This document shows positions 1 to 64,000 of a DNA stretch of 64,000 nucleotides, piece after piece. Both the position numbers and the translations under genes were made by a program. Source of the stretch: Planctomycetia bacterium (lineage in GTDB: Bacteria; Planctomycetota; Phycisphaerae; UBA1845; UTPLA1); NCBI GenBank assembly GCA_015200345.1, contig CP054187.1, positions 1,720,470-1,784,469 on the forward strand, read 5' to 3'. Every line of letters starts with the position of its first letter. Positions within the stretch are counted from its first letter, which is position 1. Under the pieces are notes generated by a model. That model did no database searches. It was not told the origin of the DNA and saw only the letters and a program-made list of their open reading frames with translations.

Positions 1-308
1 ATTCCAGAACCAAGACGATCGTCGTCGTGACGATCGGCGTGCTGATCCTTCTGCCCGCCGCCTATGGATTCATCGAGAAGCTCACGCTCTTCATCCTCGC
101 CGTGAAGCGCGACCTGATCGCCGGGTTCACGATCATTCCCGTGGTGAATTACCTGATCGTGACGGCCGGCATGGCCTGCCTGTTGATCTGGGCGGTGGCC
201 CACGGCATGTTTCGTCGAATCGAGCAACCCAAGTACACGATGCTGGAGCGCGAAGAAGAGATCGACCGCCTCGACGCAAGCGAGAACCGAACGGGGGAAG
301 ACCGATGA
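1..308 (+). CDS. Small membrane protein, 5' end off the window (cbb3 oxidase cluster)
   Basis: The reading frame is open from base 3 with no stop upstream, so the gene probably begins before the window; a GTG at 27 is the first in-window start. The visible 102 residues hold two hydrophobic segments (about residues 8-30 and 45-68) and a charged, acidic C-terminal tail. It overlaps the next gene by ATGA, so the two are translationally coupled. The downstream CcoI-type copper ATPase and SafE-like protein suggest this is the 3' end of a cbb3-type cytochrome c oxidase gene cluster. No family motif was recognised; the role as an oxidase accessory membrane protein is inference from position. Confidence 0.6.
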   Translation, partial: SRTKTIVVVTIGVLILLPAAYGFIEKLTLFILAVKRDLIAGFTIIPVVNYLIVTAGMACLLIWAVAHGMFRRIEQPKYTMLEREEEIDRLDASENRTGEDR

Positions 309-487
309 GCCAGCACACCGATCCGACCACCGCGAGCAATGCCGCGCCGCAGGACGAAAATCGATTTCACACCTACGTCACGCATCACATTCCGTGGTAC
401 GTCCGCGCGATGTGGATCGCGTTCTGGATCGGGCTGGTCTGGTACCTCGTCGCTTACGCGATTCCGAACGCAAAGAATTATTTCTAG
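305..487 (+). CDS. Single-span small membrane protein, CcoQ-like in position
   Basis: A 60-residue protein whose ATG overlaps the stop of the preceding gene (ATGA). The first 27 residues are polar; then comes an aromatic HIPWYVR stretch and one transmembrane segment (about residues 34-52), ending in a short tail (NAKNYF). Size and position between oxidase genes and ccoI resemble the small FixQ/CcoQ-type subunits of cbb3 oxidases, but the sequence does not show the classic CcoQ pattern. It is most safely described as a cbb3-cluster small membrane protein. The gap to ccoI is 118 bases and holds only a weak small hairpin (gctcgttagcgagc, 584-597). Confidence 0.65.
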   Translation: MSQHTDPTTASNAAPQDENRFHTYVTHHIPWYVRAMWIAFWIGLVWYLVAYAIPNAKNYF

Positions 488-605
488 CGGCCTGATCGGA
501 AGAATCGAAACAAGAGCATGAGTTCTCCCCTCGCTAAGAGTTCGTCCACCAGGCTCGGGCCGAATTGGATCCGGGCTTTATACTTCGCTCGTTAGCGAGC
601 CGACC

Positions 606-2801
606 ATGAACGCCTGCCACTTCTGCCATTTGCCGATGCCCGCGCGAGGCAGCGCCGCCACGCCGGACGCGGATCGCTTCTGCTGCATCGGCTGTCGAAT
701 CGCCGCGGAGATCACCCGCGCGCGGGGCGAAGGCGGGCAGGCCGCATGGATCATGGCCCGCCTCGGCATCGCCGTCTTTCTCACGATGTCCGTCATGGTC
801 ATGGCGACGTATCTGTACGGCTACGAATGGTCGGCTCGCGCCGGTCCCACGACACCGGCGCACGGCGAGATGCCCTCGGCCTTGGCCGGCGTTGTTCGCT
901 ACATATGTCTTATTTTTGCAACGCCGGTATTCTTCATCCTCGGAATTCCCGTGTGGAACAGCGCCGTGGCGAACGCGCGCCGCGGGGTTGCTTCCACCGA
1001 TCTGCTCATCGTGCTCGGCGTCGCCGCGGCGTACATTTACTCCTACGTCTCCACCCTGCGCGGCGAGGGCGGCGTCTACTTCGAAACCGCCTGCATGATC
1101 CTCGTCTTCGTCACGCTTGGCCGCTACCTCGAAACCTCCATGAAGCTCCACGCCTCCGATGCCGTCCGCGGCCTCGAATCGCTTTTCCCCGCTTCCGTCT
1201 CCGTTCGGAACGACGCCAACCAGATCACGACCCTGCCCCTGTCCGCCGTACGCGCCGGCCAGAGCATCGTTGTGCCCGCCGGTCAGCGCATCGCCGTCGA
1301 TGGCATCATTCTCGATGGCGCGTCGTTCGTGGACGAGCAACTTCTCACCGGTGAAAGCGCACCGGTCGCTCGACGAATCGGTGACGCCGTTCGCGCAGGC
1401 ACGCTCAACACCGACGGCGTGCTCGTGGTTCGTGCCACGCGCGTCGGCGAGGAAAGCACCCTCGGTCGACTCGTTCGTCTGCTCGACGACGCACGACGAA
1501 GCAAGGGCCGGTACGAGCGCCTGGCCGATCGGATCGCTTCGTGGCTGATTGGCGCCACGATCGTAACCGCCGCGCTCGGGGCCTATCTCGGCGCGATGCG
1601 CGGCGGCCTGGAAGAATCGCTCATGACCGCGCTGGCGGTATTGCTCATTGCCTGCCCCTGCTCGCTGGGCATCGCCACGCCGCTGGCGATCTGGGTCGCG
1701 CTGGGCGCGGCCGCGGCCCGGCGAGTGCTGTTCACGGGTGGTGAGGCGATCGAAAAGCTCGCATGCGTGCGAACCGTCTGCTTCGACAAGACCGGTACGC
1801 TGACCGGGGGCACGCCCACGGTTGCGAGTTTCACGGCGAGCGAGGCGGATTCGGAAACGGTTCTGCGCACCGCGGCTGGGATGGCTTCACTTAGCACGCA
1901 CGCGCTGTCGCGCGGAATTGCCGATTACATTGCGCTGCGCCGTGTAACGCCCGCGCGATTCGGCAACGTACAAACGCTTCCGGCGCGCGGCCTGATCGGT
2001 CAGCGGGATGAACAACTGTGCGCGATGGGCAGTCCCGAGTTGATGGCCGAGCGGGGATTTGCGTTTAATGCGGCGATGCGAGCCGCACTGGAGAAGGCCG
2101 AATCTGCCGCGAGGCCGGTGGTCTGCATCGGATGGAGCGGTTCGGTGCGCGGGGTATTCGCGCTGGATGAGACCCTGCGTCCCACGGCGAGGTCCGCGCT
2201 GGCCGCGATTCGCCGTATCGGTGCGAGGGTGATGGTGCTGACGGGCGATCACGCACAGCGCGGCGAGGCCCTCGCGCGCGAGCTGGACGTACCGGTCCGC
2301 TCGCGCCTTGCTCCGCAGGACAAGATTCGTTGCGTGGAACAAGCACAGTCCACAAGCGCGGTCGCAATGGTCGGCGACGGGTTGAATGACGCGCCGGCCC
2401 TGGCAGCGGCTGACGTGGGCATCGCGCTGGGTTGCGGCGCGGACCTCACGCGCGAGTCGGCCGACGTCTGCCTGCTGGGCGATGATCCGGCCGCCGTGCC
2501 GTGGGCCATGATGCTGGCGCGCCGCGCCGTTCGGACGATTCGCTTCAATTTGCTTTGGGCCTGCATCTACAATGTCGGCGGCATGGGGTTGGCCGTCGCG
2601 GGCAAGCTGTCGCCGCTCGTTGCCGCCGCTGCCATGGTCGTGAGCAGCCTCATGGTCGTCTCCCACTCGGCTCGACTGGCGCAAGCCGCCCAACGGCTCG
2701 ATGAGCCTGCGGATTCGCTCGCCGAATTTCCTGCACATAATCAAGCGAAGAAATCAGGACCACCCCGCGCGGGGCGTGCCACGATGGAGGCACTTTCATG
2801 A
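606..2801 (+). CDS. ccoI: Copper-translocating P1B-type ATPase, CcoI/FixI-like
   Basis: A 731-residue heavy-metal P-type ATPase of the inner membrane. In cbb3 oxidase clusters this family delivers copper during oxidase assembly. The N-terminus has a small metal-binding module with paired cysteines (C4xxC7 and FCCIGC at 25-30) instead of a classical GMTCxxC domain. Further motifs in order are TGES (about 248), the transmembrane CPC (about 350-352), the phosphorylation site DKTGT (about 394) and GDGLNDAP (about 590). The usual HP dipeptide of the nucleotide-binding domain reads HA (STHALSRGI). The stop overlaps the next ATG (ATGA), so it is coupled to the SafE-like gene. Copper rather than another metal is inferred from the CPC motif and context. 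Confidence 0.9.
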   Translation: MNACHFCHLPMPARGSAATPDADRFCCIGCRIAAEITRARGEGGQAAWIMARLGIAVFLTMSVMVMATYLYGYEWSARAGPTTPAHGEMPSALAGVVRYICLIFATPVFFILGIPVWNSAVANARRGVASTDLLIVLGVAAAYIYSYVSTLRGEGGVYFETACMILVFVTLGRYLETSMKLHASDAVRGLESLFPASVSVRNDANQITTLPLSAVRAGQSIVVPAGQRIAVDGIILDGASFVDEQLLTGESAPVARRIGDAVRAGTLNTDGVLVVRATRVGEESTLGRLVRLLDDARRSKGRYERLADRIASWLIGATIVTAALGAYLGAMRGGLEESLMTALAVLLIACPCSLGIATPLAIWVALGAAAARRVLFTGGEAIEKLACVRTVCFDKTGTLTGGTPTVASFTASEADSETVLRTAAGMASLSTHALSRGIADYIALRRVTPARFGNVQTLPARGLIGQRDEQLCAMGSPELMAERGFAFNAAMRAALEKAESAARPVVCIGWSGSVRGVFALDETLRPTARSALAAIRRIGARVMVLTGDHAQRGEALARELDVPVRSRLAPQDKIRCVEQAQSTSAVAMVGDGLNDAPALAAADVGIALGCGADLTRESADVCLLGDDPAAVPWAMMLARRAVRTIRFNLLWACIYNVGGMGLAVAGKLSPLVAAAAMVVSSLMVVSHSARLAQAAQRLDEPADSLAEFPAHNQAKKSGPPRAGRATMEALS

Positions 2802-3541
2802 CGGCTTTGTCGGCAACCACCCTCGGCGCGGTCCTCGTCGGCGGCCTGCTCGGCTCGGCGCACTGCATCGGCATGTGCGGCGGCATCGCCGCCGCGCTTG
2901 GCACACTCGATATCCCCATGCGCCCGCTCGTGCTGCGGCACCTGGCCTACAATTTCGGTCGCGTGTTCACCTATGCCTTCATGGGCGCGATGGCCGGGGC
3001 AGCGGGGCTCTGGCTCGACCAATATCGCCTGCCGCTCGTCGCCGCGCAGCAGGTGTTTTCCATCCTTGCGGGTGTCATCATGCTGGCAGTCGGCCTGAAC
3101 GTCTTGGGAGTCCTTCGCCTGCCGCGTTCGTGGGCCATGCCCGAATTGCTGTCCCCCCTGTTCAAGGCGCTGCTCAACGCGCGCTCGCCCGGTGGTTTCT
3201 TCCTCGCCGGTCTCGCCAACGGATTCCTCCCGTGCGGACTCGTCTACGCCTTCGTTGCCATGGCTGCGGCAAGCGGCGCCGTCATCGCCGGCGGCGCGCT
3301 CATGGCCGCCTTCGGACTCGGAACGATCCCCGCGATGCTCGCCGTCGGCTGCGGCAGTCGACTACTCACACACACGGCACGACTCCGCGTTTATCGCGTC
3401 GCGGCCGTGCTGATCGTCCTGCTGGGCAGCGTCACGGTGGCACGCGCGTTCACCGCGCCGAGCGGCGCCTGCCACGATGGATCCAGCCATGCAACCGGAG
3501 CCGATCCCGCGCATAATTGCTGCGACACACCTGACCGTTGA
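2798..3541 (+). CDS. Sulfite exporter TauE/SafE (UreH/CcdA-like) family membrane protein
   Basis: A 247-residue, six-to-seven-span membrane protein. Family-typical motifs are GSAHCIGMCGG near the N-terminus (about 16-26), an NFGR..TYAF..GA segment and NGFLPCGLVY (about 143-152). Members of this family sit next to ccoI/ccoG in many cbb3 clusters and are thought to act in cytochrome oxidase or metal-centre biogenesis. The cysteine pairs in the first and second halves resemble CcdA-type thiol/metal sites. The start overlaps the ccoI stop. The C-terminal tail after the last span is rich in His and Cys (CHDGSSHATG..HNCCD), which could bind metal; that is inference. Confidence 0.8.
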   Translation: MTALSATTLGAVLVGGLLGSAHCIGMCGGIAAALGTLDIPMRPLVLRHLAYNFGRVFTYAFMGAMAGAAGLWLDQYRLPLVAAQQVFSILAGVIMLAVGLNVLGVLRLPRSWAMPELLSPLFKALLNARSPGGFFLAGLANGFLPCGLVYAFVAMAAASGAVIAGGALMAAFGLGTIPAMLAVGCGSRLLTHTARLRVYRVAAVLIVLLGSVTVARAFTAPSGACHDGSSHATGADPAHNCCDTPDR

Positions 3542-3551
3542 GGTGCGCAGC

Positions 3552-3947
3552 ATGAGCCGGCCCGCTTGGAACTTTCTCGTCGATTGCCTCTCGTTTGTCG
3601 CCTTTGTCGCGCTGCTGACCAGCGCAGCGCTGGTGCAATTCGCCTTTCCACCCGCGTCGCGCGCCGCTGGATATGTGCTCTGGGGTCACGGGATTGATTA
3701 CTACACGCGCGCCTCCGGCGTCTGCCTCGCCGTCTTCGCGCTCACCCTTCTCGTACACCTGATTCAACACTGGACGTGGGTCTGCAACTTCATCGCCGTG
3801 CGCGCCGCGCGCTGGACCGGACGCCCGTTTGCCGTCAACTCGGCCATCAATACGGTCTACGGCGTCGCCACGCTAATTGCCGTCTTCACGCTGATCGGCG
3901 GCGTACTCGTCGCGGCGGAGCTTTCCATTGTCGCGCCGCCGCCCTAG
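3552..3947 (+). CDS. DUF4405-like membrane protein
   Basis: A 131-residue membrane protein. The start at 3552 is chosen because a GAGGTG ribosome binding site lies six bases upstream and the longer frame (from 3477) overlaps the preceding gene without one. Hydrophobic segments lie at about 8-30, 52-72 and 100-122. The arrangement D..S..A....T..ALVQF..P, a WGHG/I motif and HLIQHWTWV matches the DUF4405 pattern, in which conserved histidines resemble haem-binding membrane segments. Eleven bases separate it from the SafE-like gene, so it is likely in the same operon. The function is unknown; a haem or redox role tied to the oxidase is inferred. Confidence 0.7.
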   Translation: MSRPAWNFLVDCLSFVAFVALLTSAALVQFAFPPASRAAGYVLWGHGIDYYTRASGVCLAVFALTLLVHLIQHWTWVCNFIAVRAARWTGRPFAVNSAINTVYGVATLIAVFTLIGGVLVAAELSIVAPPP

Positions 3948-3976
3948 GATTCCGACCCAGACCCCAGGACGCCCTC

Positions 3977-4684
3977 ATGCTCGCCGCCGTCGAGTTCACA
4001 CCGCTGATGATCGCCGCGCTCATCGGATGGATCATCAGCGTCTGCTTTCACGAATTCTCGCACGCCCTCGTCGCCTACTGGGGCGGCGACACGTCCACGG
4101 CCGAACGCGGCTACCTCACCTTCAACCCCGCGAAATACATCGACCCGTTCTTCAGCCTCGCCATTCCCGCGGCCGTGTTCCTGCTCGGCGGCTTCCCCCT
4201 GCCCGGCGGCGCGGTGCTCATCGACTACTCGCGTCTTAAATCTGACAAGTGGGGTTCCTACGTCTCCGCCGCCGGACCGGCCAGCAACTTCATTCTCTTT
4301 CTCCTGACCGCGTTCATCTTTCACCCGGCCCTGGGCATCGTCGATGTCACCACCTACGACCAGCCAACCTGGGTTTACTTCTGCGGCGCGATGGCTGTGC
4401 TCAATTTCATCGCCGTCGTCTTCAATCTGATCCCCCTCCCGCCCTTCGACGGCTTCGGAATCATCGAGCACAAGTTGAGCAACGAGACGCGCTGGCGCAT
4501 GCGCATGCCGCAGACGTCGCTGGCCTGCATCGCCCTGGCGTTCTTCGGATTCGGACTCGAACCGGTGCAGCGCTTCGTCTGGGGCGGGTTCGATCAGCTG
4601 TGCTCCATGCTGGGCCTGCCGACCGACCTGCTCGCCGTGTGCTTCCAGGTCGTCCTGTTCAACGAGGTGCCGGTAGGCGTTTGA
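3977..4684 (+). CDS. Site-2 protease family (M50) membrane metalloprotease
   Basis: A 235-residue polytopic membrane protein. The zinc-binding HEFSH sequence is in the first membrane segment (about residues 24-28) and the second metal-ligand motif is present as NLIPLPPFDG (about 155-164), the usual arrangement in small rhomboid-like M50 peptidases. A GPASNFILF segment follows the pattern GPxxN of the family. The start at 3977 follows the previous stop by 29 bases, and the longer frame upstream lies inside the DUF4405 gene. Family members cut transmembrane substrates; the target here is unknown. It probably ends the oxidase-linked operon. Confidence 0.85.
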   Translation: MLAAVEFTPLMIAALIGWIISVCFHEFSHALVAYWGGDTSTAERGYLTFNPAKYIDPFFSLAIPAAVFLLGGFPLPGGAVLIDYSRLKSDKWGSYVSAAGPASNFILFLLTAFIFHPALGIVDVTTYDQPTWVYFCGAMAVLNFIAVVFNLIPLPPFDGFGIIEHKLSNETRWRMRMPQTSLACIALAFFGFGLEPVQRFVWGGFDQLCSMLGLPTDLLAVCFQVVLFNEVPVGV

Positions 4685-4854
4685 AATTGGAACGGAAACT
4701 TAACCCACGCGTTGCAATCGACAAGATAGATCCTAATTCGTTTCTTGTGCAGACATGAGCTGGCCAAAAATCCAATGCTTGCCGTTATTCGCGCCGTAAT
4801 TGAGCTATAACATACTGAATGGCAACACGTTGCAAGTATTGACGAAAAACATAC

Positions 4855-4883
4855 TTGACTTTCGATGCCGTCACTGCTAAATG
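4855..4883 (+). promoter_or_regulatory. Candidate promoter of the AbiE operon
   Basis: TTGACT at 4855-4860 and TAAATG at 4878-4883 are spaced by 17 bases in an AT-rich stretch. The -10 hexamer falls inside the left arm of the palindrome, which would let a bound regulator block transcription. This is a pattern match only. Confidence 0.4.
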
Positions 4884-4908
4884 TCCTTAGGACATTTAGC
4901 AGTGACGG
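4868..4908. promoter_or_regulatory. Perfect 41-bp palindrome, putative AbiEi operator
   Basis: Two 19-base arms (4868-4886 and 4890-4908) are exact reverse complements around a three-base centre (tta). The inner arm reads tcactgctaaatgtcc. It lies directly upstream of the antitoxin gene and overlaps a possible -10 element. AbiEi-type antitoxins are known to bind inverted repeats in their own promoter, so an autoregulatory operator is the best explanation. A transcribed hairpin is the alternative. There is no T run after it on the + strand, which argues against a terminator. Confidence 0.7.
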
Positions 4909-4921
4909 AATTGATATTACT

Positions 4922-5821
4922 ATGTGGTTTAGAACATTATCATCACAAGTACTCGAACTTCTCTCGTACGAGCGACGACGCGTTGCTGCGAGTTGGAGGC
5001 TGCTGATTCTCGCTCGAAGAATCTGCATGAAGGAGAGTGCGCCGTTACTCGACGCGGGAAAGCTGCCTCGCCTGATCACTGAAATGGAACGGCTACGGTA
5101 CATCGAGAATGCGCCAAGCGTCCATGGTGTCTACATCGTCACCGCCCCATTCTCTTCGATCGTACCGGTTGTGGATGAACAGATAGTACAAGAGGCCAAC
5201 CCGTGGGCCGTATTCAGCCATTCCACAGCCATGACCCATCACGGCCTTACCAATGACATCCCCAGACGGATTGTCGCGAATTTTTTCGCGTCGCCACGGC
5301 GCAATCGAATTCCGCTCAATACCACTCCTGACGATTGGTTGGACCTTGAACTGCCTCGTGGAAGCCGACCAAACCATGCAGGTTCTGTCAGGGTTCAGTG
5401 GATTCGCATCAAGGACGAGTTTGACTTCGGGCACTGCGTAAGTACCAGCCAGGGCATTTCCATTTACGTCACCGATATTGAACGAACCCTTCTGGACGGA
5501 CTCCGCGCGCCGTCCAAGTGCGGCGGCATCAGTTCGGTCCTCCATGCATGGAAGAATGCCGCGAAGCGAATCGACCTGAATCGCCTGATCGAATACACGA
5601 TTCGATTTGATAATTCTGTGCTACGGCAACGTGTAGGCTTCCTGCTCGAGTTGACAGGCCTCAAGCATCCCATACTGAAAGAATGGCGCAAGTCGCTTCT
5701 ACGGGGGGGATCGGTACGGCTAGTTGCTCAAGCTCCCTATGCCTCCAATCATTCAGAAAGGTGGAACCTTTCGTTGAACGTACCATCAGGACTTCTGGAA
5801 GAACTTGCCGAGAATCAATGA
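4922..5821 (+). CDS. AbiEi-type antitoxin (type IV toxin-antitoxin)
   Basis: A protein of 299 residues from the ATG at 4922. An ATG at 4865 would place the palindrome inside the gene, and an ATG at 5027 would give a 264-residue form; 4922 is preferred because it keeps a complete N-terminal winged-helix-like region (about 15-90) ending in GVYIV. The C-terminal part has family-typical features: SHSTAMTHHGL, ITDIERTLLDGL-like IYVTDIERTLLDGL (about 183-196) and RVGFLLELTG. In AbiE systems this protein represses its own promoter and counteracts the toxin. It overlaps the downstream toxin gene by ATGA, the classical two-gene arrangement. The upstream region is notably AT-rich compared with its neighbours, which suggests horizontal transfer. 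Confidence 0.75.
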   Translation: MWFRTLSSQVLELLSYERRRVAASWRLLILARRICMKESAPLLDAGKLPRLITEMERLRYIENAPSVHGVYIVTAPFSSIVPVVDEQIVQEANPWAVFSHSTAMTHHGLTNDIPRRIVANFFASPRRNRIPLNTTPDDWLDLELPRGSRPNHAGSVRVQWIRIKDEFDFGHCVSTSQGISIYVTDIERTLLDGLRAPSKCGGISSVLHAWKNAAKRIDLNRLIEYTIRFDNSVLRQRVGFLLELTGLKHPILKEWRKSLLRGGSVRLVAQAPYASNHSERWNLSLNVPSGLLEELAENQ

Positions 5822-6693
5822 CTCGACGCCTCTATCCAATTTCGCTCGCGGAACTTGCGAATTTTGCCCGCGAACTTCGTGTCACGACCGAGGAATCGCG
5901 AAAGCGGTTCGTGCAGTACGTTGTTCTTCAGGCCATCTCCGCATCGCCTCTGCGCGATGTCCTCATCTTCAAGGGCGGCAATGCGCTGCGATTCGTTTAC
6001 GCCAATCGTCGAGGTACGATGGATCTTGATTTCACCGCGACAAGCGCCCTGCCGGACGACAAGCCGTCCATCGGTCTGGCGCTGGACAGCGCGTTTGTCG
6101 TGGCGTTCGGACAATTCGGAGTCAAGCTGCGTTATCAAAGCGCGCAACGCAACCCGCCCGGCGCGGACAAGCATTTTCCCACCTACGAGGTCAAGGTCGG
6201 TTACCAGTTCCCTGGCGATCGATACTTTCCTGAATTTGATGCTCGCGCACAACCCGTATCCTCCGTCGTCGACCTGGAGATCAGCTTGAACGATGTCGTT
6301 TGTGATGACGCTTTGATCAAACTTGATCCGCAGCGCGACCTTTGCACGCGCGTCTGTTCCGTGGAGGACATCGTTGCGGAGAAGCTCCGCGCCTTGCTCC
6401 AGCAGCGTGTGCGGAAAAGACACCGAAAACAAGATGCCTACGACATTGCATCGATGTTGAGGATGCATCGGGATCAAATCAACCCTGAAAGAGTTACGCA
6501 GTTTTTTCTTCGAAAGGCCAAGGCACGGGGAATCAATCCCAGTCGTTCGATGTTCGATGACGAAATCCGAAGACGCGCCAGTTGCGAATACGAAACCCTT
6601 TTCGATGATGAACGCGATCCCTACTACATTCCATTCGATCAAGCCTGGGATGAGGTGATCCGACTGGTCCACGCACTGGATATCCCTCCCTAG
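5818..6693 (+). CDS. AbiEii/AbiGii-type nucleotidyltransferase toxin
   Basis: A 291-residue protein starting at the ATG that overlaps the antitoxin stop. It carries the DNA polymerase beta-type nucleotidyltransferase signature of the AbiEii family: FKGGNALRF (about 43-51) followed by TMDLDF (about 62-67), whose two aspartates are the expected metal ligands. A second conserved block, EDIVAEKLRALL..R, is followed by QDAYDI (about 205-211). Family members transfer nucleotides to a cellular acceptor, for example tRNA, and arrest growth when not balanced by AbiEi. All key residues appear intact, so the toxin is probably functional. The target cannot be read from sequence. Confidence 0.85.
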   Translation: MTRRLYPISLAELANFARELRVTTEESRKRFVQYVVLQAISASPLRDVLIFKGGNALRFVYANRRGTMDLDFTATSALPDDKPSIGLALDSAFVVAFGQFGVKLRYQSAQRNPPGADKHFPTYEVKVGYQFPGDRYFPEFDARAQPVSSVVDLEISLNDVVCDDALIKLDPQRDLCTRVCSVEDIVAEKLRALLQQRVRKRHRKQDAYDIASMLRMHRDQINPERVTQFFLRKAKARGINPSRSMFDDEIRRRASCEYETLFDDERDPYYIPFDQAWDEVIRLVHALDIPP

Positions 6694-6866
6694 CGAATGG
6701 TGTAGACATGAGTGCCGAATCCCAAGAGTGCAGGTCGGATGCGGGCAGAACGGGCACGACCATGCAGATTCGATCGCTCCGAATCCCTTTGTTATCATTC
6801 TGCTGGGCGGGCGCTTATCGTCCGTATCATGCAATTGATCCCGAACTCCAACAGACACATTGACCC

Positions 6867-7838
6867 ATGCGAATCCTTAGCGGCGTACAACCTTCCGGCA
6901 AGCTTCACCTCGGCAACTACTTCGGCGCGATGAAGCAGCACATCGAGCTTCAGCACGACCACGAGTGCTTCATCTTCATCGCCAATTACCACGCGCTCAC
7001 GACCATTCAGGACCCGGCGCGGCTCACCGGCCTCACGCGCGACGTGGCGATCGATTACCTTGCGCTCGGCCTCGACCCGGCCAAGGCCTGCCTCTTTCGC
7101 CAGAGCGACGTGCCGGAGGTCTGCGAGCTGGCGTGGATTCTCTCCACCGTCACCGGCAAGGGGCTGCTCGAACGGGCCGTCAGCTACAAGGACAAAGTCG
7201 CGCGCGGCCTGTCGGCCTCGATGGGCCTGTTCAGTTACCCGATCCTCCAGGCCGCCGACATACTCATTTATCGCAGCGACGCCGTGCCCGTCGGCAAGGA
7301 CCAGGTGCAGCACATCGAGATGACCGCCGACATGGCGGGATACTTTCACAATACGTACAAGTGCGAGGTCTTCACGCTGCCGCAGGCGAAGCTCAACGAC
7401 GCCGCCATCGTCCCCGGCCTCGACGGCGAGAAGATGAGCAAGAGCTACGGCAACACGATCGATCTGTTCGAGGACGCCAGGAGCGCGAAGAAGAAGATCA
7501 TGGCGATCAAGACCGACAGCACGCCGGTCGAATCGCCCAAGAACCCCGACACCTGCACGGTCTTCGCGTTGCTTAAGCTTTTCCTCGACGCAACGGAACT
7601 GGCCGAGTGGCGGCAGCGTTACGAACAAGGCGGCATGGGCTACGGCGACGCGAAGAAACGGCTGGCCGAGGCGTTTGAAGCGCGCTTCGGCCCCGCGCGC
7701 GAGAAGCGCGCCGCGCTGGAGAAAGACACCGGGTACGTCGAGGAGGTGCTCACGGCGGCGGGTAAGAAGGCCCGCGCCGTCGCACAGGCCGTCATGAAAG
7801 ACGTGCGCCGGGCCTGCGGAATCGTCGTTTCAACGTAG
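6867..7838 (+). CDS. trpS: Tryptophanyl-tRNA synthetase
   Basis: A 323-residue class I aminoacyl-tRNA synthetase that charges tRNA-Trp. The N-terminus MRILSGVQPSGKLHLGNY contains the HIGH-type motif (HLGN, residues 14-17). The KMSKS loop is intact as KMSKSYGN (about 189-196). The length matches the compact bacterial TrpRS. A GAG..KDQVQHIEM segment matches the tryptophan/adenylate-binding region. It stands alone with 173 bases upstream of it and no clear operon partner; the downstream HAD gene begins 63 bases later on the same strand. Confidence 0.95.
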   Translation: MRILSGVQPSGKLHLGNYFGAMKQHIELQHDHECFIFIANYHALTTIQDPARLTGLTRDVAIDYLALGLDPAKACLFRQSDVPEVCELAWILSTVTGKGLLERAVSYKDKVARGLSASMGLFSYPILQAADILIYRSDAVPVGKDQVQHIEMTADMAGYFHNTYKCEVFTLPQAKLNDAAIVPGLDGEKMSKSYGNTIDLFEDARSAKKKIMAIKTDSTPVESPKNPDTCTVFALLKLFLDATELAEWRQRYEQGGMGYGDAKKRLAEAFEARFGPAREKRAALEKDTGYVEEVLTAAGKKARAVAQAVMKDVRRACGIVVST

Positions 7839-7901
7839 CAGCCGGCACCGAAGCTGCCCGCATGGTTGCACGGCTCGGCTCGCGCTGGCATGATGCCGAT
7901 C

Positions 7902-8621
7902 ATGCTTCGCGCGATCATCTTCGATTTCGACGGCGTCATCGCCGACACCGAGCCGCTGCACTACGCAGCGTTCGAGCGCGTCTTGCGCGACACGCCGCTG
8001 GCCATCACGCGCGAGGAATACTTCGCCCGGTACGTCGGTCTCTCGGATCGCGTCTTTCTTGAGCGGCTGGCCGCCGACCGGCGCGCCGCATTCGGCGACG
8101 AGCTGAAGCGATTCTACGACGAAAAGTATCAGGTCTATTTGGAGCTGATCGGCCAAGGCACGTCGCTTATCGCCGGGCTGAACGAGTTTCTCGCCGACTT
8201 GCCTGCGAACCTGCCGGTCGCCATTTGCAGCGGTGCCCGCCGCACGGAGATCGATCTGATCCTGTCGCAGCACAACCTCGCGTCGCGATTCCCGATCATC
8301 GTCTCCTCCGAAGACGTGCATTCGTCCAAGCCCGAGCCGCACGGTTACCTGATGACGCTGCACAAACTCCGCGCCCTATACCTTTACGGCAAAGAGCATG
8401 CGAAGGATGTGGACCCGATCGAAGCGATGCCCGCCGATTCCTGCCTCGCCATCGAGGACAGCCCGCAGGGCATTCTCGCTGCCCGCGCCGCCGGAATGCG
8501 CACGCTGGCCATGCTGCCGTCGCATATCGCATCGGACGTGTCGGCGGCCGACCTGCGCCGGGAAAACTTCCGCGGCCTGACGTGGGACGACTTGTGCTAT
8601 CGGTTTGTTTCGCAAGGTTGA
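7902..8621 (+). CDS. HAD-superfamily phosphatase (phosphoglycolate phosphatase/beta-PGM type)
   Basis: A 239-residue HAD hydrolase. Motif I is DFDGVIADTE (nucleophile Asp at about residue 8), motif II SGARR (Ser about 110), motif III Lys in SSKPEPHGY, and motif IV AIEDSPQGILAA. A helical cap domain lies between motifs I and II. This is the class of phosphoglycolate phosphatase and beta-phosphoglucomutase; the substrate is not predictable. In-frame ATGs at 7866, 7890 and 7893 are possible; 7902 is chosen because motif I normally starts within the first ten residues. It precedes the metallo-hydrolase gene by 19 bases and is probably cotranscribed. Confidence 0.85.
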   Translation: MLRAIIFDFDGVIADTEPLHYAAFERVLRDTPLAITREEYFARYVGLSDRVFLERLAADRRAAFGDELKRFYDEKYQVYLELIGQGTSLIAGLNEFLADLPANLPVAICSGARRTEIDLILSQHNLASRFPIIVSSEDVHSSKPEPHGYLMTLHKLRALYLYGKEHAKDVDPIEAMPADSCLAIEDSPQGILAARAAGMRTLAMLPSHIASDVSAADLRRENFRGLTWDDLCYRFVSQG

Positions 8622-8640
8622 GAAAAGCCGGCACGCACCG

Positions 8641-9342
8641 ATGATTCGCAACGTCGCACGAAACGTCTGGCAGATCAGCGGCTTTCCGCCCGGCGCGATC
8701 AATTGTTACCTCGTTGGTGATGGCGACCGGCACATTCTCATCGACGCCGGTTCGAAGCTTGATCGGCGCGTCATCCTGCGGCGTCTGCGCGGTGCGAATG
8801 TCTCACTCGTGGCACTCACACACGTTCATCCCGATCACCAGGGCGCGGTGGTCGCCGTGTGCAACGCGTTCAACTGCCCGCTCGCCTGTCACGATGCCGA
8901 CCGACCGGCGATGGAAGGACGCTCCCCCATGCTGCCCGACAAACGCCCGATCCGCTGGTCGAGCCGGTTCTTCGGCGGGCCGCCGCGGCAGGTCGACCAG
9001 TCGCTCCGAGATGGCGACAACGTGGCCGGCTTCCGCGTCCTCGAAGCGCCCGGGCACACGCCGGGGCACGTGATCTTCTTCCGCGAGGCCGACCGCGTGG
9101 CCATCGCCGGCGATCTCGCAACGAACATGAACTTCCTCACGCTGCGCCCCGGCCTGCATCAACCGCCGGCCTTCTTCAGCGTCGATCCGGCTCGCAATCG
9201 TGCATCTTTCAAGAAGCTTGTCGAATTAAACCCCGGCATCGTGCTGTTCGGGCACGGCCCCCCATTGCGTGACATGAGCGCCCTGCGCGCGTTCGCCCAG
9301 CGACTGGAGCGCGGTCAGCGCGCGGCAGCCGAGGGCGTTTGA
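8641..9342 (+). CDS. Metallo-beta-lactamase fold hydrolase
   Basis: A 233-residue glyoxalase II-like hydrolase. The binuclear zinc motif THVHPDHQG (about 57-65) is followed by the ligands in APGHTPGHV (about 136-144) and a final histidine in LFGHGPPL (about 201-208). NCYLVGDG at the N-terminus is the usual first beta-strand of the family. The start at 8641 begins right before the conserved region; an upstream in-frame codon at 8605 overlaps the HAD gene. The substrate is unknown. Its 3' end overlaps the convergent phosphofructokinase gene by 28 bases. Confidence 0.85.
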   Translation: MIRNVARNVWQISGFPPGAINCYLVGDGDRHILIDAGSKLDRRVILRRLRGANVSLVALTHVHPDHQGAVVAVCNAFNCPLACHDADRPAMEGRSPMLPDKRPIRWSSRFFGGPPRQVDQSLRDGDNVAGFRVLEAPGHTPGHVIFFREADRVAIAGDLATNMNFLTLRPGLHQPPAFFSVDPARNRASFKKLVELNPGIVLFGHGPPLRDMSALRAFAQRLERGQRAAAEGV

Positions 9343-10700
9343 ACTTCGTTGTCCGGAATTTCCATGCGCCCCGTGGCCGGGCAGCGCTGAAGCCGCGTCG
9401 CCGCGCGACGGAATTTTTGCTTGAACCCCGCTTCGTCCATCTTTGCGGCCGTCGCGAGCTTCGCGAGCATAACGGGGTTTTCCAAATCCTCGCTTTCGAG
9501 GCGGATCATGTAAGCTCGCGCCGTGCGGTAGCCGTCGGAGTCGATATCGACCTGCCGGATGCGCGTGCGATTGGTCTGCGGATCCACCATGTCGCTGAAA
9601 CGCATCGGCACCAGCTCGTTGGACTGGATCGTCACCATCACGCCGACGGAATGGTCGATCTTCGGATCGAGCAGGATGCGAATCGCCCCGTTGCCCAGCT
9701 CACGGCAATAAGCGATGTCGAGCGGCGTCGGCGGGGCACACCGCAGCATGTAGCCAATCGTCTGTGGAATGATCGTCAGGCTGTCGCCGCGCTCGCTGAA
9801 TCGCCGCGTCAACTCATCGGTCAGCATGCGCGCCAGCGGAACCTCGGCCAGGCGCAAATGTCCCGCCGCGTCCATCGGCACCTTCTTGTTCAGCATGCGC
9901 TCCAGTTCCTCGCGGTCGCCCAGCCGATAGGCCAGGCCCTCGGCGACGATGGCGACGCCATCCACGCGACCCATCGCCCGCCGCTTGATGATCGCGCCCT
10001 CCAGCACATCCGCGATCTGCCCCAACGTCACCGTCTCGGCGAACTCCTCGGGGATCAGCGTCAACGTCGCGCCGGTCGCCTTGCCCATGCCCAGCGCGAG
10101 GAACCCCGCGTGCCGACCCATCGCCACGACGATATACCAGCGGCCCGTTGTCTTTGCGTCTTCCATCAGATTCGCAATCAACTCGCTGCCGAGATGCCGC
10201 GCGGTATTAAAGCCAAATGTCGGAATATCCCCCGGCAGCGGAAGATCGTTATCAATCGTCTTGGGCACATGCACGACGCGGATGCGCCCGCCGCTCCGCT
10301 CCGAAACGAACCGCGCCGACAGCGCCGTGTCGTCCCCCCCGATCGTCACCACGTGCGTCACCCCCAGTTCCGTGAAATGCCGCAGCACGCGATCGACCTT
10401 CGCGTTGTCCGGCCGGACCGTCATGTCCTCATCGAGGGCCGATTCATCAAGCAGCGTCGTCCGAGCCGTCCGCAGGATCGACCCGCCGTCGAAGTGAATC
10501 CGCGCGACGCGGGAGATTGTCAGCTCCTCGGTGTGCCGCTCGGCAACGAACCGATCGCTCGACAGGTGCTTGAAGCCGTCAAGGATGCCGACGACCGTCA
10601 TGCCCCTGTTGACGGCCTCGATGGTCGTCGCACCAATCACGGCGTTGATCCCCGGAGCAGGTCCCCCGCCCACGATGATTGCCAAACGAGAATGAGCCAC
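9315..10700 (-). CDS. 6-phosphofructokinase, probably pyrophosphate-dependent
   Basis: A 461-residue phosphofructokinase-family enzyme that phosphorylates fructose 6-phosphate in glycolysis. The start is the GTG at 10700, because GAGGAG lies seven bases upstream; the longer frame from a TTG at 10715 lacks a site. GGGPAPGINAVIG forms the N-terminal phosphate loop. In the active site GGDDTALSA has Asp where ATP-dependent enzymes have Gly, and PKTIDNDL has Lys where they usually have Gly. In this family both changes mark the use of pyrophosphate (EC 2.7.1.90), which makes the reaction reversible. MGRHAGFLALG matches the fructose-6-phosphate-binding region. The phosphoryl donor is inferred from these two residues. 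Confidence 0.88.
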   Translation of the reverse strand: MAHSRLAIIVGGGPAPGINAVIGATTIEAVNRGMTVVGILDGFKHLSSDRFVAERHTEELTISRVARIHFDGGSILRTARTTLLDESALDEDMTVRPDNAKVDRVLRHFTELGVTHVVTIGGDDTALSARFVSERSGGRIRVVHVPKTIDNDLPLPGDIPTFGFNTARHLGSELIANLMEDAKTTGRWYIVVAMGRHAGFLALGMGKATGATLTLIPEEFAETVTLGQIADVLEGAIIKRRAMGRVDGVAIVAEGLAYRLGDREELERMLNKKVPMDAAGHLRLAEVPLARMLTDELTRRFSERGDSLTIIPQTIGYMLRCAPPTPLDIAYCRELGNGAIRILLDPKIDHSVGVMVTIQSNELVPMRFSDMVDPQTNRTRIRQVDIDSDGYRTARAYMIRLESEDLENPVMLAKLATAAKMDEAGFKQKFRRAATRLQRCPATGRMEIPDNEVQTPSAAAR

Positions 10701-10780
10701 TTGGAAGCTCCTCAATCGATCAAGTAAAACGGTTTACCTTGCCTGCAAAGTTGGATTATAGCACGATTCGGCTAGCCCCG

Positions 10781-11185
10781 TCACAGCCCGGTGAAAACCG
10801 TTCGCCGGTCCACGAAACATAGCTTGTTCCCGAAGGGATCGGCGACATAAAACGACCGTTCGCCCCAGGGCCGCACAGCGATCTGTCCGGCAGGGTCGCC
10901 GTGGACGTCGCCGGTATCGAACACCTCGCACGCCTTCTGGCAGGCGATGTACGTCCGATCGAGATCATCCACCGCGAAATAGAGATGTTCAGGCAACGGC
11001 GCGGGGCAGCCTTCGTCCCCGTCGGCCTTGGGGTCGTAACAGGCAAGGATCGTCCCGTCGCAGTCAAAATAGTGCCGGCCGTCGGAAACGCGCAGACCGG
11101 GAATCCCGAGAACGGCGGCATAGAACGCGGCGGCCTGTTCGATGTCCGCCACCGGAACGATCACGCGGTACAACTTCGGGTACAT
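10781..11185 (-). CDS. VOC-superfamily (glyoxalase/bleomycin-resistance-like) protein
   Basis: A 134-residue protein with the beta-alpha-beta-beta-beta pattern of the vicinal-oxygen-chelate fold: LYRVIVPVADIEQAAAFYAA..LGIPG at the start and a second half HLYFAVDDLDRTYIAC...DPFGNKLCFVD. This resembles small lyase or resistance-like VOC proteins. The ATG at 11185 directly precedes the conserved strand. The substrate is unknown. It is divergent from the methyltransferase gene, with only 34 bases between the two starts. Confidence 0.75.
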   Translation of the reverse strand: MYPKLYRVIVPVADIEQAAAFYAAVLGIPGLRVSDGRHYFDCDGTILACYDPKADGDEGCPAPLPEHLYFAVDDLDRTYIACQKACEVFDTGDVHGDPAGQIAVRPWGERSFYVADPFGNKLCFVDRRTVFTGL

Positions 11186-11219
11186 GTTCGGACCTCCAGT
11201 GTGGTAGTGTACCGGCATC

Positions 11220-12491
11220 ATGGCCCTGTCGCTTGACGAGAAACGGGAAATTCGCGTCACCTGCGCGCTGCGGATCCCGTCCTATCTGCGCGACGAAATC
11301 GAGGCGCTGGGCTATCAACTGATCGACGAAGGCCGCGCTTACGTCGAACTGTTCGGCACGCTGCGCGACGCCATGCGGCTGAACCTGCACCTGCGCACCG
11401 CCCAGCATGTGCTCTATCTGCTGAACCGTTTCGATTGCGACGGACCGGACCAGCTCTATCGCGCGGTGAACGGACTGCCGTGGGAGACAATCGTCGCAGC
11501 CGACGGCTATCTTACGGTCAGCAGCAGCGTCAATCATCCGACGATCAACAGTTGGGCGTTCGCCAGCCTGAAGGTGAAGGACGCCATCGTCGATCGCATC
11601 GCGGACAAGATGGGTCGCCGGCCGGACAGCGGGCCGGATCGTAGCGGCGTGGTGGTGCACCTCGAATGGCACGGCGATCAGGCGGCGGTTTATCTTAACA
11701 CGTCGGGGAACAAGCTTTCGGACCGGGGTTATCGACGCATTCCGCACAAAGCGCCGATGGCCGAGACGCTGGCGGCGGCGGTGCTGATGGCGGCGGGGTA
11801 TGACGGCAGCGGCGTGCTGGTGAACCCGATGTGCGGCAGCGGGACGCTGGCGATCGAGGCGGCGCTGATGGCGACGGGCCGCGCGCCGGGATTGCTGCGC
11901 AGCGATTACGGGCTGTTGCACGTGCTAGGGATGGACAAGGAGGCGTGGCAGGCCGCGCGGCGCGAGGCAGGCAAAGCGCGCGCGGCAAGCAAAAGGCGTG
12001 GAGCGGGACCAACGAAGGCGAGGGCATCCGATTCGATCATTATCGCAAGCGACCTCGACCCGGCGGCGCTGGCGGCGGCGAAGCAGAACGCGAAGACGGC
12101 CGGCGTGGATCACATGATCGAATTCGCCCAGTGCGACTTCGCCGAAACGCGCGTGCCGGAGCTGGGGGAATGCCCCGGAATGGTGCTGCTGAACCCCGAA
12201 TACGGCGAGCGGATGGGAGATGAGAAGGCGCTGGAGGCGACGTACGCGCGGATCGGCGATTTTTTCAAACAGAAATGTGCGGGCTACACGGGCTTCATCT
12301 TCACCGGCAACCGCAATCTGGTGAAGCACGTCGGCCTGCGCGCCAGCCGGCGGATCGAATTCTGGAACGCGCGGATCGACTGCCGGTTGATGCGCTATGA
12401 AATGTACCGCGGGACGCGCGAGGCGTATGGGACAAGCGGCCAATTGAAACCTGGCGATTCAAAATCTCGCCCATCCGAGCCGCGAGCTTAA
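11220..12491 (+). CDS. THUMP-type class I SAM-dependent RNA (guanine-N2) methyltransferase, RlmL/TrmN-like
   Basis: A 423-residue putative rRNA or tRNA methyltransferase. An N-terminal RNA-binding region (about 1-150) precedes a Rossmann domain with NPMCGSGTLAIEAA (about 203-216), the SAM-binding motif I of RlmL/TrmN enzymes. The catalytic motif IV, usually NPPYGER, reads NPEYGER. GNRNLVKHVGLRA near the end is also typical. The C-terminal residues SRPSEPRA come from a palindromic repeat at 12477-12505, so the original end of the protein may have been altered. The target nucleoside is not predictable. Confidence 0.8.
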   Translation: MALSLDEKREIRVTCALRIPSYLRDEIEALGYQLIDEGRAYVELFGTLRDAMRLNLHLRTAQHVLYLLNRFDCDGPDQLYRAVNGLPWETIVAADGYLTVSSSVNHPTINSWAFASLKVKDAIVDRIADKMGRRPDSGPDRSGVVVHLEWHGDQAAVYLNTSGNKLSDRGYRRIPHKAPMAETLAAAVLMAAGYDGSGVLVNPMCGSGTLAIEAALMATGRAPGLLRSDYGLLHVLGMDKEAWQAARREAGKARAASKRRGAGPTKARASDSIIIASDLDPAALAAAKQNAKTAGVDHMIEFAQCDFAETRVPELGECPGMVLLNPEYGERMGDEKALEATYARIGDFFKQKCAGYTGFIFTGNRNLVKHVGLRASRRIEFWNARIDCRLMRYEMYRGTREAYGTSGQLKPGDSKSRPSEPRA

Positions 12492-12505
12492 GCGTAAGCC
12501 GCGCG
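12477..12505. repeat. Variant of palindromic repeat family A at the 3' end of the methyltransferase gene
   Basis: gagccgcgagctt is followed by aagcgtaagccgcgcg. This is close to the left part of the family A repeat found at 20.9-31.7 kb but with a different centre. It supplies the last codons (SEPRA) and the stop of the methyltransferase gene. Confidence 0.5.
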
Positions 12506-12560
12506 ACAACGAGCTGTGAGCGAACGTCATCGTGGCGAGGCTGGAAGGAGCGTGGATTTC

Positions 12561-13115
12561 TTAAGCGCTTTCAAGAATCTCCCGCACCCTTTCATCGAAT
12601 CCCCTACCGCATTCCGGGCATCGCCCCGTTTCAACCGTCAGGCCGCGGAGCAGGTAGCCGCACTTCATGCACACCGGCACGCCCTGGACGAGCAGTTCGC
12701 TGCGCAGCATGACCGGCATGCTCTTGCGATGAAGTCGCACGGCCAGCAGCAGCGACGCGAGCACCGGGCCGGCGAACGTGATCGCGTCCTCCCACGCGCC
12801 GGGCCAGTTCACGTATCGCATGGCGTACTTCAGAAGCAGCATGACGGCGACGCCGATGAGTGCCATACTACCGACACCCGACCAGAAGCCCCACGATCCG
12901 AGGCGGCTGGCCTGCGCACCGATTCGTCGCAGGGCGATTTCGCGCTGCGCGTCGGACGCGAAGTAGTCCATCTCCGCAAACCCGGCGAGGGAGATATTCA
13001 GCGGGCTTAGACGGGAAACGGCGGGCGTCGCGTCCGGCGCAGGAGGGCGATCACGCGGCGGCTCGGAAGGCAGCTGGCCGCTTTCATCGGTGCGCGATGG
13101 TGGATCGTGCGTCAT
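12561..13115 (-). CDS. Two-span membrane protein with C-terminal zinc ribbon
   Basis: A 184-residue protein. A proline-rich polar N-terminus (1-50) leads to two transmembrane segments (about 78-97 and 107-126). The C-terminus has a zinc ribbon, CMKCGYLLRGL followed by CPECGRGF (about 150-175). This CGYxLRGL..CPECG arrangement is common in planctomycete membrane proteins of unknown function and is one of the taxonomic pointers of the window. It stands alone upstream of the repeat region. Confidence 0.7.
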   Translation of the reverse strand: MTHDPPSRTDESGQLPSEPPRDRPPAPDATPAVSRLSPLNISLAGFAEMDYFASDAQREIALRRIGAQASRLGSWGFWSGVGSMALIGVAVMLLLKYAMRYVNWPGAWEDAITFAGPVLASLLLAVRLHRKSMPVMLRSELLVQGVPVCMKCGYLLRGLTVETGRCPECGRGFDERVREILESA

Positions 13116-13136
13116 GGAACTATACCGTCTCTCCTG

Positions 13137-13306
13137 GAACGGGTTTCATAACTCCTCTCCCCCTTGGGATGGATTCGAGACGCGGGAGGAGACTTGCTCC
13201 TCTAGAACGGGTTTCATAACTCCTCTCCCCCTTGGGATGGATTCGAGACGCGGGAGGAGACTTGCTCCTAGAACGGGTTTCATAACTCCTCTCCCCCTTG
13301 GGGGAG
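13137..13306. repeat. Tandem repeat, about 2.5 copies of a 65-68-bp unit
   Basis: Copies begin at 13137, 13205 and 13271 with gaacgggtttcataactcct. The first two copies are identical over 65 bases and are separated by three bases; the third diverges after about 36 bases and runs into the palindromic element. The unit looks like the left end of that element plus adjacent sequence that has been duplicated. No coding function is seen. Confidence 0.9.
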
Positions 13307-13393
13307 AGGTTGGGTGAGGGGGAAAAGTAGTTCAATCGAAATGATTCACCCTCACCCCGACCCTCTCCCTGAAAGGGAGAGGGGGTTATGAAA
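13277..13393. repeat. REP/MITE-like palindromic element (family R, copy 1)
   Basis: About 117 bp with imperfect terminal inverted repeats of roughly 40 bases: gtttcataactcctctccc on the left mirrors gggagagggggttatgaaac on the right. Each half can itself fold (ctcccccttgggggag and ccctctccctgaaagggaga). No transposase gene is present. Related copies lie at 23252-23360 and, as a half element, at 53166-53204. It is intergenic. Confidence 0.8.
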
Positions 13394-13529
13394 CAGCTTG
13401 TACGATGGCCACCAGATGCCGCGGCATGCCTGGCGCTACACAGTACAATAACGCTCTAATCGTTGTGCTGTCACGCGCTCACGCGATCGCACCATCGCCG
13501 GTAGAATCTTGATCAGCGAAGGAGACCCC

Positions 13530-13886
13530 ATGGCGAAGCGTCGCGGTTCGAACGGGCGGCAGGCAACGAAGGACAAGGGCGTCATCGTGTCGTTTCGGGT
13601 GGACCGGCACCTGGCCGACGTGCTGAACCAGGTGCCCGACAAATCGGCGTTCATTCGAGACATCATTCTGCGCAGTTTCTACGAGACCTGCCCGGTCTGC
13701 CGGGGGCGCGGCGTCCTGCCGGCGGAGCTTTCGCGCTGGGCCGCCGGGCGACTGAAGGCCGACGCGTCCGTCGAGTGCTCGTGCTGCTTGTACGGCTACC
13801 CGAAGCAGACGCTGCCGGCGAAGCACCGCAAGACGGCCGAGCCGTTCGTCTGCCCGCATTGCGAGTCGCACGACCATCGTCATTGA
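13530..13886 (+). CDS. Ribbon-helix-helix-like protein with cysteine-rich zinc-binding C-terminus
   Basis: A 118-residue protein; the ATG at 13530 follows AGGAG by a normal spacing. Residues 15-55 (VIVSFRVDRHLADVLNQVP..SAFIRDIILRSF) look like a ribbon-helix-helix DNA-binding fold. CPVCRGRG (about 58-65), CSCC (about 90-93) and CPHC (about 109-112) would form one or more zinc sites, and the protein ends in HDHRH. A small metal-dependent regulator is a reasonable guess, but no known family was recognised. It has no operon partner. Confidence 0.6.
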   Translation: MAKRRGSNGRQATKDKGVIVSFRVDRHLADVLNQVPDKSAFIRDIILRSFYETCPVCRGRGVLPAELSRWAAGRLKADASVECSCCLYGYPKQTLPAKHRKTAEPFVCPHCESHDHRH

Positions 13887-13930
13887 GCGATTGCGCGGTG
13901 ATCGATGTCGCGGTGCGCTGGTTGAATCGC

Positions 13931-13950
13931 GGCGAGCAAGCTCGCCGGCT
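13931..13950. repeat. Short palindrome, family C
   Basis: ggcgagcaagctcgcc (13931-13946) is a self-complementary 16-mer followed by ggct. The same core in the opposite orientation lies at 41664-41679 inside a glycosyltransferase gene. It is intergenic here. Confidence 0.5.
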
Positions 13951-14085
13951 AAATGCGGATTTCGATGAACAGATGGGACACGCTTCCATCCGTCCGTCGC
14001 GCCGGGTTGCATGGTTGCGACGGGTGGCATGGCTGTGGCCTTTGGCGGCCATGCTCGCGCGATCATCCGAAGGAGCCTTTTTGCC

Positions 14086-14283
14086 ATGAATAAGCCGCCA
14101 CGCGTAATCGACATCCGCCCGGCCGCCGACTCGCGCGATTTCGCCGACATCGGCCTGCTCATGCGTGAGTATCTCACCGAGCTGGGCGTCGACTTGTGCT
14201 TTCAGGATTTCGAGGGCGAGGTGGCTGACCTGCCGCGCGCAAGAAAACGGGCGCACCGCGCTGTCGCACGATGCGCCCGCTGA
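14086..14283 (+). pseudogene. Truncated GNAT-family N-acetyltransferase remnant
   Basis: An ATG at 14086 with an AAGGAG site upstream opens a 65-codon frame. Its first 45 residues (IDIRPAADSRDFADIGLLMR.. then LGVDLCFQDFEGEVADLP) match the N-terminal strand and helix of GNAT acetyltransferases. The acetyl-CoA-binding core is missing: the frame runs into the terminator hairpin of the convergent gene and stops. GNAT enzymes of this type are about 150-160 residues, so roughly two thirds is lost. The intact ribosome binding site suggests a recent deletion. Confidence 0.65.
14241..14280 (-). terminator. Rho-independent terminator of the repeat-protein gene
   Basis: Read on the minus strand, an 8-bp GC stem (arms 14272-14279 and 14248-14255, cgggcgca paired with tgcgcccg) with a 16-base loop is followed by TTTTCTT (14241-14247). 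It lies 79 bases after the stop of the secreted protein gene at 14359. Confidence 0.7.
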
Positions 14284-14358
14284 TGGGTTGTCAATCATAA
14301 CTGACGATGCCAACCCGAACGAGGATTCGGATCGGCGTCAGCGGTCATCGGCCGCCGG

Positions 14359-16161
14359 TCAGAAAAAGTCAATCAGCGAAATCAGCAGATCGACGTATTC
14401 CGCCAGCGCCGTCTTCTGCGCCGAGGGCACCATCCAGTCCTGCGGGGCGTTGACGCCGTCGACCCGATCCAGCAGATTCTCCAGCTGATTCTGGGCCGCG
14501 TTGTAGTTCCCGTGGCCGATCAGCGCCGAGGCCAGCGCCGCGTGCAGCGCGAGCGTCGCCCGCCGCGCCTTCTTGGCAAGGGCATTGTTCCCGGTGAACA
14601 GATTGTGATCCAATTGCAGGATGTCAATCGCCAGTTGACATGTCAGGCTTCGCAGGTAGTCCTGCGTGACGCCGGGCTGCAACGGGAGCGGATCAACGTT
14701 GTCGGCAACGCCGTCGCCGTCGGTGTCGGCGCTGCATGGAGAAGTCTGGAGCGTCAGCAGTTCATAGCCGTCCTGTAGCCCGTCGCCGTCGGAATCTGCC
14801 AGAAGCGGATTCGGGCAGCCCGATCCCTGGGCCGTGTCGACTTCGACGCCGTCGCTCAAGCCATCGCCATCCGTATCCGCGATGAGCGGATTCGTGCCGA
14901 AGATCGTCTCGTTCGCGTTCGACAAGCCGTCGCCGTCGATGTCGCCGTCGCAGGCATCGCCGATGCCGTCGCCGTCGAGATCGGCCTGATCGGCGTTGGC
15001 GGTACTCGGACAGTTGTCCACATCACCGCACAGCCCATCACCGTCCAGGTCGTTGGCCGGATCATTCGGGCAGGCGTCGCAGGCATCGCCCAGTCCGTCG
15101 CCGTCGGCGTTCTCCTGACCGCTGTTCGCCACGGTCGGGCAGTTATCCTCATCGCCGCAGACGCCATCACCGTCTGCGTCATTGTTCGCGTCGAACGGGC
15201 AGAGATCGCAGGCGTCGCCCAGCAGATCGCCATCGGAGTCTTCCTGGCCAGGGTTGGCGAATCCGGGGCAGTTATCGAGATTCTCGCAGACGCCGTCGCC
15301 GTCGCCATCGTTGCTGGCATCGTTGGAGCACACATCGCAGAGGTCACCGATGCCGTCGCTGTCGGCGTCGTCCTGGCCGGCGTTGGGCAGCGTCGGACAG
15401 TTGTCCACGTTTCCGCAGACGCCGTCGCCGTCGGAATCATTGGCCGCATCGAGCGGGCAGGCGTCGCACGCATCGCCCAGGCCGTCGCCGTCGGCATCTT
15501 CCTGACCGGGATTGGCGTCGTTGGGGCAATTGTCATCGTCGTCGGCGATGCCGTCGTCGTCGGCGTCGGTCTCGGCCGGAGCGAACCGGAGATTATCGAT
15601 CGCGCCAGAAGGCGCCGCGACGCTGACCCGATGAATGGGCGTGGTCGACTCGATGCCGACAAAGCCATACTCGAGAAATCCGCAACCGGTGCCGTCGATG
15701 AATGGCCCCGTGAAGACCGCCGTCTCGATCACATTGTTGTTCTCGTCGAAGGCGGTGAAGGTCGCGTTCTGAAAGAAGATCGCCACGAACACAAACCCGA
15801 AGGCCTGCACCGGCGGATCGAACTCAAACGACGAGGTCTGCGAGGCGGAGAGGCCGTACGGCGTCGAACCGCCGGCGATGTCCTGAACGAGCCTGAAGCA
15901 GGCATCGCTGTCGCGCACCACGCGCACCTGCGGGAGGATCGTCACGCCCTGTGACGCGTATTCGTTGGCGGGCATCGTGATGTTGGACATCACGGGCAAC
16001 GTCGCGCCCGTGCCGTCCTGCTCAAACGTGATGTGCGTGTGAGCGATTGAATTGAAATAACTGACGTCGGTGATGGGGGCGGCCCATGATCGAACGCCGG
16101 ACCCCGCCATCAACAACCCCGCCGCGAGCGCGGCGCCCAGGAAACGCGTGCGTGAAAACAT
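14359..16161 (-). CDS. Secreted thrombospondin type 3 repeat protein
   Basis: A 600-residue exported protein. The start at 16161 follows GGGAGGACGAGAT and opens a Sec signal peptide (MFSRTRFLGAALAAGLLMAG, cleavage near SWAA). Residues 30-195 form a beta-rich domain of unknown type. Residues about 197-400 hold about six thrombospondin type 3 units of the form DxDGDGxGDxCDxCP/DNCP, and about 400-480 hold further DTDGDGLSDG-type calcium-binding loops. These repeats bind calcium ions on the cell surface. The last 110 residues are predicted helical and Ala/Leu-rich, a module often seen after such repeats. A terminator follows the gene. Role: surface or matrix protein, substrate unknown. Confidence 0.88.
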   Translation of the reverse strand: MFSRTRFLGAALAAGLLMAGSGVRSWAAPITDVSYFNSIAHTHITFEQDGTGATLPVMSNITMPANEYASQGVTILPQVRVVRDSDACFRLVQDIAGGSTPYGLSASQTSSFEFDPPVQAFGFVFVAIFFQNATFTAFDENNNVIETAVFTGPFIDGTGCGFLEYGFVGIESTTPIHRVSVAAPSGAIDNLRFAPAETDADDDGIADDDDNCPNDANPGQEDADGDGLGDACDACPLDAANDSDGDGVCGNVDNCPTLPNAGQDDADSDGIGDLCDVCSNDASNDGDGDGVCENLDNCPGFANPGQEDSDGDLLGDACDLCPFDANNDADGDGVCGDEDNCPTVANSGQENADGDGLGDACDACPNDPANDLDGDGLCGDVDNCPSTANADQADLDGDGIGDACDGDIDGDGLSNANETIFGTNPLIADTDGDGLSDGVEVDTAQGSGCPNPLLADSDGDGLQDGYELLTLQTSPCSADTDGDGVADNVDPLPLQPGVTQDYLRSLTCQLAIDILQLDHNLFTGNNALAKKARRATLALHAALASALIGHGNYNAAQNQLENLLDRVDGVNAPQDWMVPSAQKTALAEYVDLLISLIDFF

Positions 16162-16394
16162 ATCTCGTCCTCCCAGAAATGAATGGTGCATCGCCGCTGC
16201 GCGATCCACGAGATCCGCTCGGCGCGGGCAAGTGACGCCCCGATGGAGCGCATTATCCGAATTCGTCATCGGCGATTCAAGGAATTTCGCAGAAGGGAAT
16301 GCCACAATCTTGGACGGCGCAGCTTCTGCGCGGCGCCCGGCACCCGCGCCAACCCTCTCCCCGGAGGTTTCCAAGGTCGAATTGAATAATTGAA

Positions 16395-17210
16395 CTACCG
16401 TCGCCGACGAATCAGGCCCATCCCGGCCAGTGCCATCAGTGCCAGGGACGCCGGTTCGGGTGCCCAAGTAGCGGCACTGAACGTGCCGCTGCCGGTGAAG
16501 GGTGACGGCAACGTGCCCAGCAGATTGCCCGTGTTGACATCGTATTTATAGAAGTTGGGCTGCGTCGTATTCGGGCCGTCGGTCACGTAGTATGCGATCC
16601 CCGCGTGGACGGCCAAGCCATCAATGTCCGTCTCACCGGCGGGATAGCCGGCTAATTGCGACTGCGTGAACCCCAGATAGTCGATGTGATACAGGCCGGG
16701 CGTGTTCGGACTGGGAGCCGTATCCGAAAGGCCGTAAAGCTTGCCGTCCGTGAGATCGAAATCCAGCCCGCCGAAATCGTAAGCGGACGGATAGACATAG
16801 ACCTGCGAAGCGACCAACGTGCCGGGGTCGATCTCGTAGACCGCCTCGGTCGCGATGTTGCGCGTGCCGTACAGCTTGCCGTTATTGAAGCCCAGCCCGA
16901 CGAAGTTGATGGTCGCCGCATTGAACATCATCGTGCCGACATTGGTTGGCGTCAGCACCGGCCCGAACGGCGACTTGTACAACGTGGACCCGTTGTTCCA
17001 ATAGAGCGTATTCGTCGCCGCGTCGTAAGCCATGCCCCATGGCTTGGCGTCCGGCCCCGTTCCGGAATAGATCGGCGTGGCAACACCCGTCGTCGGGTTC
17101 ACGTTGTAAATCGTGGCGGTGCCCGATTGATCGTTCCCGACGATCAACTGGCCGAGTGCCGGGGTCGCGGCAAAAAGTGCTGCGGAGACAAAAAGCAGAA
17201 CGCATCGCAT
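16395..17210 (-). CDS. PEP-CTERM exported protein with beta-propeller-like body
   Basis: A 271-residue exported protein; the start at 17210 follows GAGGTGG. It has a signal peptide (MRCVLLFVSAALFAATPALG), then a body with repeated short Tyr/Gly/Asp strands (WGMAYDAATNTLYW, GLGFNNGKLYG, GLDFDLTDGKLYGL) that resembles a beta-propeller. The C-terminus is a classic PEP-CTERM sorting signal: PEPASLALMALAGMG followed by RRRR. Such proteins are processed by exosortase and often secreted with exopolysaccharide. It stands between two other minus-strand genes with 233 bases to the next. Confidence 0.85.
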   Translation of the reverse strand: MRCVLLFVSAALFAATPALGQLIVGNDQSGTATIYNVNPTTGVATPIYSGTGPDAKPWGMAYDAATNTLYWNNGSTLYKSPFGPVLTPTNVGTMMFNAATINFVGLGFNNGKLYGTRNIATEAVYEIDPGTLVASQVYVYPSAYDFGGLDFDLTDGKLYGLSDTAPSPNTPGLYHIDYLGFTQSQLAGYPAGETDIDGLAVHAGIAYYVTDGPNTTQPNFYKYDVNTGNLLGTLPSPFTGSGTFSAATWAPEPASLALMALAGMGLIRRRR

Positions 17211-17493
17211 GATCCACCTCTGATTGGTCTCAAACCCGCGCAACATGAATCGAGCGCGGAATTCGCATGGTTCCACCAGGAGCGTATTATCGCAGAATTG
17301 TCATGGAAAATCAATGATTTCACCCGTCCTGCCCCTTGTCATTTTCAGGATAACAGTGGACAGAAGGCCGGATTTCAGCCGATTCAGCCTATTTGCAACT
17401 TGCTAAGTCTGAAATATCCCGACCGCCGCGGCAATTCAGGGCGTGTCGGGGCGACCATCGCCGCACTTGAGCACGGCTGTCAGGGTGACGGCC

Positions 17494-19104
17494 TTATGCC
17501 AGGTTCATCGTCATCAGGAATTCGGCGTTGCTCTTGACCTTCTTCAGCCGGGTCGTGAGCAGTTCCATTGCTTCGACGGGGTTCATGTCGACCAGCACGC
17601 GGCGGAGTTTATAGACCAGCTCCAGTTCCTTCGGGTCCAGCAGCAACTCCTCCTTGCGCGTGCCGGAGCCGGCAATGTCGATCGCGGGCCAGACGCGCTT
17701 GTCCACCAGCCGACGATCCAGGTGCAGTTCGCTGTTACCCGTGCCCTTGAACTCCTCGAAGATGACTTCGTCCATCTTCGAGCCAGTATCGACCAGGGCC
17801 GTGCCGATGATCGTGAGGCTGCCGCCCTCTTCCACCGCGCGGGCCGCGCCGAAGAACCGCTTGGGCTTCTGCAACGCATTGGCATCGACGCCGCCGGTCA
17901 GGATCTTGCCGGAGTGCGGAACTTCGGTGTTGTACGCCCGCGCCAATCGCGTGATCGAGTCGAGCAGGATCACCACGTCGCGACCGTACTCCACCAGACG
18001 CCGCGCCTTCTCAATCACCATTTCGGCAACCTGCACGTGCCGGCTGGCCGGTTCGTCAAACGTGCTGGATACGACCTCGGCCTTGGTGTGCCGCTGCATT
18101 TCGGTCACTTCCTCGGGGCGCTCATCGACGAGGAGAATGATCACGTACGCATCGGGGTGATTGGTCGTGATGGCGTTGGCCATTTTCTGCATCAACACGG
18201 TCTTGCCGGTACGCGGCGGCGCGACGATCAGCATGCGCTGGCCGAAGCCGATCGGCGTGACGAGGTCGATCACGCGCATGTTGATCTCGTCGGGATTGGT
18301 CTCCAGCACGATGCGCCGGGTCGGATGATGCGGCGTGAGGTCTTCAAAGACCGCCTTCTCGGTGACCTTGTCCGGCTCCTCGAAGCAGATCGCCTCGACG
18401 CGCAACAAAGCAAAATACTTCTCGCTCTCTTTGGGCGGACGAATCTGCCCGGCGACGATGTGCCCGCTTCGCAGACCGAAGCGGCGTATCTGCGACGGAC
18501 TGATGTAAATGTCGTCCGGGCAGGGAACGTAGTTGTATTCCGGGCTGCGCAGGAAGCCGAACCCGTCGGGCAGGATCTCCAGCACGCCCTCGCCATACAT
18601 CAGGCCGTTCTTGTTGATCCGCTCCTTGAGGATCTTGAAAATCAATTCCTGCTTCTTCATCAACGCGTAGTCGGTGATGCCCTCCTGCTTCGCCAGCTCG
18701 TGCAGATCGTTGACGGACATCTTCTGCAATTCGGTAATGTGCAGATCGCCTCGCTTCACCTTTTCGTAGCGCTCGTGCGTCTCGCGGTCGATGCCCGGTC
18801 CGCCACCAGCCGCGGCCTCGCCGATCGGCCCCATCGCCGCGTCGCGCGGGGCAGCGCCTTCGCCAGCCAGTCCGGCCGAGAACCCGGCGGCTTCGGTCCG
18901 CGCGGGCGCGTCATGTGGCGCCACCGGCGCGACGTCCAATTCCTCGTCCTGCGGCTCGAAACTCTCCACCACCACGCCGGCCGGCTCTTCGTTCCGCATC
19001 GGTTCGCGTCGCATGGGCTGGCGCGGATGCTTGGCCGAGGGGCCTTCGCCGGGGCGGCGCGGTTTGCGAGGGGGATGAGCGCGGTTGTGACCAGGTCGTG
19101 GCAT
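17494..19104 (-). CDS. rho: Transcription termination factor Rho
   Basis: A 536-residue ATP-dependent RNA helicase that terminates transcription. The ATG at 19104 is chosen for the GGGAGG site nine bases upstream. About 115 N-terminal residues form a Pro/Arg/Ala-rich, low-complexity extension that E. coli Rho (419 residues) lacks; then come the Rho N-terminal helix domain ([17 protein letters not shown]), the cold-shock-like RNA-binding domain ([12 protein letters not shown]), the Walker A loop APPRTGKT and Walker B region [17 protein letters not shown]. The R/Q loops ([20 protein letters not shown]) are present. Extended N-termini are common in GC-rich phyla and are thought to add RNA contacts. 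Confidence 0.95.
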
Positions 19105-19283
19105 GTGAACTACCTCCCAGGGAGAGATGAAATGCTCAAAGCAGGTTCGTCGGAGTGGTAAAGGGGTTTGTCTTTTATCGTGATCGTGCAGGCCGCCGCA
19201 GAGCAAGGCCCGACGCAGGTTTCAGAAAGGCGCGACGTGCGAATCGCACCGGGGTTCCAATCTTGCGGGGGAAAAGTCGTCGA

Positions 19284-19916
19284 TCAGGCGCGCTCGCCGA
19301 ACTCCGCGAGGACCGCGGCGAACACCCGTTCCACCTGCTGGCGCAGGTCCGTCAGGGTGGAATTGTTCTGCACCATATGATCGGCTCTCGCCCGCTTCAT
19401 GTCCAGAGGGTACTGGGAGTTTTCTCGTCGCTTCAGTTCTCCCGGCGCCCAATGACGGACCTTTTCGGACCTTCCTTTCCGCAATTCTTCCGCCGTATCA
19501 ACAAAAATCACCGAATCGCACAACTGATCCAGACCGGCCTCGAACAACAGGGGGCTGTCCAGAACGATCATTCGCACTGCGGGATTCGCCTCGGCGTCGG
19601 CCATCAACACCGATCGCCTCGCCGCGATCCGCGGATGCAACAAGGCTTGCAAACGAAGCCGTTGCGATTCATCGCCGAAGACCAGTTCCGAGACCTTGCG
19701 GCGATCTACGCCGCCATCCGGCGATCGGATCGAGTCACCCCACCAGCCAATCAGCGTTTGCTGAACTTCCGGCGATGCAAGCTCAAGGGTGTTCAACGCA
19801 TCGGACGAAATCACCGCCGCGCCCAGATCCGCGAGGATCGATGCCACTGTGCTCTTGCCCGAGCCGATGCCGCCCGAAAGACCCACCACGGGCTTGCTGC
19901 GACCTGCCTTCGTCAC
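19284..19916 (-). CDS. coaE: Dephospho-CoA kinase
   Basis: A 210-residue P-loop kinase that carries out the last step of coenzyme A synthesis (ATP plus dephospho-CoA). The Walker A motif is GLSGGIGSGKS (about 12-22), followed by the substrate-binding D (SSD, about 38) and the lid region with RxxxQ-like residues. DSPLLFEAGLD matches the conserved DxPLLFE segment. It precedes rho on the same strand (180 bases apart), but with no clear coupling. Confidence 0.92.
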   Translation of the reverse strand: MTKAGRSKPVVGLSGGIGSGKSTVASILADLGAAVISSDALNTLELASPEVQQTLIGWWGDSIRSPDGGVDRRKVSELVFGDESQRLRLQALLHPRIAARRSVLMADAEANPAVRMIVLDSPLLFEAGLDQLCDSVIFVDTAEELRKGRSEKVRHWAPGELKRRENSQYPLDMKRARADHMVQNNSTLTDLRQQVERVFAAVLAEFGERA

Positions 19917-20214
19917 GCATCACCCGCCAGCCAAACGGGAGTCTGTCAACGCGAAGAAACGCTTCTACTCAAGACGCTTCGGCTGAACCGAACCAGGGCC
20001 ATGCAACGCCCACGCAGATCACCGTTCGCACCGAAGTATTGTTAAAGTAGAATCCGCCCGGCGAATCCATCCGCCCAGTACGAGTTGAACGTCATCCCTC
20101 CCCCAAAGCATAGCCGATGGGCAAATGCGTTTCAACAGGAATCTGGGTGCGTGCTTTGTCGCACAAAATGGCGGGCTACCGTGATGATCACGCGCCCGGC
20201 ACCGCCGGCGCGGA

Positions 20215-21816
20215 TCACCCCAGCCCGACCTCCCGGTTGAACGCTTCGATCCGTGCGTCCCAGCCGGCGGCTTGCTCAAAGGTCTGCGCCCAGAAGTCCG
20301 GATCCCACAGGCGGCGCAGCTCGTCGACGCCGCGTTGCTGCTGCTCAACCCAGGTGAAGTATTTGAAGTTGTGCAGCGCCTTGCGGTCTTGATACCCCAG
20401 CTCGCGCAGGTGATCGACGCCGATTCCTTCGAGATAGCGCGCGAAATGCCGCCCCGCGAGCGACTCCGAATACGCCCCGTGCAAGGAACGTTGCTCCGCG
20501 ATGCGCGAGGCGTACAGCTCCATCGAATCAGTCAGGGGGATGAACAACACGTCGCGCCCGTCCATCTCGTAAAGCTTTGCCGTCTTGATCGCCGCGACGA
20601 GGTTGCACAGGCTCGAGATGCCAATGTCCGGCAGGCGGTCGACCACGCCGCGCGAAACGCCGGCCTGCTCGAGCGTTCGGCGGCCGGCGTCCTCGTTGAA
20701 CAGCCGCATCAGCGCCAGGCACTGCTCGTCGTCGATGGCGGCGACCAGGTCGGTGTTGCGCACGTTGTGAATCCAGGGGATGTGCTTGTCGCCGATGCCT
20801 TCAATGCGATGATCGCCGAAACCACAGGCCAGCAGCGTGGGGCATTGAAGCGCCTCGACGGCGACGACGCGAACCTGCGGCGCGATGGTGCGAAGATAGT
20901 CGCCGGCGGCGATCGTGCCCGCGCTGCCGGTCGCGGAGATGTAACCGGCGAGGCGATAGGGAGCTGCGGTGCGGATAGGAGCCGCGGGCTTCAGCCCGCG
21001 CGGCGCATCGAGGGCCAGTGCCGCTTGAGAATCCGCGCGGGCTGAAGCCCGCGGCTCATTGATTGGCTCCTTGATTGGCTCCTTGATTGGCTCCTTGATT
21101 GGCGGCGCGGCGTGCAACTGCCGAAAGATTTCCTCCACGATCGACCCCGTGACGTGATAATGCCACGCCGCGTTGCCAAACTCCTCGAACTGGTTGAAGA
21201 TCACGCAATCCGGCCGCGTCCGGCGGATCTCCCAGCACTTGTCGTAAATCTCCTTCACGTTGCTCTCGCAGCCCGGCGTCGCGATCACCTCGGCCCCGAT
21301 CGATCGCAGCCACTCGAACCGCTCGCGCGACATGCCCTCCGGCAGAATCGCCACGGCCGTGCAGCCCAGCAGCGCGCAGTCGTACGCCCCGCCGCGGCAG
21401 TAGTTGCCCGTGCTCGGCCAGACGGCCTTCTGCGCCGTCGGGTCAAACTGACCAGTGACAAGCCGTGGCACGAGGCAGCCGAAGGCCGCGCCGACTTTGT
21501 GCGCGCCGGTCGGGAAGTGCTTTCCAACAATGCCGATGATGCGCGCGGGCACGCCGGTGAGGGCGGGCGGGAACTCGATCCAGTTTCCGTTGTTGAAGCC
21601 GCCGCCGCGGGCGACCGGTTCGTTCTTCCACGTGATGCGAAACAAGTTGGCGGGATCGACGTCCCACAGGCCGACGTTCTGGAGGCGGTCTTTGATGCGT
21701 TGTGGAACGAGCGACGGGTCCTTCTGCTGCGCGAAGGTGGGGATGATGATGTTGCGCTCACGGCAAAGGGCGATGGCGTTTTGGAGGGCAGACTCGGGTG
21801 AAACCTTTGTACTCAC
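20215..21816 (-). CDS. Fold-type-II PLP-dependent enzyme of purine-cluster type, with repeat insertion
   Basis: A 533-residue PLP enzyme. A GTG at 21816 with GGAG seven bases upstream fixes the start. The cofactor lysine is probably in PTGAHKVG (about 87-94), and the phosphate-binding loop in TGSAGTIAAGD; WPSTGNYCRGG and NQFEEFGNAAWH are strongly patterned. The family is usually annotated only as a pyridoxal-5-phosphate-dependent protein beta subunit and is related to tryptophan-synthase-beta/threonine-synthase-like lyases. Between about residues 235 and 275 lies low-complexity sequence (four KEP/NEP units, then RASARA and RGLKPAAP) encoded by repeats, an insertion absent from the fold. It is divergent from a second PLP enzyme at 21940. 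The substrate is unknown; an amino-acid-like product of purine breakdown is inferred from context. Confidence 0.75.
   Translation of the reverse strand: MSTKVSPESALQNAIALCRERNIIIPTFAQQKDPSLVPQRIKDRLQNVGLWDVDPANLFRITWKNEPVARGGGFNNGNWIEFPPALTGVPARIIGIVGKHFPTGAHKVGAAFGCLVPRLVTGQFDPTAQKAVWPSTGNYCRGGAYDCALLGCTAVAILPEGMSRERFEWLRSIGAEVIATPGCESNVKEIYDKCWEIRRTRPDCVIFNQFEEFGNAAWHYHVTGSIVEEIFRQLHAAPPIKEPIKEPIKEPINEPRASARADSQAALALDAPRGLKPAAPIRTAAPYRLAGYISATGSAGTIAAGDYLRTIAPQVRVVAVEALQCPTLLACGFGDHRIEGIGDKHIPWIHNVRNTDLVAAIDDEQCLALMRLFNEDAGRRTLEQAGVSRGVVDRLPDIGISSLCNLVAAIKTAKLYEMDGRDVLFIPLTDSMELYASRIAEQRSLHGAYSESLAGRHFARYLEGIGVDHLRELGYQDRKALHNFKYFTWVEQQQRGVDELRRLWDPDFWAQTFEQAAGWDARIEAFNREVGLG
20979..21057. 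repeat. Family A palindromic repeat, facing pair inside a PLP enzyme gene
   Basis: Copy 1 (20979-21004) and inverted copy 2 (21033-21057) share the palindromic core gcgggcttcagcccgc and flanking gagccgc / gcggctc. They enclose 28 bases. On the coding (minus) strand they add the residues EPRASARA and PRGLKPAA in frame. Confidence 0.9.
21058..21106. repeat. 12-bp tandem repeat, four copies, in the coding sequence
   Basis: ttgattggctcc is repeated four times, the last copy partial. It encodes four successive (I)KEP/NEP units on the minus strand, directly beside the family A pair. The unit length is a multiple of three, so copy-number change would keep the frame. Confidence 0.9.
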
Positions 21817-21939
21817 AATGATGCTCCGATTGAATGCTCGTCGCAGCACCCAGTCTATCCGCTTTGTCATCCAAACCCAACGCAGGCATCGCGGTATAAT
21901 TCGGCCGACTGTACCAGACAGCCCGTTCGAGGATCGCAC

Positions 21940-23220
21940 GTGAGCCTTGTGACCCTATTGAAGTGCGTCGCCTGCGGGAAGGAATTCCCGCCTGCCGCCG
22001 GCTGGACCTGCCCCACCTGCGGACCGGACGAAGGCATCCTCGACGTGCAATACGATATGCCGCGTGTCCGGCAAACGCTGACCCGCGCGGCGCTGTCCAT
22101 CCGGCCGCTGTCGCACTGGCGATACGCCGAGTTGCTGCCGATCGACGTGCCGCCGCCCGCGGGGATCGAGCACATCGGCTGGACGCCGCTGATCGAGGCG
22201 CCGCGCCTGGCCGCGGCCCTGGGCATCGAACGATTGCGGCTGAAGGACGACGGCCGCAGCGCGTCGGCCTCGTTCAAGGATCGCGCCAGCAGCATCGGCG
22301 TCGCCCATGCCATTGAAATGCACCGTGGCACCGGCGTCTCGCCGGTGGAGATCGCCTGCGCGTCGACCGGTAACGCTGCCAGCAGTCTGGCATATTGCGC
22401 GGCCGCCGCGGGACTGGGCTGCAACATCTTCGTGCCGCGGACCGTGCCCGAGGGCAAGCTCGCGCAATTGCTCGCCTATGGCGCTCGCGTGTTCAAAGTC
22501 ATGGGCAGCTATGCCGAAGCGTACGATCTGTGCACGCACGCCTGCGCCCGGTTCGGCTGGTACAACCGCAATTGTGCGGTGAACCCCTATCTGGTCGAGG
22601 GCAAAAAGACCGGCGGGCTGGAAGTCGCCGAGCAGTGCGCCGACGATCCGCCGGAGTGGGTGGCCGTCAGCATCGGCGACGGCTGCACGATCTCCGGAAT
22701 ATACAAGGGTCTGCGTCAGTCGCGCGAGGCCGGCATCATCTCCTGGAACGCGCGGATGCTGGGCGTGCAGTCGGAGGGCGTCGCGCCGATCGCGAACCTG
22801 TGGCAGCGACGGAACGCCGGCGAATGGCTGGAGAAGCTGACCGGCCGTGATCTGCATTCGCGCGACACGACCTATGCCGACAGCATCAACTGCCCCGTGC
22901 CGCGCAACTGGCGCAAGGCGCTGGCCGCCCTGCGCGACAGCGACGGCGCGTGCGTCGCCGTCACCGACGAACAAATCATGGAGGCCGTGCGTACAGCGGG
23001 CAGGCTGTCGGGCGTCTTCGCCGAACCGGCGGCGGCGGCGGCGGTCGCGGGCATCGCCCAGGCCCGGCGCGACGGCATTCTCACCGAGCGGTCAAACGTC
23101 GTCGCCATGATCACCGGCAACGGATTGAAGGACACGGCGGGCGCGCTGCGGGCCGTCGGCAAGCCGCATGAAGTGCCGCCGGACGTCGGCGAAGTGGAGC
23201 GAATCATACGCCAGGAGTGA
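21940..23220 (+). CDS. Threonine synthase-like PLP-dependent enzyme with N-terminal zinc ribbon
   Basis: A 426-residue fold-type-II PLP enzyme that starts at a GTG with a GAGG site upstream. The N-terminal CVAC (9-12) and CPTC (about 23-26) form a rubredoxin-like knuckle typical of one threonine synthase subgroup. The PLP lysine is in SASFKDRAS (about 110-118), and the phosphate-binding glycine loop is in ASTGNAASS. MITGNGLKD near the end is conserved in threonine synthases. Its neighbours belong to purine breakdown rather than threonine synthesis, so beta-replacement or deamination of a purine-derived amino acid is plausible. A family B palindrome inserts RGTGVSPVE in frame at about residues 130-138. 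Confidence 0.78.
   Translation: MSLVTLLKCVACGKEFPPAAGWTCPTCGPDEGILDVQYDMPRVRQTLTRAALSIRPLSHWRYAELLPIDVPPPAGIEHIGWTPLIEAPRLAAALGIERLRLKDDGRSASASFKDRASSIGVAHAIEMHRGTGVSPVEIACASTGNAASSLAYCAAAAGLGCNIFVPRTVPEGKLAQLLAYGARVFKVMGSYAEAYDLCTHACARFGWYNRNCAVNPYLVEGKKTGGLEVAEQCADDPPEWVAVSIGDGCTISGIYKGLRQSREAGIISWNARMLGVQSEGVAPIANLWQRRNAGEWLEKLTGRDLHSRDTTYADSINCPVPRNWRKALAALRDSDGACVAVTDEQIMEAVRTAGRLSGVFAEPAAAAAVAGIAQARRDGILTERSNVVAMITGNGLKDTAGALRAVGKPHEVPPDVGEVERIIRQE
22326..22348. repeat. Family B palindromic repeat inside the threonine synthase-like gene
   Basis: caccggc (22329-22335), loop gtctc and gccggtg (22341-22347) form a hairpin. It encodes GTGVSPV on the + strand between a helix and the ASTGN loop. 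A facing-pair version lies at 32362-32411. Confidence 0.6.
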
Positions 23221-23251
23221 TTGGAGAATGAAGAATTGAGAAGGCCGGCGT

Positions 23252-23360
23252 GGTTTCAGGACTCCTCTCCCCCTGAAGGAGAAGTCGGGTGAAGGGGACG
23301 AGCGGTCTTAGCGAAGCAGCTTACCCCCATCCCGGCCCTCTCCCTGGAAGGGAGAGGGTG
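23252..23360. repeat. REP/MITE-like palindromic element (family R, copy 2)
   Basis: ggtttcaggactcctctccc on the left and ggccctctccctggaaggga on the right repeat the organisation of copy 1 at 13277-13393, with a central region of about 25 bases that differs. It is intergenic, between the threonine synthase-like gene and the SsnA gene. No promoter or terminator was identified in the remaining sequence. Confidence 0.75.
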
Positions 23361-23414
23361 ACGCCTGCCCTCGTCAATCTTAATTCTTAATTCGACATTC
23401 TACAATCAGTGACC

Positions 23415-24734
23415 ATGTCCACCATTCTCACCAACGCCATTCTCTGTGATCTCGACCCGCCGCGCGTTCAACACGGCGCGCTGCGCATCGAGGACGGCCT
23501 CATCACCCATCGCGGTAAATCCGTTCCGACTGGCCGCGAAGATGAAGTAATTGATCTTGGCGGCGCGGTGGTGATGCCCGGACTGGTCAACGGCCACACG
23601 CACCTGTACTCGGCGCTGGCGGTCGGCATGCCCCCGCCGCCGAAGTCGCCGCGAAATTTCCTGCAAATCCTCAAGTACGTCTGGTGGCGGCTGGATCAGG
23701 CACTGGACGACGAGTCGATTGAGATGTCAGCGCGCATCGGCGCGCTGGAGGCCCTGCGCTGCGGCACGACGACGCTCATCGACCATCACGCCTCGCCCCG
23801 CGCCATCGACGGCTCGCTGGATCGGATCGAAGCCGGCCTTCACGCTGTCGGCCTTCGCGGCGTGCTTTGTTATGAAGTCACCGATCGTCACGGGCGCGCG
23901 GGACGCGAAGCGGGGCTGGCGGAGAACGCCCGATATATCGATAAATGTCGAGAACATGGGCACGGTCGATACGCCGGACTGGTCGGCGCGCACGCCTGTT
24001 TCACCCTCGGCGACGACGCCCTGCAACGCCTCGCCGAGCTCTCACAAAAAACGCGTTGCGGCGTGCACATTCACGTCGCAGAAGACCCCTGCGACGAAGC
24101 GGTCTGCCGCCGCAAGCACCGTCAATCACTCATCGCCCGACTCGACGACTACGGTCTGCTCCACGAGCGATCCCTCTTCGCGCACGGCACACATCTGGAC
24201 GCCGCGGCGACCAAACGCATCCGCGCCGCAAAGGTCACGATGGCCCACAACGCCCGCTCGAACATGAACAACGCCGTCGGCTATGCTCCCGTCGCCGATT
24301 TCGGCCCGCGCGTCATGCTCGGAACCGACGGCATCGGCGCGAACATGCTCGGCGAGGCCCGGGCCGCGTGGTTCATCGCGCGACATCAGAAATCGCGTCT
24401 CTCCCCCGCCGACCTTCTGAATATGCTCGCTCACAGTGCCCGCCGTGCGTCGGCCTCGCTCGGCGTCACCCTCGGCAAGCTGCAACCCGGCGCGGCCGCG
24501 GACGTCATCCTCACCAACTATCGCCCGTTCACGCCGATCGACGCCGACAACCTCGCCGGGCATCTGCTCTTCGCCATCGGTCCGCAACACGTCGAATCGG
24601 TCCTCATCGACGGCCGCTGGAAACTCCGTGGCGGCACGGTGCGGGAGTGCGACGAAGTCGGCATGCGCGAAGCGGCTGTAGGAATCGCGAAACGGCTGTG
24701 GGAACGGATGGCGGGTCGCCTCGCCGAGGGCTGA
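23415..24734 (+). CDS. ssnA: SsnA-like aminohydrolase (amidohydrolase superfamily)
   Basis: A 439-residue amidohydrolase (a GTG six bases upstream would add two residues). The metal-binding motif is NGHTHLYSAL (about 61-70), and later ligands are in VHIHVAEDPCDEAV and ALFAHGTHLD-like LFAHGTHLD. ARSNMNNAVGYAP and LGTDGIGANM complete the active site. SsnA proteins occur in gene clusters with ygfK and selenium-dependent xanthine dehydrogenase, and are thought to deaminate or open a purine-derived ring. It is flanked by a PLP enzyme and a MocA-like gene, which fits that setting. Confidence 0.85.
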   Translation: MSTILTNAILCDLDPPRVQHGALRIEDGLITHRGKSVPTGREDEVIDLGGAVVMPGLVNGHTHLYSALAVGMPPPPKSPRNFLQILKYVWWRLDQALDDESIEMSARIGALEALRCGTTTLIDHHASPRAIDGSLDRIEAGLHAVGLRGVLCYEVTDRHGRAGREAGLAENARYIDKCREHGHGRYAGLVGAHACFTLGDDALQRLAELSQKTRCGVHIHVAEDPCDEAVCRRKHRQSLIARLDDYGLLHERSLFAHGTHLDAAATKRIRAAKVTMAHNARSNMNNAVGYAPVADFGPRVMLGTDGIGANMLGEARAAWFIARHQKSRLSPADLLNMLAHSARRASASLGVTLGKLQPGAAADVILTNYRPFTPIDADNLAGHLLFAIGPQHVESVLIDGRWKLRGGTVRECDEVGMREAAVGIAKRLWERMAGRLAEG

Positions 24735-24736
24735 TC

Positions 24737-24830
24737 AGCGCGCCGTGGGCTTCGGCTCGCACGCCGCTGATGCACGAAAGAACGCCTTTCTTGGCTTCGA
24801 ACGACCGCGCGGTCTGAAGCCCGCGGCTCG
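24737..24830. repeat. Degenerate family A pair downstream of ssnA
   Basis: A worn left copy (gcgccgtgggcttcggctcgc, near 24739-24760) faces a better right copy (ccgcgcggtctgaagcccgc, 24805-24824, then ggctcg). The spacing resembles the other pairs. It lies between the convergent ssnA and MocA-like genes. Confidence 0.6.
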
Positions 24831-24842
24831 CTGGTCGTGAAA

Positions 24843-25511
24843 CTACTCGTTCGTCGGAAGATCCCCCGGTTCGTCCGCATCGCGCAACACGGCGTCGGTC
24901 GGCAATTCCACAAGCTGCATGCGGTCGGCGAATTCTCGCGTCAGCGCATTCAATCCGCCGTCGCACGCTGGCGACATCACGAAAGGAATCAACTCGGCCG
25001 GGAGAATGATCGGATGCCCGCGACGGCCGCCGTGCGACGCGATGATGATCGACCCCCGGTCGTTGGCGGACGCCTTCGCGCTGCCCGCTCCCGACACGCG
25101 CGAAACATCCGCGCGATACGCGCCGACACACGCTGCGAAAACCGCGGTCGTCAGCCCGGGATAATCGCCGGGACAGACGAGAATGCCATCGCGCGGCGCG
25201 ATGTCTTCCCGTTCGCGGCAGGCACGCAACCCCACGCGAATCGAATCGATCATCTCCGATGATTCATCCTCGTTGAACACAACGCGGATCTTGCCGTTCG
25301 ACAATTCATCATTCGACGCGCCCAGCGCGTCGATGATCGCGCAGCGCGTCACGATCATGACATCCGCGATGCCCTCAACCGCCGCCATCGTCTCCGCCAG
25401 TCGCCACAGCATCGGCCGGCCGCCCACGTCGATCAATTGCTTGGGCCGCCCCATGCGGCGCGACCAACCCGCGGCGGGAATGATGGCAACGATTCGCGGC
25501 GTCTCACTCAT
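24843..25511 (-). CDS. MocA-like molybdenum cofactor nucleotidyltransferase
   Basis: A 222-residue GT-A fold nucleotidyltransferase. The signature PAAGWSRRMGRPKQLIDVGG (about 11-30) matches the MocA/MobA nucleotide-binding loop, and VCPGDYPGLT matches the metal-binding D of the family (usually GDMP). MocA-type enzymes add CMP to molybdopterin for xanthine-dehydrogenase-type enzymes; YgfJ-like relatives accompany selenium-dependent purine clusters. It overlaps the upstream ygfK-like stop by 8 bases, so the two genes are coupled. It probably supplies the cofactor of the two molybdenum hydroxylases nearby. Confidence 0.82.
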   Translation of the reverse strand: MSETPRIVAIIPAAGWSRRMGRPKQLIDVGGRPMLWRLAETMAAVEGIADVMIVTRCAIIDALGASNDELSNGKIRVVFNEDESSEMIDSIRVGLRACREREDIAPRDGILVCPGDYPGLTTAVFAACVGAYRADVSRVSGAGSAKASANDRGSIIIASHGGRRGHPIILPAELIPFVMSPACDGGLNALTREFADRMQLVELPTDAVLRDADEPGDLPTNE

Positions 25512-27618
25512 GCACGTTCACCTGATTCACGCGAGACGAATCCAGCACACCCGCCATCAGGTGCCGCATCGTGTGATACGCCCACAGATCCAGCGTGTGT
25601 TCGCCCTCCAACGGTGAGTGCGCGTGCAACGCCTTGAGCGCATGCGTCGCGCCGTCAAACTCCGCAACGACCACGCCGTCATCCAGCACCAGGTGGCCAT
25701 CCACCGCCATCAGTCGAAACACGCGGCCCTTGATCCGCCCGCGAATCCACGGCCCCTGCGCCGATCGCCCGATGACAAACCCGTCGCGCGGGGCAGCCTG
25801 CTCCCACGAGCGCTCGGTGCCGAAGAACGTCGGCTTCTTGATGTACGGCCCGCCGTACTCGGGGCAGAACGTGTCGCAATTACCGCATTCGTTGCAAAAG
25901 TCGCTGTAGCAGGCGATCTGCATCGACTCGGTGATTTCGAAGCGCCGCGATTCGCCGGCGCGGGACGTGAGCGTGTTGCTTCGCGCGTCACCATTAATCG
26001 GTGACACGATGATGTCGTGATAATCGAAGGCCACTTGGGGCGTGGGGTAGGTGAAATTCGCCGCGTTCGGGCAGACGGGCAAGCACTTGTCGCAGGTGAT
26101 GCAGTCGAACGTCTCCAGGTGCGAGTCGATGCGCTTGGGGACTTTGCGATTGTTCTCGGCGCGATAGCGCGGGTCGTTGCGGGCCTGCTCCGCAGCGAGA
26201 GTGGTGTTGTTCAATTCAGCTCGCTTCACTTCTTCCAACGAGCCGCGAGCTTCAGCTCGCGCGGCGTTTGTGCGTCGAGCGAACGACTCTTCCGCGATCG
26301 AATGGCCACGCGGGCTGAAGCCCGCGGCTCGTTGCGGCGACGAGCGGTTCGCATCGGCGCGATCCGACGCGCTTCGCTTGATGATGTAGTCATTCATCGT
26401 CGCCGCGCCGAGTTTTCGCATCTCCGCCGAGAGGCGATCGAGATACGCCGGCATCCGACCATAGCCACCAGGGCGAAGCAGATCCGTGCTGGTCGTAATG
26501 GGCACGAACCCGCACGCGACGGCCGACGGAAAGTTCTGCGCGTCGATCCCCGCGCTGAAGGAGATGGGAAACTCCGCACCCATCGCCCGGCGAAATTCGT
26601 CCGTGAGTGTCATCGTAATGACATGAAGCGGCTGGCCCGACAGATACATCACCTTGTTGTCCGGCGTGAAGAAATCGCGGTGGTTGAGCACCTCCAGCGT
26701 GTTGCTGAATTTCGCGCCGAACGTCCGCCCGCGCGCCGCCGCGAAGCCCGACAGCCGCCGGCAAAGCTGCACGCCTTCGTCAAACCCCAGCCCGGTGCGA
26801 TAGGCCTCGGGGTTCACGGTCAATTCCGTGTAGCCCAGCACGTCGTGCAGCAAATGCTCCAGCCGCTCCTTGCCGAGCATCGGCGGGTTCATCTTCACGA
26901 TCACGTTGAAATCGTACTCGCCCATCAGAAACTCGCAGATGCGCTCGATCTCGTCCGCCGGGCAGCCGTGAAACGTCGAGAGCGTGATGCCATCGCTGAT
27001 GCGCGCGGGGTATTTCAAGTCGCGCGCGGCGGTGAATTCCGCCGGAATCTCGGCGCGAAGCTTTTCCACCATCGGCCGCGCGTCGATCATCGCATCGAGA
27101 AACCCGCGCACCGCGTCGCCGCGTATGCCCGCGAGGTCGTAGCCGACGCTCAAGTCATACACCACGTCGCCCGCCGGACCGCGATTGCCTGCCGGCCCGT
27201 CCGGGTGCGCAGATCGAAACATATCAATCAACATCGCCCCGGCCACGTACTCCCGAATCGATTCGGCGATGCGCAGCTCCTGCGACCACTCGATGTTGTA
27301 GCCCACGTTGGTCACGTCGATGCAGGGGCGGCCGATCGTGAGCCGGTCATTCACCTGCACCGTCTTGAGTTCGAGGATGCGCCCGCCGGCGGCGTAGCTC
27401 AACAGGATGTTCTGCGCCATCTGCGTGTGCGGCCCGGCGGCAGGGCCGAGCGGATTGCCGGCGCGATGCCCGTGAAACGCGACCGACAAATCCGGCCCGT
27501 CGTCCGCCGGCGCGTACCAGCGATTGCGCGGCAGTTCGAACAGCGCGCCCTGCCGCGACGGTTCGAGGTACAACCGTCTTACAAGGTCCGCAAACGGCGC
27601 TGGAACCAGCTCGGCCAT
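25504..27618 (-). CDS. ygfK: YgfK-like oxidoreductase (putative selenate reductase/purine-cluster subunit), short form
   Basis: A 704-residue flavo/iron-sulfur protein. Residues 1-400 form a dihydroorotate dehydrogenase-like barrel (AAGPHTQMAQN, LELKTVQVNDR, FHGCPADEIE). Two ferredoxin-like cysteine sets follow: CITCDKCLPVCPNAA (about 513-527) and CNECGNCDTFCPEYG (about 582-596). YgfK of E. coli is about 1030 residues and also carries a GltD-like FAD/NAD(P)-binding domain; this protein appears to lack it. At about 430-470, just before the first cluster, two family A repeats add low-complexity sequence (RGHSIAE..NAARAEARG). YgfK is associated with reductive steps in anaerobic purine breakdown. 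It is divergent from the xdhD gene, with 116 bases between. Confidence 0.85.
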   Translation of the reverse strand: MAELVPAPFADLVRRLYLEPSRQGALFELPRNRWYAPADDGPDLSVAFHGHRAGNPLGPAAGPHTQMAQNILLSYAAGGRILELKTVQVNDRLTIGRPCIDVTNVGYNIEWSQELRIAESIREYVAGAMLIDMFRSAHPDGPAGNRGPAGDVVYDLSVGYDLAGIRGDAVRGFLDAMIDARPMVEKLRAEIPAEFTAARDLKYPARISDGITLSTFHGCPADEIERICEFLMGEYDFNVIVKMNPPMLGKERLEHLLHDVLGYTELTVNPEAYRTGLGFDEGVQLCRRLSGFAAARGRTFGAKFSNTLEVLNHRDFFTPDNKVMYLSGQPLHVITMTLTDEFRRAMGAEFPISFSAGIDAQNFPSAVACGFVPITTSTDLLRPGGYGRMPAYLDRLSAEMRKLGAATMNDYIIKRSASDRADANRSSPQRAAGFSPRGHSIAEESFARRTNAARAEARGSLEEVKRAELNNTTLAAEQARNDPRYRAENNRKVPKRIDSHLETFDCITCDKCLPVCPNAANFTYPTPQVAFDYHDIIVSPINGDARSNTLTSRAGESRRFEITESMQIACYSDFCNECGNCDTFCPEYGGPYIKKPTFFGTERSWEQAAPRDGFVIGRSAQGPWIRGRIKGRVFRLMAVDGHLVLDDGVVVAEFDGATHALKALHAHSPLEGEHTLDLWAYHTMRHLMAGVLDSSRVNQVNVHE
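26240..26330. repeat. Family A palindromic repeat pair inside the ygfK-like gene
   Basis: Facing copies at 26240-26265 (with gcgagcttcagctcgc as a compensated core variant) and 26306-26330 (gcgggctgaagcccgc) enclose 40 bases. They are in frame on the coding minus strand. The left copy has paired changes in both arms, which keeps the hairpin. Confidence 0.9.
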
Positions 27619-27734
27619 GTTGTCATTGTACCGTCGGTTCCTTACCGCGCGCCGATTTTTGTCCCAAACATCGGCATGTCGGACCGGACTTGCTGTTCCA
27701 CGCTCGGCAGCTAATCACGTATAATCAAGGCACC

Positions 27735-30452
27735 ATGTCCGCACCGGCTCATGCATCCTCAACCGTATCCTTCACGCTGAACGGCCAACCCGTCTCCACG
27801 CCGCATGGCGACCGCAGCCTGCTCGATGTGCTGCGCGAGGATTTCGACATCATCTCGCCGAAGAACGGCTGCCAGCCGATGGGGCAGTGCGGCTGCTGCA
27901 CGATTCTGATCGACGGCAAGCCGCGGTTGAGCTGCACGATCAAGGCGTCCGTGGCCGCCGGCAAGAAGGTGACGACGCTCGAAGGCCTGCCCGAGCCAAC
28001 GCGCCAGCAGATCGCCGACTGCTTCGTTCACGCCGGCGCGGTGCAGTGCGGCTTCTGCATCCCCGGCATCGCCATGCGAGCGCATGCCCTGTGCGAGAAG
28101 AACCCCGCGCCGACGCACGATCAAATCACCGGCGATCTGCGAGCGCACCTGTGCCGCTGCACGGGCTACACCAAGATCGTCGACGCCATCGATCTGCTCG
28201 CGCGCGTCCGCGGCGGCGAGCCGATGCCGTCCAACGGCTGCGCCGGCAAGGTCGGCGAGCGCCTGCACCGTTACACCGGTCACGACGCCGCCCTCGGCAT
28301 GCGCCGCTACATCGACGACATCAAGGTGCCCGGCATGGTCTTCGCCGCGCCGCGGTTGAGCGATCATCCCCGCGCGCTGGTGAAGAAAATCAATACCGCG
28401 CCGGCGATGGCGGTGCCCGGCGTGCTGCGCGTCGTCACGGCGGCCGACGTACCGGGCGACCGCTTCGTCGGCCTGATCACGCCGGACTGGCCCGTCTTCA
28501 TCGCCGAAGGCGAGGAAACGCGCTACGTTGGCGACGTGCTGGCGTTTGTCGTGGCGGCGGACGTTCACGCGGCACGGTACGCGGCGGATCAGATCGAGAT
28601 CGAATACGACGTCCGCACGCCGGTGACGACGCCGGACGACGCGCTGAAACCGGATGCGCCGAAGATTCACCCCGGCGGCAATTTGCTTTCCAGATCGGCG
28701 CTTGTTCGCGGTGAACCCGATGCGGTGCTGGCCGCTTCCGCCCACGTCGTCGAGAACGTCTGGCAGACCCAGTGCATCGAGCACCTGTATCTCGAACCCG
28801 AGGCGGCCATCGCCATTCCCGAAGGGGATGGATTGAAATTGCTCACCCAGGGCCAGGGCATTTTCGACGATCGTCGTCAGACGGCGAAGGTGCTCGGCTG
28901 GCCGATCGAGCGCGTCCGCGCCGAGCTGGTCTCCAACGGCGGGGCCTTCGGCGGCAAGGAAGACATGAGCGTGCAGGCGCAGACCGCGCTGTGCGCGGTG
29001 CTGGTGAACAAACCCGTCAAGTGCGTGCTCACGCGCGAGCAGAGTCTGCGATTGCACCCCAAGCGCCACCCGGTGCGCATCTCGCTGAAGGTCGGCTGCG
29101 ATGCCGAGGGCAAACTGACCGCCGCGCGCGTGCGCATCATTGGTGACAAGGGCGCGTATGCATCCGTCGGCGCGAAGGTGCTGGAGCGCGCCGCGGGCCA
29201 CGCCATCGGTCCATACAAATGCGACAACATCGACATCGAGTCGCTGGCGGTCTATACGAACAATCCCCCGAACGGAGCCATGCGCGGCTTCGGCGCGAAT
29301 CAGGCGGCCTACGCCATCGAAGGCGCGCTCGACATGCTCGCCGCGAAAGTCGGCATCGACGGGTGGGAAATCCGCTGGCGAAACATCCTGCGACCCGGTG
29401 ATCGCTTCTGCACCGGTCAGCGGCTGACCAAGCCGTTCGGGCTGGAGCAGACGCTGCTCGCCGTGCGCGACGCTTATCGCGCCGAGAAATTCGCCGGCAT
29501 CGCCTGCGGCATCAAGAACGTCGGCATCGGCAACGGCCTGCCCGAGATCGGCTGTGCGAGTCTGACCGTCGAAGCCGACGGGTCGATCACGATCCGAACC
29601 GGCCACACTGAAATGGGACAGGGTCTGTTCACCATCGCCATTCAGACCGCCGTGCAGGAGACGGGCCTGCCGCACGAGATTTTCACCGCCCGATGCGACA
29701 CGTCCGACCCCAACGACAGCGGCCAGACGACCGGCAGCCGCGGCACGGTGCTGACCTGTCACGCGGTCATCGACGCGTGCAAGAAATTAAACGCCGATTT
29801 GAAGGAACTTCATCTGCCGCCTGCCGATTCTTCACGTGCGAATGCGAACCAGCCGCAAGCGCGCTCCAACGAGCCGCATTCCAACGAGCCGCGGGCTTCA
29901 GCCCGCGCGGCGATGCCAGCGCTCATGAAGCTCGCCGGCCGAAAATACCTCGGCCGCTGGGAGTGCTACAAAACCGACAAGTTCGGCGCGGACGTGCCCG
30001 AGCCGAAGACGCACCTCACCTACGGATTCGCGACGCAAGTCTGTATTCTCGACGAGACCGGGCGAATTAAGAAGTTCATCGCCGCCCACGATGTCGGCCG
30101 CGTGATGAACCCGACGCTGCTGGAAGGCCAGCTCGAAGGCTCGATCCACATGGGCCTGGGCTACGCGCTCACGGAGGAGATGGTCTACGACGGCGGCCGA
30201 CTTGTGACGGATGACGTGAAATCCTGCGGTGTGCTGCGCGCGCATCACATGCCGCCGATCGAAATAATTCTCGTCGAAGTGCCCGACCCGGATTGCCCCT
30301 ACGGCGCACGCGGCGTCGCCGAGATCGGCCTTGTCCCCACGGCCCCCTCCGTGGCCGGCGCGCTGGCGAAGTTCGAGGGCTTCCATCGCACGACGCTGCC
30401 GATGAAGGATTCTCCGGCGGCGAAGGCCATCCTCGGCCCGCGCGCCGGTTGA
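27735..30452 (+). CDS. xdhD: XdhD-type (selenium-dependent xanthine dehydrogenase family) molybdenum hydroxylase
   Basis: A 905-residue fusion of a 2Fe-2S domain and a molybdopterin-binding domain, the layout of E. coli XdhD. The first cluster is CQPMGQCGCC plus C (about 47-70); the second is QCGFCIPG and CRCTGY (about 108-150). The Mo domain begins near residue 180; GGAFGGKED and AMRGFGANQAAYAIE bind cofactor and substrate, MGQGLFT follows, and the catalytic Glu is in GARGVAEIGL near the end. No FAD domain is present. The selenium requirement (labile sulfido/selenido ligand, not selenocysteine) is inferred from the family. A family A repeat near residue 715 adds SNEPRASARA in frame. Confidence 0.88.
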   Translation: MSAPAHASSTVSFTLNGQPVSTPHGDRSLLDVLREDFDIISPKNGCQPMGQCGCCTILIDGKPRLSCTIKASVAAGKKVTTLEGLPEPTRQQIADCFVHAGAVQCGFCIPGIAMRAHALCEKNPAPTHDQITGDLRAHLCRCTGYTKIVDAIDLLARVRGGEPMPSNGCAGKVGERLHRYTGHDAALGMRRYIDDIKVPGMVFAAPRLSDHPRALVKKINTAPAMAVPGVLRVVTAADVPGDRFVGLITPDWPVFIAEGEETRYVGDVLAFVVAADVHAARYAADQIEIEYDVRTPVTTPDDALKPDAPKIHPGGNLLSRSALVRGEPDAVLAASAHVVENVWQTQCIEHLYLEPEAAIAIPEGDGLKLLTQGQGIFDDRRQTAKVLGWPIERVRAELVSNGGAFGGKEDMSVQAQTALCAVLVNKPVKCVLTREQSLRLHPKRHPVRISLKVGCDAEGKLTAARVRIIGDKGAYASVGAKVLERAAGHAIGPYKCDNIDIESLAVYTNNPPNGAMRGFGANQAAYAIEGALDMLAAKVGIDGWEIRWRNILRPGDRFCTGQRLTKPFGLEQTLLAVRDAYRAEKFAGIACGIKNVGIGNGLPEIGCASLTVEADGSITIRTGHTEMGQGLFTIAIQTAVQETGLPHEIFTARCDTSDPNDSGQTTGSRGTVLTCHAVIDACKKLNADLKELHLPPADSSRANANQPQARSNEPHSNEPRASARAAMPALMKLAGRKYLGRWECYKTDKFGADVPEPKTHLTYGFATQVCILDETGRIKKFIAAHDVGRVMNPTLLEGQLEGSIHMGLGYALTEEMVYDGGRLVTDDVKSCGVLRAHHMPPIEIILVEVPDPDCPYGARGVAEIGLVPTAPSVAGALAKFEGFHRTTLPMKDSPAAKAILGPRAG
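29865..29911. repeat. Family A palindromic repeat inside xdhD, with duplicated 13-mer
   Basis: One full copy (29886-29911, core gcgggcttcagcccgc) is preceded by a duplicated tccaacgagccgc (29865-29877 and 29880-29892). It encodes SNEPHSNEPRASARAA in frame. No facing copy is seen downstream. Confidence 0.85.
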
Positions 30453-30479
30453 TTTTAATTAACGAATGTTCGTTGACCA

Positions 30480-30513
30480 AAGCCCGGGGCCCGCTTGGCG
30501 GGGCCCTTGGAAA
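30480..30513. terminator. Possible hairpin after xdhD
   Basis: ggggcccgc and gcggggccc form a 9-bp stem with one mismatch and a ttg loop. There is no T run on the + strand, so its activity as an intrinsic terminator is doubtful. The 135 bases between xdhD and the next start also contain the short palindrome aacgaatgttcgtt (30462-30475). Confidence 0.35.
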
Positions 30514-30587
30514 TGTACTCACTTTCCTAACCACTCAAATCGCTGTCGAGGGCGCATTCTGAAATTGCCTCGGCGTACAATGATTGC

Positions 30588-31607
30588 ATGAGCGAACTTG
30601 CACCCGTGCTGGATGCCCTGCTTGCCGACCTCGACGCCGGCCGGCCGGTCGCGCTTTGCACCGTCCTGCGCACGCGCGGGAGCACGCCGCAGGCGCCGGG
30701 CGCGACGATGCTCGTCCGCGCCGATGGCAAAACGCTCGGCACGCTCGGCGGCGGATGCGTCGAGGCCGAGGTTCGCAAACGCGCCTTTGAAATGCTCCGC
30801 GCCAATCAAAGCGGCATGCTCGATTTCACGCTCGATCACGATTACGGCTGGGACGACGGCCTCATCTGCGGCGGGCGGATGTTCATCGGTGTCATGCCGA
30901 TGTCGCGCGAGAACGACGCCGCCCCATACCGCGCCGCACTCGCCGCCACGCGCGCACGACAACCGGCTGCGTTTCCCATCGTCATTGACGCCGCGCCGTC
31001 CGGAGGCGGCACCAGCGGAATCGCCGGCGCCAATTCGCAGGACCGGCCCGGTGTGAACGCCGCATCCGTCGCGCCACGGCGCGAGCGGTACACCGTGCAT
31101 CTGGAGGTGCCGCCGACGCTGCTGATCGCCGGAGCCGGGCACGTCGGACGAGCGCTGGCCACGCTGGCCGTCGATCTGGATTTTCACGTCGTCGTCATCG
31201 ACGACCGTGCCGACTACGCCTCGCGCGAGCGCTTCGACGGCCGCGTTGAACTGGTCGTGGGCGACATCGCCGCCGCGTTGCGCGGCCGTGCGATTGATGC
31301 CGGTTGCTACGTTGTGATCGTCACGCGCGGCCATCAGAATGACGAGAAAGCGCTGGACGCCGTCATTCGCTCACCCGCGGGTTACATCGGCCTGATCGGC
31401 AGCCGGCGCAAGAGCCGGTTGATTCTCGACGATTTGCGCGCGGCCGGCGTGCCCGATGATTTGCTCGCGCGCGTGCACACGCCGATCGGCCTGCCGATCA
31501 ACGCGGTGACGGTTCCGGAAATCGCGATCAGCATCGCGGCGCAACTCGTGCAGGTCCGGCGAAGCCAGTTGCCGGTGCTGGTCGAGGGCCCGATACACAC
31601 ACCATGA
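30588..31607 (+). CDS. XdhC/CoxI-family molybdenum hydroxylase maturation protein
   Basis: A 339-residue protein with the two usual domains: XdhC/CoxI N-terminal (VALCTVLRTRGSTPQAPGA, then GTLGGGCVEAEV, about 20-65) and a C-terminal Rossmann domain (LLIAGAGHVGRALA, about 174-187, then VIDDRADYA). XdhC proteins bind molybdenum cofactor, promote insertion of the terminal sulfur and pass the cofactor to xanthine dehydrogenase. The gene follows xdhD by 135 bases on the same strand and likely serves both molybdenum hydroxylases of the island. A YqeB-like selenium-insertion role is possible, but the domain order fits XdhC better. Confidence 0.85.
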   Translation: MSELAPVLDALLADLDAGRPVALCTVLRTRGSTPQAPGATMLVRADGKTLGTLGGGCVEAEVRKRAFEMLRANQSGMLDFTLDHDYGWDDGLICGGRMFIGVMPMSRENDAAPYRAALAATRARQPAAFPIVIDAAPSGGGTSGIAGANSQDRPGVNAASVAPRRERYTVHLEVPPTLLIAGAGHVGRALATLAVDLDFHVVVIDDRADYASRERFDGRVELVVGDIAAALRGRAIDAGCYVVIVTRGHQNDEKALDAVIRSPAGYIGLIGSRRKSRLILDDLRAAGVPDDLLARVHTPIGLPINAVTVPEIAISIAAQLVQVRRSQLPVLVEGPIHTP

Positions 31608-31626
31608 TCCGCGCGTCGCCCCCAAC

Positions 31627-31717
31627 GAGCCGCGGGCTTCAGCCCGCGCGGCAATCAACACGTGAACGAACCGTTCGCAAGACAGATCAGCGCCGCGCGG
31701 GCTGAAGCCCGCGGCTC
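31627..31717. repeat. Family A palindromic repeat pair, intergenic
   Basis: Facing copies at 31627-31652 and 31692-31717 enclose 39 bases. They fill most of the 118-base gap between the convergent XdhC and FAD-subunit genes, and might also act as a bidirectional stem-loop there. Confidence 0.9.
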
Positions 31718-31725
31718 ATTGATTC

Positions 31726-32631
31726 CTACGCGCATTCGGCCAATCGGAAAAAGATCAACCTCGCCAGCACGCGGCGACGATAGGCGGCGGTGGAGCGCAT
31801 ATCGTCAATCGGCGAAATATCGGCGGTGAGCAGCGATTCGATATCTGGAGGACCAGTAAACGTGCGGCCCGCGTCCAGCGAAGCCTCCAGCGCGCGACAG
31901 CGCACCACCGTCGGCGCGACGCTGTTGGCGACCACACGCCAACCATTGGCGCCGTGCGAAAGGGCCACGCCGACCTTCGTAATCGCCTGTGCCCGCCGCG
32001 CGCCGACTTTGTGAAACCACTGCACGTCCCACGCCGGCGGCGGCAAGCGAATCGCGACGATCAATTCATCCGCCGCGCGCACACTTGTGCGGTATCCGGT
32101 GTAGAACTCGTCCAGCCGCACCTCGCGCCGGCCGCGCACCGATGCCAGCACCACCCTCGCGTCGTACGCCATCAACACCGGCACACCGTCGGCCGCCGGC
32201 GAGCCGTTGCCGATGTTGCCCGCCCACGTGCCGCGCGTCTGAATCTGAACCGCGCCGACCTGCCGCGCCGCCTCGCCGAGCAAGGGATACGCCGCCGCCG
32301 CCTCGCGCGACTGCATCACATCCCAGTACGTCGTCAGCCCGCCGAGTTCGAGCCATGGGGAGGCACCGGCGTCTCGCCGCAGATCGAAGGACGGGACGCC
32401 CATGCCACCGGACCCCTGGTCAAAGCAGCCGCCTACGACGTTCCAATTCATCACCGCCAGCTCCCGCACGCGCGACAGGTCCAGCAGTGTGAGGCCGTTC
32501 TTCTCGCGATGATGCCACGACACCATCACATCCGTGCCGCCCGCGATCGGCGTCACCACCTCCCGGCGTCCTGCCGACTCCGCCAGCATCGCCAGCGCCT
32601 CGTCCAATCCTCGCGGCGAGAGAACTTTCAC
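31726..32631 (-). CDS. FAD-binding subunit of a three-subunit molybdenum hydroxylase (CoxM/YgfM-like)
   Basis: A 301-residue flavoprotein. The start is the GTG at 32631, which overlaps the upstream TGA as GTGA and directly precedes the conserved VKVLSPRGLDEALAML. FAD-binding motifs are PIAGGTDVMVSW (about 33-44) and TWAGNIGNGSPAADGVP (about 133-149). The subunit moves electrons from the 2Fe-2S centres to an acceptor. At about residues 70-90 the sequence MGVPSFDLRRDAGASP comes from a family B repeat (32362-32411) that enlarges a loop. It is the last gene of a three-gene operon. Confidence 0.85.
   Translation of the reverse strand: MKVLSPRGLDEALAMLAESAGRREVVTPIAGGTDVMVSWHHREKNGLTLLDLSRVRELAVMNWNVVGGCFDQGSGGMGVPSFDLRRDAGASPWLELGGLTTYWDVMQSREAAAAYPLLGEAARQVGAVQIQTRGTWAGNIGNGSPAADGVPVLMAYDARVVLASVRGRREVRLDEFYTGYRTSVRAADELIVAIRLPPPAWDVQWFHKVGARRAQAITKVGVALSHGANGWRVVANSVAPTVVRCRALEASLDAGRTFTGPPDIESLLTADISPIDDMRSTAAYRRRVLARLIFFRLAECA
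32362..32411. repeat. Family B palindromic repeat pair inside the FAD-subunit gene
   Basis: ggcaccggcgtctcgccg (32362-32379) faces gggacgcccatgccaccgg (32393-32411) around 13 bases. Both halves are in frame on the minus strand. The left half matches the repeat at 22326-22348. Confidence 0.6.
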
Positions 32632-33167
32632 GGTCTCGCCTCCCCGCGCAGGCGCAGCGCTGCCTCGGCCCCCGCCACGATGCCGTCGTACCCCGTGCAG
32701 CGGCACAGGTTGCCGCTCAAGAACTCCCGCAGATCGACATTCGACGCAATCTCCGGCCGCTCCAGCAACCAGCGAATGCTCATCACGATTCCCGGCGTGC
32801 ACGCGCCGCACTGTGACGTCCCTGTGGCATTCAGCGCGCTCGCCACGTCCGCCGACACGCTCTCCACCGTTGTCACGGCTCGTCCCGCCGCCTGAAACGC
32901 CGGCACGAGGCACGAATTCACCAGCAGCCCGTCCAGGATGACGCTGCACGCGCCGCACTCCCCTTCGCCGCAGCCTTCCTTCGTCCCGGGGCAGGCGCAG
33001 TCGTACCGCAACACGTCGAGCAACCGGGCATCCAGCGCCACGCGACGCGAAACCGGCGCGCCGTTCAGCGTGAACGCGAGTTCGAACGTCTCAACGTCGC
33101 CGCCGTTGGTGGGCAGGACGCCCTTCAAAGGCGGGCCGTCTGGCGTGTCGTGCGTCGCCATCGTCAC
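32628..33167 (-). CDS. 2Fe-2S subunit of a three-subunit molybdenum hydroxylase (CoxS-like)
   Basis: A 179-residue ferredoxin-type subunit. The plant-type cluster is CGEGECGACS plus a later Cys (about 66-90), and the second cluster is QCGACTPG with CRCTGYDG (about 118-160), as in all xanthine dehydrogenase small subunits. A GTG start at 33167 overlaps the upstream stop (GTGA); an ATG at 33161 with GGAGG nine bases upstream is equally possible. It couples on both sides to the Mo and FAD subunit genes. It relays electrons between the molybdenum site and FAD. Confidence 0.9.
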   Translation of the reverse strand: MTMATHDTPDGPPLKGVLPTNGGDVETFELAFTLNGAPVSRRVALDARLLDVLRYDCACPGTKEGCGEGECGACSVILDGLLVNSCLVPAFQAAGRAVTTVESVSADVASALNATGTSQCGACTPGIVMSIRWLLERPEIASNVDLREFLSGNLCRCTGYDGIVAGAEAALRLRGEARP

Positions 33168-35410
33168 CGGCCCTCCAGCAACGTCATCAATCGCTCGGGC
33201 GTCAGCGGAATCTCGTTCGCTTCAATGCCCAGCGCATCGCACACCGCGTTCAGGATCGCCGGCGCGGGGCCGTCCATCGGCAACTCGCCGATCCCCTTGG
33301 CTCCCTGCGGACCGAAGGGCGATGGCGACTCCTCGAAAAAAACGCGAATCGGCGGCAGATCGGCGCACGCGGGGATGACATAATTCGTCATTTGACAATT
33401 TTTCATGACGCCGTCGTCCAGGACCACGTCTTCATACAGCGCCCAGCCGATGCCCTGCACGACGCCGCCCTGAATCTGCCCGCGCGCCAGCGTCGGATTC
33501 AGCACGCGACCGACCTCCTGCCGCGCGACGAAATCCGTCACGCGTACGCCATAGGTTCGCAAATCAATTTCTACTTCGGCGACGTACGCCCCCCACGAGT
33601 ACGCCGCGTACGCATCGCCGCGATAAGTCTGGTCGTCCCATTGAATGTGCGCGGGCTTTTGATACTTCCCGCGGCCGATCAGCCGTTGCCCCGGGTTCGT
33701 CGCGTGCCAGGCCTGAAGCGCCACAGGTAAATCGCTCGATGCCGATTTTGTGACGCTGACGCCCGTTTGCTTCAATAGATCATCGCACGCGACTTCAATC
33801 AATTTCCCAACGACCATCGCGGTGCGGCTGGCTACCGTCGGCCCGCTGTTGGGCACGCGGCTGGTATCGGCCATCGCCACGCGAACGAGATTGGCAGGCA
33901 CACCAAGCCGCGCCGCGGCGATCTGCGACAGGATCGTCGATGTTCCCTGCCCCATGTCGGTCTGCGCGGTGAGCACCTCGATCGTGCCGTCAGCATGTCC
34001 TTCGACCCACACCTCCGATGCGAGATAGGTCTCGCCGCTCCCCGTGAATCCTGAACCGTGGTGAAAAGTCGCGAAGCCGATGCCGCGCCGCAGATAAGGA
34101 TGCGCCCCCTCGCCATGGTTCATCGCCGCGTGTTGCCTTCGCCGCTCGTCGTACCGCGCATCGTGCAGCGCCGCGTCCATCAAGGCCGGAAGATCAACTC
34201 CACCCGTCACCACCTGCCCCGTCGCCAGCGTCTGCCCGTCGCGCACCAGATTTCGCCGCCGCAGCTCCACCGGTGACATCCGCAGCCGCCGCGCGATCAC
34301 GTCCATGTGCCGCTCGATCGCGAACATCGTCTGCGGCGCGCCGAACCCGCGGAACGCCCCGTACGGCACACTGTTCGTCAGGCGCGCCTCGCCGATCACG
34401 CGGATGTTCTCACACGCATACGGACCCGCCGCGTGAATGCAGCCGCGACTCAACACCACCGGCGACAGCGTCACATACGCTCCGCCATCCAGTACGACGT
34501 CTATATCCATCGCCAGCAACCTGCCGCTCGCATCCAACGCCGTGCGATGCCGCACCACGCCCGGGTGCCGCTTCGTCGTCGCCGCCATGTCTTCCTGACG
34601 GTCGTACACGATCTTCACTGCCGCTCCGGCCTTCTCCGCCAGCAGCGCTGCATGAATCGCCAGGTTCGACGGAAAATCCTCCTTGCCGCCAAAGCCCCCG
34701 CCGACCGGCGCCTGAATCACCCGAAACGCCTCGCGCGGCCGATCAAAAAAATACGCCAGTGAATCCACCACGTAATACGGACACTGCATCGACCCGCGCA
34801 CCACGAGCCGACCGTCCTCCTGCCATGCCACCATGCCCTGCGTCTCAAGATAGACATGCTCCTGCGCGCCGGTGGCGTAGCGGCCCTCGATGACGTGCGC
34901 CGCGGAATTGAACAACGCTTCCCAATCGCGCTCGCCTCCGATCTCGCCCGCCCCCTTGCGAATCTCCAAGTGCTTCAGCACGTTGTCGGTTCCATGCTGA
35001 ATCAACTCCGGCGTGAGCGGCATGTCCGGCTTCAACACCGCCGGCAGCGGATCAACCTCCACACGCACCGCCCGCAACGCATCGCGCAGTTTATGAATCG
35101 ACCGGTGCGCAATCAGCACCACCGGCTCGTGTTTGTGCCGAAACGCGCTTGCCACCAGCGCCGGCTGATCGGTCTCAATCAGCTTGATCGCGTTCCGCCC
35201 CGCGGGGATGTCCCGATGATCGACGATCACAAACTCCGACCAGTTGATCGTCGGATCAAACACAACGCGCTTGATCCGCCCCCGCGCGATCGGCGTGCGA
35301 ATCGTCCCGCCGTGCAACACGCCGGGGATCGCCACGTCGTCCACGTACGCGGCCCGGCCGGTGAGCTTGTCCAGCCCATCGACCCGCGGAATGTCAACAC
35401 CGATGCTCAT
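33164..35410 (-). CDS. Molybdopterin-binding subunit of a xanthine dehydrogenase-type hydroxylase
   Basis: A 748-residue large subunit starting at 35410, just before VDIPRVDGLDKLTGRAAYVDD. Cofactor-binding segments include VGGGFGGKEDFP and YGAFRGFGAPQ; the latter has the Arg of the xanthine dehydrogenase/aldehyde oxidase group rather than the Cys motif of CO dehydrogenases. MGQGTSTILSQ follows, and the catalytic Glu lies in AKGIGELPMDGPAP near the C-terminus. It heads the operon Mo, 2Fe-2S, FAD subunits, all overlapping by four bases or less. The substrate is not predictable; a purine or related heterocycle is inferred from the neighbours. Confidence 0.88.
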   Translation of the reverse strand: MSIGVDIPRVDGLDKLTGRAAYVDDVAIPGVLHGGTIRTPIARGRIKRVVFDPTINWSEFVIVDHRDIPAGRNAIKLIETDQPALVASAFRHKHEPVVLIAHRSIHKLRDALRAVRVEVDPLPAVLKPDMPLTPELIQHGTDNVLKHLEIRKGAGEIGGERDWEALFNSAAHVIEGRYATGAQEHVYLETQGMVAWQEDGRLVVRGSMQCPYYVVDSLAYFFDRPREAFRVIQAPVGGGFGGKEDFPSNLAIHAALLAEKAGAAVKIVYDRQEDMAATTKRHPGVVRHRTALDASGRLLAMDIDVVLDGGAYVTLSPVVLSRGCIHAAGPYACENIRVIGEARLTNSVPYGAFRGFGAPQTMFAIERHMDVIARRLRMSPVELRRRNLVRDGQTLATGQVVTGGVDLPALMDAALHDARYDERRRQHAAMNHGEGAHPYLRRGIGFATFHHGSGFTGSGETYLASEVWVEGHADGTIEVLTAQTDMGQGTSTILSQIAAARLGVPANLVRVAMADTSRVPNSGPTVASRTAMVVGKLIEVACDDLLKQTGVSVTKSASSDLPVALQAWHATNPGQRLIGRGKYQKPAHIQWDDQTYRGDAYAAYSWGAYVAEVEIDLRTYGVRVTDFVARQEVGRVLNPTLARGQIQGGVVQGIGWALYEDVVLDDGVMKNCQMTNYVIPACADLPPIRVFFEESPSPFGPQGAKGIGELPMDGPAPAILNAVCDALGIEANEIPLTPERLMTLLEGR

Positions 35411-35626
35411 GGACCGCTCACCCTGCCTGGCAGTCCGGACGCTCGCGGACGCGTATCGCCGAAGCTGCCGCTGAACAAGAACCACGCCCGATCCGTTGGA
35501 AAGTATACCGATCCGCGCGGCCTGACGCGATGACAAAGGCCCGCGACCACGATGAACCGTGCGCCCTGCGAGGTAGCCGACTGCCGCATCCGATGGATAG
35601 AATAACCAACCTTGAGGAGATCGCTT

Positions 35627-35821
35627 ATGACCCGTCGTCTCATTGTGCTGTCCGTGCTGGCCGCCCTGTTCGCCGGTTCCGTGCCCGCCTGCGTTCAGAA
35701 GGAGCGCGAGCCGGAAAAGAACCGCGTCAAGGTTCGCGCCCCCTTCACGAAAGTCGACGTCGAATGGGAGCGTGACGAAGATGAACCCAAGACCGACGTC
35801 GACGTGGACGTGGACGATTGA
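35627..35821 (+). CDS. Small acidic lipoprotein-like peptide
   Basis: A 64-residue protein starting at the ATG that follows GAGGAG with normal spacing. The N-terminus ([21 protein letters not shown]) is a signal sequence ending in a possible lipobox cysteine (about residue 22). The mature part is charged and ends with DVDVDVDD. No family was recognised. Its stop overlaps a TTG start of uvrA, so it may be translationally coupled to uvrA; any function is unknown. Confidence 0.55.
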
Positions 35822-38754
35822 GCCGCGACCGCGCGACGAATTCCGCCTCGGTTCTTGGCCCGGCCGCCGACGCCGCCGATCTCATTCGCATCCGCGGCGC
35901 CCGCACCCACAACCTCCGCGATCTCTCGCTCGATATCCCGCGCGATCGGCTCATCGTCGTCACCGGGCTGTCCGGCTCCGGAAAAAGTTCGCTCGCCTTC
36001 GACACGATCTACGCCGAAGGTCAGCGCCGCTACGTCGAAAGCCTGTCCACGTACGCACGCCAGGTACTCGGCCCGTCGCTGCGGCCCGACGTCGATGTCA
36101 TCGAAGGCCTCCCGCCGACCATCGCCATCGCCCAGCAGGCCGGACGATCCGGTCCGCGATCGACCGTCGCGACCATCACCGATATCCACGATTTCCTGCG
36201 ACTGCTCTTCGCACGCGTCGGCGAGCCGCACTGCCCCGGCTGCGGCATGCCCATCACCCGCCACACCCTCACCCAGATTGTTGACGCCATCATGGTGACA
36301 CCTTCCGGATCGCGCCTGATGATCCTCGCGCCGGTGGTGCGAGCGGCGAGCGGCGCGCACTCCGAAACGCTCGCCCGCATCGGCAAGCAGGGCTTTGTCC
36401 GCGTGCGCATCGACGGTCATCAGCACGAAGCCTCCGCCGTGCCCCCGCTCGAAAAGAACAAGCCGCACGACATCGATGTCGTCGTGGATCGCCTCGTCAT
36501 GCGCGACGACCTCCGCGCTCGGCTGACGGAATCCATCGAAACGGCCCTCCGCCTGGCGGACGGTCTCGTCATCGCCTCGCGCGACGTCGACGGTGACTGG
36601 GCAGACACGCGCTATTGCACCCGTTACCGTTGCCCGGATTGCAACCTCGCCCTGCCGGAGCTGGAGCCGCGGCTGTTCTCCTTCAACTCGCCGCACGGTG
36701 CCTGCCCCGCGTGCGAAGGTCTCGGCGAAGAATACTCCTTCGACCCCCGGCAGATCGTCCCCGATCCGAAGTTGCCGCTCGAAGCCGGTGCGATCGCGCC
36801 CTGGCGGCGCGGCGACGCGCTCTCGCGCCCCATGGCCCGGCTGCTCGATCAATTCTGCCAAGCGTTCAACGTCTCGCCCTCCACGCCCTATTGCAACCTG
36901 CCCGCGAAGGTTAGAGACATTTTGCTAAACGGCACGTCCCCAAACGCGAGCGGCGCCGCCTTCGAAGGCGTCATCCCCAACCTGCAACGCCGCTGGAAGG
37001 AATCGCAGAGCGACGCCCTGCGCGAACGGCTTGCACAGTACATCGCGCGCCGACCCTGCCCTGCCTGCCTTGGCGCGCGGCTGCGGCCCGAAGCCCTCGC
37101 CGTCAAACTCGACGGCAAGTCCATCGACGAACTCGCGCACTTGAGCATCGACGCCGCTGCCGGCTTCTTCCACGCCTTCTCGCCCGCCGCCGACCTGCGA
37201 CCCATCGCCGAACCCATCGTCCGCGAGATTCGCCAGCGCCTGCGATTCATGATCGACGTCGGAATCGGCTACCTCACCCTCGCTCGGACCACCGATACGC
37301 TCTCCAACGGCGAGGCCCAGCGAATTCGGCTCGCCACCCAGATCGGCTCCGGCCTCGTCGGCGTCTGTTACGTGCTCGACGAGCCGACGATCGGGCTGCA
37401 CCCGCGCGACACAGCGCGGCTCATCGACACACTCCGTCGGCTGAAGGCGCAGGGCAACACGCTTTTTGTCGTCGAGCACGATCCCGACGTGATCGCCGCC
37501 GGCGAGTGGTTCATCGACCTCGGCCCCGGAGCGGGCGCGCACGGCGGCCGCCTGCTGGCCAACGGCCCGCGCGATGCGCTGCTGGCCTCGACGGAATCCG
37601 TCACCGCCGCGTACGTGCGAGGCGACGCCGCCGTCGCGCACGCCGCAGGCCGCGCGTTGCGCGAGCCCGATGCGCGCCGCGTGTTGACCGTGCAAGGCGC
37701 GGCGGAGAACAACCTGCAACGCATCGACGTGACCTTCCCGCTCGGCCTGTTCTGCTGCGTCACCGGCGTGTCCGGCTCGGGCAAGTCCACCCTCGTGAAT
37801 CAAATCCTGCTGCCCGCGCTGAAGCAGCACCTGGGCATCTCGCACGACCGCCCCGGCGCACACCGCGCCATCACCGGGCTGGCCTACGTCGACAAGGTCA
37901 TCGAGATCGATCAATCCTCCATCGGCCGCAGCCCGCGCAGCAATCCCGCCACGTATTGCGGCGTCTTCGACGCAGTCCGCGATCTCTTCGCCAGGACGCG
38001 CGAGGCCCGCGCTCGCGGCTACGACGCCGCGCGCTTTTCCTTCAACGCGCGCGGCGGCCGGTGCGAAGCGTGCCACGGTTACGGCACTCGCCGCGTCGAG
38101 ATGCACTTCCTCCCCGATCTCTTCGTGAAATGCGGCGACTGCGGCGGCACGCGCTACAGCCGCGAAACGCTGGAGATTCGCTATCGCGGAAAATCCATCG
38201 CCGACGTGCTCAACCTCCGCGCCGAAGAGGCGCTGGCGTTCTTCGAAAACGTGCCCGCGATCAGGCAAACGCTCGCCGCCGTCGTCGATGTCGGTCTGGG
38301 CTACCTCACGCTCGGCCAGCCCGCGCACATGCTCTCCGGCGGCGAGGCCCAGCGCCTGAAACTCGCCGCCGAACTGGCACGCTCCCCCATCGGCCACACG
38401 CTCTACGTCCTCGACGAACCGACCAGCGGGCTGCATTTCGCCGACATCCGACGCCTGCTCGACGTGTTGCACCGGCTCATCGACGCGGGCCACTCCGTCA
38501 TCGCCATCGAACACAATTTAGACGTCATTCGACAGGCCGATTGGATCATCGACCTCGGCCCCGAAGGCGGCGATGCGGGCGGGCGGCTCATCGCCGAAGG
38601 ATCGCCCATGCAAATCGCCCAAACCGATACGCACACGGGACGACACCTCAAGCGGGTCATGGCGAACGAAAAGTTCACCCCGGCCGCCAGCTTTGCCGAA
38701 GCGGGCGAGGCCGCGCAGAAGGCATCAACCCGCGACCAATCGTGCCATGAATGA
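35818..38754 (+). CDS. uvrA: Excinuclease ABC subunit A
   Basis: A 978-residue DNA-damage recognition ATPase of nucleotide excision repair. The start is a TTG overlapping the previous stop (TTGA); no internal ATG/GTG precedes the conserved [21 protein letters not shown]. Two ABC modules have Walker A loops [11 protein letters not shown] (about 43-53) and [13 protein letters not shown] (about 651-663). ABC signatures are [12 protein letters not shown] and [12 protein letters not shown]. Zinc fingers are formed by [13 protein letters not shown] and [15 protein letters not shown]. The Walker B/D-loop is [11 protein letters not shown] and [11 protein letters not shown]. All key elements are intact, and the length is slightly above the usual 940. 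Confidence 0.95.
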
Positions 38755-39209
38755 GGCAACCACTTCGCCGGTACCGCTCCGCACCGGCCGAACTCGGTCT
38801 CACGCCGGCAGCTCTCGACTTGAAACTCGCCTCATCCAGCGACGATCGATTCGGCGCTCTCGCGCGAAGTGAAAGCAATGCAGAGACGGAACGAATGCCG
38901 GTGGAGGCGGCTCCGATCGCACGCGACGCCCCCTCGCGGAAATGCCGGCCGGCCCTGGAAAGACCCGCCGTTCGCGTGGGACGTCGCATCCGAACAAGGC
39001 CGTGAGGGGTGCCGCATGCGGAATGGAGTTGCAATCCGGGCAGGAAGAACTCTCATTAAACGGGTTCCAGTTGAGAGGAGCAGGTCAACAGACGCACTTC
39101 AGCGATCGCTCGCCCCCGCCGCGCTGCCCCGCCCCATCCTGCCGATCCGCCGTTTCTCCGATATAATCTCCGCTGCGGGACGGAACCCGCCGCACTCGGA
39201 AAGACCCAC
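38755..39209. other. Intergenic stretch, no gene seen
   Basis: The 455 bases between uvrA and the MFS gene hold only short frames with no family resemblance, including an 84-codon frame whose ATG overlaps the uvrA stop. No hairpin with a T run, RNA gene or repeat of the families described here was found. Confidence 0.5.
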
Positions 39210-40715
39210 GTGGATTGGATCGGCGCTCGCGGCGTGCCTTACATGGCGCGCCGCGCTTACACCATCGAAGTCAGGCACTTCCTGTTCTGGGGGCTGTTCG
39301 CCGGGCTGGTTGAAGGGACGGTCTCCGCCGTCGTCGTCGCCAAGACCTTCGGCGGCAGCAACTTCCTCATCACCGTTGTCCAGGCCACCCCCGCCTTCGC
39401 CAATCTCGTCAGCCTCTACTGGGGCGCGCTCATCGTCGGCCGACGGAAAATTCCCGCCTTCATCGCCCTCGCCTCCGCCAGCGTCGCCGTTGCTCTTTCC
39501 ATCGCCGTCACGCCGCGCTCCCATCTGGGCGGATGGATCTTCGCCCTGCAAATCTGCCTCGCGCGCGTCTTCATGTCCGGCGTCGTCACCACACGCGCCT
39601 CCCTCTGGAAGAGCAACTACCCGCGCTCCCATCGAGGCCGTATCACCGCCAACCTTCAGATCGTCCGCACCCTGATGAGCCTGCCCGTCATCCTCGGCGG
39701 CGGCCTGCTCTTTGACCTTGCTCCCGCCGCTTATCATTGGTTCTACCCCACCATCGCCGTCATCGGCGCGATGGGCCTGCTGGTCCTGCGCGGCGAACGC
39801 GTCCGCGGCGAGGAGCGGACCATCTCCCATCGAACCAACGGCGACCCCACAGAGCCGACCGCGCGGCGGATCGAAACCGACGATGCAAAAAAACCCCTCG
39901 CCGACGACGGCGTCATCGAGCCCTTCTCGCTCATCGCCCTCGTCAGCCCCTGGCAGATCATCCATCGCATGCGGCAAGTCCTCCGCGCCGACCCGCGCTT
40001 CGCCCGATACTGCAAGGCCCAGATGTGCATCGGCACCGCCAACCTCATGGTCATGCCGGTTAATACAATCGTCTTAACCAAAGTCCTCAACCTCAACTAC
40101 ACCTTGAGCAACGGCCTGCTCGATTTCATTCCCCGCGTCGTCACCATCGCCATGCTCCCCGTCTGGGCGCGCCTCTTCGACCGCGTCGGCGTCCTGCGCT
40201 TTCGCATGTCCAACTCGCTCTGCTGGTGCGGATCGCTGCTCTTCTGCGGCCTCGGCGCGCTTTTCGCACACCTCTCCACCGGGCAGGCCGGCGCGCTCGC
40301 CGCCGTCGCCCTCGGCATCTACGTCGTCGGCCGACTCTTCGAAGGATTCGCCCAGAGCGGCGGCGCCATCGCATGGAACATCGGCCACCTGCACTTCGCC
40401 GAGGACGACAAGGCCGAGCTGTACATGGGCATTCACGTGTCACTGACCGGCCTGCGCGGGCTGATCGCGCCGTTCCTCGGCGCGCTGCTTTACACGTACA
40501 TAGGCTGGCTCGTCTTCATGGTGGGATTCGTCATCTCGCTGATCGGCTATTTTATCTTCACCGGGTTGGCCCGCGAAGAAGCCGCGATGACAAACGGCGT
40601 GCTTCGGCGCGACGAAACCGACACGCACATTGAACCGTCCAACGGCGAACCCGCCGCACGCGCTACCCGCCCGGCGCGCCCGCTTCAAGATGCTTCGCGA
40701 GGAAGTGCGTCATGA
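39210..40715 (+). CDS. Major facilitator superfamily transporter
   Basis: A 501-residue membrane protein with about 12 hydrophobic segments. A GTG at 39210 with GGAAAG upstream gives the start; an ATG at 39243 is an alternative. The N-terminal half has FLFWGLFAGLVEG.. and the loop SNYPRSHRGRITA, a variant of the MFS 2-3 loop; a long hydrophilic loop (about 200-250) divides the halves. It resembles uncharacterised planctomycete MFS proteins, with no substrate clue. Its 3' end overlaps the convergent hydrolase gene by 53 bases. Confidence 0.75.
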   Translation: MDWIGARGVPYMARRAYTIEVRHFLFWGLFAGLVEGTVSAVVVAKTFGGSNFLITVVQATPAFANLVSLYWGALIVGRRKIPAFIALASASVAVALSIAVTPRSHLGGWIFALQICLARVFMSGVVTTRASLWKSNYPRSHRGRITANLQIVRTLMSLPVILGGGLLFDLAPAAYHWFYPTIAVIGAMGLLVLRGERVRGEERTISHRTNGDPTEPTARRIETDDAKKPLADDGVIEPFSLIALVSPWQIIHRMRQVLRADPRFARYCKAQMCIGTANLMVMPVNTIVLTKVLNLNYTLSNGLLDFIPRVVTIAMLPVWARLFDRVGVLRFRMSNSLCWCGSLLFCGLGALFAHLSTGQAGALAAVALGIYVVGRLFEGFAQSGGAIAWNIGHLHFAEDDKAELYMGIHVSLTGLRGLIAPFLGALLYTYIGWLVFMVGFVISLIGYFIFTGLAREEAAMTNGVLRRDETDTHIEPSNGEPAARATRPARPLQDASRGSAS

Positions 40716-41613
40716 TCGGCCACGCCCGCAGCGAAGGTTGACTCCCGAACGGCTGACACCACGCATGGCCGAACCCCGGCAGTTTCGCCACCGTGCACGA
40801 CACGCCGGCCCCTTCGCAAGCCTCGGCAAGCTTGGTCGCCTGCTCGAACGGCACCACCTCATCACGATCGCCATGCAGAATCAGGATCGGCGGCGCGCCG
40901 GCGTGAACGTGTGAAATCGGCGACGCCTCGACGTACCGCGCGGCGAACTTTTCCGGCGAGCCGCCCAGATAGCCGTCCGCCATTCGCCGGATCACAAAAT
41001 TCGCCGACTTGTAGATGGTTGTCAGATCGGTCGGCCCGGCGATGCTCACGATGCAGCGCACATCGGCGGACTCGCCCGCGTACGCATCGTCTTGGAACGC
41101 CTCCGATTGGCCCGCCAGCCCCGCCACCAGCGCCAGCTGCCCCCCGGCTGAGAATCCGCCGACGCCCACGCGCTGCGGATCGACCCCGTATTGCGCGCGA
41201 CGGACCTTGAGAAATCGAATCGCCGCCAGCGCATCCAGAATCGGCGCGGGGTGATGGTCGCCGCCGAGATCACACAAGCGATACTGCGCCGTGGCCGCCG
41301 TGTACCCCATCGACGCGAGGTGCTTCACCATCGGCCGAAGGCTACGCCGATCCCCGTGCATCCATCCCCCGCCGTGAAACAGCACAATCGCCGGCCGCGG
41401 GAGTGGTCCGCCGACAGGCGTATAAATGTCGATCAACAACTTGCGATCACCGCGCGTCACGTACGGAATCGACTCGTACGCGCGAACGTCGTAGATCCCC
41501 ACCGGCGGCGGGTTGCATCCGACGGCGGAAACCGCGCTGACGACGACGATGAGAATGAAAAATCCGGCGGAGCGATTTGCAGGCGAAAGACCGCACTTTT
41601 TGTGGGCGCTCAT
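40663..41613 (-). CDS. Secreted or membrane-anchored alpha/beta hydrolase (esterase/BD-FAE type)
   Basis: A 316-residue hydrolase. The N-terminus has a hydrophobic segment ending in AVGC, possibly a weak lipobox. The oxyanion motif is FHGGGWMHGD (about 99-108). The catalytic triad is probably Ser in GGFSAGGQ (about 177-184), Asp in LHGDRDEV and His in GFGHAW. This matches HGGGx-type carbohydrate or lipid esterases. The start overlaps the upstream glycosyltransferase stop (ATGA), so the two genes form an operon, possibly for extracellular polymer modification (inferred). Confidence 0.82.
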   Translation of the reverse strand: MSAHKKCGLSPANRSAGFFILIVVVSAVSAVGCNPPPVGIYDVRAYESIPYVTRGDRKLLIDIYTPVGGPLPRPAIVLFHGGGWMHGDRRSLRPMVKHLASMGYTAATAQYRLCDLGGDHHPAPILDALAAIRFLKVRRAQYGVDPQRVGVGGFSAGGQLALVAGLAGQSEAFQDDAYAGESADVRCIVSIAGPTDLTTIYKSANFVIRRMADGYLGGSPEKFAARYVEASPISHVHAGAPPILILHGDRDEVVPFEQATKLAEACEGAGVSCTVAKLPGFGHAWCQPFGSQPSLRAWPIMTHFLAKHLEAGAPGG

Positions 41614-42596
41614 GACGTCATGATCGTGCGCCGTAGCAGGATGTCAATGCCGATCATGCAGCCGGCGAGCTTGCTCGCCGATGCCGCTCTCCCGCGTAAC
41701 CGCCCCAAACAATAATTCACCAGCACACGCCACGGATTCGCCATGAACGGCCACATCAGCGCCGCACTGCGAAGATGCTTCGCCGCCGTCGGCAGGTCGC
41801 CATTTTCAAGGTAATGCATGCCCGTGCGCTCATGGACGCGCGCGACGGCCCGCCGCCGCAATCGCCCCGACGGATCCAGCACGCGAAACAGTTCGGCGTA
41901 ATCCGCGATCAGCCGCTCCATCTCCGCGCCGTGCTTGCGCGGATCGCGCCAATGCGCCGGCCCCGGCTGCTGGCGAATCAGCGGCGTCGGGAGGATCAGC
42001 GCCCGATGGCGGCGCAACAGTTCAATCGCGATCCGCCGATCCTCGCACGCCCGCCCCGAAGCGAACCCGCCGACCGACTCTATCGCCTCCCGCCGCGCCA
42101 GCATCGACGAACACAAACCGGTGAACACATTGCGCACCAGCAGCGCCGCCTGAATCCGCGCGGGATCGAGCGGCCCGTCGTACGACATCGTGACAAATGT
42201 CTGTTCCGACTCGCTCCACACGCGCGCCGCCGTGATGCAGAAATCCGCCTCCGGATTCTGCCGCATCGCCGCGACCTGCGTCGCCAGTTTCTCCGGCTCC
42301 CACACGTCGTCGGCATCGAGAAACGCCAGCCACCCACCGTGCGACCGCGCGATCCCCGTGTTCCGCGCCGCCGACGCTCCGCCGTTCGCCTGACGAATCA
42401 ACCGCACATGCTTGAAATACGGCGCGCAGACGTCCGCCGTGCGATCCATCCCGTCCGCATCCGGCGCGCTGCCGTCGTCCACCACGATGATCTCATCGGG
42501 CGGCAGCGTCTGTGCCAGCACCGACTCAATCGCCGCGGGCAACACCTCGGCCGAGTTGTACGATGGAATGATGACGGAAATACCGCTGGGGTTCAT
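41610..42596 (-). CDS. Family 2 glycosyltransferase
   Basis: A 328-residue GT-A enzyme starting at 42596, directly before ISVIIPSYNSAEVLPAAIES. The sugar-nucleotide binding motif is VVDDGSAPD (about 37-45), and the metal-binding DxD-type site is LDADDVWEPEK (about 91-101). A GKACEDRRI-like GRACEDRRIAIELLRRH follows the acceptor loop. It transfers a sugar in polysaccharide or glycolipid synthesis; donor and acceptor are unknown. The C-terminal SKLAG lies on the family C palindrome at 41664-41679. Confidence 0.85.
   Translation of the reverse strand: MNPSGISVIIPSYNSAEVLPAAIESVLAQTLPPDEIIVVDDGSAPDADGMDRTADVCAPYFKHVRLIRQANGGASAARNTGIARSHGGWLAFLDADDVWEPEKLATQVAAMRQNPEADFCITAARVWSESEQTFVTMSYDGPLDPARIQAALLVRNVFTGLCSSMLARREAIESVGGFASGRACEDRRIAIELLRRHRALILPTPLIRQQPGPAHWRDPRKHGAEMERLIADYAELFRVLDPSGRLRRRAVARVHERTGMHYLENGDLPTAAKHLRSAALMWPFMANPWRVLVNYCLGRLRGRAASASKLAGCMIGIDILLRRTIMTS
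41660..41680. repeat. Family C palindrome at the end of the glycosyltransferase gene
   Basis: ggcgagcttgctcgcc (41664-41679) is self-complementary and is preceded by agcc. It encodes ASKLAG on the minus strand, about 17 codons before the stop. It matches the intergenic copy at 13931-13950. Confidence 0.5.
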
Positions 42597-42900
42597 CCTA
42601 CCATGTATCGGCGTTTGGCAGGCCTCCATGACTGCACAAGATCTGAATTTCAATTGACCGCTCGCAGTCCTTCGCCCGCTCATGCCGGGTTCACTTCTGC
42701 GACCATTGCGCGGGAAACAGAGTACGACCAACTCCTGAAGTCCTTCCAGAAGTTCCAGCGCACCGCGCACCATCCTCCCCCTCGGAACAAAATGGCCAAT
42801 ATCTCGGCCTTGGATGCTTCATCTCGTACCATGAAACGCCTTCGGCCTCGCCCCCGTCGCAACATTCTCGACCGCCGGGTATCGGCAAGAAATGCACCCT
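42597..42900. other. Intergenic stretch, no gene seen
   Basis: The 304 bases upstream of the glycosyltransferase gene show only low-quality frames. No RNA gene or terminator was recognised. Confidence 0.45.
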
Positions 42901-43329
42901 TTATCCGCGATGACGCGATATCACTTCCACACTCCGGCACAAAACAAGCAATTCGTCTTCTCCTCCGGGGTAGTCGTCGTCGAGCCGGTCGCCGCCGCCT
43001 TCGGCCGGACTGACGCAATCCGCCAGACGCCACGTCGCGCGGCCCCGGCGAATCGCCAGGTGCACCTGCCAGCCGCCGGTCGCAAGGTAATCACGCAGGT
43101 GCGAGCGGATCAGATCGGCCGCCATCTCCACGTCCACATCGACGGCGTCATCCTTCGCGCCCTCGTCTTCCGCCGACGCCAGTACCCATCGCCCCGGCTC
43201 GTGACCGTGCGCGGCGGGCAGAAAGATCAACTCCTCGTTCGCGTCGGGGTCGCCGGGCGAGGTGAAGACGGGCGATCCGACGATCTGCAGCGCGGCCCGC
43301 GTGATCTCATGGAGTTTGTCGGCGGTCAT
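42901..43329 (-). CDS. Hypothetical acidic protein
   Basis: A 142-residue soluble protein, rich in Asp and Glu (about 25 percent). There is no signal peptide or membrane segment. Segments ADKLHEITRAALQIVG and GGWQVHLAIRRGRATWRLADCV suggest an alpha-beta fold. No known family was recognised and there is no operon partner. The frame and composition are convincing for a real gene, but the function is open. Confidence 0.5.
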   Translation of the reverse strand: MTADKLHEITRAALQIVGSPVFTSPGDPDANEELIFLPAAHGHEPGRWVLASAEDEGAKDDAVDVDVEMAADLIRSHLRDYLATGGWQVHLAIRRGRATWRLADCVSPAEGGGDRLDDDYPGGEDELLVLCRSVEVISRHRG

Positions 43330-43581
43330 GGTTGGCCTTTGCCCCGGCGCTAGGCCGCGAAGAACGGTGTGGGCGGCGCCGGGATCTGTCCCGTGGAGAT
43401 GTTCTCAAAATCTCGCGCGGATTTCCACACCCAGGTTCGTGGAAAACGCTTGCGGCCGCGAGAGACGCCTTCGCAGCCGTGGCATCCACGTTGCACCGCA
43501 TGTTTCCTGCGGTCCGCCGGGAAATCCCTCAATTGGCCGCGGCAATTCGGTCTGCGTCCAGGCGCCGCCGGGAGGTGCCTC

Positions 43582-44562
43582 ATGAAAGTCCTGATCGCCG
43601 ACAAATTCGAGGAAAACGGGCTGGCCCGGCTCCGGGAGATGGGCTGCGACGTGTTGTACAAACCGGGCACGAGCGGCCCCGCGCTGACGGCTGCCCTGCG
43701 CGAGACGGGCGCGCGCGTGCTGGTCGTCCGATCGACGCGGGTGACGGGGGAGATGCTCCGCGCGGCGGAGAATCTCAAGCTCGTCATTCGCGCCGGCTCC
43801 GGCACAGACACGATCGACGTGGACGCGGCGACCGAATGCGACATTCGGGTCTGCAATTGCCCCGGTCTGAACAGCGTCGCCGTGGCGGAGCTGACGATCG
43901 GCCTGATGATCGCGCTGGACCGCCGCATCGCCGACGAGACGAACGATCTGCGGCGCGGCGTCTGGAACAAAAAGGAGTACAGCCGGGCACGCGGGCTGAA
44001 AGGGCGCACGCTGGGGATCATCGGTCTCGGACGCATCGGGTACGAAGTCGCCAGCCGCGCGAAGGCGTTTGAAATGCGGCTGATCTATCACGACGTGGTG
44101 CCTCGGCCGGACATTGAACGCGAGCTGGGTGTGCGTCAGGTGCCGCTGGAACAGTTGTTGCGCGAATCGGACTTCATCACGTTGCACGTGACCGGCGGGA
44201 AGGAGAATCACCATCTGATCGGTGCGCGGGAGATCGCGCAGATGAAACCGACGGCTTACCTGCTGAATTGCAGCCGCGGGGATGTGCTGGACGAACAGGC
44301 GCTGATCGAAGCGCTGGAAAGCGGTCGGATCGCCGGCGCGGCAATGGATGTGTATGAGATTGAACCGGCCGCGACGGACAGCGAGTTCAAGGACCCGGTC
44401 CGGACCGCGCCGCGATTCTGCGGAACGCATCACGTCGGCGCGTCCACGGAGCAGGCGCAGCTCGCCATCGCCGAAGAGGTCGCGCACATCGTCGAGCGAT
44501 TCATGGAGCGAGGCGAAGCGCTGCACTGCGTCAACGCGCGACAGCCGGCGGACAGGTTGTAG
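43582..44562 (+). CDS. D-isomer-specific 2-hydroxyacid dehydrogenase (SerA-like)
   Basis: A 326-residue NAD-dependent dehydrogenase starting at 43582, eight bases after GGGAGGTG. The NAD-binding loop is GIIGLGRIGYEVA (about 147-159). Catalytic residues are Arg in NCSRGDVLD (about 234), Glu in DVYEIEPA (about 257-264) and His in GTHHVGAST (about 281-289). The early VIRAGSGTDTID matches D-3-phosphoglycerate dehydrogenases. There is no ACT domain, so the enzyme could be the short form of SerA or another hydroxyacid dehydrogenase. It is convergent with the iron alcohol dehydrogenase gene. Confidence 0.85.
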   Translation: MKVLIADKFEENGLARLREMGCDVLYKPGTSGPALTAALRETGARVLVVRSTRVTGEMLRAAENLKLVIRAGSGTDTIDVDAATECDIRVCNCPGLNSVAVAELTIGLMIALDRRIADETNDLRRGVWNKKEYSRARGLKGRTLGIIGLGRIGYEVASRAKAFEMRLIYHDVVPRPDIERELGVRQVPLEQLLRESDFITLHVTGGKENHHLIGAREIAQMKPTAYLLNCSRGDVLDEQALIEALESGRIAGAAMDVYEIEPAATDSEFKDPVRTAPRFCGTHHVGASTEQAQLAIAEEVAHIVERFMERGEALHCVNARQPADRL

Positions 44563-44572
44563 CGGGGCGTCA

Positions 44573-45754
44573 TCACATCGCCGCGCGATAGATGGAGAGG
44601 AGCGCGTTTGCGCCGACGGGGCGCGGGTTGAAGCGCGCGGTCCATTGCTGCGCCGCCAGGTCCGCCAGGCGCGGCAGGGCGGCGGCCGGGATGTCTAATT
44701 GCGACAAGCGGCGCGGCAGGGCGGCGGCGTTGAGCAGGTGTTCGATCCGCTCGGCGAGGAGGACGGCGTCGGCGCACAGATCGGCATAGGGGTTCTCGCC
44801 CTCGGCCGCATTGTAACGAATCACGTGCGGCAGCATCAGGCCGACCGCCTGCCCGTGCACGACTCCGAACTCGCTCGTCAACGGATTGGCACACGCGTGC
44901 GCCGCGCCCAGCATGGACTTTTCAATCGCCACGCCGGCGAGGTGCGCGCCGAACAACATCCGTTGCCGTGCGGCGTCAGGCTCATCACCGCCGAGGCTCG
45001 CGCCATCGATGCCTTCCGGCGCGCGGTCGCTCGCACCGCCTTTCTTGCCCGCCCCGCGCATCACCGTCTCAAACGCCGCATCAAGCAACCGCCACGCCTC
45101 GCGCGACATCCGCCGCGATAATTCACTTCGCCGATTGCAGCCGGCCGTCTCCACCGCGTGCGCCACGGCATCAATCCCCGTCGCCGCGGTCACCGCGCGC
45201 GGGGCCGTCGCGGTCAATTCCGGATCGAGTATCGCCGCGCGCGGCAACGCCTTCTCATCGCCGCAGGCCATCTTCTGATGCGTGTCGGGATCGGTGATCA
45301 GCGCGAACGACTGCGCCTCGCTGCCGGTCCCGGCCGTCGTGGGCACGGCGATGAGCGGCAACATGGGGCGAGTCGCCTTGCCGACGCCCCAGTAGTCGCT
45401 CATGCGGCCGCCATTGGTGAGCAGGAAGTTGATGCCCTTGGCCGCGTCCATGCTACTGCCGCCGCCGAGGCCGACGATGAGATCGATACCCAGCTCGCGC
45501 GCGACGCGCAAGCCGGCGTCGACGACGCGCGTCGTAGGGTTTTCGTGCACATCGTGAAAGATGGTCACTTCCAACCCCGCATCGCGCAGAATCTCCGCGC
45601 CGCGATCAGCATGCCCCGCGCGACGAATGCCGGGATCGGTCACCAGCAGCACACGCGTGCCACCCAGCTCGACGGCAATCTCGCCGAGCTTGCGAAGCGT
45701 CCCCGCGCCGAACGTCACCCGCACGGCGGAATATTGCAGCAAATCAGCGAGCAT
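44573..45754 (-). CDS. Iron-containing alcohol dehydrogenase
   Basis: A 393-residue group III alcohol dehydrogenase. The NAD-binding GLGGGSSMDAAKG (about 96-108) is followed by the metal ligands: IDAVAHAVE (Asp and His), GAAHACANPLT and VVHGQAVGLMLPHV. PTTAGTGSEAQSFA is also typical. It would interconvert an alcohol and an aldehyde with NAD(P). It lies downstream of the aldehyde dehydrogenase gene on the same strand, 60 bases apart, so the pair may process a common aldehyde intermediate. Confidence 0.9.
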   Translation of the reverse strand: MLADLLQYSAVRVTFGAGTLRKLGEIAVELGGTRVLLVTDPGIRRAGHADRGAEILRDAGLEVTIFHDVHENPTTRVVDAGLRVARELGIDLIVGLGGGSSMDAAKGINFLLTNGGRMSDYWGVGKATRPMLPLIAVPTTAGTGSEAQSFALITDPDTHQKMACGDEKALPRAAILDPELTATAPRAVTAATGIDAVAHAVETAGCNRRSELSRRMSREAWRLLDAAFETVMRGAGKKGGASDRAPEGIDGASLGGDEPDAARQRMLFGAHLAGVAIEKSMLGAAHACANPLTSEFGVVHGQAVGLMLPHVIRYNAAEGENPYADLCADAVLLAERIEHLLNAAALPRRLSQLDIPAAALPRLADLAAQQWTARFNPRPVGANALLSIYRAAM

Positions 45755-45814
45755 TCGTCGAGTCGCCTCTTGGGTTCATTCTCATTAAGTGCGGATGAAT
45801 GGAGTGCTCGCAGA

Positions 45815-47236
45815 CTACGCCGCCGGTTCAATCTGAAACGCCCGCTGCCGGTACAAATGCTCGAACAGATTTCCTTCGTGCGGCTGGTCCCAACTGATGC
45901 GCACCGTTGGGATCGCGCCGATGTTCAGCCGGTCGATGTCGCCGCAGGCCATCAGTTCGGCGGCGAATCCCTTGTCGGCCGTGATGGCCGAGACGATCAG
46001 CGATTTGCCGATCGCGCCGGGCATGTCGCGCGTCGGGCACTCGATCACGGTGGCAAATGGAAACAGAAACTCCCGATTGGCCAGCGGGTGCTCGCGGTCC
46101 TCGCAGTGAATGATCGTGGGCAGCAGGTACGCACAGCGGCCGATGGTGGCGAGTCTGGGTGAACCACGATGCACGGTGGTCAACTCGATCGCCCCGGGTT
46201 CGCGCAGGCCCGCGTCGATCGCGCCGCTGATCGCCTCGGCCATTTTCGGATTGGCGAACGCGGCGATCTTCGCGTCGGGGTCGTCGGCGGGCAGGGCGCG
46301 AATCTTCGCCAGCTCGCGGGCAACGGCGTCGGCAATCTCTCTCCCATATCGTGGCGTCCAGATGGCAGACGCGTTGATGCACGAGCGGCCGCCGTTGGCG
46401 ACGATAGACGTGACCATGATATCGACGTACTTCTTCCAGTCGTCGGCTGCATCGTCGCCGAGGACGACTTTCGAGTAACCGGGGCCGTGCAGCTCGACGC
46501 GCGGGTCATTGGCCCACGCCCGCGTGGTGGACGCATCGCCGAAGAGCATCGCGCGATCAACGACCCGGAGCAGTTCGCCCGCGCCGGCGTGATCAGTGGG
46601 GTAGAAGCCGAACGCTTCGCGCGGCACGCCCGCAGCGCAGAACGCCTCGATGATCCGCAGCGGCGACCACGGCTCTTCGCGGCCGGGCTTGAGCACCACA
46701 GGCGTTTTCAAGGCGATTGCCGGCATCCACAGCGAGTGCACGCCGGGCGAATTGCTCGGAAGCACCGCGCCGAACGTCCGCGCCTCGCGGATGTAGCTCA
46801 ACGTGCGGCCGTCGTCGCTGCCGAAGCCGCGATCGAGGATGGAGAGATCGAAACCGCGTGTCAGCCCGGCGACAACCAGTTCGATCTCATCAAACATGCG
46901 GAAGATTTTCTGCGCGTTGGCGCGGCACAACGCCTGCGGCATGCCGGTCGTACCCGAGAGTTGACGAACGTAGTCATCAAACGTCTGCGTCGAATCGCCC
47001 AGCGGCAGGGCGGCGGTGGTAAACAGTTGGCCCGCCTTGCGGCTCATGGCCATCAGCTGTGCGACGGTGAATCGCTCCAGCACGCGCCAATCCATGCGAT
47101 GCACGTCGCGGGCGATCATGCCGCTGTTGGCCTGACTGACGCGGGCGAGCGGCTCACCCGTGGCATGGTGGACGATCTCGATGTAATCGACACTTGTGTA
47201 CGGCTTGCCGTGTCGAAGGATCGGTAGGTGCAGCAT
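45815..47236 (-). CDS. Aldehyde dehydrogenase superfamily protein
   Basis: A 473-residue NAD(P)-dependent enzyme. A GAGGCG site precedes the ATG at 47236. The Rossmann region has VLPSNSPGVHSLWMPAIALK and VVLKPGREEPWSP. The nucleophile is probably Cys in NGGRSCINASAIW (about 284-296). The pattern is closer to acyl-CoA-reductase-like or specialised aldehyde dehydrogenases than to classical ALDH, because the usual FTGS glycine motif reads MLFGDAS. Substrate unknown. Probably in an operon with the iron alcohol dehydrogenase. Confidence 0.78.
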   Translation of the reverse strand: MLHLPILRHGKPYTSVDYIEIVHHATGEPLARVSQANSGMIARDVHRMDWRVLERFTVAQLMAMSRKAGQLFTTAALPLGDSTQTFDDYVRQLSGTTGMPQALCRANAQKIFRMFDEIELVVAGLTRGFDLSILDRGFGSDDGRTLSYIREARTFGAVLPSNSPGVHSLWMPAIALKTPVVLKPGREEPWSPLRIIEAFCAAGVPREAFGFYPTDHAGAGELLRVVDRAMLFGDASTTRAWANDPRVELHGPGYSKVVLGDDAADDWKKYVDIMVTSIVANGGRSCINASAIWTPRYGREIADAVARELAKIRALPADDPDAKIAAFANPKMAEAISGAIDAGLREPGAIELTTVHRGSPRLATIGRCAYLLPTIIHCEDREHPLANREFLFPFATVIECPTRDMPGAIGKSLIVSAITADKGFAAELMACGDIDRLNIGAIPTVRISWDQPHEGNLFEHLYRQRAFQIEPAA

Positions 47237-47512
47237 GAAATCGCCTCGTGGGTGCAGGAATCGTCACGGCTTGCGCACCGATTCGACGCGGCATTATAAT
47301 CGTTAACGCTCGCTCCGGCCGAGCCTCACCCGTGGCGGGCGCTCGCGCGTCTCTCCCTGTTGGGATCCGCCATTCGAGAGCTTGCCGCGAGGACTCCGCG
47401 GTTTGAGGATTGCGCCCGTCGTCGGTAGCATGTCGGCCTTCGGCGGGGTTGTTCCGCCTGTTCGTACGCGTCCCAAGTGCCTTCTCGTGGGCCGGTTCAG
47501 CGAGCTTCCTGC

Positions 47513-48142
47513 ATGGCCATTCAGTTTTTCTGTGCTGCCTGTCATCAGCCGATCGAAGTGGACGATGACGCGGCGAATCAATCGGTGACCTGCCCCTATT
47601 GCCGCAAGGTCGTGACCGCCCCGTTCTCGTCGGACCCGAGTGTGCGCATGCCGGGCGGCGGGGCGCTGCGCGAGGCGGGTCCGCTTGGCGACGCGCCGCG
47701 ACCGGCGGCGGCCGGCGAGACCTTGTCGCCGTTGACTTCCGGAACGGCGATGCCGCAGCTGCCAGTGGGGCGGAATACGATTGGCTGGGTGGCGTTTGTT
47801 TTTGCGATACTTAGCGTGGTGAGCGTGATCGCGACCACGATTGTTTATGGCTCGTGGATCGCATCCGAAGGCATCAAGACGGCTTCGGAGTTGCAGAAAC
47901 GTTTGAGCGAGATTCAATCCAGTGGCCAGGCGCCGCCAGCCGTGATGACGGCCAGCGGCATGGCCTGCCTGGGAATCGTCGCGTACCTCGCGGCGCTGGT
48001 GACCGGCATCGTAGGAATTGTCAACAAAAAGAAGCCAAGGTGGCCGGCAATCGCGGCCGTGATGGTTGTTGCGGGATCGATCCTGTTGCTGTGCGGCATG
48101 ACCTGCCTGGAGGCGATGTCGAATCGCGCGGGTGGAGGCTGA
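47513..48142 (+). CDS. Zinc-ribbon membrane protein (DUF4190-like)
   Basis: A 209-residue protein. The N-terminal zinc ribbon is CAACHQPIEV..CPYCRKVV (about 6-30), followed by a polar linker. Three hydrophobic segments (about 87-115, 143-170 and 175-195) resemble the DUF4190 arrangement. Proteins of this kind are common in Planctomycetota with unknown function. It stands alone; the start at 47513 is directly before the zinc ribbon. Confidence 0.65.
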   Translation: MAIQFFCAACHQPIEVDDDAANQSVTCPYCRKVVTAPFSSDPSVRMPGGGALREAGPLGDAPRPAAAGETLSPLTSGTAMPQLPVGRNTIGWVAFVFAILSVVSVIATTIVYGSWIASEGIKTASELQKRLSEIQSSGQAPPAVMTASGMACLGIVAYLAALVTGIVGIVNKKKPRWPAIAAVMVVAGSILLLCGMTCLEAMSNRAGGG

Positions 48143-48328
48143 CGCCGCGTTGGGTTGTTTGACGTGGAAGCTTGATCGCGCCCGATAACCGATGTCGATG
48201 CCCCTGCTGGCGTGTCGAACGCGCGTGATTCGCGCGGGTTCGATCGACGATTTTCACGGACCTGTCTTTCGCGGGCGAGCGCGCGAATCACGACCTGAAA
48301 AAACGCGCGAAGTTTCGCGCCGTTTGCG

Positions 48329-48357
48329 TTGACATCGTTCGCCCATGCTGGTAACTT
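48329..48357 (+). promoter_or_regulatory. Candidate sigma-70-type promoter upstream of the DUF2203 gene
   Basis: TTGACA (48329-48334) and TAACTT (48352-48357) are 17 bases apart, with a TGg extended -10 element before the second hexamer. It lies 68 bases before the predicted start at 48426. The rest of the 283-base gap holds nothing recognisable. Confidence 0.5.
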
Positions 48358-48425
48358 CGGACTGGGCATTGGACGCGGCGCCGGCTCGCGCGGCGACGCC
48401 GATTTCGACGTTTGTTGAGGCTGAC

Positions 48426-48896
48426 ATGGATACGCCGGGCACCATTCGCACCCCTCGGCCGCCGCACAGCGCGCCGCGCCGCCGTCATTTCACGCTGGAG
48501 CATGCCAACCGCACGCTGCCGCTCGTGCGGCGCATCGTGGCCGACATCGTCCGCCAGCACAAGCTCGTCTCGTCTTTGGAAGACAAATGTCACATTCGTC
48601 GGCCCGACGTGCCACGCGAAAAACAGGAAGAACTGACTCGCCAGTACGCCGTCGAGCTGGAGAAACTGGGCGATCTCGCCGATGAACTCACCGCCGTCGG
48701 TTGCGAGATCAAGGACTGGCGTATCGGCCTGATCGACTTCCGAAGCCTGCATCAGGGCCGGGAGATTGAGCTGTGCTGGCGACTGGGCGAAGACCGCATC
48801 GCCTTCTGGCACGAAGTCAACGCCGGTTTCGCCGGCCGCCAACCCATCGATGAAGGCTCCTTCGAATCGCTGCCCGCCGTGCCGGTCGCGGGCTGA
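48426..48896 (+). CDS. DUF2203 family protein
   Basis: A 156-residue soluble protein starting at the ATG at 48426. The pattern HFTLEHANRTLPLVRRIVADIV at the N-terminus, a helical middle with a Glu/Leu-rich stretch (QEELTRQYAVELEKLGDLADELTAVG) and LIDFRSLHQGREIELCWRLGED near the end are diagnostic of DUF2203. The family is widespread in bacteria; the function is not known. Confidence 0.8.
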   Translation: MDTPGTIRTPRPPHSAPRRRHFTLEHANRTLPLVRRIVADIVRQHKLVSSLEDKCHIRRPDVPREKQEELTRQYAVELEKLGDLADELTAVGCEIKDWRIGLIDFRSLHQGREIELCWRLGEDRIAFWHEVNAGFAGRQPIDEGSFESLPAVPVAG

Positions 48897-49139
48897 TCTT
48901 GCGCCACGAACTTTTGCTCTAATCCGGTTCGAACGCCAGAAGCGCAAGCAAGCCGCGAGTCGCTGGCTGGTGGGTGGGCAATGCCCCCTCTGTGACTGCG
49001 CCCGGCATCCTCCGGGCGCTCGAGCCTTTGCGCCTCCGCTGGGCTCTTCGATTCTTCGACGATGCGACGTTTCCCCCCTCGGTTGACAGCATGCCATCCA
49101 ACCGGCTAAATGCTCCCTTCGCTTCGGAGCAATCTGCTC

Positions 49140-50408
49140 ATGGCCGACAGCCCCGATCTGTTTGATTCGCCGGACACCCCTGCTGCCGCCGCAACGCCGC
49201 CCGGCTTGACCGCGGAATCGATTGGCGACAGGCCAATCGCCTCGCCCGTCGCCCTCAAATATCTCCGCCTGCACCTGTGCCCTGAAGTCGGCAGCATCCG
49301 GTTCGGTAATCTCATTCGAGAACTGGGCGGCATCGATGCAGTGCTCCGCGCCGCAGCGGGCCGCTTGCAATCCGTGACCCAGGTCGGACCCAAGACGGCT
49401 GACCGCATCGCGCGGCATCGCGACGAAGTCGACGTCGACATGGAAGTGCGCCTTGCTGGTGAACTCGGTTGCCGCATTCTTTGTCTGGCCGATCCCGAGT
49501 ATCCGGCGATTCTGAAGATGATCGACGATCCGCCGCCGTGCCTCTATTACCGTGGAACGTTGGATCGCGGTGACGGCCTGGCGCTGGCCATCGTCGGCTC
49601 GCGCCGCTGCTCGCGGTACGGCGCGGAGCAGGCCGAGCGCTTTGCAGCCCTGGCCGTTCGCGCAGGAATGACCGTGATCTCCGGCCTGGCCCGTGGCATT
49701 GATTCCTTCGCTCATCGCGGCGCGCTCAAGGCAGGCGGGCGCACGCTGGCCGTCACCGGCTGCGGCCTGGCGCACGTGTTTCCACAGGAGCAGGAAGGCC
49801 TCGCCGGCGAGATCGCCGCGAACGGGGCGGTGATCAGCGAGCTGCCGATGACCATCCCGCCCGACGCGAAGAACTTCCCGCCGCGCAATCGCATCATCGC
49901 GGGTCTTTCGCTGGGCGTCATGGTGATCGAGGCGGCCCAGCGCAGCGGCGCACTGATCACCGCGCGGCTGGCCGGCGAATACAACCGGGAGGTTTTTGCC
50001 GTACCCGGCCCGATCGACTCGCCTTATGCCGAGGGCGCCAACGACCTGATCCGCCAGGGCGCGGCCAAGCTCGTGATGCGCATGGAAGACGTGCTGGCCG
50101 AACTGGGCGAGGCCGGCGCGCTGCTGATGCAGGCTGGACAGAGCGACTCGTCCGATCCGTCGGGTCGATCGGAATCACCAGCACAAGGGGGCGAGCGCAT
50201 CAATCCGCCACGCGAACACGCGGTCGCCTTGACGGAGCTGCAATCACGTATCGTCGAGGCCGTCGCGGCTGGCCAGCGTGCGTTGGATGATCTTTGCGAG
50301 GTGGTTGGCGAGACGCCGGGGCGAATCGCATCGCAATTGATCACGCTCCAGTTGTTGGGCGTCGTCCGCCGTCTGCCCGGCGAGATGTACGAAGCCACGC
50401 GCAAATAA
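49140..50408 (+). CDS. dprA: DNA processing protein DprA
   Basis: A 422-residue protein that loads RecA onto incoming single-stranded DNA in natural transformation. The Rossmann-like core has VGSRRCSRYG, SGLARGIDSFAHRGAL, TVTGCGL-like VTGCGLAHVFPQE, and FPPRNRIIAGLSLGVMVIEA. A SAM-like helix-hairpin-helix region lies at the N-terminus (about 35-105), and a C-terminal winged-helix domain (about 355-420) as in long DprA forms. The GGAG site is 11 bases upstream of the ATG at 49140. Presence suggests the organism may be competent, though this gene alone is weak evidence. Confidence 0.93.
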   Translation: MADSPDLFDSPDTPAAAATPPGLTAESIGDRPIASPVALKYLRLHLCPEVGSIRFGNLIRELGGIDAVLRAAAGRLQSVTQVGPKTADRIARHRDEVDVDMEVRLAGELGCRILCLADPEYPAILKMIDDPPPCLYYRGTLDRGDGLALAIVGSRRCSRYGAEQAERFAALAVRAGMTVISGLARGIDSFAHRGALKAGGRTLAVTGCGLAHVFPQEQEGLAGEIAANGAVISELPMTIPPDAKNFPPRNRIIAGLSLGVMVIEAAQRSGALITARLAGEYNREVFAVPGPIDSPYAEGANDLIRQGAAKLVMRMEDVLAELGEAGALLMQAGQSDSSDPSGRSESPAQGGERINPPREHAVALTELQSRIVEAVAAGQRALDDLCEVVGETPGRIASQLITLQLLGVVRRLPGEMYEATRK

Positions 50409-50410
50409 TA

Positions 50411-50443
50411 GCGGCGGCTTGCAAGGTCTTTGCAAGCCGCCGC
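50411..50443. terminator. Strong stem-loop between convergent dprA and the prepilin-like gene
   Basis: Perfect 14-bp arms gcggcggcttgcaa and ttgcaagccgccgc flank a 5-base loop. It begins three bases after the dprA stop. There is no T run, but its position and strength suggest a stop or RNA-protecting hairpin for both convergent genes. Confidence 0.5.
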
Positions 50444-50495
50444 GGTTATGGACAACTCACGCAGCCTCGGTGAGCCGCATCGGCCCACGCGGTGC

Positions 50496-51341
50496 TTACG
50501 GAACAAGACAACCGTCTGAACGCGTCATCAGGTTGACCGTCCACGACGTGCCCGAACCGACAGGCTTGATGCCCGGGTCGAGGGACGATGAGGTCGACTG
50601 GGCCGTGGTGTAGATGTTGTCACGGCCGCGGGAGACCTTCTGGACGGTGGAGTCCGGCTTGCCGACGAGGCCCAGGTCCGGACCCTTGGCGAACTCGACG
50701 TGCGAGTCGACAAAGAGCACGTTCTGGCCTTCGCGGTTGGTGTGGTTGCCGCTGTTGCCGCGGAAGGCGCTGTTGCGATCCACGTCAACCAGCACGGTAG
50801 CGGCGACCGTTCCGTCAATGTAGGGGTTGCCGTCCGCCATGAACGGGAAGACCGGCTCGGAACTGGTGCCCAGCGCGCGCCGGTTCAGGTCGTGTTGGTA
50901 CATGTAGGCATAGCTCAAGTTGGTCGGGCCGAGGAAATCGTAGTAAATCGTCGTATCCTGGGCCGGATCGGGCACGTCCGTCGTGCTCGGGCAGATGTAC
51001 TGCTTCGGCGTGGTGTTGTTGCCGCGCACGATGGTCCACATATCGACCGAGACCGACGGGATACCGCTGGTCGGCGGCTCGGTGGTCCGGTGGACCGGCT
51101 GGAAGTTCTGCATGTTGGGCGTCCCTTCCATCGGCTGGGCGATCATCGGGAACACGCCCGGATCGTCCTGGGCGTAAATGAACATCGCCTGGCCCAGACC
51201 GCGCAGGTTGGCAGAGCAGACCGTCCGCTTGGACAGCTCCCGTGCGCGAGAAAGGCTCGGCAGGAGGATCGAGATCAACAGGGCGATGATGGCAATCACC
51301 ACCAGCAGCTCGATCAGGGTAAAGGCCTTTTGTTTCTTCAC
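50496..51341 (-). CDS. Prepilin-type (H-X9-DG/DUF1559-like) secreted protein
   Basis: A 281-residue pseudopilin. A GTG at 51341 nine bases after a textbook AAGGAGGT site gives the start. [20 protein letters not shown] (residues 2-21) is the type IV prepilin leader plus hydrophobic helix; the prepilin peptidase would cut before Phe7. The body has the planctomycete-type [20 protein letters not shown] and near the end [11 protein letters not shown], a variant of the H-x9-DG motif. These proteins occur in many paralogous copies in planctomycetes and are exported by a type II or IV pilus system. A hairpin follows the gene. Confidence 0.88.
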
Positions 51342-52023
51342 GATCGCATACCTCCTTACACTTGCGTTCCGGCTTTCTGACGAGTTCCCAGCACCCTCCG
51401 TCGGGACACCAATTGGGATCTTATGACTCCGATCAAGCGGCGAACCATCAAGGGCCGCTTCGCGTATTGCGGTGTTCCCGCCTGGAGCGTTGGACTGGCA
51501 ATCGTCGTCAGGTGTGCAGTGCCTTCGGCTTTGCACGCCGGTCGGGGTGAGGCCACGCAAATCTCGGCAGCGCTGCCGAGGGCTTGGCCTGTATGTCGTT
51601 CGTCGTCGAAGGCGACCCGTCTCAACCAGCGCTCTGCCAAAACGCGGGATGAAAAGGCGACCGCCGGCGAGAACGAATCATGTCGCGCGATCTACGAACC
51701 ACTGGTGTGTCAAAGACTCTGACCGGTGGGATTGGAAGGAAGGCGGAAGGTAAGGTATGACTCGCGAGATTGCGCCCCCGCGCAGGCGAATAATTCGATG
51801 ATGACGTTCGACTCTTTCGCGTCTTCCGCTTCCAGCCCCGGAGGCCGGCTCGTCTCAATACTACCCTTATTATCGTAACATCACCTCCACCCGCGTCAAG
51901 ACTTTTTTCCCCTTTATTTCCAGTTTCAGCATCCTCCCAAACCGCCCTCCAGAGCCTTGAAATTTCGACCGCAACCGCCATTCCCGGAAGCACGACCGGG
52001 GCAGCACAAAACCCCAATCGCAG
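51342..52023. other. Intergenic stretch, no gene seen
   Basis: The 682 bases between the prepilin-like gene and the DUF362 gene hold several overlapping frames, none with a credible start, composition or family pattern. No RNA gene was recognised. The upstream region of the prepilin-like gene contains no clear -35/-10 pair. Confidence 0.45.
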
Positions 52024-53043
52024 TCATAAGTCCAGTGCCAGGCTTTGGATCTGTGCATCGTCGCACTGTCCCAATCCAAGTTGACGTGCTGTGAGAAGTT
52101 GTTTTGGAATGTGGGCGTCCGAAAAGAGCGGCTTCAACCCTCGTTCGGACCGCACCGAATTAAGCAACCCAAAAGCCACGGCATCGGCCGCCACAGGATC
52201 GGTCGAGAATAGCATCGTCCCGGCGTCATGAATGGTGCTGCGCTGGGCATCCGGCCCTTTGTCGAACACCAGCCGGATGCCGTTGACCACGTTCAGCCGC
52301 AGCTTCGAGCGGATCGGCTCCGATGCGACGATCTGCCCGATCGCCGGGTCGCAGCCGTTGGCATGGAACCGCGCGGGGTGGCGAATCAGACCGTGCGAGA
52401 GGTTCTTGAGGCAGCCCGACATCGTCGCGAGCGAATGCGTCTTGATGAACGGCACGTTGATGATCGCGGTGGCTTCGTCGAGCGCTGCAAGGAACGAGTC
52501 CTTCCCCGCGCTGCCGAACTCCACGACTTTGCCCTGCCAGCGGACGTCGGGCTTGCGCGTCTTGCGCAGCAGCGACAGGTCGCCCGCTTCCAGCACCAAG
52601 ATCTGATCGAGCGAGAAACCTGCGGTCACCAGCGAACGCAGCATTTCGTCAATCACCGGCGGCGTTGTGCCGAGCTGCTCGCGAGCGGATTGATTGCACT
52701 TGATGAGAATCACGTCGCTGGGTTTGAGCAGCTTGTTCCACGCATCGGTCCCGTTGGACGCACCGGTGACGGCGCAGAGTCCCTCCTCGAAGAAGTCGTG
52801 CAGGATGCTCTTCTCAATGCCGTGAGCGCCGCTGATGTAGGGCGAGCGCGTCTGCACGACGCGCGAAACCGCCGCCGCGGTGGTCGTCGCGCTTTGCGCC
52901 GTCGCCACACCGGGCGCGCCGCCGATCGCCATCGGAAGATTGGTCTTCACGCCGCCGCCTTCGGCCGGCACACGCGCGCCGGTCAGCACTGCGGCTGCCC
53001 CGCAAAGACCGGATCGAAGGAAATCACGTCGGGTTGGTTTCAT
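52024..53043 (-). CDS. Tat-exported DUF362 domain protein
   Basis: A 339-residue protein with a twin-arginine leader, TRRDFLRSGLCGAAAVL (about 3-19), so it is probably folded before export. The body matches DUF362, whose members relate to ferredoxin-like or corrinoid-linked proteins; segments ILIKCNQSAREQLG and INVPFIKTHSLATMSGCLKNLSHGLI are characteristic. No 4Fe-4S cysteine array is visible. The function is unknown. Its start is near the half-size R repeat at 53166. Confidence 0.78.
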   Translation of the reverse strand: MKPTRRDFLRSGLCGAAAVLTGARVPAEGGGVKTNLPMAIGGAPGVATAQSATTTAAAVSRVVQTRSPYISGAHGIEKSILHDFFEEGLCAVTGASNGTDAWNKLLKPSDVILIKCNQSAREQLGTTPPVIDEMLRSLVTAGFSLDQILVLEAGDLSLLRKTRKPDVRWQGKVVEFGSAGKDSFLAALDEATAIINVPFIKTHSLATMSGCLKNLSHGLIRHPARFHANGCDPAIGQIVASEPIRSKLRLNVVNGIRLVFDKGPDAQRSTIHDAGTMLFSTDPVAADAVAFGLLNSVRSERGLKPLFSDAHIPKQLLTARQLGLGQCDDAQIQSLALDL

Positions 53044-53165
53044 AAGCAGAACGCGCCTGGCCCCATGCAATTGACACACTCACGAGGCCTCCATACGTTA
53101 TCGACCAACCGCCTCGCCCATGCATCAAAGGCCTTGCCATCGCGGCTGATGCGGCGCGATCGTAT

Positions 53166-53204
53166 CCCCCTCTCCCTTGTAGCGAGAGGGCCGGGGTGAG
53201 GGTG
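53166..53204. repeat. Family R half element
   Basis: ccccctctcccttgtagcga followed by gagggccggggtgagggtgg forms one arm and the small hairpin of the R elements at 13277 and 23252. The other half is missing. It lies in the 204-base gap between divergent genes. Confidence 0.65.
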
Positions 53205-53247
53205 GATTGCAATCGCTGGCCACTGCGTCCGCTCATTGATATTCGCA

Positions 53248-54657
53248 ATGTCAACACCATCGAACGAGTCGTCGCTCCGTGCCGTCTTCCGAGCCGTCGG
53301 GCAGGAGCACGTCTTCGCTTTCTGGGACGGTCTCGATGCCGGGCAGCGTCAGGAACTGCTGTCGGACTTGTCGCTGATTTCGGTCGAGCAACTGCCGCGG
53401 CTCCGGCAGATCGTGCTGGGTCACGGCGCCGTACACGCCGCGCCGGGCGACGTCCAGCCGCCAACGGTCATCCGCCGCGAGGCCGTGACAACCGAGCAAA
53501 TGCAAATCGGCCGTCGATTGCTGTCCGAGGGCAAGGTCGCCGCGTTCACCGTCGCCGGCGGGCAAGGCACGCGGCTGGGGTACGACGGGCCGAAGGGCGC
53601 ATTCCCTATCGGTCCGATCAGCCACAAGCCGCTGTTTCAGCTGTTCGCGGAAGCAATCATCGCAACGGATCGCAAGTACGGCGGTGTGACCCACTGGTAC
53701 ATCATGACCAGTCCGCAGAACGACGCGGCGACCAAGGCATTTTTCGACGAGTTTCGATATTTTGGGATGCCGGCCGACCGCGTGCATTTCTTCACGCAGG
53801 GCGTGATGCCGGCGTTTGATCGAGACGGACGAATCCTGCTCGATCAGCCGCATCGCGTGGCGCTGTCGCCCGATGGGCACGGCGGCTCGCTGCTGGCGAT
53901 GGCGACGAGCGGCACGCTGGCCGACCTGGCGGCACGCGGCATCGAGCACATCAGCTACTTTCAGGTGGACAATCCGCTGGTGAAGCCGCTCGATCCGGCG
54001 TTTCTCGGTTTGCACGCCGCGAGCGGTTCGGAGATGTCGAGCAAAACGCTGCCCAAGGCGGACGATCTGGAGCGCGTGGGGAACTTCGTGATGATCGGCG
54101 GGCGGCTGGCGGTCATCGAGTATTCCGATTTGCCCGAGGCACTGGCGAGGCGGCGAAACGCCGACGGCTCGCGCACGTTCGACGCGGCCAACATCGCCGT
54201 GCATGTGCTAAGCCGCGCGTTTATCGAACGGCTGACGCGCGATCGAGCGGCATTCGGTCTGCCCTGGCACCGGGCGGAGAAAAAAGTCCCGTGTATCGAT
54301 TTGAACTCGGGTCAGCGCGTCGAGCCGTCCGCGCCCAACGCCGTGAAGCTGGAGGCTTTTATTTTCGACGCGCTGCCGCTGGCCGAGCGGGCCGTGTTGA
54401 TGGAGACGTCGCGCGCCGAGGAATTCAGCCCGGTGAAGAACGCGACGGGCGTCGATTCGGTCGAGACGGCGAAGCGCGACATCAGTCGCCGAGCGGCCGC
54501 ATGGCTGGCGCGGGCGGGCGTCGCGATCCCGCGCATGGGCGATGAGCCGGACGGCGTGTTCGAAATCAGCCCGTTGTACGCACTGGACGCGGAGGATGTC
54601 GCCGCCAGATCGCCGAAACTGACCGTCTCCCCCGCCGCGCGGGTGTATTTGGAATGA
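53248..54657 (+). CDS. UDPGP-family nucleotidyltransferase (UDP-GlcNAc pyrophosphorylase/UTP-glucose-1-P uridylyltransferase type)
   Basis: A 469-residue enzyme of the eukaryote-type UDP-sugar pyrophosphorylase family, which transfers UMP to a sugar 1-phosphate. The catalytic loop is VAGGQGTRLGYDGPKGAFPIG (about 106-126, first 20 given in part: GGQGTRLGYDGPKG). Substrate-binding segments are SPDGHGGSLLAM and YFQVDNPLVKP. SSKTLPKADDLERVG and FSPVKNATGVDS are also family-typical. The preferred sugar (glucose or N-acetylglucosamine) is unclear. The start at 53248 is chosen over 53236 because the extra residues are unconserved. Confidence 0.85.
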   Translation: MSTPSNESSLRAVFRAVGQEHVFAFWDGLDAGQRQELLSDLSLISVEQLPRLRQIVLGHGAVHAAPGDVQPPTVIRREAVTTEQMQIGRRLLSEGKVAAFTVAGGQGTRLGYDGPKGAFPIGPISHKPLFQLFAEAIIATDRKYGGVTHWYIMTSPQNDAATKAFFDEFRYFGMPADRVHFFTQGVMPAFDRDGRILLDQPHRVALSPDGHGGSLLAMATSGTLADLAARGIEHISYFQVDNPLVKPLDPAFLGLHAASGSEMSSKTLPKADDLERVGNFVMIGGRLAVIEYSDLPEALARRRNADGSRTFDAANIAVHVLSRAFIERLTRDRAAFGLPWHRAEKKVPCIDLNSGQRVEPSAPNAVKLEAFIFDALPLAERAVLMETSRAEEFSPVKNATGVDSVETAKRDISRRAAAWLARAGVAIPRMGDEPDGVFEISPLYALDAEDVAARSPKLTVSPAARVYLE

Positions 54658-54766
54658 CCTTGTAGACTGATCGCGGCCAGCGACTTCCCGGGGGTTGCTC
54701 GCCGTGCTCCCGGCAACGCCTGCGCCCTTGGCCTGGCGATTCCGATTGAGACCGACTTCGCTCGGT

Positions 54767-55993
54767 CTAGCTCGCCCCGATCAATCCCCCCAACCGCTCC
54801 ATCCCCTTCGTAATCGTCGCCATATCCGTCGCAAAGCTAAGCCGCACATGCGTATCCATGCCGAACGCGCTGCCGGGCACCAATGCCACGTGCACGCGGT
54901 CCAGCACCAGCGCGCAGAACTCGATGGATGTCTTCACGCCCAGCCGCGCGTACGTCCCGCTCACGTTCGGAAAACAGTAAAACGCCCCCGTCGGCCGCAC
55001 ACAGGTCACGTCTTTCAGGCCGCAGAGTCGCTCGTGCATGAATCGCCCGCGCTGCTCGAACTCGCGGCGCATATTCTCGACGTGCGACTGATCGCCCGTC
55101 AGCGCTTCGACCAGCGCGTGCTGGATAAACGTGGCCGTGCCGCTGGTGGTGTGCGTTTGAAGCTTGGCCATCGCGCGGATGATCTCGCGCGGGCCAGCGG
55201 CGAATCCGACGCGCCAACCGGTCATGGCGTGCGTCTTGCTGGCGGCGTTGAAGGTGATCGTTTTCTCTTGCCACTCGGGGCTGATGGCGGCGAAACTCAA
55301 ATTCTCGCGCAAGTTTGTTCCGCCGGATTTCGCGCTCGCGCCGCCGCCTGGCGCGTCATGGTAGCGTAACTGATCGTACATCTCGTCGGAGAAGACGACG
55401 ATATCGCGGCCGGCGAGCGTTTCGGCGATGGCCCGGGTCTCGGCGGCGGTGTACGAAAACCCGCCGGGATTGGACGGGCTGTTAAAGACAAGTATCTTCG
55501 TTCGCGGCGTGAGGGCGGCGGCGACCTGTTGCGGCGTGATCTTCAGGCCCGTCGCATCGCTGCCGACGATCGGTACCACCACGCCCCCGCACAGCTTGAT
55601 CTGTTCGGAGAAGCTGACCCAGTACGGCACCGGCAGCAGCACCTCATCGCCGGGGTTGAGCAGGGCCATGAACGCAAGGTAAAGCGCCTCCTTGCCGCCG
55701 ACCGTCACAATGACCTGGTCGGGCTGGTAGGTAAGGCCGTTGTCGCGGAGTAATTTCTTACAAACGGCCGCTCGGGCTTCGGTGATGCCGCTGGTCGGCT
55801 TGGCGTAGGAGGTGTGACCCGCTGCGAGGGCGCGGTTCGCGGCGGCCTTGATGTGCTCCGGCGTGTCGAAATCCGGCTCGCCCGCGCCGAAGCCGACCAC
55901 GTCGATGCCCGCCCGCTTCATCTCGGCGGCCTTGGCGGCCGTAGCGAGGGTGGCGGCTTCTTCAATGAGGCTGACGCGGTCGGCGAGTTTCAT
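54767..55993 (-). CDS. Aspartate-type PLP-dependent aminotransferase (class I/II)
   Basis: A 408-residue aminotransferase. FGAGEPDFDTPEHIKAAA opens the fold; the PLP lysine is in NAASKTHAMTGWRVGF (about 237-252). NSPSNPGGFSYT contains the conserved Asn-Pro, and SDEMYDQLRY the cofactor Asp/Tyr. The conserved C-terminal Arg (VRLSFATD) binds the substrate carboxylate. This is the AspC/AspB type of thermophile-like aminotransferase, acting on aspartate or related amino acids. The GGAG-like site precedes the start. Confidence 0.9.
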   Translation of the reverse strand: MKLADRVSLIEEAATLATAAKAAEMKRAGIDVVGFGAGEPDFDTPEHIKAAANRALAAGHTSYAKPTSGITEARAAVCKKLLRDNGLTYQPDQVIVTVGGKEALYLAFMALLNPGDEVLLPVPYWVSFSEQIKLCGGVVVPIVGSDATGLKITPQQVAAALTPRTKILVFNSPSNPGGFSYTAAETRAIAETLAGRDIVVFSDEMYDQLRYHDAPGGGASAKSGGTNLRENLSFAAISPEWQEKTITFNAASKTHAMTGWRVGFAAGPREIIRAMAKLQTHTTSGTATFIQHALVEALTGDQSHVENMRREFEQRGRFMHERLCGLKDVTCVRPTGAFYCFPNVSGTYARLGVKTSIEFCALVLDRVHVALVPGSAFGMDTHVRLSFATDMATITKGMERLGGLIGAS

Positions 55994-56061
55994 ATAATCC
56001 GCTCCGGCGTCGGGTGATCCGACGGCGGCGGCATTTTATCGAAGTTGATGCGGGTGTGGAA

Positions 56062-56454
56062 ATGGCAACGATGGACGTCTCGCGCGTGCTGGATGTGGGC
56101 AATTGTGATCCGGATCACGGGATGATCCGCGGAATGCTGGAGCGGAATTTCCGCGTTGCGATTGACCGCGTAATGTTCGTCGACGAGGCGATTGAGAAGA
56201 TGCGCTCGAATCAATACGACCTGGTGCTGTTTAATCGCCTGATCTTCGAGGATGGCAGCGAAGGAATCGACCTGCTGCACCGAGCAAAAAGCGATCCGGC
56301 CGTGAAGCGGGCACCGATGATGATGATCAGTAATTTCGAGAAGGCGCAAGCGAAGAGTGTCGCCGCAGGCGGTGTGATGGGCTTTGGCAAAGCGGTGGTC
56401 GACTCGCCGGGTACGGTGGCGCTGCTATCGCAATACCTGCTGCGGAAGGCTTAA
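56062..56454 (+). CDS. Atypical response-regulator receiver-like protein (phosphoacceptor replaced)
   Basis: A 130-residue protein with the alternating beta/alpha pattern of a receiver domain. The first strand ends VLDVGNCDPDHG, where a DD-type acidic pair is expected. The phosphoacceptor strand reads YDLVLFNRLIF (about 52-62), so the expected Asp is Asn. APMMMISNF stands for the T/S strand, and GFGKAVV holds a possible conserved Lys. It should not be phosphorylated in the usual way, so it may act as a constitutive or phosphorylation-independent partner. The GTG/ATG choice at 56062 or 56071 is uncertain. It lies upstream of a sigma factor gene on the same strand, with a 498-base leader. Confidence 0.6.
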   Translation: MATMDVSRVLDVGNCDPDHGMIRGMLERNFRVAIDRVMFVDEAIEKMRSNQYDLVLFNRLIFEDGSEGIDLLHRAKSDPAVKRAPMMMISNFEKAQAKSVAAGGVMGFGKAVVDSPGTVALLSQYLLRKA

Positions 56455-56952
56455 GACGGCGCGGAAACCGACGAGAGAGTGCCGTGTTAACATTATCAGT
56501 CGCATGGCGTAACAATGCACAGATTCCTGTAATGCGAGTTATAAGTCCTGTTACAACTAATAAGGTGAGTTTTTTTCGGATTTTCATGTTCGCCATATTA
56601 TTCATAAATTATTTAAATGTAATCACTTAGAATCGTTCAATATATCACAGCTCGCTAGCAATAACTTTTAACGGTATAGGTGATTTGCGTAACAAAAAAA
56701 CCGTGATATATTCCTCTTGTCGGTTTGTTGTAACAGACTCCCCCCGCATGGCTCCGGGTGAACCGGGGTCGAGTTAGCCGGGGCGGGTGGGTTTGAGAGC
56801 GACCATCCGCTTCGAGAACACAACCGGAATTTGCAGATCGCCCAGGACCGAGGTTTCGCGCGCGCTCCCAGCGTCCCCGCGCGAGGACCGCAGATTGGAA
56901 CAATCAGCCCGGGCGAAGAGAACGGCCCTCGGAGGCCGTGGGAGTCCCAGCC
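56455..56952. promoter_or_regulatory. AT-rich leader upstream of the sigma factor gene
   Basis: The first 270 bases are strongly AT-rich in a GC-rich genome. gtaaca or its complement tgttac occurs at about 56508, 56549, 56689 and 56729, and a related tgttaac at 56485. A 10-base inverted repeat, aatatatcac (56639-56648) and gtgatatatt (56703-56712), is separated by 54 bases. TTGCGT (56685) and TATATT (56707) lie 16 bases apart as a possible promoter for the + strand. The rest, 56730-56952, is GC-rich with several GC arms but no RNA family recognised. Confidence 0.45.
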
Positions 56953-57945
56953 ATGACGCACGAACATGAAGGCGAGAACGTTTCACCGGTAGCGCGAACC
57001 GTGGTGCCGAGCGTGAAGCCGCCACTGGAATCGATTCTGGCGCGGATCAGCACCGAGGATCGTGCGACGCTGGATCGGCTGTTGACCGAGACGGTCGAGT
57101 ATCTAGACCATCCGAGTTTTGCGCGAGCGCGAACGGCGAAGGAGCTGTTCGGCGTGGCGGCGGAGCAGGCGGTTCGGCCGTGGGTGAACAGCGCTGATGC
57201 TCGGCCGTTGGCCAAGGGCTGCGGCACGAACGCGACGTTGACCAACAACCAGGAACAGAAGCTGTTCCTGCGAATGAACTATGCCCGTTATCGCATGGCC
57301 AAACTGTTCCAGGCGTATGCCGGGAAGCGATTGACGGGCAAGGCTGCAAGCGAGTTGCTCTTCTGGCATCGGCAGGTCATCGCGACGCGGTGCGAGATCG
57401 TGCAGGCGAACGTGCCGCTCGTGCTGGCGATGGCCAAGCGGACGCGGATGGGCAACGTCGATTACGCGGAATTGATCAGCGAAGGAAACATGGCGCTGCT
57501 TCGCAGCGTCGACAAGTTTGACTGCGGGCGCGGGTTCAAGTTCAGCACCTACGCCTGCCGTGCAATTCTCAAGAGCTTCAGCCGGGTCGCGCTGAAGTCC
57601 AACCGCCATCGCGGTCGGTTTCCGACGGAATTCGACCCGTCGCTGGAGAAGAGTCGGCACGCCGAACAGATGCGCGAGCAGTTGGAAGTGGATTGCGTCG
57701 ATGAGCTGCGCGGCATTCTAAGTCGGAACCTGGCGGATCTGAACGAGACCGAGGTGAAGGTGATCCAGGCGCGGTTCGCGCTGGGGCAGGCGGCGCAGGC
57801 GGGTGGCGACGTCGAACCGGCGCCGAAGACGCTCGAGCAGGTCGGGCTGATGATCGGTGTGACCAAGGAGCGCGTGCGGCAGATTCAGAACCGGGCGCTG
57901 GCCAAGCTCCGCAGCAAATTGCAGGATGACTTCCTGGCGGCGTAA
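56953..57945 (+). CDS. Sigma-70-family RNA polymerase sigma factor
   Basis: A 330-residue sigma factor; the start at 56953 follows GGGAG by a suitable spacing. Region 2 is LVLAMAKRTRMGNVDYAELISEGNMALLRSVDKF (about 155-190, part: ELISEGNMALLRSVDKF) and FKFSTYACRAILKSF with the aromatic DNA-melting residues. Region 4.2 is LEQVGLMIGVTKERVRQIQNRALAKLR (about 297-323, part: GVTKERVRQIQNRALAKLR). The N-terminal 100 residues (ARTVVPSVKPPLESILARIS and ATLDRLLTETVEY) and a divergent link between regions 2 and 4 are not typical of RpoD, so an alternative sigma factor is more likely. A terminator follows. Confidence 0.85.
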   Translation: MTHEHEGENVSPVARTVVPSVKPPLESILARISTEDRATLDRLLTETVEYLDHPSFARARTAKELFGVAAEQAVRPWVNSADARPLAKGCGTNATLTNNQEQKLFLRMNYARYRMAKLFQAYAGKRLTGKAASELLFWHRQVIATRCEIVQANVPLVLAMAKRTRMGNVDYAELISEGNMALLRSVDKFDCGRGFKFSTYACRAILKSFSRVALKSNRHRGRFPTEFDPSLEKSRHAEQMREQLEVDCVDELRGILSRNLADLNETEVKVIQARFALGQAAQAGGDVEPAPKTLEQVGLMIGVTKERVRQIQNRALAKLRSKLQDDFLAA

Positions 57946-57973
57946 CGAATGATCGGCAAATGCCGAAATGAAG

Positions 57974-58003
57974 AAAGCCCACGGAACGCTCCGCGGGCTT
58001 TTT
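57974..58003. terminator. Rho-independent terminator, bidirectional
   Basis: An 11-bp stem with one mismatch (aaagcccacgg at 57974-57984, ccgcgggcttt at 57991-58001), a 6-base loop and a run of five T on the + strand. It follows the sigma factor stop by 28 bases and lies 34 bases before the end of the convergent peptidase gene, which it can serve too. Confidence 0.85.
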
Positions 58004-58036
58004 CATGCGCCTTGCTTGTCCGTTTTCCCGCGAGCG

Positions 58037-60073
58037 TCACGCCGGCGGGAGGCCGGGAATCTGGTCGCGGCCTTCAGGAATCTGAATGCTCGATCCCTTG
58101 AAGTCGTCGCCGATCGGTTCAAACCGCCCGCCGAGGTGTTTCGCGAGAAACGCTTCGGTGACGGCATTGAACGACGTGCGATTCTGCGGCCGCGCGAACC
58201 CGTGGCCCTCGTCGGGGTAGAGCACGTACACGACCGGAATCTTCTGCTCCTTCATGGCCTTGACGATCTGGTCCGACTCGGCCTGCTTCACGCGGGGGTC
58301 GTTGGCGCCCTGGCCGATGAGTAGCGGCTTGCGGATGCGGTTCGCGTACGTGAGCGGCGATCGCTCGCGAAGAAGGAGCTTGCCCTCCTCGGTGCGCGGG
58401 TCGCCGACGCGCGTCGTGAACATGTCCATCATCGGCTTCCAGTATTCAGGGATGCTCTGGAGCAGCGTCAGCAGATTCGATGGGCCGACAATGTCCACGC
58501 CGCACGCGAAGCGGTCGGGGGTGTAGGTCAGCCCGACCAGCGTCGCGTAACCGCCGTAGCTGCCGCCCATGATGGCGATCTTGTTGCGATCGGCGATGTT
58601 CTTGCGCACAGCCCAATCGACGGCATCGAGCAAGTCGTTGTGCATGGCGGCCGCCCATTCCTTGTTGCCGGCGTTGACGAACTGCTTGCCCAGGCCGGTG
58701 GACGATCGGAAGTTGACGCTTAGCACCGCGTAGCCGCGATTGCTTAGCCACTGGTGCGTTCCGTTGTAGCCCCAGGTGTCACGCGCCCACGGACCGCCGT
58801 GGACGAGCAAAACCATGGGCACCGGGCCGTGATCAGGTCGGCCGTTGCGGTCCTGATCGGTCCAGACGGGAAGTGTCAGATAACTGACAAGGTTGAGTCC
58901 GTCGCGTGCCTTGATGACGACCGGATGCATGGGGGCGAGGGGGAGGTTCTCGAGCTTCGAGCGATTGGTGAAGAGGAACTTCGCGTTGCGGTTGGCGCGG
59001 TCGTAGTGGTAGTAGCGGACGGGACCGTCATCGACGACGTAGGTGACAATCCAGTGCTGGTCGTCGAGGGTGCGCGAGCTGATATCAAAGTCGCCGGGGT
59101 GCAGCCTGGCGAGCAGATCCATGTCGGGCTTGATGCTCGGATCGAGGATCTGCCGCTCCTCGCGGTCATAATTGGTCGTGACCGCCTGGATGGTGTTCTC
59201 GGTCGGGTGAACCATTGCGTCGCTGACGTCGGCCTTGCTGCTGGAGGCGATGACCTTCTGCGTGCCGGACTTGAGGTCGTGGGCGACGACGGCGGACGTG
59301 TTCCGGCCGCGGCTGTCGATCAGGTAGAGCGTCTGGCCGGACTTGTCGAATCCCATGGGACTGGTCGTGAGGGCGTCGTCAGCGGGAACACTGGTGAACA
59401 GGCTCCAGTCGTTACCAGTAAGTTGATAAAAGTCCATGCCTCCGGCGGGGGTCATCTTGCTGCCGAATCGGATGTGGTAGTCGTCGTCGACGACGAACGA
59501 GACGAAGCCCTCGTTCTTGAGCACGAGCGTGCGCTCGCCCGAGGCGAGGTGAACGCGATAGACGTCGTGCAGACTTTTGTCTCGGTCGTTGATCTGCACG
59601 AGGATGTCGGCGGGGATGCGATGGCTGACGGCGAGGATGCGTCCCTGAATGCCGTCAATGGGCGTGAGGTCGCGCGTGGCCATCGTCGTGACATCGGTCG
59701 CGTGGATGTGCCAGTTCTCGTCGCCGTCCTTGTCCTGCGGATAGAGAATCGTCTTATTGTCGTAGGCCCACTGGAAACTGCGGACGCCGCGCGTCGTGTC
59801 GTTCGTGACGGGCTTGGCCGCGGCGAGATCGCCGATCGGCGCGACCCAGACGTTCAGCACGCCGTCCTTGTCGGCCAGCCAGGCGAGGTGCGCGCCGTCG
59901 GGGCTGATCTGCGGCGCGGCGCGCTCGGGATTACCGAAGAGAATGGATCGCGCGATGAGCGGCGTGCTGGCTTGATCCTTCGGAATGGGAACGGAAGACC
60001 GGTTCGTCGACTGGCAGCCTGCCAACAGGGCGAGTGCGACAACGGCAATGGAAGCATGACTCCGGGTGTTCAT
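58037..60073 (-). CDS. S9-family prolyl oligopeptidase-like lipoprotein
   Basis: A 678-residue periplasmic or cell-surface peptidase. The ATG at 60073 is preceded by AAGGAG five bases away; the leader ends in the lipobox LLAGC (about residues 16-20). Residues 30-400 form a beta-propeller (ISPDGAHLAWLADKDGVLNV, then similar blades). The catalytic domain has Ser in MGGSYGGYA (about 528), Asp in GANDPRVK and His in DEGHGF. Such enzymes cut short oligopeptides after proline or are broader dipeptidyl peptidases. It is convergent with the sigma factor gene. Confidence 0.9.
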   Translation of the reverse strand: MNTRSHASIAVVALALLAGCQSTNRSSVPIPKDQASTPLIARSILFGNPERAAPQISPDGAHLAWLADKDGVLNVWVAPIGDLAAAKPVTNDTTRGVRSFQWAYDNKTILYPQDKDGDENWHIHATDVTTMATRDLTPIDGIQGRILAVSHRIPADILVQINDRDKSLHDVYRVHLASGERTLVLKNEGFVSFVVDDDYHIRFGSKMTPAGGMDFYQLTGNDWSLFTSVPADDALTTSPMGFDKSGQTLYLIDSRGRNTSAVVAHDLKSGTQKVIASSSKADVSDAMVHPTENTIQAVTTNYDREERQILDPSIKPDMDLLARLHPGDFDISSRTLDDQHWIVTYVVDDGPVRYYHYDRANRNAKFLFTNRSKLENLPLAPMHPVVIKARDGLNLVSYLTLPVWTDQDRNGRPDHGPVPMVLLVHGGPWARDTWGYNGTHQWLSNRGYAVLSVNFRSSTGLGKQFVNAGNKEWAAAMHNDLLDAVDWAVRKNIADRNKIAIMGGSYGGYATLVGLTYTPDRFACGVDIVGPSNLLTLLQSIPEYWKPMMDMFTTRVGDPRTEEGKLLLRERSPLTYANRIRKPLLIGQGANDPRVKQAESDQIVKAMKEQKIPVVYVLYPDEGHGFARPQNRTSFNAVTEAFLAKHLGGRFEPIGDDFKGSSIQIPEGRDQIPGLPPA

Positions 60074-60196
60074 CTTGGCTCCTTGGGTGTGTTGAATTGA
60101 ACCACTGCGCTGGAGCAACCCGCAACGGCACGTTGCGAAACTCCGAGTGATTCACTGTTTGTTAACGAAACCACAGTCCACGTCTTTCGCGCGAGA

Positions 60197-61012
60197 TCAG
60201 GGGCCGCCGTCGCCGACTGCCAGTTCCCGCACGAAATCGACCGCGGCGGCGAGTGCGCCCGATTCGCCACCGCGGGCCATGGCCTCGTGAATGCGGCGGA
60301 CCAATGCGCTGCCGACGATCGCGCCATCGGCAAACGAGCAGACTCCGTGGACCTGGTCGGCGGTCCCGATTCCGAAGCCGATGAGCACCGGGCGGCCTGA
60401 TTGCTCGCGGATGCGCGTGACGTTCGCGGCGAGGTCGGTGGGCAGGGCGGCGCGCTCGCCGGTGGTGCCCTGGACGGATACGTAGTAGAGGAACCCGCCG
60501 GCGGCGCGCGCGATGCGTTGGGCGCGCTCGGGCGGCGTTGTGGGTGCGACGAGCATCGACAATCGCATATTTTGAGCGGCGCAACGGTCGGCGAGGTCGG
60601 CCGCCTCCTCCAGCGGCAGATCGGGCACGATCAGACCATCGAAACCGGCGTGAGAGGCTTCTTCGACAAATCGATCCGCGCCGCGACGGTAGACGATCGA
60701 AGCGGAGACCATTGCGAGGAGGGGATGTGGAAAGGCGCTTCGCACGCGCGTCACCATGGCAAGGATCTCCACGAGTCGGACACCGGCTGCTAAGGCGTGC
60801 GCGAAGGCGTGTTGAATGACGGGGCCGTCGGCGATCGGATCGGAAAACGGAATGCCCAGTTCGACGCCGCGGATCGGCAGCGCGGCAAGGCGCGTGAGCA
60901 GCTGCTCCGTGAAGGCGAGCGAGGGGAACCCGGCGGGAATGAACGGCCACAGACCCGGCGGCTGCTCGACGAGTCGGCGGTCGATTCGGTTGGTCGGTGG
61001 TGGCGAGGTCAT
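60197..61012 (-). CDS. trpA: Tryptophan synthase alpha chain
   Basis: A 271-residue TIM-barrel lyase that releases indole from indole-3-glycerol phosphate and passes it to TrpB. The catalytic Glu and Asp lie in GVELGIPFSDPIADGPVIQ (about 49-67). GLIVPDLPLEEA (about 125-136) and GFGIGT near the end bind the phosphate. The N-terminal 20 residues extend beyond most homologues. It follows trpB on the same strand by 101 bases, so the two are probably an operon. Confidence 0.95.
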   Translation of the reverse strand: MTSPPPTNRIDRRLVEQPPGLWPFIPAGFPSLAFTEQLLTRLAALPIRGVELGIPFSDPIADGPVIQHAFAHALAAGVRLVEILAMVTRVRSAFPHPLLAMVSASIVYRRGADRFVEEASHAGFDGLIVPDLPLEEAADLADRCAAQNMRLSMLVAPTTPPERAQRIARAAGGFLYYVSVQGTTGERAALPTDLAANVTRIREQSGRPVLIGFGIGTADQVHGVCSFADGAIVGSALVRRIHEAMARGGESGALAAAVDFVRELAVGDGGP

Positions 61013-61113
61013 GGGTTCAGTCGGTTCACGCTTGAGATTTCACACGTTTCACGCATTCAAGCATGGCCGCCCGAAATCGCGGCCATGTCATTGTTCGCGG
61101 CGATTCCGCTCGC

Positions 61114-62328
61114 TTAGCCCAGCATCGTGCCGCGGAGACGGGCGACCTCCACGCAATCCTTGTCGCCGCGTCCGGACAGATTCACGACTATTGTATCATT
61201 ACGGCTCATCGTGGGCGCGAGGTTGACCACGTGGGCCACGGCGTGCGCCGTTTCCAATGCGGGGAGGATGCCCTCCAACCGGCTTAGCAACTCGAACGCG
61301 GCCAAGGCTTCTTCGTCGGTGGCCGATTCGTACCGCACGCGGCCGCTCGCCGCCCAATAGGCGTGTTCCGGGCCGACGCCGGGGTAATCCAGCCCCGCGG
61401 ACACGGAATGCACGGCCTGGGTCTGGCCGTCCTCGTCCTGTAAGACATATGTATGCATTCCGTGCAGCACGCCGGGCCGACCGCGCGCGATCGTCGCGCT
61501 GTGCCGGCGGTCCAAACCCTCGCCGGCCGCCTCGACGCCGATCAGACGTACGCCAGCATCGCCAACGAACGGGTGAAAAATCCCCGCCGCGTTGCTGCCG
61601 CCGCCGACGCACGCGATGACGGCGGTCGGCAGCCGGCCCGTCGCCGAAAGCATTTGTTCGCGCGCCTCGCGTCCAATGACCGATTGCAGATCGCGCACGA
61701 GCATCGGGAACGGGTGCGGACCCATGACCGAGCCGATGACGTAATGCGTGTCCCCGACGGAAGCCATCCAGTCGCGCAAGGCCTCGTTGATCGCATCCTT
61801 GAGCGTGCGCTGGCCCGACTCGACCGGCACGACCTGCGCGCCGAGCAGGCGCATGCGATACACATTCAGTGCCTGGCGCCGCACGTCTTCGGCTCCCATA
61901 TAGACGGTTGCAGGCATTCCGAACACCGCCGCCGCGGTGGCCGTCGCGACGCCGTGCTGACCTGCCCCGGTCTCGGCGATCAGCCGGCGCTTGCCCATCC
62001 GCCGGGCGAGGATGGCCTGACCGAGCGTGTTGTTGATCTTGTGCGCTCCGGTGTGGTTGAGGTCTTCGCGCTTGAGCCAGACCTGCGCGCCGCCGAGGTG
62101 CTCGGTCAGGCGACGCGCGAAATACAGCGCGCTGGGACGGCCGACGTAATCCCGGAGATAGCCATCCAGCTCGGACCAGTAGGCGTCGTCGATCTTTGCA
62201 GCGGCGTAGGCGGCGTCCAGCTCGGCCAATGCGGCCATGAGCGTTTCCGGCACATATTGCCCGCCAAAATCGCCGAAGCGACCGCTGGCGTCGGGAGAAG
62301 TCGGGAGTTCGGGATGGGTTCGGCTCAT
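61114..62328 (-). CDS. trpB: Tryptophan synthase beta chain
   Basis: A 404-residue PLP enzyme that joins indole and serine. Start at the ATG at 62328, just before [20 protein letters not shown]. The PLP lysine is in [14 protein letters not shown] (about 84-97), with the catalytic Glu in ETGAGQHG (about 111-118). The phosphate loop is [12 protein letters not shown] (about 232-243). The C-terminal domain of the beta subunit is complete. It overlaps no other gene and is divergent from the ACT-domain gene at 62436 with 107 bases between. Confidence 0.97.
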
Positions 62329-62435
62329 GGGTAACCTTCGGGAATGCGGGGCATCATACGGCTGACACCGTCGGGCCGCCAAAACCGCTGATTCGGCGCG
62401 ATTCGCAGCGGCCGGTTGGCCGATAGAATAACGAT

Positions 62436-62915
62436 ATGGCCAATCAACCATTTGGAACGGTTCCCGGGTTCGGATCGGCGTATGTCCGGCAGCTTTCGAT
62501 CTTTCTCGAGGATCGGGTTGGGGCGCTGCTGCGGATGTTCCGCTGCTTCGAAGGGTCGCAGGTAAAGGTCGTCGGCATGTCGGTGGTGCACGCGATTGAT
62601 TGCGCGATCATCCGCATCATTTGTGACGACGCCGACAAAGCAATCGACCTGCTCAAGAGCCGGGACTTTCCGGTGTCGGTGTCGGAGCTGGTGGTCGTGG
62701 AGGTGCCGCATGGGCAGGGGCTGATCTCGATCTGCGGCGCGCTGATCGCCGGCGAAGTGAACATCGACTACGCCTACCCGCTGCTGGTGCGCCCGACCGG
62801 CCGCGCGGCGCTGGCGATTCACACCGAGGATCTGGAGACCGCCGTGACGGTGCTTCGGTCTCGCAAGTTTGTCTTGCTGGGTGAAGATGACCTCGGCGAC
62901 GGCCCGGCGCGATGA
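62436..62915 (+). CDS. Tandem ACT-domain-like protein
   Basis: A 159-residue protein with one clear ACT-like unit, [22 protein letters not shown] (about 17-38, part: [19 protein letters not shown]), and a second in [27 protein letters not shown] (part: [18 protein letters not shown]). ACT domains bind amino acids and regulate biosynthetic enzymes. The position next to trpB suggests regulation of aromatic amino acid metabolism, but no ligand or partner is shown. There is no DNA-binding domain, so it likely acts through protein contact. Confidence 0.75.
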
Positions 62916-63115
62916 CGCGGGAATGCCGAGTTTAGAATGAGGAATGTAGAAAGGTTGGCACGGTCTACCCAGCCCCGAGCGCGAGCGAGCGGGCACCGCG
63001 GACGCAGAACAGAATGATCAACCGCGAAGCCTTCCAATCCAAGTCTTGAGTTTCGAGTTTGCATTCTCGAATTGAGCCGGCCTTCAGAGTGAGTTAGAAT
63101 GGGCGTGCCGCATCC

Positions 63116-63188
63116 GGGCGATTAGCTCAATTGGCAGAGCACCTCGTTTACACCGAGGGGGTCGGGGGTTCAAGTCCCTCATCGCCCA
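63116..63188 (+). tRNA. tRNA-Val (anticodon UAC)
   Basis: The 73-base sequence folds as a standard cloverleaf. The acceptor stem gggcgat pairs with atcgccc (63181-63187) with discriminator A at 63188. The D-arm is gctcaattggcagagc, the anticodon arm cctcg-tttacac-cgagg gives UAC, and the T-arm gggggttcaagtccctc has the conserved TTCAA. The CCA end is not encoded. It lies 58 bases upstream of tatC. Confidence 0.95.
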
Positions 63189-63246
63189 GTCATTGGTCGC
63201 CTCTCTCCCCGTGGACCCGCGCGAACATCGGCCGTAATCTGTCCGC

Positions 63247-64000
63247 GTGAGCGACGCCGCCCATACGCAACCCCCCGACCCCGATGCCGTCCGAATGTCG
63301 TTCGGCGAGCACCTGGAGGAACTGCGCAAACGACTGATCTGGGCCATCTTCGGCCTCGTCGCGGCGACGGTGCTTTGTTTTCACTTCGGCGACAAGCTCA
63401 TCACGATCCTGACGACGCCGTACATGGTCGCGATGAATGAGATCGGGCAGGAGGCGCGGCTGGTCCAGCTCAACCCGCTCGAATCATTCATGGAGTATTT
63501 CAAGATCTCGCTTGAGTTCGGGCTGGTTCTGGCGGCGCCGTGGATTCTGTATCAACTCTGGCTGTTCATCGCGGCGGGTCTGTATCCGAACGAGCGGAAG
63601 ATCGTCACGTACTTCGCACCGGCGTCGATCGGGTTGTTTCTGCTCGGCGCGTCGTTTCTCGTGCTGGTTGTGCTGTCCGGGTTGATCAAGTTCCTGATCT
63701 CCATCGCCGGTTGGTTCCCGCTGCCCGATCCCAACGCGGGGCTGTATGCCTGGATGCGCGGTGACGGCGAGATCGTGGCGACGCAGCCCGCCGACGTGCG
63801 CATGAACATCCCAGTCGCCACGGTGGAACCCCCCGCTCCCGTCGAAGGCCAGATCTGGCTGGACCCGCGCACGCGGCGGCTGAACGTCTATTACAACGGC
63901 GAGACGTACTACCTGCCGATGCAGAAAGCCAGCGCGAAGCAGATCGTGCAACCGTTCTTCAGCGTGGCGGAGTATCTCGGTTTTGTCACCAATCTGGCAC
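63247..64000 (+). CDS. tatC: Twin-arginine translocase subunit TatC (3' end off the window), with large periplasmic insertion
   Basis: A GTG at 63247 opens a frame that continues to the right edge (251 codons visible). MSFGEHLEELRKRLIWAIFG (about 17-36) is the conserved TatC N-terminus, with Glu and Arg residues that bind the twin-arginine signal. NPLESFMEYFKISLEFGLVL and LYQLWLFIAAGLYPNERK match the next helices. After TM3 (LFLLGASFLVLVVLSGLIKF) comes an insertion of about 85 residues with DPNAGLYAWMRGDGEIVATQ and YYNGETYYLP, then the expected VAEYLGFVTNL loop resumes. The Tat pathway would export folded proteins such as the DUF362 protein here. The start has no clear ribosome binding site. 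Confidence 0.9.
   Translation, partial: MSDAAHTQPPDPDAVRMSFGEHLEELRKRLIWAIFGLVAATVLCFHFGDKLITILTTPYMVAMNEIGQEARLVQLNPLESFMEYFKISLEFGLVLAAPWILYQLWLFIAAGLYPNERKIVTYFAPASIGLFLLGASFLVLVVLSGLIKFLISIAGWFPLPDPNAGLYAWMRGDGEIVATQPADVRMNIPVATVEPPAPVEGQIWLDPRTRRLNVYYNGETYYLPMQKASAKQIVQPFFSVAEYLGFVTNLA

Follow-up and report, generated by a model that had tools for sequence, protein, structure and literature searches.

Inteins and similar elements are enzymes embedded in conserved essential genes; their distribution is patchy and the same sites are reused. REPIN-RAYT systems comprise short hairpins with a conserved foot, a unit made of a facing pair, and a Y1/HUH gene flanked by copies (PMC3116915, PMC2817692, PMC8266576); classic REPs are mainly intergenic and their RAYTs are free-standing genes. 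The 'class 3' TnpA-Y1 transposases are found mainly in Planctomycetes and Acidobacteria, with atypical hairpins and a CnGA foot (PMC6006769). The same survey (Quentin et al. 2018) noted in-frame REPs inside some tnpA genes, treated free-standing genes and left out proteins that were longer than expected, regarding them as gene fusions or errors of annotation (PMC6006769). Rickettsia palindromic elements and other intragenic REPs have inserted into many protein genes without loss of frame, among them genes for DNA repair and tRNA synthetases (PMC3733652).

The stretch of DNA analyzed here (64,000 nt; 'the window') and the genome that contains it (G000; 3.88 Mb, one contig) have all of the REPIN-RAYT features listed above, but about half of the palindrome loci are intragenic, and the RAYT with flanking copies forms part of the purH reading frame. 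The comparison with Rickettsia, first drawn from the window alone, holds in that in-frame palindromes occur in unrelated protein genes; however, no transposase gene nested in this manner was reported there (PMC3733652), whereas in the present case the transposase is embedded as well. Quentin et al. do not describe nesting in essential genes (PMC6006769) either, and a search of the open-access literature (purH, tRNA synthetase, in-frame insertion) returned no description of a RAYT nested in essential genes. Thus, in-frame intragenic REPs and REP-RAYT systems are already known, while the transposase as an embedded domain of essential enzymes has no precedent in the literature covered by this search. 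The favored explanation, to which as a whole we assign a probability of roughly 0.8, is that the palindromes are a REP/REPIN family of Phycisphaerae copied by a cognate RAYT, and that this RAYT became embedded in essential enzymes by the same route.

The palindromic element and its copies

The full element, GAGCCGCGGGCTTCAGCCCGCGCGGC, is a 26-bp palindrome (hairpin). Its core, GCGGGCTTCAGCCCGC, has 19 strand-wise matches with up to three mismatches in the window against 3.1 expected, a number reached in none of 100 shuffles. The genome contains 71 copies of the palindrome with at most three mismatches, whereas a reversed-control 26-mer has no copy genome-wide at the same threshold. These copies meet the REP criterion of a short imperfect palindrome repeated many times in a genome, and the criterion of a short conserved foot 5' of the hairpin is met by AANGAGC, not GTAG, as AAN precedes nearly every copy; the foot is AnGA here versus CnGA in class 3 TnpA-Y1 (PMC6006769). 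Within a facing pair the offset is mostly about 65 bp, so that the unit measures 91 bp; it is found at about a dozen loci, and the requirement for REPIN membership (facing pairs at fixed spacing) is also satisfied. Partial tandem units made of flank plus the 5' arm of the REP, in genes mostly 12, 15, 18 or 21 bp long, adjoin many copies; they have the appearance of slippage on the template at the hairpin. Exact matches to the 26-mer are present in at least 119 stretches of named genomes, and among those listed nearly all belong to Phycisphaerae or other Planctomycetota; with at most one mismatch, the 26-mer is present in 18 of 61 genomes of the order.

The window contains eight good copies and one worn copy (Table 1). 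The original prediction, made without database searches, was right that the palindromes are real and mostly form facing pairs; it had counted seven good copies plus one worn pair. Five copies are in frame inside three genes (PLP enzyme, ygfK and xdhD), as had been claimed, and the host frame is open across all three loci; the other two pairs, at 24.7 and 31.6 kb, are at gene ends or outside genes. One ygfK copy had been singled out for compensating changes. The variant exists, but it is not a one-off: the GCGAGC/GCTCGC form, in which a stem pair is compensated, is a subfamily of about 10 copies genome-wide.

Table 1. Palindrome copies and their host genes, numbered from the first nucleotide of the window
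Feature	Position	Strand	Remarks
Host gene: PLP-dependent enzyme, cysteine-synthase fold type	20218..21837	-	
REP copy 1 of the facing pair in the PLP gene	20979..21004	+	exact 26-mer; open frame across; insert relative to cysteine synthase
REP copy 2 of the pair in the PLP gene	21032..21057	-	1 mismatch; in-frame partial tandem units of 12 bp follow (GAGCCAATCAAG)
Worn REP copy, 6 mismatches	24740..24765	+	past the end of an amidohydrolase ORF
REP copy facing the worn one	24804..24829	-	2 mismatches
Host gene: YgfK-like selenate reductase subunit	25507..27618	-	TIGR03315, E 5e-107, below curated cut-off
REP of the GCGAGC/GCTCGC subfamily, in frame in ygfK	26240..26265	+	absent from congener G001
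Second REP of the ygfK pair, 91-bp unit, in frame	26305..26330	-	open frame; absent from G001
Host gene xdhD: selenium-dependent xanthine dehydrogenase	27735..30449	+	TIGR03311, above cut-off
Single REP in xdhD, preceded by an in-frame partial unit	29886..29911	+	exact 26-mer; gap relative to solved structures; common to G001
REP copy 1 of an intergenic facing pair	31627..31652	+	after an ORF ending at 31607
REP copy 2 of the intergenic pair, 91-bp unit	31692..31717	-	

In-gene copies and their hosts

Copies were placed genome-wide against frames scored by codon usage, and host genes were checked by Pfam, NCBIfam, solved structures and a congener (G001). Recognizable genes contain 27 of the 52 palindrome loci, and 25 of these 27 are in frame by our count; a conservative count gives 22 of 24 (p = 4e-9 against one third). 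The obvious cause of this excess is selection against frame breaks. The hosts include the isoleucyl-tRNA synthetase IleRS (five loci), AlaRS, ProRS, ValRS, PurL, PurH, Dfp and CinA, as well as an aldehyde dehydrogenase, a CoA-enzyme activase, a polyketide-type synthase, a GH3 protein and the three window genes. All five IleRS inserts fall at gaps or breaks in the alignment to solved IleRS.

In the window, residues 232-296 of the PLP enzyme have no counterpart in cysteine synthase, whose chain passes from 166 to 176, and residues 686-727 of XdhD correspond to chain positions 718-730 of a solved structure. G001 is 84-91% identical to G000 in nucleotide sequence over most of the region. It has the xdhD copy and the PLP pair, the latter without 36 bp of tandem units and another 18 bp at the other end, while the ygfK pair is missing and an unrelated variable linker takes its place. 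The finding that would have refuted the original prediction, namely the same residues conserved in repeat-free relatives, was not obtained, as relatives lack these residues. The alignments thus confirm the in-gene palindromes as insertions; they are not conserved coding sequence of the ordinary kind.

Where a codirectional frame change occurs at other loci, it mostly lies just past a stop codon. Apparent frame changes at other REP loci were set aside on inspection: the REPs are intergenic or, at a carboxylase locus, the REP does not coincide with the break.

The exceptions among the in-gene copies are in the ValRS gene of G000 as assembled, where the frame shifts and then shifts back at two REPIN positions.

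Transposases nested in essential genes

The genome has four Y1_Tnp matches, only one of which is flanked by the palindrome, with one + copy upstream and two - copies downstream; the criterion of a RAYT gene flanked by copies is thus met. A search for a RAYT elsewhere in the genome had been proposed from the window, and the RAYT that it yields is nested in frame in purH. A single open frame of 867 aa reads PurH-REP-RAYT-REP-REP-PurH, in which a 10-residue loop of Mycobacterium tuberculosis PurH is replaced by 274 residues (insert between residues 272 and 547). The inserted part matches IS200/IS605 TnpA structures (2fyx, 2xm3), PF01797 (31 bits) and the NCBIfam family REP_Tyr_transpos (E 8e-10, below the curated cut-off), fulfilling the RAYT criterion of similarity to Y1 transposases. 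No second PurH was found by homology in this genome or in the relatives searched, so that purH is single-copy by this criterion. Between G000 and G001, dN/dS is 0.12 for the RAYT versus 0.22 for PurH; the nested RAYT is under purifying selection.

Among 41 genomes (G000 and 40 relatives, many of the compared genomes being draft MAGs), nine PurH proteins carry a transposase at the same loop, four of them with the RAYT type of G000 and five with an unrelated Y1 type; a fifth PurH with the G000 type was found later (G073). Other PurH open frames span 550-660 aa. The G000 type is also nested in AlaRS, ValRS and LeuRS, and a profile of 13 nested domains run over 298 genomes of the class added nests in AlaRS, ValRS, a DUF1156 protein and another methylase. 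One of the AlaRS proteins, that of G029, contains two transposases, each at a site of its own. Judged by homology, the carriers have only one AlaRS; the same is less firmly established for ValRS and LeuRS. A search of the order with PF01797 returned mostly free-standing class-2 RAYTs. Long frames around RAYTs in G105, G274, G049 (contig 75) and G270 are chance frames of free-standing genes and were not counted.

All nested domains examined have the HUH motif, and an alignment of 13 nested RAYTs shows no variation at the tyrosine or at either histidine of His-x-His, so that the RAYT/TnpA-Y1 class 3 criterion (HUH histidines and catalytic tyrosine) is met. The nested RAYT is close to class 3 TnpA-Y1, with which it shares the NHVH, W[TA] and Y...EQ motifs and extended N-terminal conservation (PMC6006769).

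The nested RAYTs do not meet the definition of a free-standing gene with its own start and stop. An ATG lies within 20 codons upstream in only 3 of 28 nested RAYTs, 16 have no ATG, GTG or TTG there, and in no case does a stop follow the domain within 90 residues. The 22 standalone relatives have an ATG in 15 cases, some start in all 22 and a stop in 21. Another comparison of stop codons (0/29 nested vs 27/121 standalone) is biased because nesting was recognized by open frames, and the comparison of 28 with 22 was relied on instead. In a RAYT tree, whose bootstrap values are not fully settled, six changes between nested and standalone states are needed, of which supported branches force at least four, and the host label changes 15 times. 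Nesting has thus happened repeatedly; within the limits of a sequence tree, several independent nestings, sometimes into the same loop, are demonstrated.

The nested RAYT might instead be a domain useful to the host, regulating PurH or tRNA synthetases, and not a refuge for a transposon. The strong purifying selection on the RAYT and the reuse of the same loops agree with this, but presence varies within one genus. Residue-level junctions reveal that PurH carries a nested RAYT in G013, that both the PurH and AlaRS sites are empty in G002, and that G015 has a RAYT nested in AlaRS and only a short, different REP-like insert in PurH. The occupation of the same PurH loop by unrelated RAYT types also speaks against a regulatory domain, which we regard as unlikely.

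It is also improbable that the nested RAYT and its REPs are absent from the working enzyme, either through ribosome bypass of the hairpin or through RNA or protein splicing. The inverted flanking REPs could pair in mRNA, and the G000 ValRS switches frame twice at REPIN positions. However, the frame is continuous and stop-free in all 28 nested RAYTs examined, which neither bypass nor RNA removal would need, and the PurH fusion has no Pfam match (E up to 1e-6) to an intein (Hint splicing) domain. The ValRS of G001 is one open frame, and runs of C beside the frame changes in G000 make an assembly indel or a mutation possible. Translation of the fusion into a single chain in which both parts are active remains an inference, as there are no transcript, protein or activity data.

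Hairpin constraint and the proposed route

In-gene copies common to G000 and G001 differ at 14 of 312 nt, leaving out one spurious partial pairing, versus 421 of 1426 four-fold sites in the same genes. The shared copies have thus diverged about six-fold less than four-fold sites, and several of the differences are compensated across the stem. The four-fold comparison is not strictly neutral because not all REP positions are synonymous. The encoded peptide is not the same at all loci but depends on the reading frame; this points to DNA or RNA structure, or to recopying, as the cause and not to the peptide. The early inference of structural selection or active copying is thereby supported. Conversely, most compared in-gene sites are common to the two congeners, so insertion was not very recent, and the in-gene REPs could be inert relics without continuing copying or constraint. 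The low divergence with compensated changes, together with the presence of the ygfK pair in only one of the two species, leaves little room for such relics. Ordinary GC-rich coding sequence that is palindromic by chance, although conceivable for short cores in a GC-rich genome, can be dismissed, as the counts far exceed expectation and the reversed control, and the residues are missing from repeat-free homologues and fall at alignment gaps or breaks against solved structures.

Under the REP-RAYT explanation, a cognate Y1/HUH RAYT would most likely cut and copy the REP hairpins as single-stranded DNA. Copies in surface loops would be tolerated and kept where their total length is divisible by three, which is feasible because only one of the palindrome's six reading frames contains a stop. 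A RAYT flanked by REPs (REP-RAYT-REP) could enter loops of essential enzymes in frame in the same way, lose its own start and stop and become an obligate domain, translated only within the host enzyme, where embedding may shield it from stops and frameshifts. Copying of REPs by the RAYT is inferred, and mobilization rests only on co-occurrence: REP presence tracks the G000 RAYT clade across genomes (p = 0.002, hand-tallied), although this clade was not found in some relatives that have REPs.

The nested RAYTs resemble inteins as enzymes embedded in essential genes with a patchy distribution and reused sites, but no splicing domain was found and the insert appears to remain in the protein. We lean, with clear reservation, towards the view that the RAYTs of Phycisphaerae lead an intein-like life without splicing, staying intact because their breakage breaks the enzyme and still copying REPs.

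These nests reveal loops in PurH, AlaRS, ValRS and LeuRS that can accommodate foreign segments some 160-270 residues long, and a genus that has both empty and filled sites offers natural examples of domain insertion. Nesting may also account for the long proteins that an earlier survey excluded as fusions or annotation errors. How RAYTs persist without multiplying themselves is an open question of the REPIN field. Embedding in the sole copy of an essential enzyme is inferred to be the reason for this persistence, to the benefit of the element, and offers a direct and testable answer.

Units and reading frames beside REP copies

Partial tandem units, each composed of the 5' flank and the 5' arm of a REP, immediately precede several REP copies; their lengths are mostly multiples of three within genes and less often so between genes. 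In the valyl-tRNA synthetase (ValRS) gene of the source genome, the frame shifts at two REPIN positions and the original frame is then restored; ValRS of the congener is a single open frame. These changes could stem from mutation, from frameshifting or from an indel that arose in assembly at runs of C. Three FG-GAP repeat proteins that resemble one another (L066, L082, L099) share one REP at a matching position; this REP was apparently duplicated along with the gene. The source genome also contains a second RAYT type, with one intact and two decayed copies, that shows no association with the 26-bp palindrome.

Locations of features (L numbers denote individual loci)
Feature	Position	Loci
Partial tandem units	window 21058-21100	L068, L075, L078, L092, L098, L100, L095
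ValRS frame changes	source genome 2411312-2413859	L088
Second RAYT type	source genome 1207941; 666-670 kb	L101, L102

Other occupants of the PurH loop

In five genomes (loci L293, L294, L295, L296, L298), a Y1 transposase of an unrelated type (NLPHLQ...) is inserted in frame in the same PurH loop, flanked by other repeat peptides. PurH of two relatives, G015 (L402) and G040 (L240), has a short in-frame insert there without a transposase; judged by sequence, it looks like another REP family.

Distribution and further families

The exact 26-mer is present in a MAG labelled Armatimonadota (L159), which may reflect transfer or a mis-binned contig. RAYTs are also nested in DUF1156 proteins and another putative DNA methylase (L352, L355, L358, L368), hosts that are not obviously essential. 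Other in-frame repeat peptides, of the PLPHGRGSE and SRDRKGAV types, surround nested transposases (L284-L289, L352-L367), which suggests that several further REP families exist in the class.

What the first reader, a model, noticed from the sequence alone, without database searches (positions are those of the whole stretch)
25504..27618. YgfK without the GltD-like FAD/NAD(P) domain
The protein keeps the barrel and both cysteine clusters but is about 330 residues shorter than E. coli YgfK, and the missing part corresponds to the pyridine nucleotide-disulfide oxidoreductase domain. The family A repeats lie in the linker before the first cluster, close to where homologues may differ. Loss of the NAD(P) domain would force electrons to come from or go to a separate partner.
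Basis: partly seen in the sequence, partly recalled or inferred. Interest (0 to 1): 0.5.

Follow-up and report, generated by a model that had tools for sequence, protein, structure and literature searches.

The report
Short YgfK carrying in-frame mobile palindrome
The enzyme is an ordinary short form of a purine-breakdown reductase, but a mobile DNA hairpin has inserted into its gene without breaking the reading frame, and the transposase gene most likely responsible sits, also in frame, inside an essential purine-synthesis gene of the same genome.

Summary
In detail: 704 aa against 1032 in E. coli; DHOD/DPD-type barrel and both Cys4 clusters present; GltD-like block absent; repeats just before the first cluster. 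"Domain lost" does not hold: short is the usual form (21 of 28 YgfK-bearing genomes of the phylum sample; 80 of 80 best loci elsewhere), and short and long forms lie on two sides of one tree branch (support 80). No free gltD lies nearby (0 of 49 well-covered loci). Best reading: a yanthine-type reductase fed by an external one-electron donor.

The unusual part is the repeat, a REPIN-like doublet inserted in frame into a disordered loop; the sister species lacks it. The genome holds 50 exact arms. Of 71 arms read, 37 lie in 20 Pfam-validated ORFs (ileS, proS, purL, AldDH and others). The only REP-flanked RAYT lies stop-free inside the only purH, with dN/dS 0.14 against the sister. Nine of 37 genomes of the order have a RAYT-like insert at the same PurH site; others sit in AlaS, ValS, LeuS. 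Counter-example: two REPINs shift the frame of valS.

The parts
25504..27618 (-). short YgfK-like protein, 704 aa: DHOD/DPD-type barrel plus two Cys4 clusters, no GltD-like FAD/NAD(P) block
26185..27498 (-). barrel, about aa 41-478 (invariant H217 G218 C219 P220, K242, N244, K303, N306 as candidate FMN/substrate residues; roles inferred)
26234..26337 (.). REPIN-like element: two inverted REP arms (26236-26265 and 26305-26334), read in frame; loop aa about 429-455 predicted disordered; folds as one long ssDNA hairpin, z -5.15
26071..26103 (-). cluster 1, C506 C509 C512 C516
25864..25896 (-). cluster 2, C575 C578 C581 C585
24843..25511 (-). MocA-like NTP transferase (under the curated NCBIfam cut-offs, over Pfam's); its ORF start lies 8 bp inside the ygfK ORF end
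23409..24734 (+). SsnA-like amidohydrolase, predicted partner that opens the reduced purine ring
   Evidence: PRK07203 407.8 bits, under its cut-off 444
27690..30452 (+). selenium-dependent XDH type (TIGR03311 928.4 bits, over cut-off 830.45), 2Fe-2S plus Mo domains without FAD domain match; carries a REP arm in frame at 29886-29907 that the sister species shares
20979..21057 (.). REP doublet in frame in a PLP-enzyme (cysK-like) gene, ORF 20215-21939 (-); shared with sister species
24808..24829 (-). REP arm between ssnA-like and mocA-like genes
31627..31717 (.). REP doublet between the XdhC-like gene (ends 31607) and the xdhB-like ORF (ends 31726)
21940..23220 (+). threonine-synthase-like PLP enzyme of the conserved island
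30588..31607 (+). XdhC-like maturation factor
31726..32958 (-). XdhB-like FAD subunit of a second XDH
33164..35536 (-). XdhA-like Mo subunit of a second XDH

Best explanation
The gene encodes a normal short-form YgfK: an FMN barrel of the dihydropyrimidine/dihydroorotate dehydrogenase kind plus two [4Fe-4S] clusters. It most likely reduces a dioxopurine (yanthine, made from urate by the XDH-type neighbour) so that SsnA can open the ring, with electrons entering through the clusters from an external donor such as reduced ferredoxin, as proposed in print for the FAD-less UacX of C. difficile. Into one surface loop a REPIN (inverted pair of REP hairpins) has inserted without shifting the frame, adding about 40 residues, of which 27 are predicted disordered; this is a recent change (the sister species lacks it) and probably close to neutral for the enzyme. 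The REPINs of this genome are most likely spread by the one RAYT (HUH/Y1) transposase that their arms flank; that transposase is itself carried as a stop-free, in-frame passenger inside PurH. Shown here: architecture, insertion, frame, copy number, arm flanking, conservation between two species, same-site inserts in relatives. Inferred: FMN and cluster loading, substrate, ferredoxin as donor, mobilisation by the PurH-borne RAYT, neutrality of the loop.
For: Short form general. Fold. Island with XDH and ssnA; of 49 loci with at least 12 kb, xdh in 22, ssnA in 24. E. coli YgfK with SsnA and NAD(P)H reduces and opens yanthine, and UacX lacks the FAD domain with Fdx suggested (PMC12507026, abstract, passages and Discussion). 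POR domains (2-oxoacid:ferredoxin oxidoreductase type) in the genome: 3 (weak, as 11 of 14 control genomes have them too). Insertion; disordered loop; dN/dS window against sister: barrel 0.13, linker 0.67, clusters and tail 0.20. REPIN family: (one stem pair is G-C in 56 and A-T in 11 of 71 arms). In-frame insertion elsewhere: IleS (5 of 5 sites), AldDH, CoaBC and ProS inserts fall on or directly beside gaps against solved structures. RAYT between REP arms in PurH; only purH match in the genome; dN/dS RAYT core 0.14, PurH C-part 0.12. Of 21 genomes the three richest in the exact REP (50, 27, 14 copies) are the three with a close (44% identity or more) relative of this RAYT.
Against: The protein fails the NCBIfam YgfK equivalog cut-off (358.6 against 835.3 bits), so identity of substrate with E. 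coli YgfK is not shown. A lone GltD-like ORF with no ORF over 526 aa in the 12 kb read around it exists elsewhere in the genome, so a trans NAD(P)H partner is not excluded. L097 has a long and a short YgfK side by side, so the two may do different jobs. 13 of 49 loci have none of the pathway-type neighbours looked for. In valS two REPINs shift the reading frame, so insertions are not always in frame, or the assembly has indels at hairpins. 34 of 71 arms are not in a validated gene, and 2 of the 37 that are lie at a valS frame-shift site. The sister's ygfK linker differs throughout, so the exact empty site cannot be shown there. The REP stretches that flank the PurH RAYT are not conserved like it (dN/dS 0.49 and 1.64 over 28 and 45 codons). 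Transposition itself was not observed; target duplications were not sought.
Confidence: 0.72

Rival explanations
1. A separate GltD-like subunit encoded elsewhere in the genome supplies NAD(P)H electrons, as PreT does for PreA (PreT/PreA recalled, not tested).
For: One GltD-like ORF (526 aa open frame, 30% identity to the E. coli YgfK GltD block) at C1:1143990; no ORF of GltB size in the 12 kb read around it.
Against: About 600 kb away; 0 of 49 loci with at least 12 kb held have a free gltD near short ygfK.
Confidence: 0.2
2. The XDH-type neighbour hands electrons directly to YgfK (both lack a FAD domain), making the pair one redox unit.
For: Neighbour XDH has 2Fe-2S and Mo domains but no FAD domain match; xdh next to short ygfK in 22 of 49 loci.
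Against: In the published pathway both enzymes reduce their substrates (PMC12507026), so one cannot feed the other unless XDH runs oxidatively; 27 of 49 loci show no xdh within the DNA held.
Confidence: 0.15
3. The REP arms in genes are spread by recombination or gene conversion or by another transposase, and the PurH RAYT is only a passenger.
For: No transposition was observed; other Y1_Tnp matches exist in the genome (4 in all).
Against: The other three Y1_Tnp matches lie more than 60 kb from any exact REP arm (positions); the three REP-rich genomes of 21 are those with a close relative of this RAYT.
Confidence: 0.2
4. The insertion inactivates YgfK and the gene is decaying.
For: Linker diverges fast (dN/dS 0.67).
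Against: Frame intact, barrel dN/dS 0.13, clusters and tail 0.20, invariant and cluster residues kept, insert in a disordered loop.
Confidence: 0.05

Closest known systems
E. coli YgfK (yanthine reductase of the reductive uric acid pathway, PMC12507026)
   Same: homologous barrel and C-terminal Cys4 pair, next to SsnA and XDH-type genes
   Different: E. coli protein has a GltD-like FAD/NAD(P) block of about 450 aa between barrel and cluster pair; window protein has a short loop with a REPIN there
UacX of Clostridioides difficile / clostridial PydA (PMC12507026, passages)
   Same: dearomatising FMN enzyme without FAD/NAD(P) domain; ferredoxin suggested as donor
   Different: a different, PydA-like family in that paper; not compared by sequence here
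Dihydropyrimidine dehydrogenase (1gt8) and dihydroorotate dehydrogenases
   Same: barrel fold, Z 25-27
   Different: 13-18% identity; DPD carries its own GltD-like half (recalled)
Rickettsia palindromic elements (PMC10969869, passages) and intragenic REPs of O. terrae, Thauera and others (PMC3733652, passages)
   Same: palindromic elements inserted in frame in genes of known proteins, including doublets and tRNA synthetases
   Different: repeat sequences not compared; the passages seen report no transposase gene carried in frame in a housekeeping gene
RAYT / TnpA-REP, class 3 TnpA-Y1 of Planctomycetes and Acidobacteria (PMC6006769, section on class 3 and passages)
   Same: HUH motif NHVH, W-T, hairpins on both sides, many REP-like copies
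   Different: no own stop codon, read as part of PurH; Y motif YVCEQ is one residue shorter than the printed class 3 pattern; that study discarded unexpectedly long proteins as fusions or annotation errors

Membership tests
TIGR03315 YgfK equivalog (NCBIfam) | score at least 835.3 bits over the 1012-position model | tested here: not met
   358.6 bits, best stretch model 5-397
YgfK superfamily, short form | DHOD/DPD-type barrel with HGCP and two C-terminal Cys4 clusters | tested here: met
YgfK, long form | GltD-like FAD/NAD(P) block between barrel and cluster pair | tested here: not met
   no such block in the 704 aa
Reductive uric acid pathway (yanthine reductase) | genetic link to SsnA and an XDH-type enzyme | tested here: met
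   ssnA-like 23409-24734 and Se-XDH 27690-30452
Reductive uric acid pathway (yanthine reductase) | reduction of yanthine with SsnA | not testable with these tools
   -
REPIN | two REPs in inverted orientation folding as one hairpin | tested here: met
REPIN | dispersed, many copies, with a RAYT flanked by the same REP | tested here: met
   50 exact arms; RAYT between arms in purH
GTAG REP superfamily (PMC3733652) | GTAG-type tetranucleotide at one end of the hairpin | tested here: not met
   consensus CAAC before GAGCC
REP | extragenic location | tested here: not met
   37 of 71 arms in 20 Pfam-validated ORFs
class 3 TnpA-Y1 (PMC6006769) | NHVH, W[TA] and YV[VI][AENY]EQ motifs | tested here: inconclusive
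   NHVH and WT present; Y motif reads YVCEQ
class 3 TnpA-Y1 (PMC6006769) | CnGA foot of flanking hairpins | tested here: inconclusive
   consensus CAACGAG; no strict CnGA
Rickettsia palindromic elements | palindromic element inserted in frame in protein-coding genes | tested here: met
   exception valS
Rickettsia palindromic elements | sequence of an RPE family | not tested
   -

The most novel reading that the evidence does not exclude
In this planctomycete order a REP/RAYT system has taken to living inside proteins: transposases of two lineages have entered the same loop of the essential enzyme PurH (and loops of AlaS, ValS, LeuS) as stop-free in-frame domains kept under purifying selection, and their non-autonomous REPINs insert in frame in loops of enzymes, YgfK among them. 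It would be a mobile-element lifestyle parallel to inteins but without splicing.
Probability: 0.5. Interest if true: 0.85.

Novelty: new variant of a known kind. Interest (0 to 1): 0.62.

Why it matters
For the enzyme: the short YgfK, not the E. coli form, is the form to characterise if one wants to know how most of the lineages sampled here would run this step, and what donor it uses. For the repeat: in-frame palindromes are known from Rickettsia and from some REP families, but a transposase carried as a conserved in-frame domain of a housekeeping enzyme would tie element survival to host survival, protect it from deletion, and make 'how do bacterial transposases become domesticated' directly testable in one locus (PurH) with inserted and empty relatives.

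Tried and rejected
Recent domain loss in the window lineage: rejected. Separate gltD next to short ygfK: 0 of 49 well-covered loci; L097 first looked like one but is a full long YgfK. phmmer of YgfK against PDB sequences: nothing at E 0.01; only the fold search found the relatives. Long linker as such being unusual: rejected, window 84 residues between fixed columns against 41-130 in short homologues, although 15 of the 19 closest loci listed there have 42-54 (the others 64, 64, 70, 82). MAFFT put the window cluster pair onto the GltD N-terminal cysteines of E. coli; I used the motif positions instead. Intein: no splicing-junction signature noticed by eye in the PurH insert; not tested with intein models. 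GltB next to the lone GltD: no ORF of that size within the 12 kb read. A first reading that all REP insertions are in frame was dropped because of valS. Exact empty site in the sister ygfK: not shown, the linker is too diverged. The rows shown by the fold search cover residues 2-481 at most; the C-terminal cluster half was not folded or searched alone. Start codons of its own for the PurH RAYT: in-frame ATG/GTG/TTG codons do occur upstream of the HUH motif in all 9 inserts, so separate translation of the RAYT is not excluded.

Counts left incomplete: of 50 exact REP arms, 8 were not examined (near 1.996, 2.278, 2.365, 2.373, 2.585, 2.629, 3.488 and 3.632 Mb). The gene-bearing ORFs were picked by a GC3 filter before Pfam. 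L226 and L227, the ORFs over L181 and L186 (the latter without a Pfam hit) and over L184's third arm were not assigned to genes. Pfam hosts were read for 8 RAYT-bearing frames of relatives other than PurH (L218-L225). Three of 10 paper searches and 1 of 2 structure jobs were not used; one search showed 20 of 354 papers.
Full report
1. What is at the coordinates. The ORF 25504-27618 (-) is 704 aa with an ATG start and no stop. It hits the NCBIfam YgfK model best over the barrel, 358.6 bits in all against a cut-off of 835.3, and Pfam sees only 4Fe-4S families. In an alignment of 43 short homologues HGCP (217-220), K242, N244, K303 and N306 are invariant, and 7 of the 8 cluster cysteines are (C509 nearly). 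AlphaFold2 on that alignment gives mean pLDDT 86.1, pTM 0.89. The barrel matches pig dihydropyrimidine dehydrogenase 1gt8 (Z 27.2, rmsd 2.6, 292 aligned, 18% identity) and dihydroorotate dehydrogenases at Z 25-27, the best of which are tied with it. E. coli YgfK is 1032 aa, and the difference of 328 is an internal GltD-like block between the barrel and the cluster pair.

2. Is the short form a loss? In a 392-genome sample of the phylum 28 genomes have the gene: 21 short, 5 long (frames 1124-1189 aa, two families), 2 cut by contig ends. In 61 genomes of the window's genus, family and order 23 have it, none with a frame over 877 aa. On a barrel-only tree of 59 sequences (52 short, 7 long) the label needs one change; the branch has support 80 only and the root is unknown. 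So the window lineage did not lose the domain recently; which form came first is open.

3. Partner and pathway. Neighbours are a selenium-dependent-XDH-type enzyme above its curated cut-off (928.4 against 830.45 bits), an SsnA-like amidohydrolase below its own (407.8 against 444), a MocA-like protein, two PLP enzymes and a second XDH. Of 49 homologous loci with at least 12 kb held, 36 have at least one of the pathway-type neighbours looked for, 22 an xdh, 24 an ssnA, 0 a free gltD. Li et al. 2025 (PMC12507026; abstract, passages, Discussion read) report that E. coli YgfK with SsnA and NAD(P)H converts yanthine, and propose ferredoxin for the FAD-less UacX of C. difficile. By analogy the short YgfK most likely takes electrons from ferredoxin; the genome has 3 POR-domain matches, but so have 11 of 14 control genomes. 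It also has one GltD-like ORF about 600 kb away, with no GltB-sized ORF in the 12 kb read, so a trans partner is possible. L097 carries a long and a short YgfK side by side, which warns against assuming the same job.

4. The repeat. The arms 26236-26265 and 26305-26334 are 90% complementary. As ssDNA 26234-26337 folds at -39.5 kcal/mol, z -5.15, 0 of 200 shuffles as good. The unit is CAACGAGCCGCGGGCTTCAGCCCGCGCGGC. The exact 22-mer core occurs 50 times in the genome, 27 in the same-genus genome, 14, 4 and 2 in three others and 0 in 16 of 21 genomes, with 0 for the reversed control in all. One stem pair is G-C in 56 and A-T in 11 of 71 arms. The sister's ygfK has no such repeat and its linker is unalignable, whereas the arms in the neighbouring XDH and PLP-enzyme genes are shared with the sister. 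Residues 429-455 have pLDDT under 50. dN/dS between the species is 0.13 (barrel), 0.67 (linker, 42 codons, poorly aligned) and 0.20 (rest).

5. The same element in other genes. In the window and 27 stretches read around hits there are 71 arms with up to 4 mismatches; 37 lie in 20 ORFs with Pfam domains and 34 do not; with up to 2 mismatches 32 of 62. Hosts include IleS, ValS, PurH, ProS, PurL, a CoaBC-type protein and an aldehyde dehydrogenase; in FlgI, biotin carboxylase, CinA, a DNA methylase and a MATE protein the arms lie near an end of the ORF. Against solved structures the IleS sites (5 of 5, 8c8v; the last target line was cut in the output), the AldDH site (6dbb) and the CoaBC site (1u7u, between a strong and a weak block) fall on gaps; in ProS (5ucm) an 18-residue gap lies directly before the arm, over partial repeats. 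The arms are used in five frame/orientation classes: 12, 9, 8, 6 and 2 arms; the sixth contains TGA and is unused (my reading of the sequence). Against the pattern: in valS one REPIN is in frame, two others shift the frame so that about 250 aa lie in another frame, although an open frame of 1248 aa runs through; the sister valS is one open frame of 1184 aa. Two of the 37 arms are at such a site. An assembly indel at a hairpin is possible.

6. The transposase. Of 4 Y1_Tnp matches in the genome only one lies near REP arms, and it sits between them at 460175-460384 inside an 843-aa ORF whose ends are PurH. PurH aligns to solved PurH (3zzm) on both sides of the insert, and this is the only purH match in the genome. 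Between the two species the RAYT core (169 codons) has dN/dS 0.14, PurH C-part 0.12, N-part 0.34 (which includes codons upstream of the start), the REP flanks 0.49 and 1.64. Of 41 genomes of the order, the window's own included, 37 have PurH (two more matched only by their transposases); 9 of the 37 have 233-355 residues inserted at the same site (coordinates; 15 read in full). Four inserts are related to each other and include the window genome's (43-73% identity), four others form a second group (35-58%), and G423's is RAYT-like by motifs only. Pfam puts Y1_Tnp above its cut-off in 5 of the 9, below in 2, absent in 2. The host tree of 15 PurH needs 6 changes of insert type, and 39 of 200 shuffles are as low, so gains and losses cannot be resolved. 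In a sample of 88 genomes of the phylum, 82 have PurH matches; 69 show one uninterrupted full-length piece; the other 13 are the window's genome and 12 partial or split matches, one of them (G166) with a gap of about 640 bp. Other in-frame hosts: AlaS in G418, G420 (two RAYTs), G399, G406 and G398; ValS in G408 (Y1_Tnp 22.7 bits, just under the cut-off 23) and G410; LeuS in G408. Most of the high-scoring Y1_Tnp matches listed for the order are free-standing frames of about 150-250 aa (list cut), so the in-gene state is one among others.

7. What is known. In-frame palindromes: Rickettsia (PMC10969869, passages), and intragenic GTAG/CGTC REPs in several species, many in repair genes, some in tRNA synthetases (PMC3733652, passages). 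Class 3 TnpA-Y1 in Planctomycetes, and the remark that a few unexpectedly long proteins were discarded as gene fusions or annotation errors (PMC6006769, section 27 and passages). Searches for transposases or palindromes in frame in housekeeping genes listed no paper that I recognised as describing a RAYT in frame in such a gene; the library holds open-licence PMC papers only, I read passages, not whole papers, and one search showed 20 of 354.

8. Verdict. The finding as worded is ordinary (short YgfK, no recent loss). The repeat in it is not: it belongs to an in-frame REP/RAYT population whose transposase lives inside PurH.

Noticed in passing
L174:3003-5531 (+), G000:C1:459002-461530: RAYT/Y1 transposase domain with REP arms on both sides, stop-free inside the only purH match of the genome; same site occupied in 9 of 37 genomes of the order.
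   Followed up: yes
L218, L219, L220, L221, L222, L223, L224, L225: Y1_Tnp domains in frame inside LeuS, ValS and AlaS of order relatives; L220 AlaS holds two.
   Followed up: partly
L172:5578-9300 (-), G000:C1 about 2411.3-2415.3 kb: valS with REPINs, two of which shift the frame; the sister valS is open throughout. True shift or assembly indel.
   Followed up: partly
L173:4936-8724 (-): ileS with six REP arms at five sites, all at gaps or between aligned blocks against solved IleRS.
   Followed up: partly
window 20979-31717: Five of the genome's roughly 40-50 REP loci fall in this 10.7-kb purine island; similar clusters at 2.411-2.414 and 2.950-2.953 Mb. Why they cluster is unexplained.
   Followed up: no
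L097:2968-8845: A long (1218 aa) and a short (705 aa) YgfK side by side with ssnA, ygeW and ygeY in a Thermoanaerobaculia genome.
   Followed up: partly
window 20215-23220: Two PLP enzymes (cysK-like and threonine-synthase-like) are seen near ygfK in 13 and 14 of 49 loci, YgeX in 0 of 49; they may replace diaminopropionate ammonia-lyase.
   Followed up: no
L048 and L150, ygfK linker: Lys/Ser-rich tandem repeat peptide (KSQKVE...) in the same ygfK loop of another family member, perhaps another repeat family in the same spot.
   Followed up: no
window about 14946-15576: Tandem units of roughly 129 bp shared with the sister genome, in the 702-aa ORF 14359-16467 (-).
   Followed up: no
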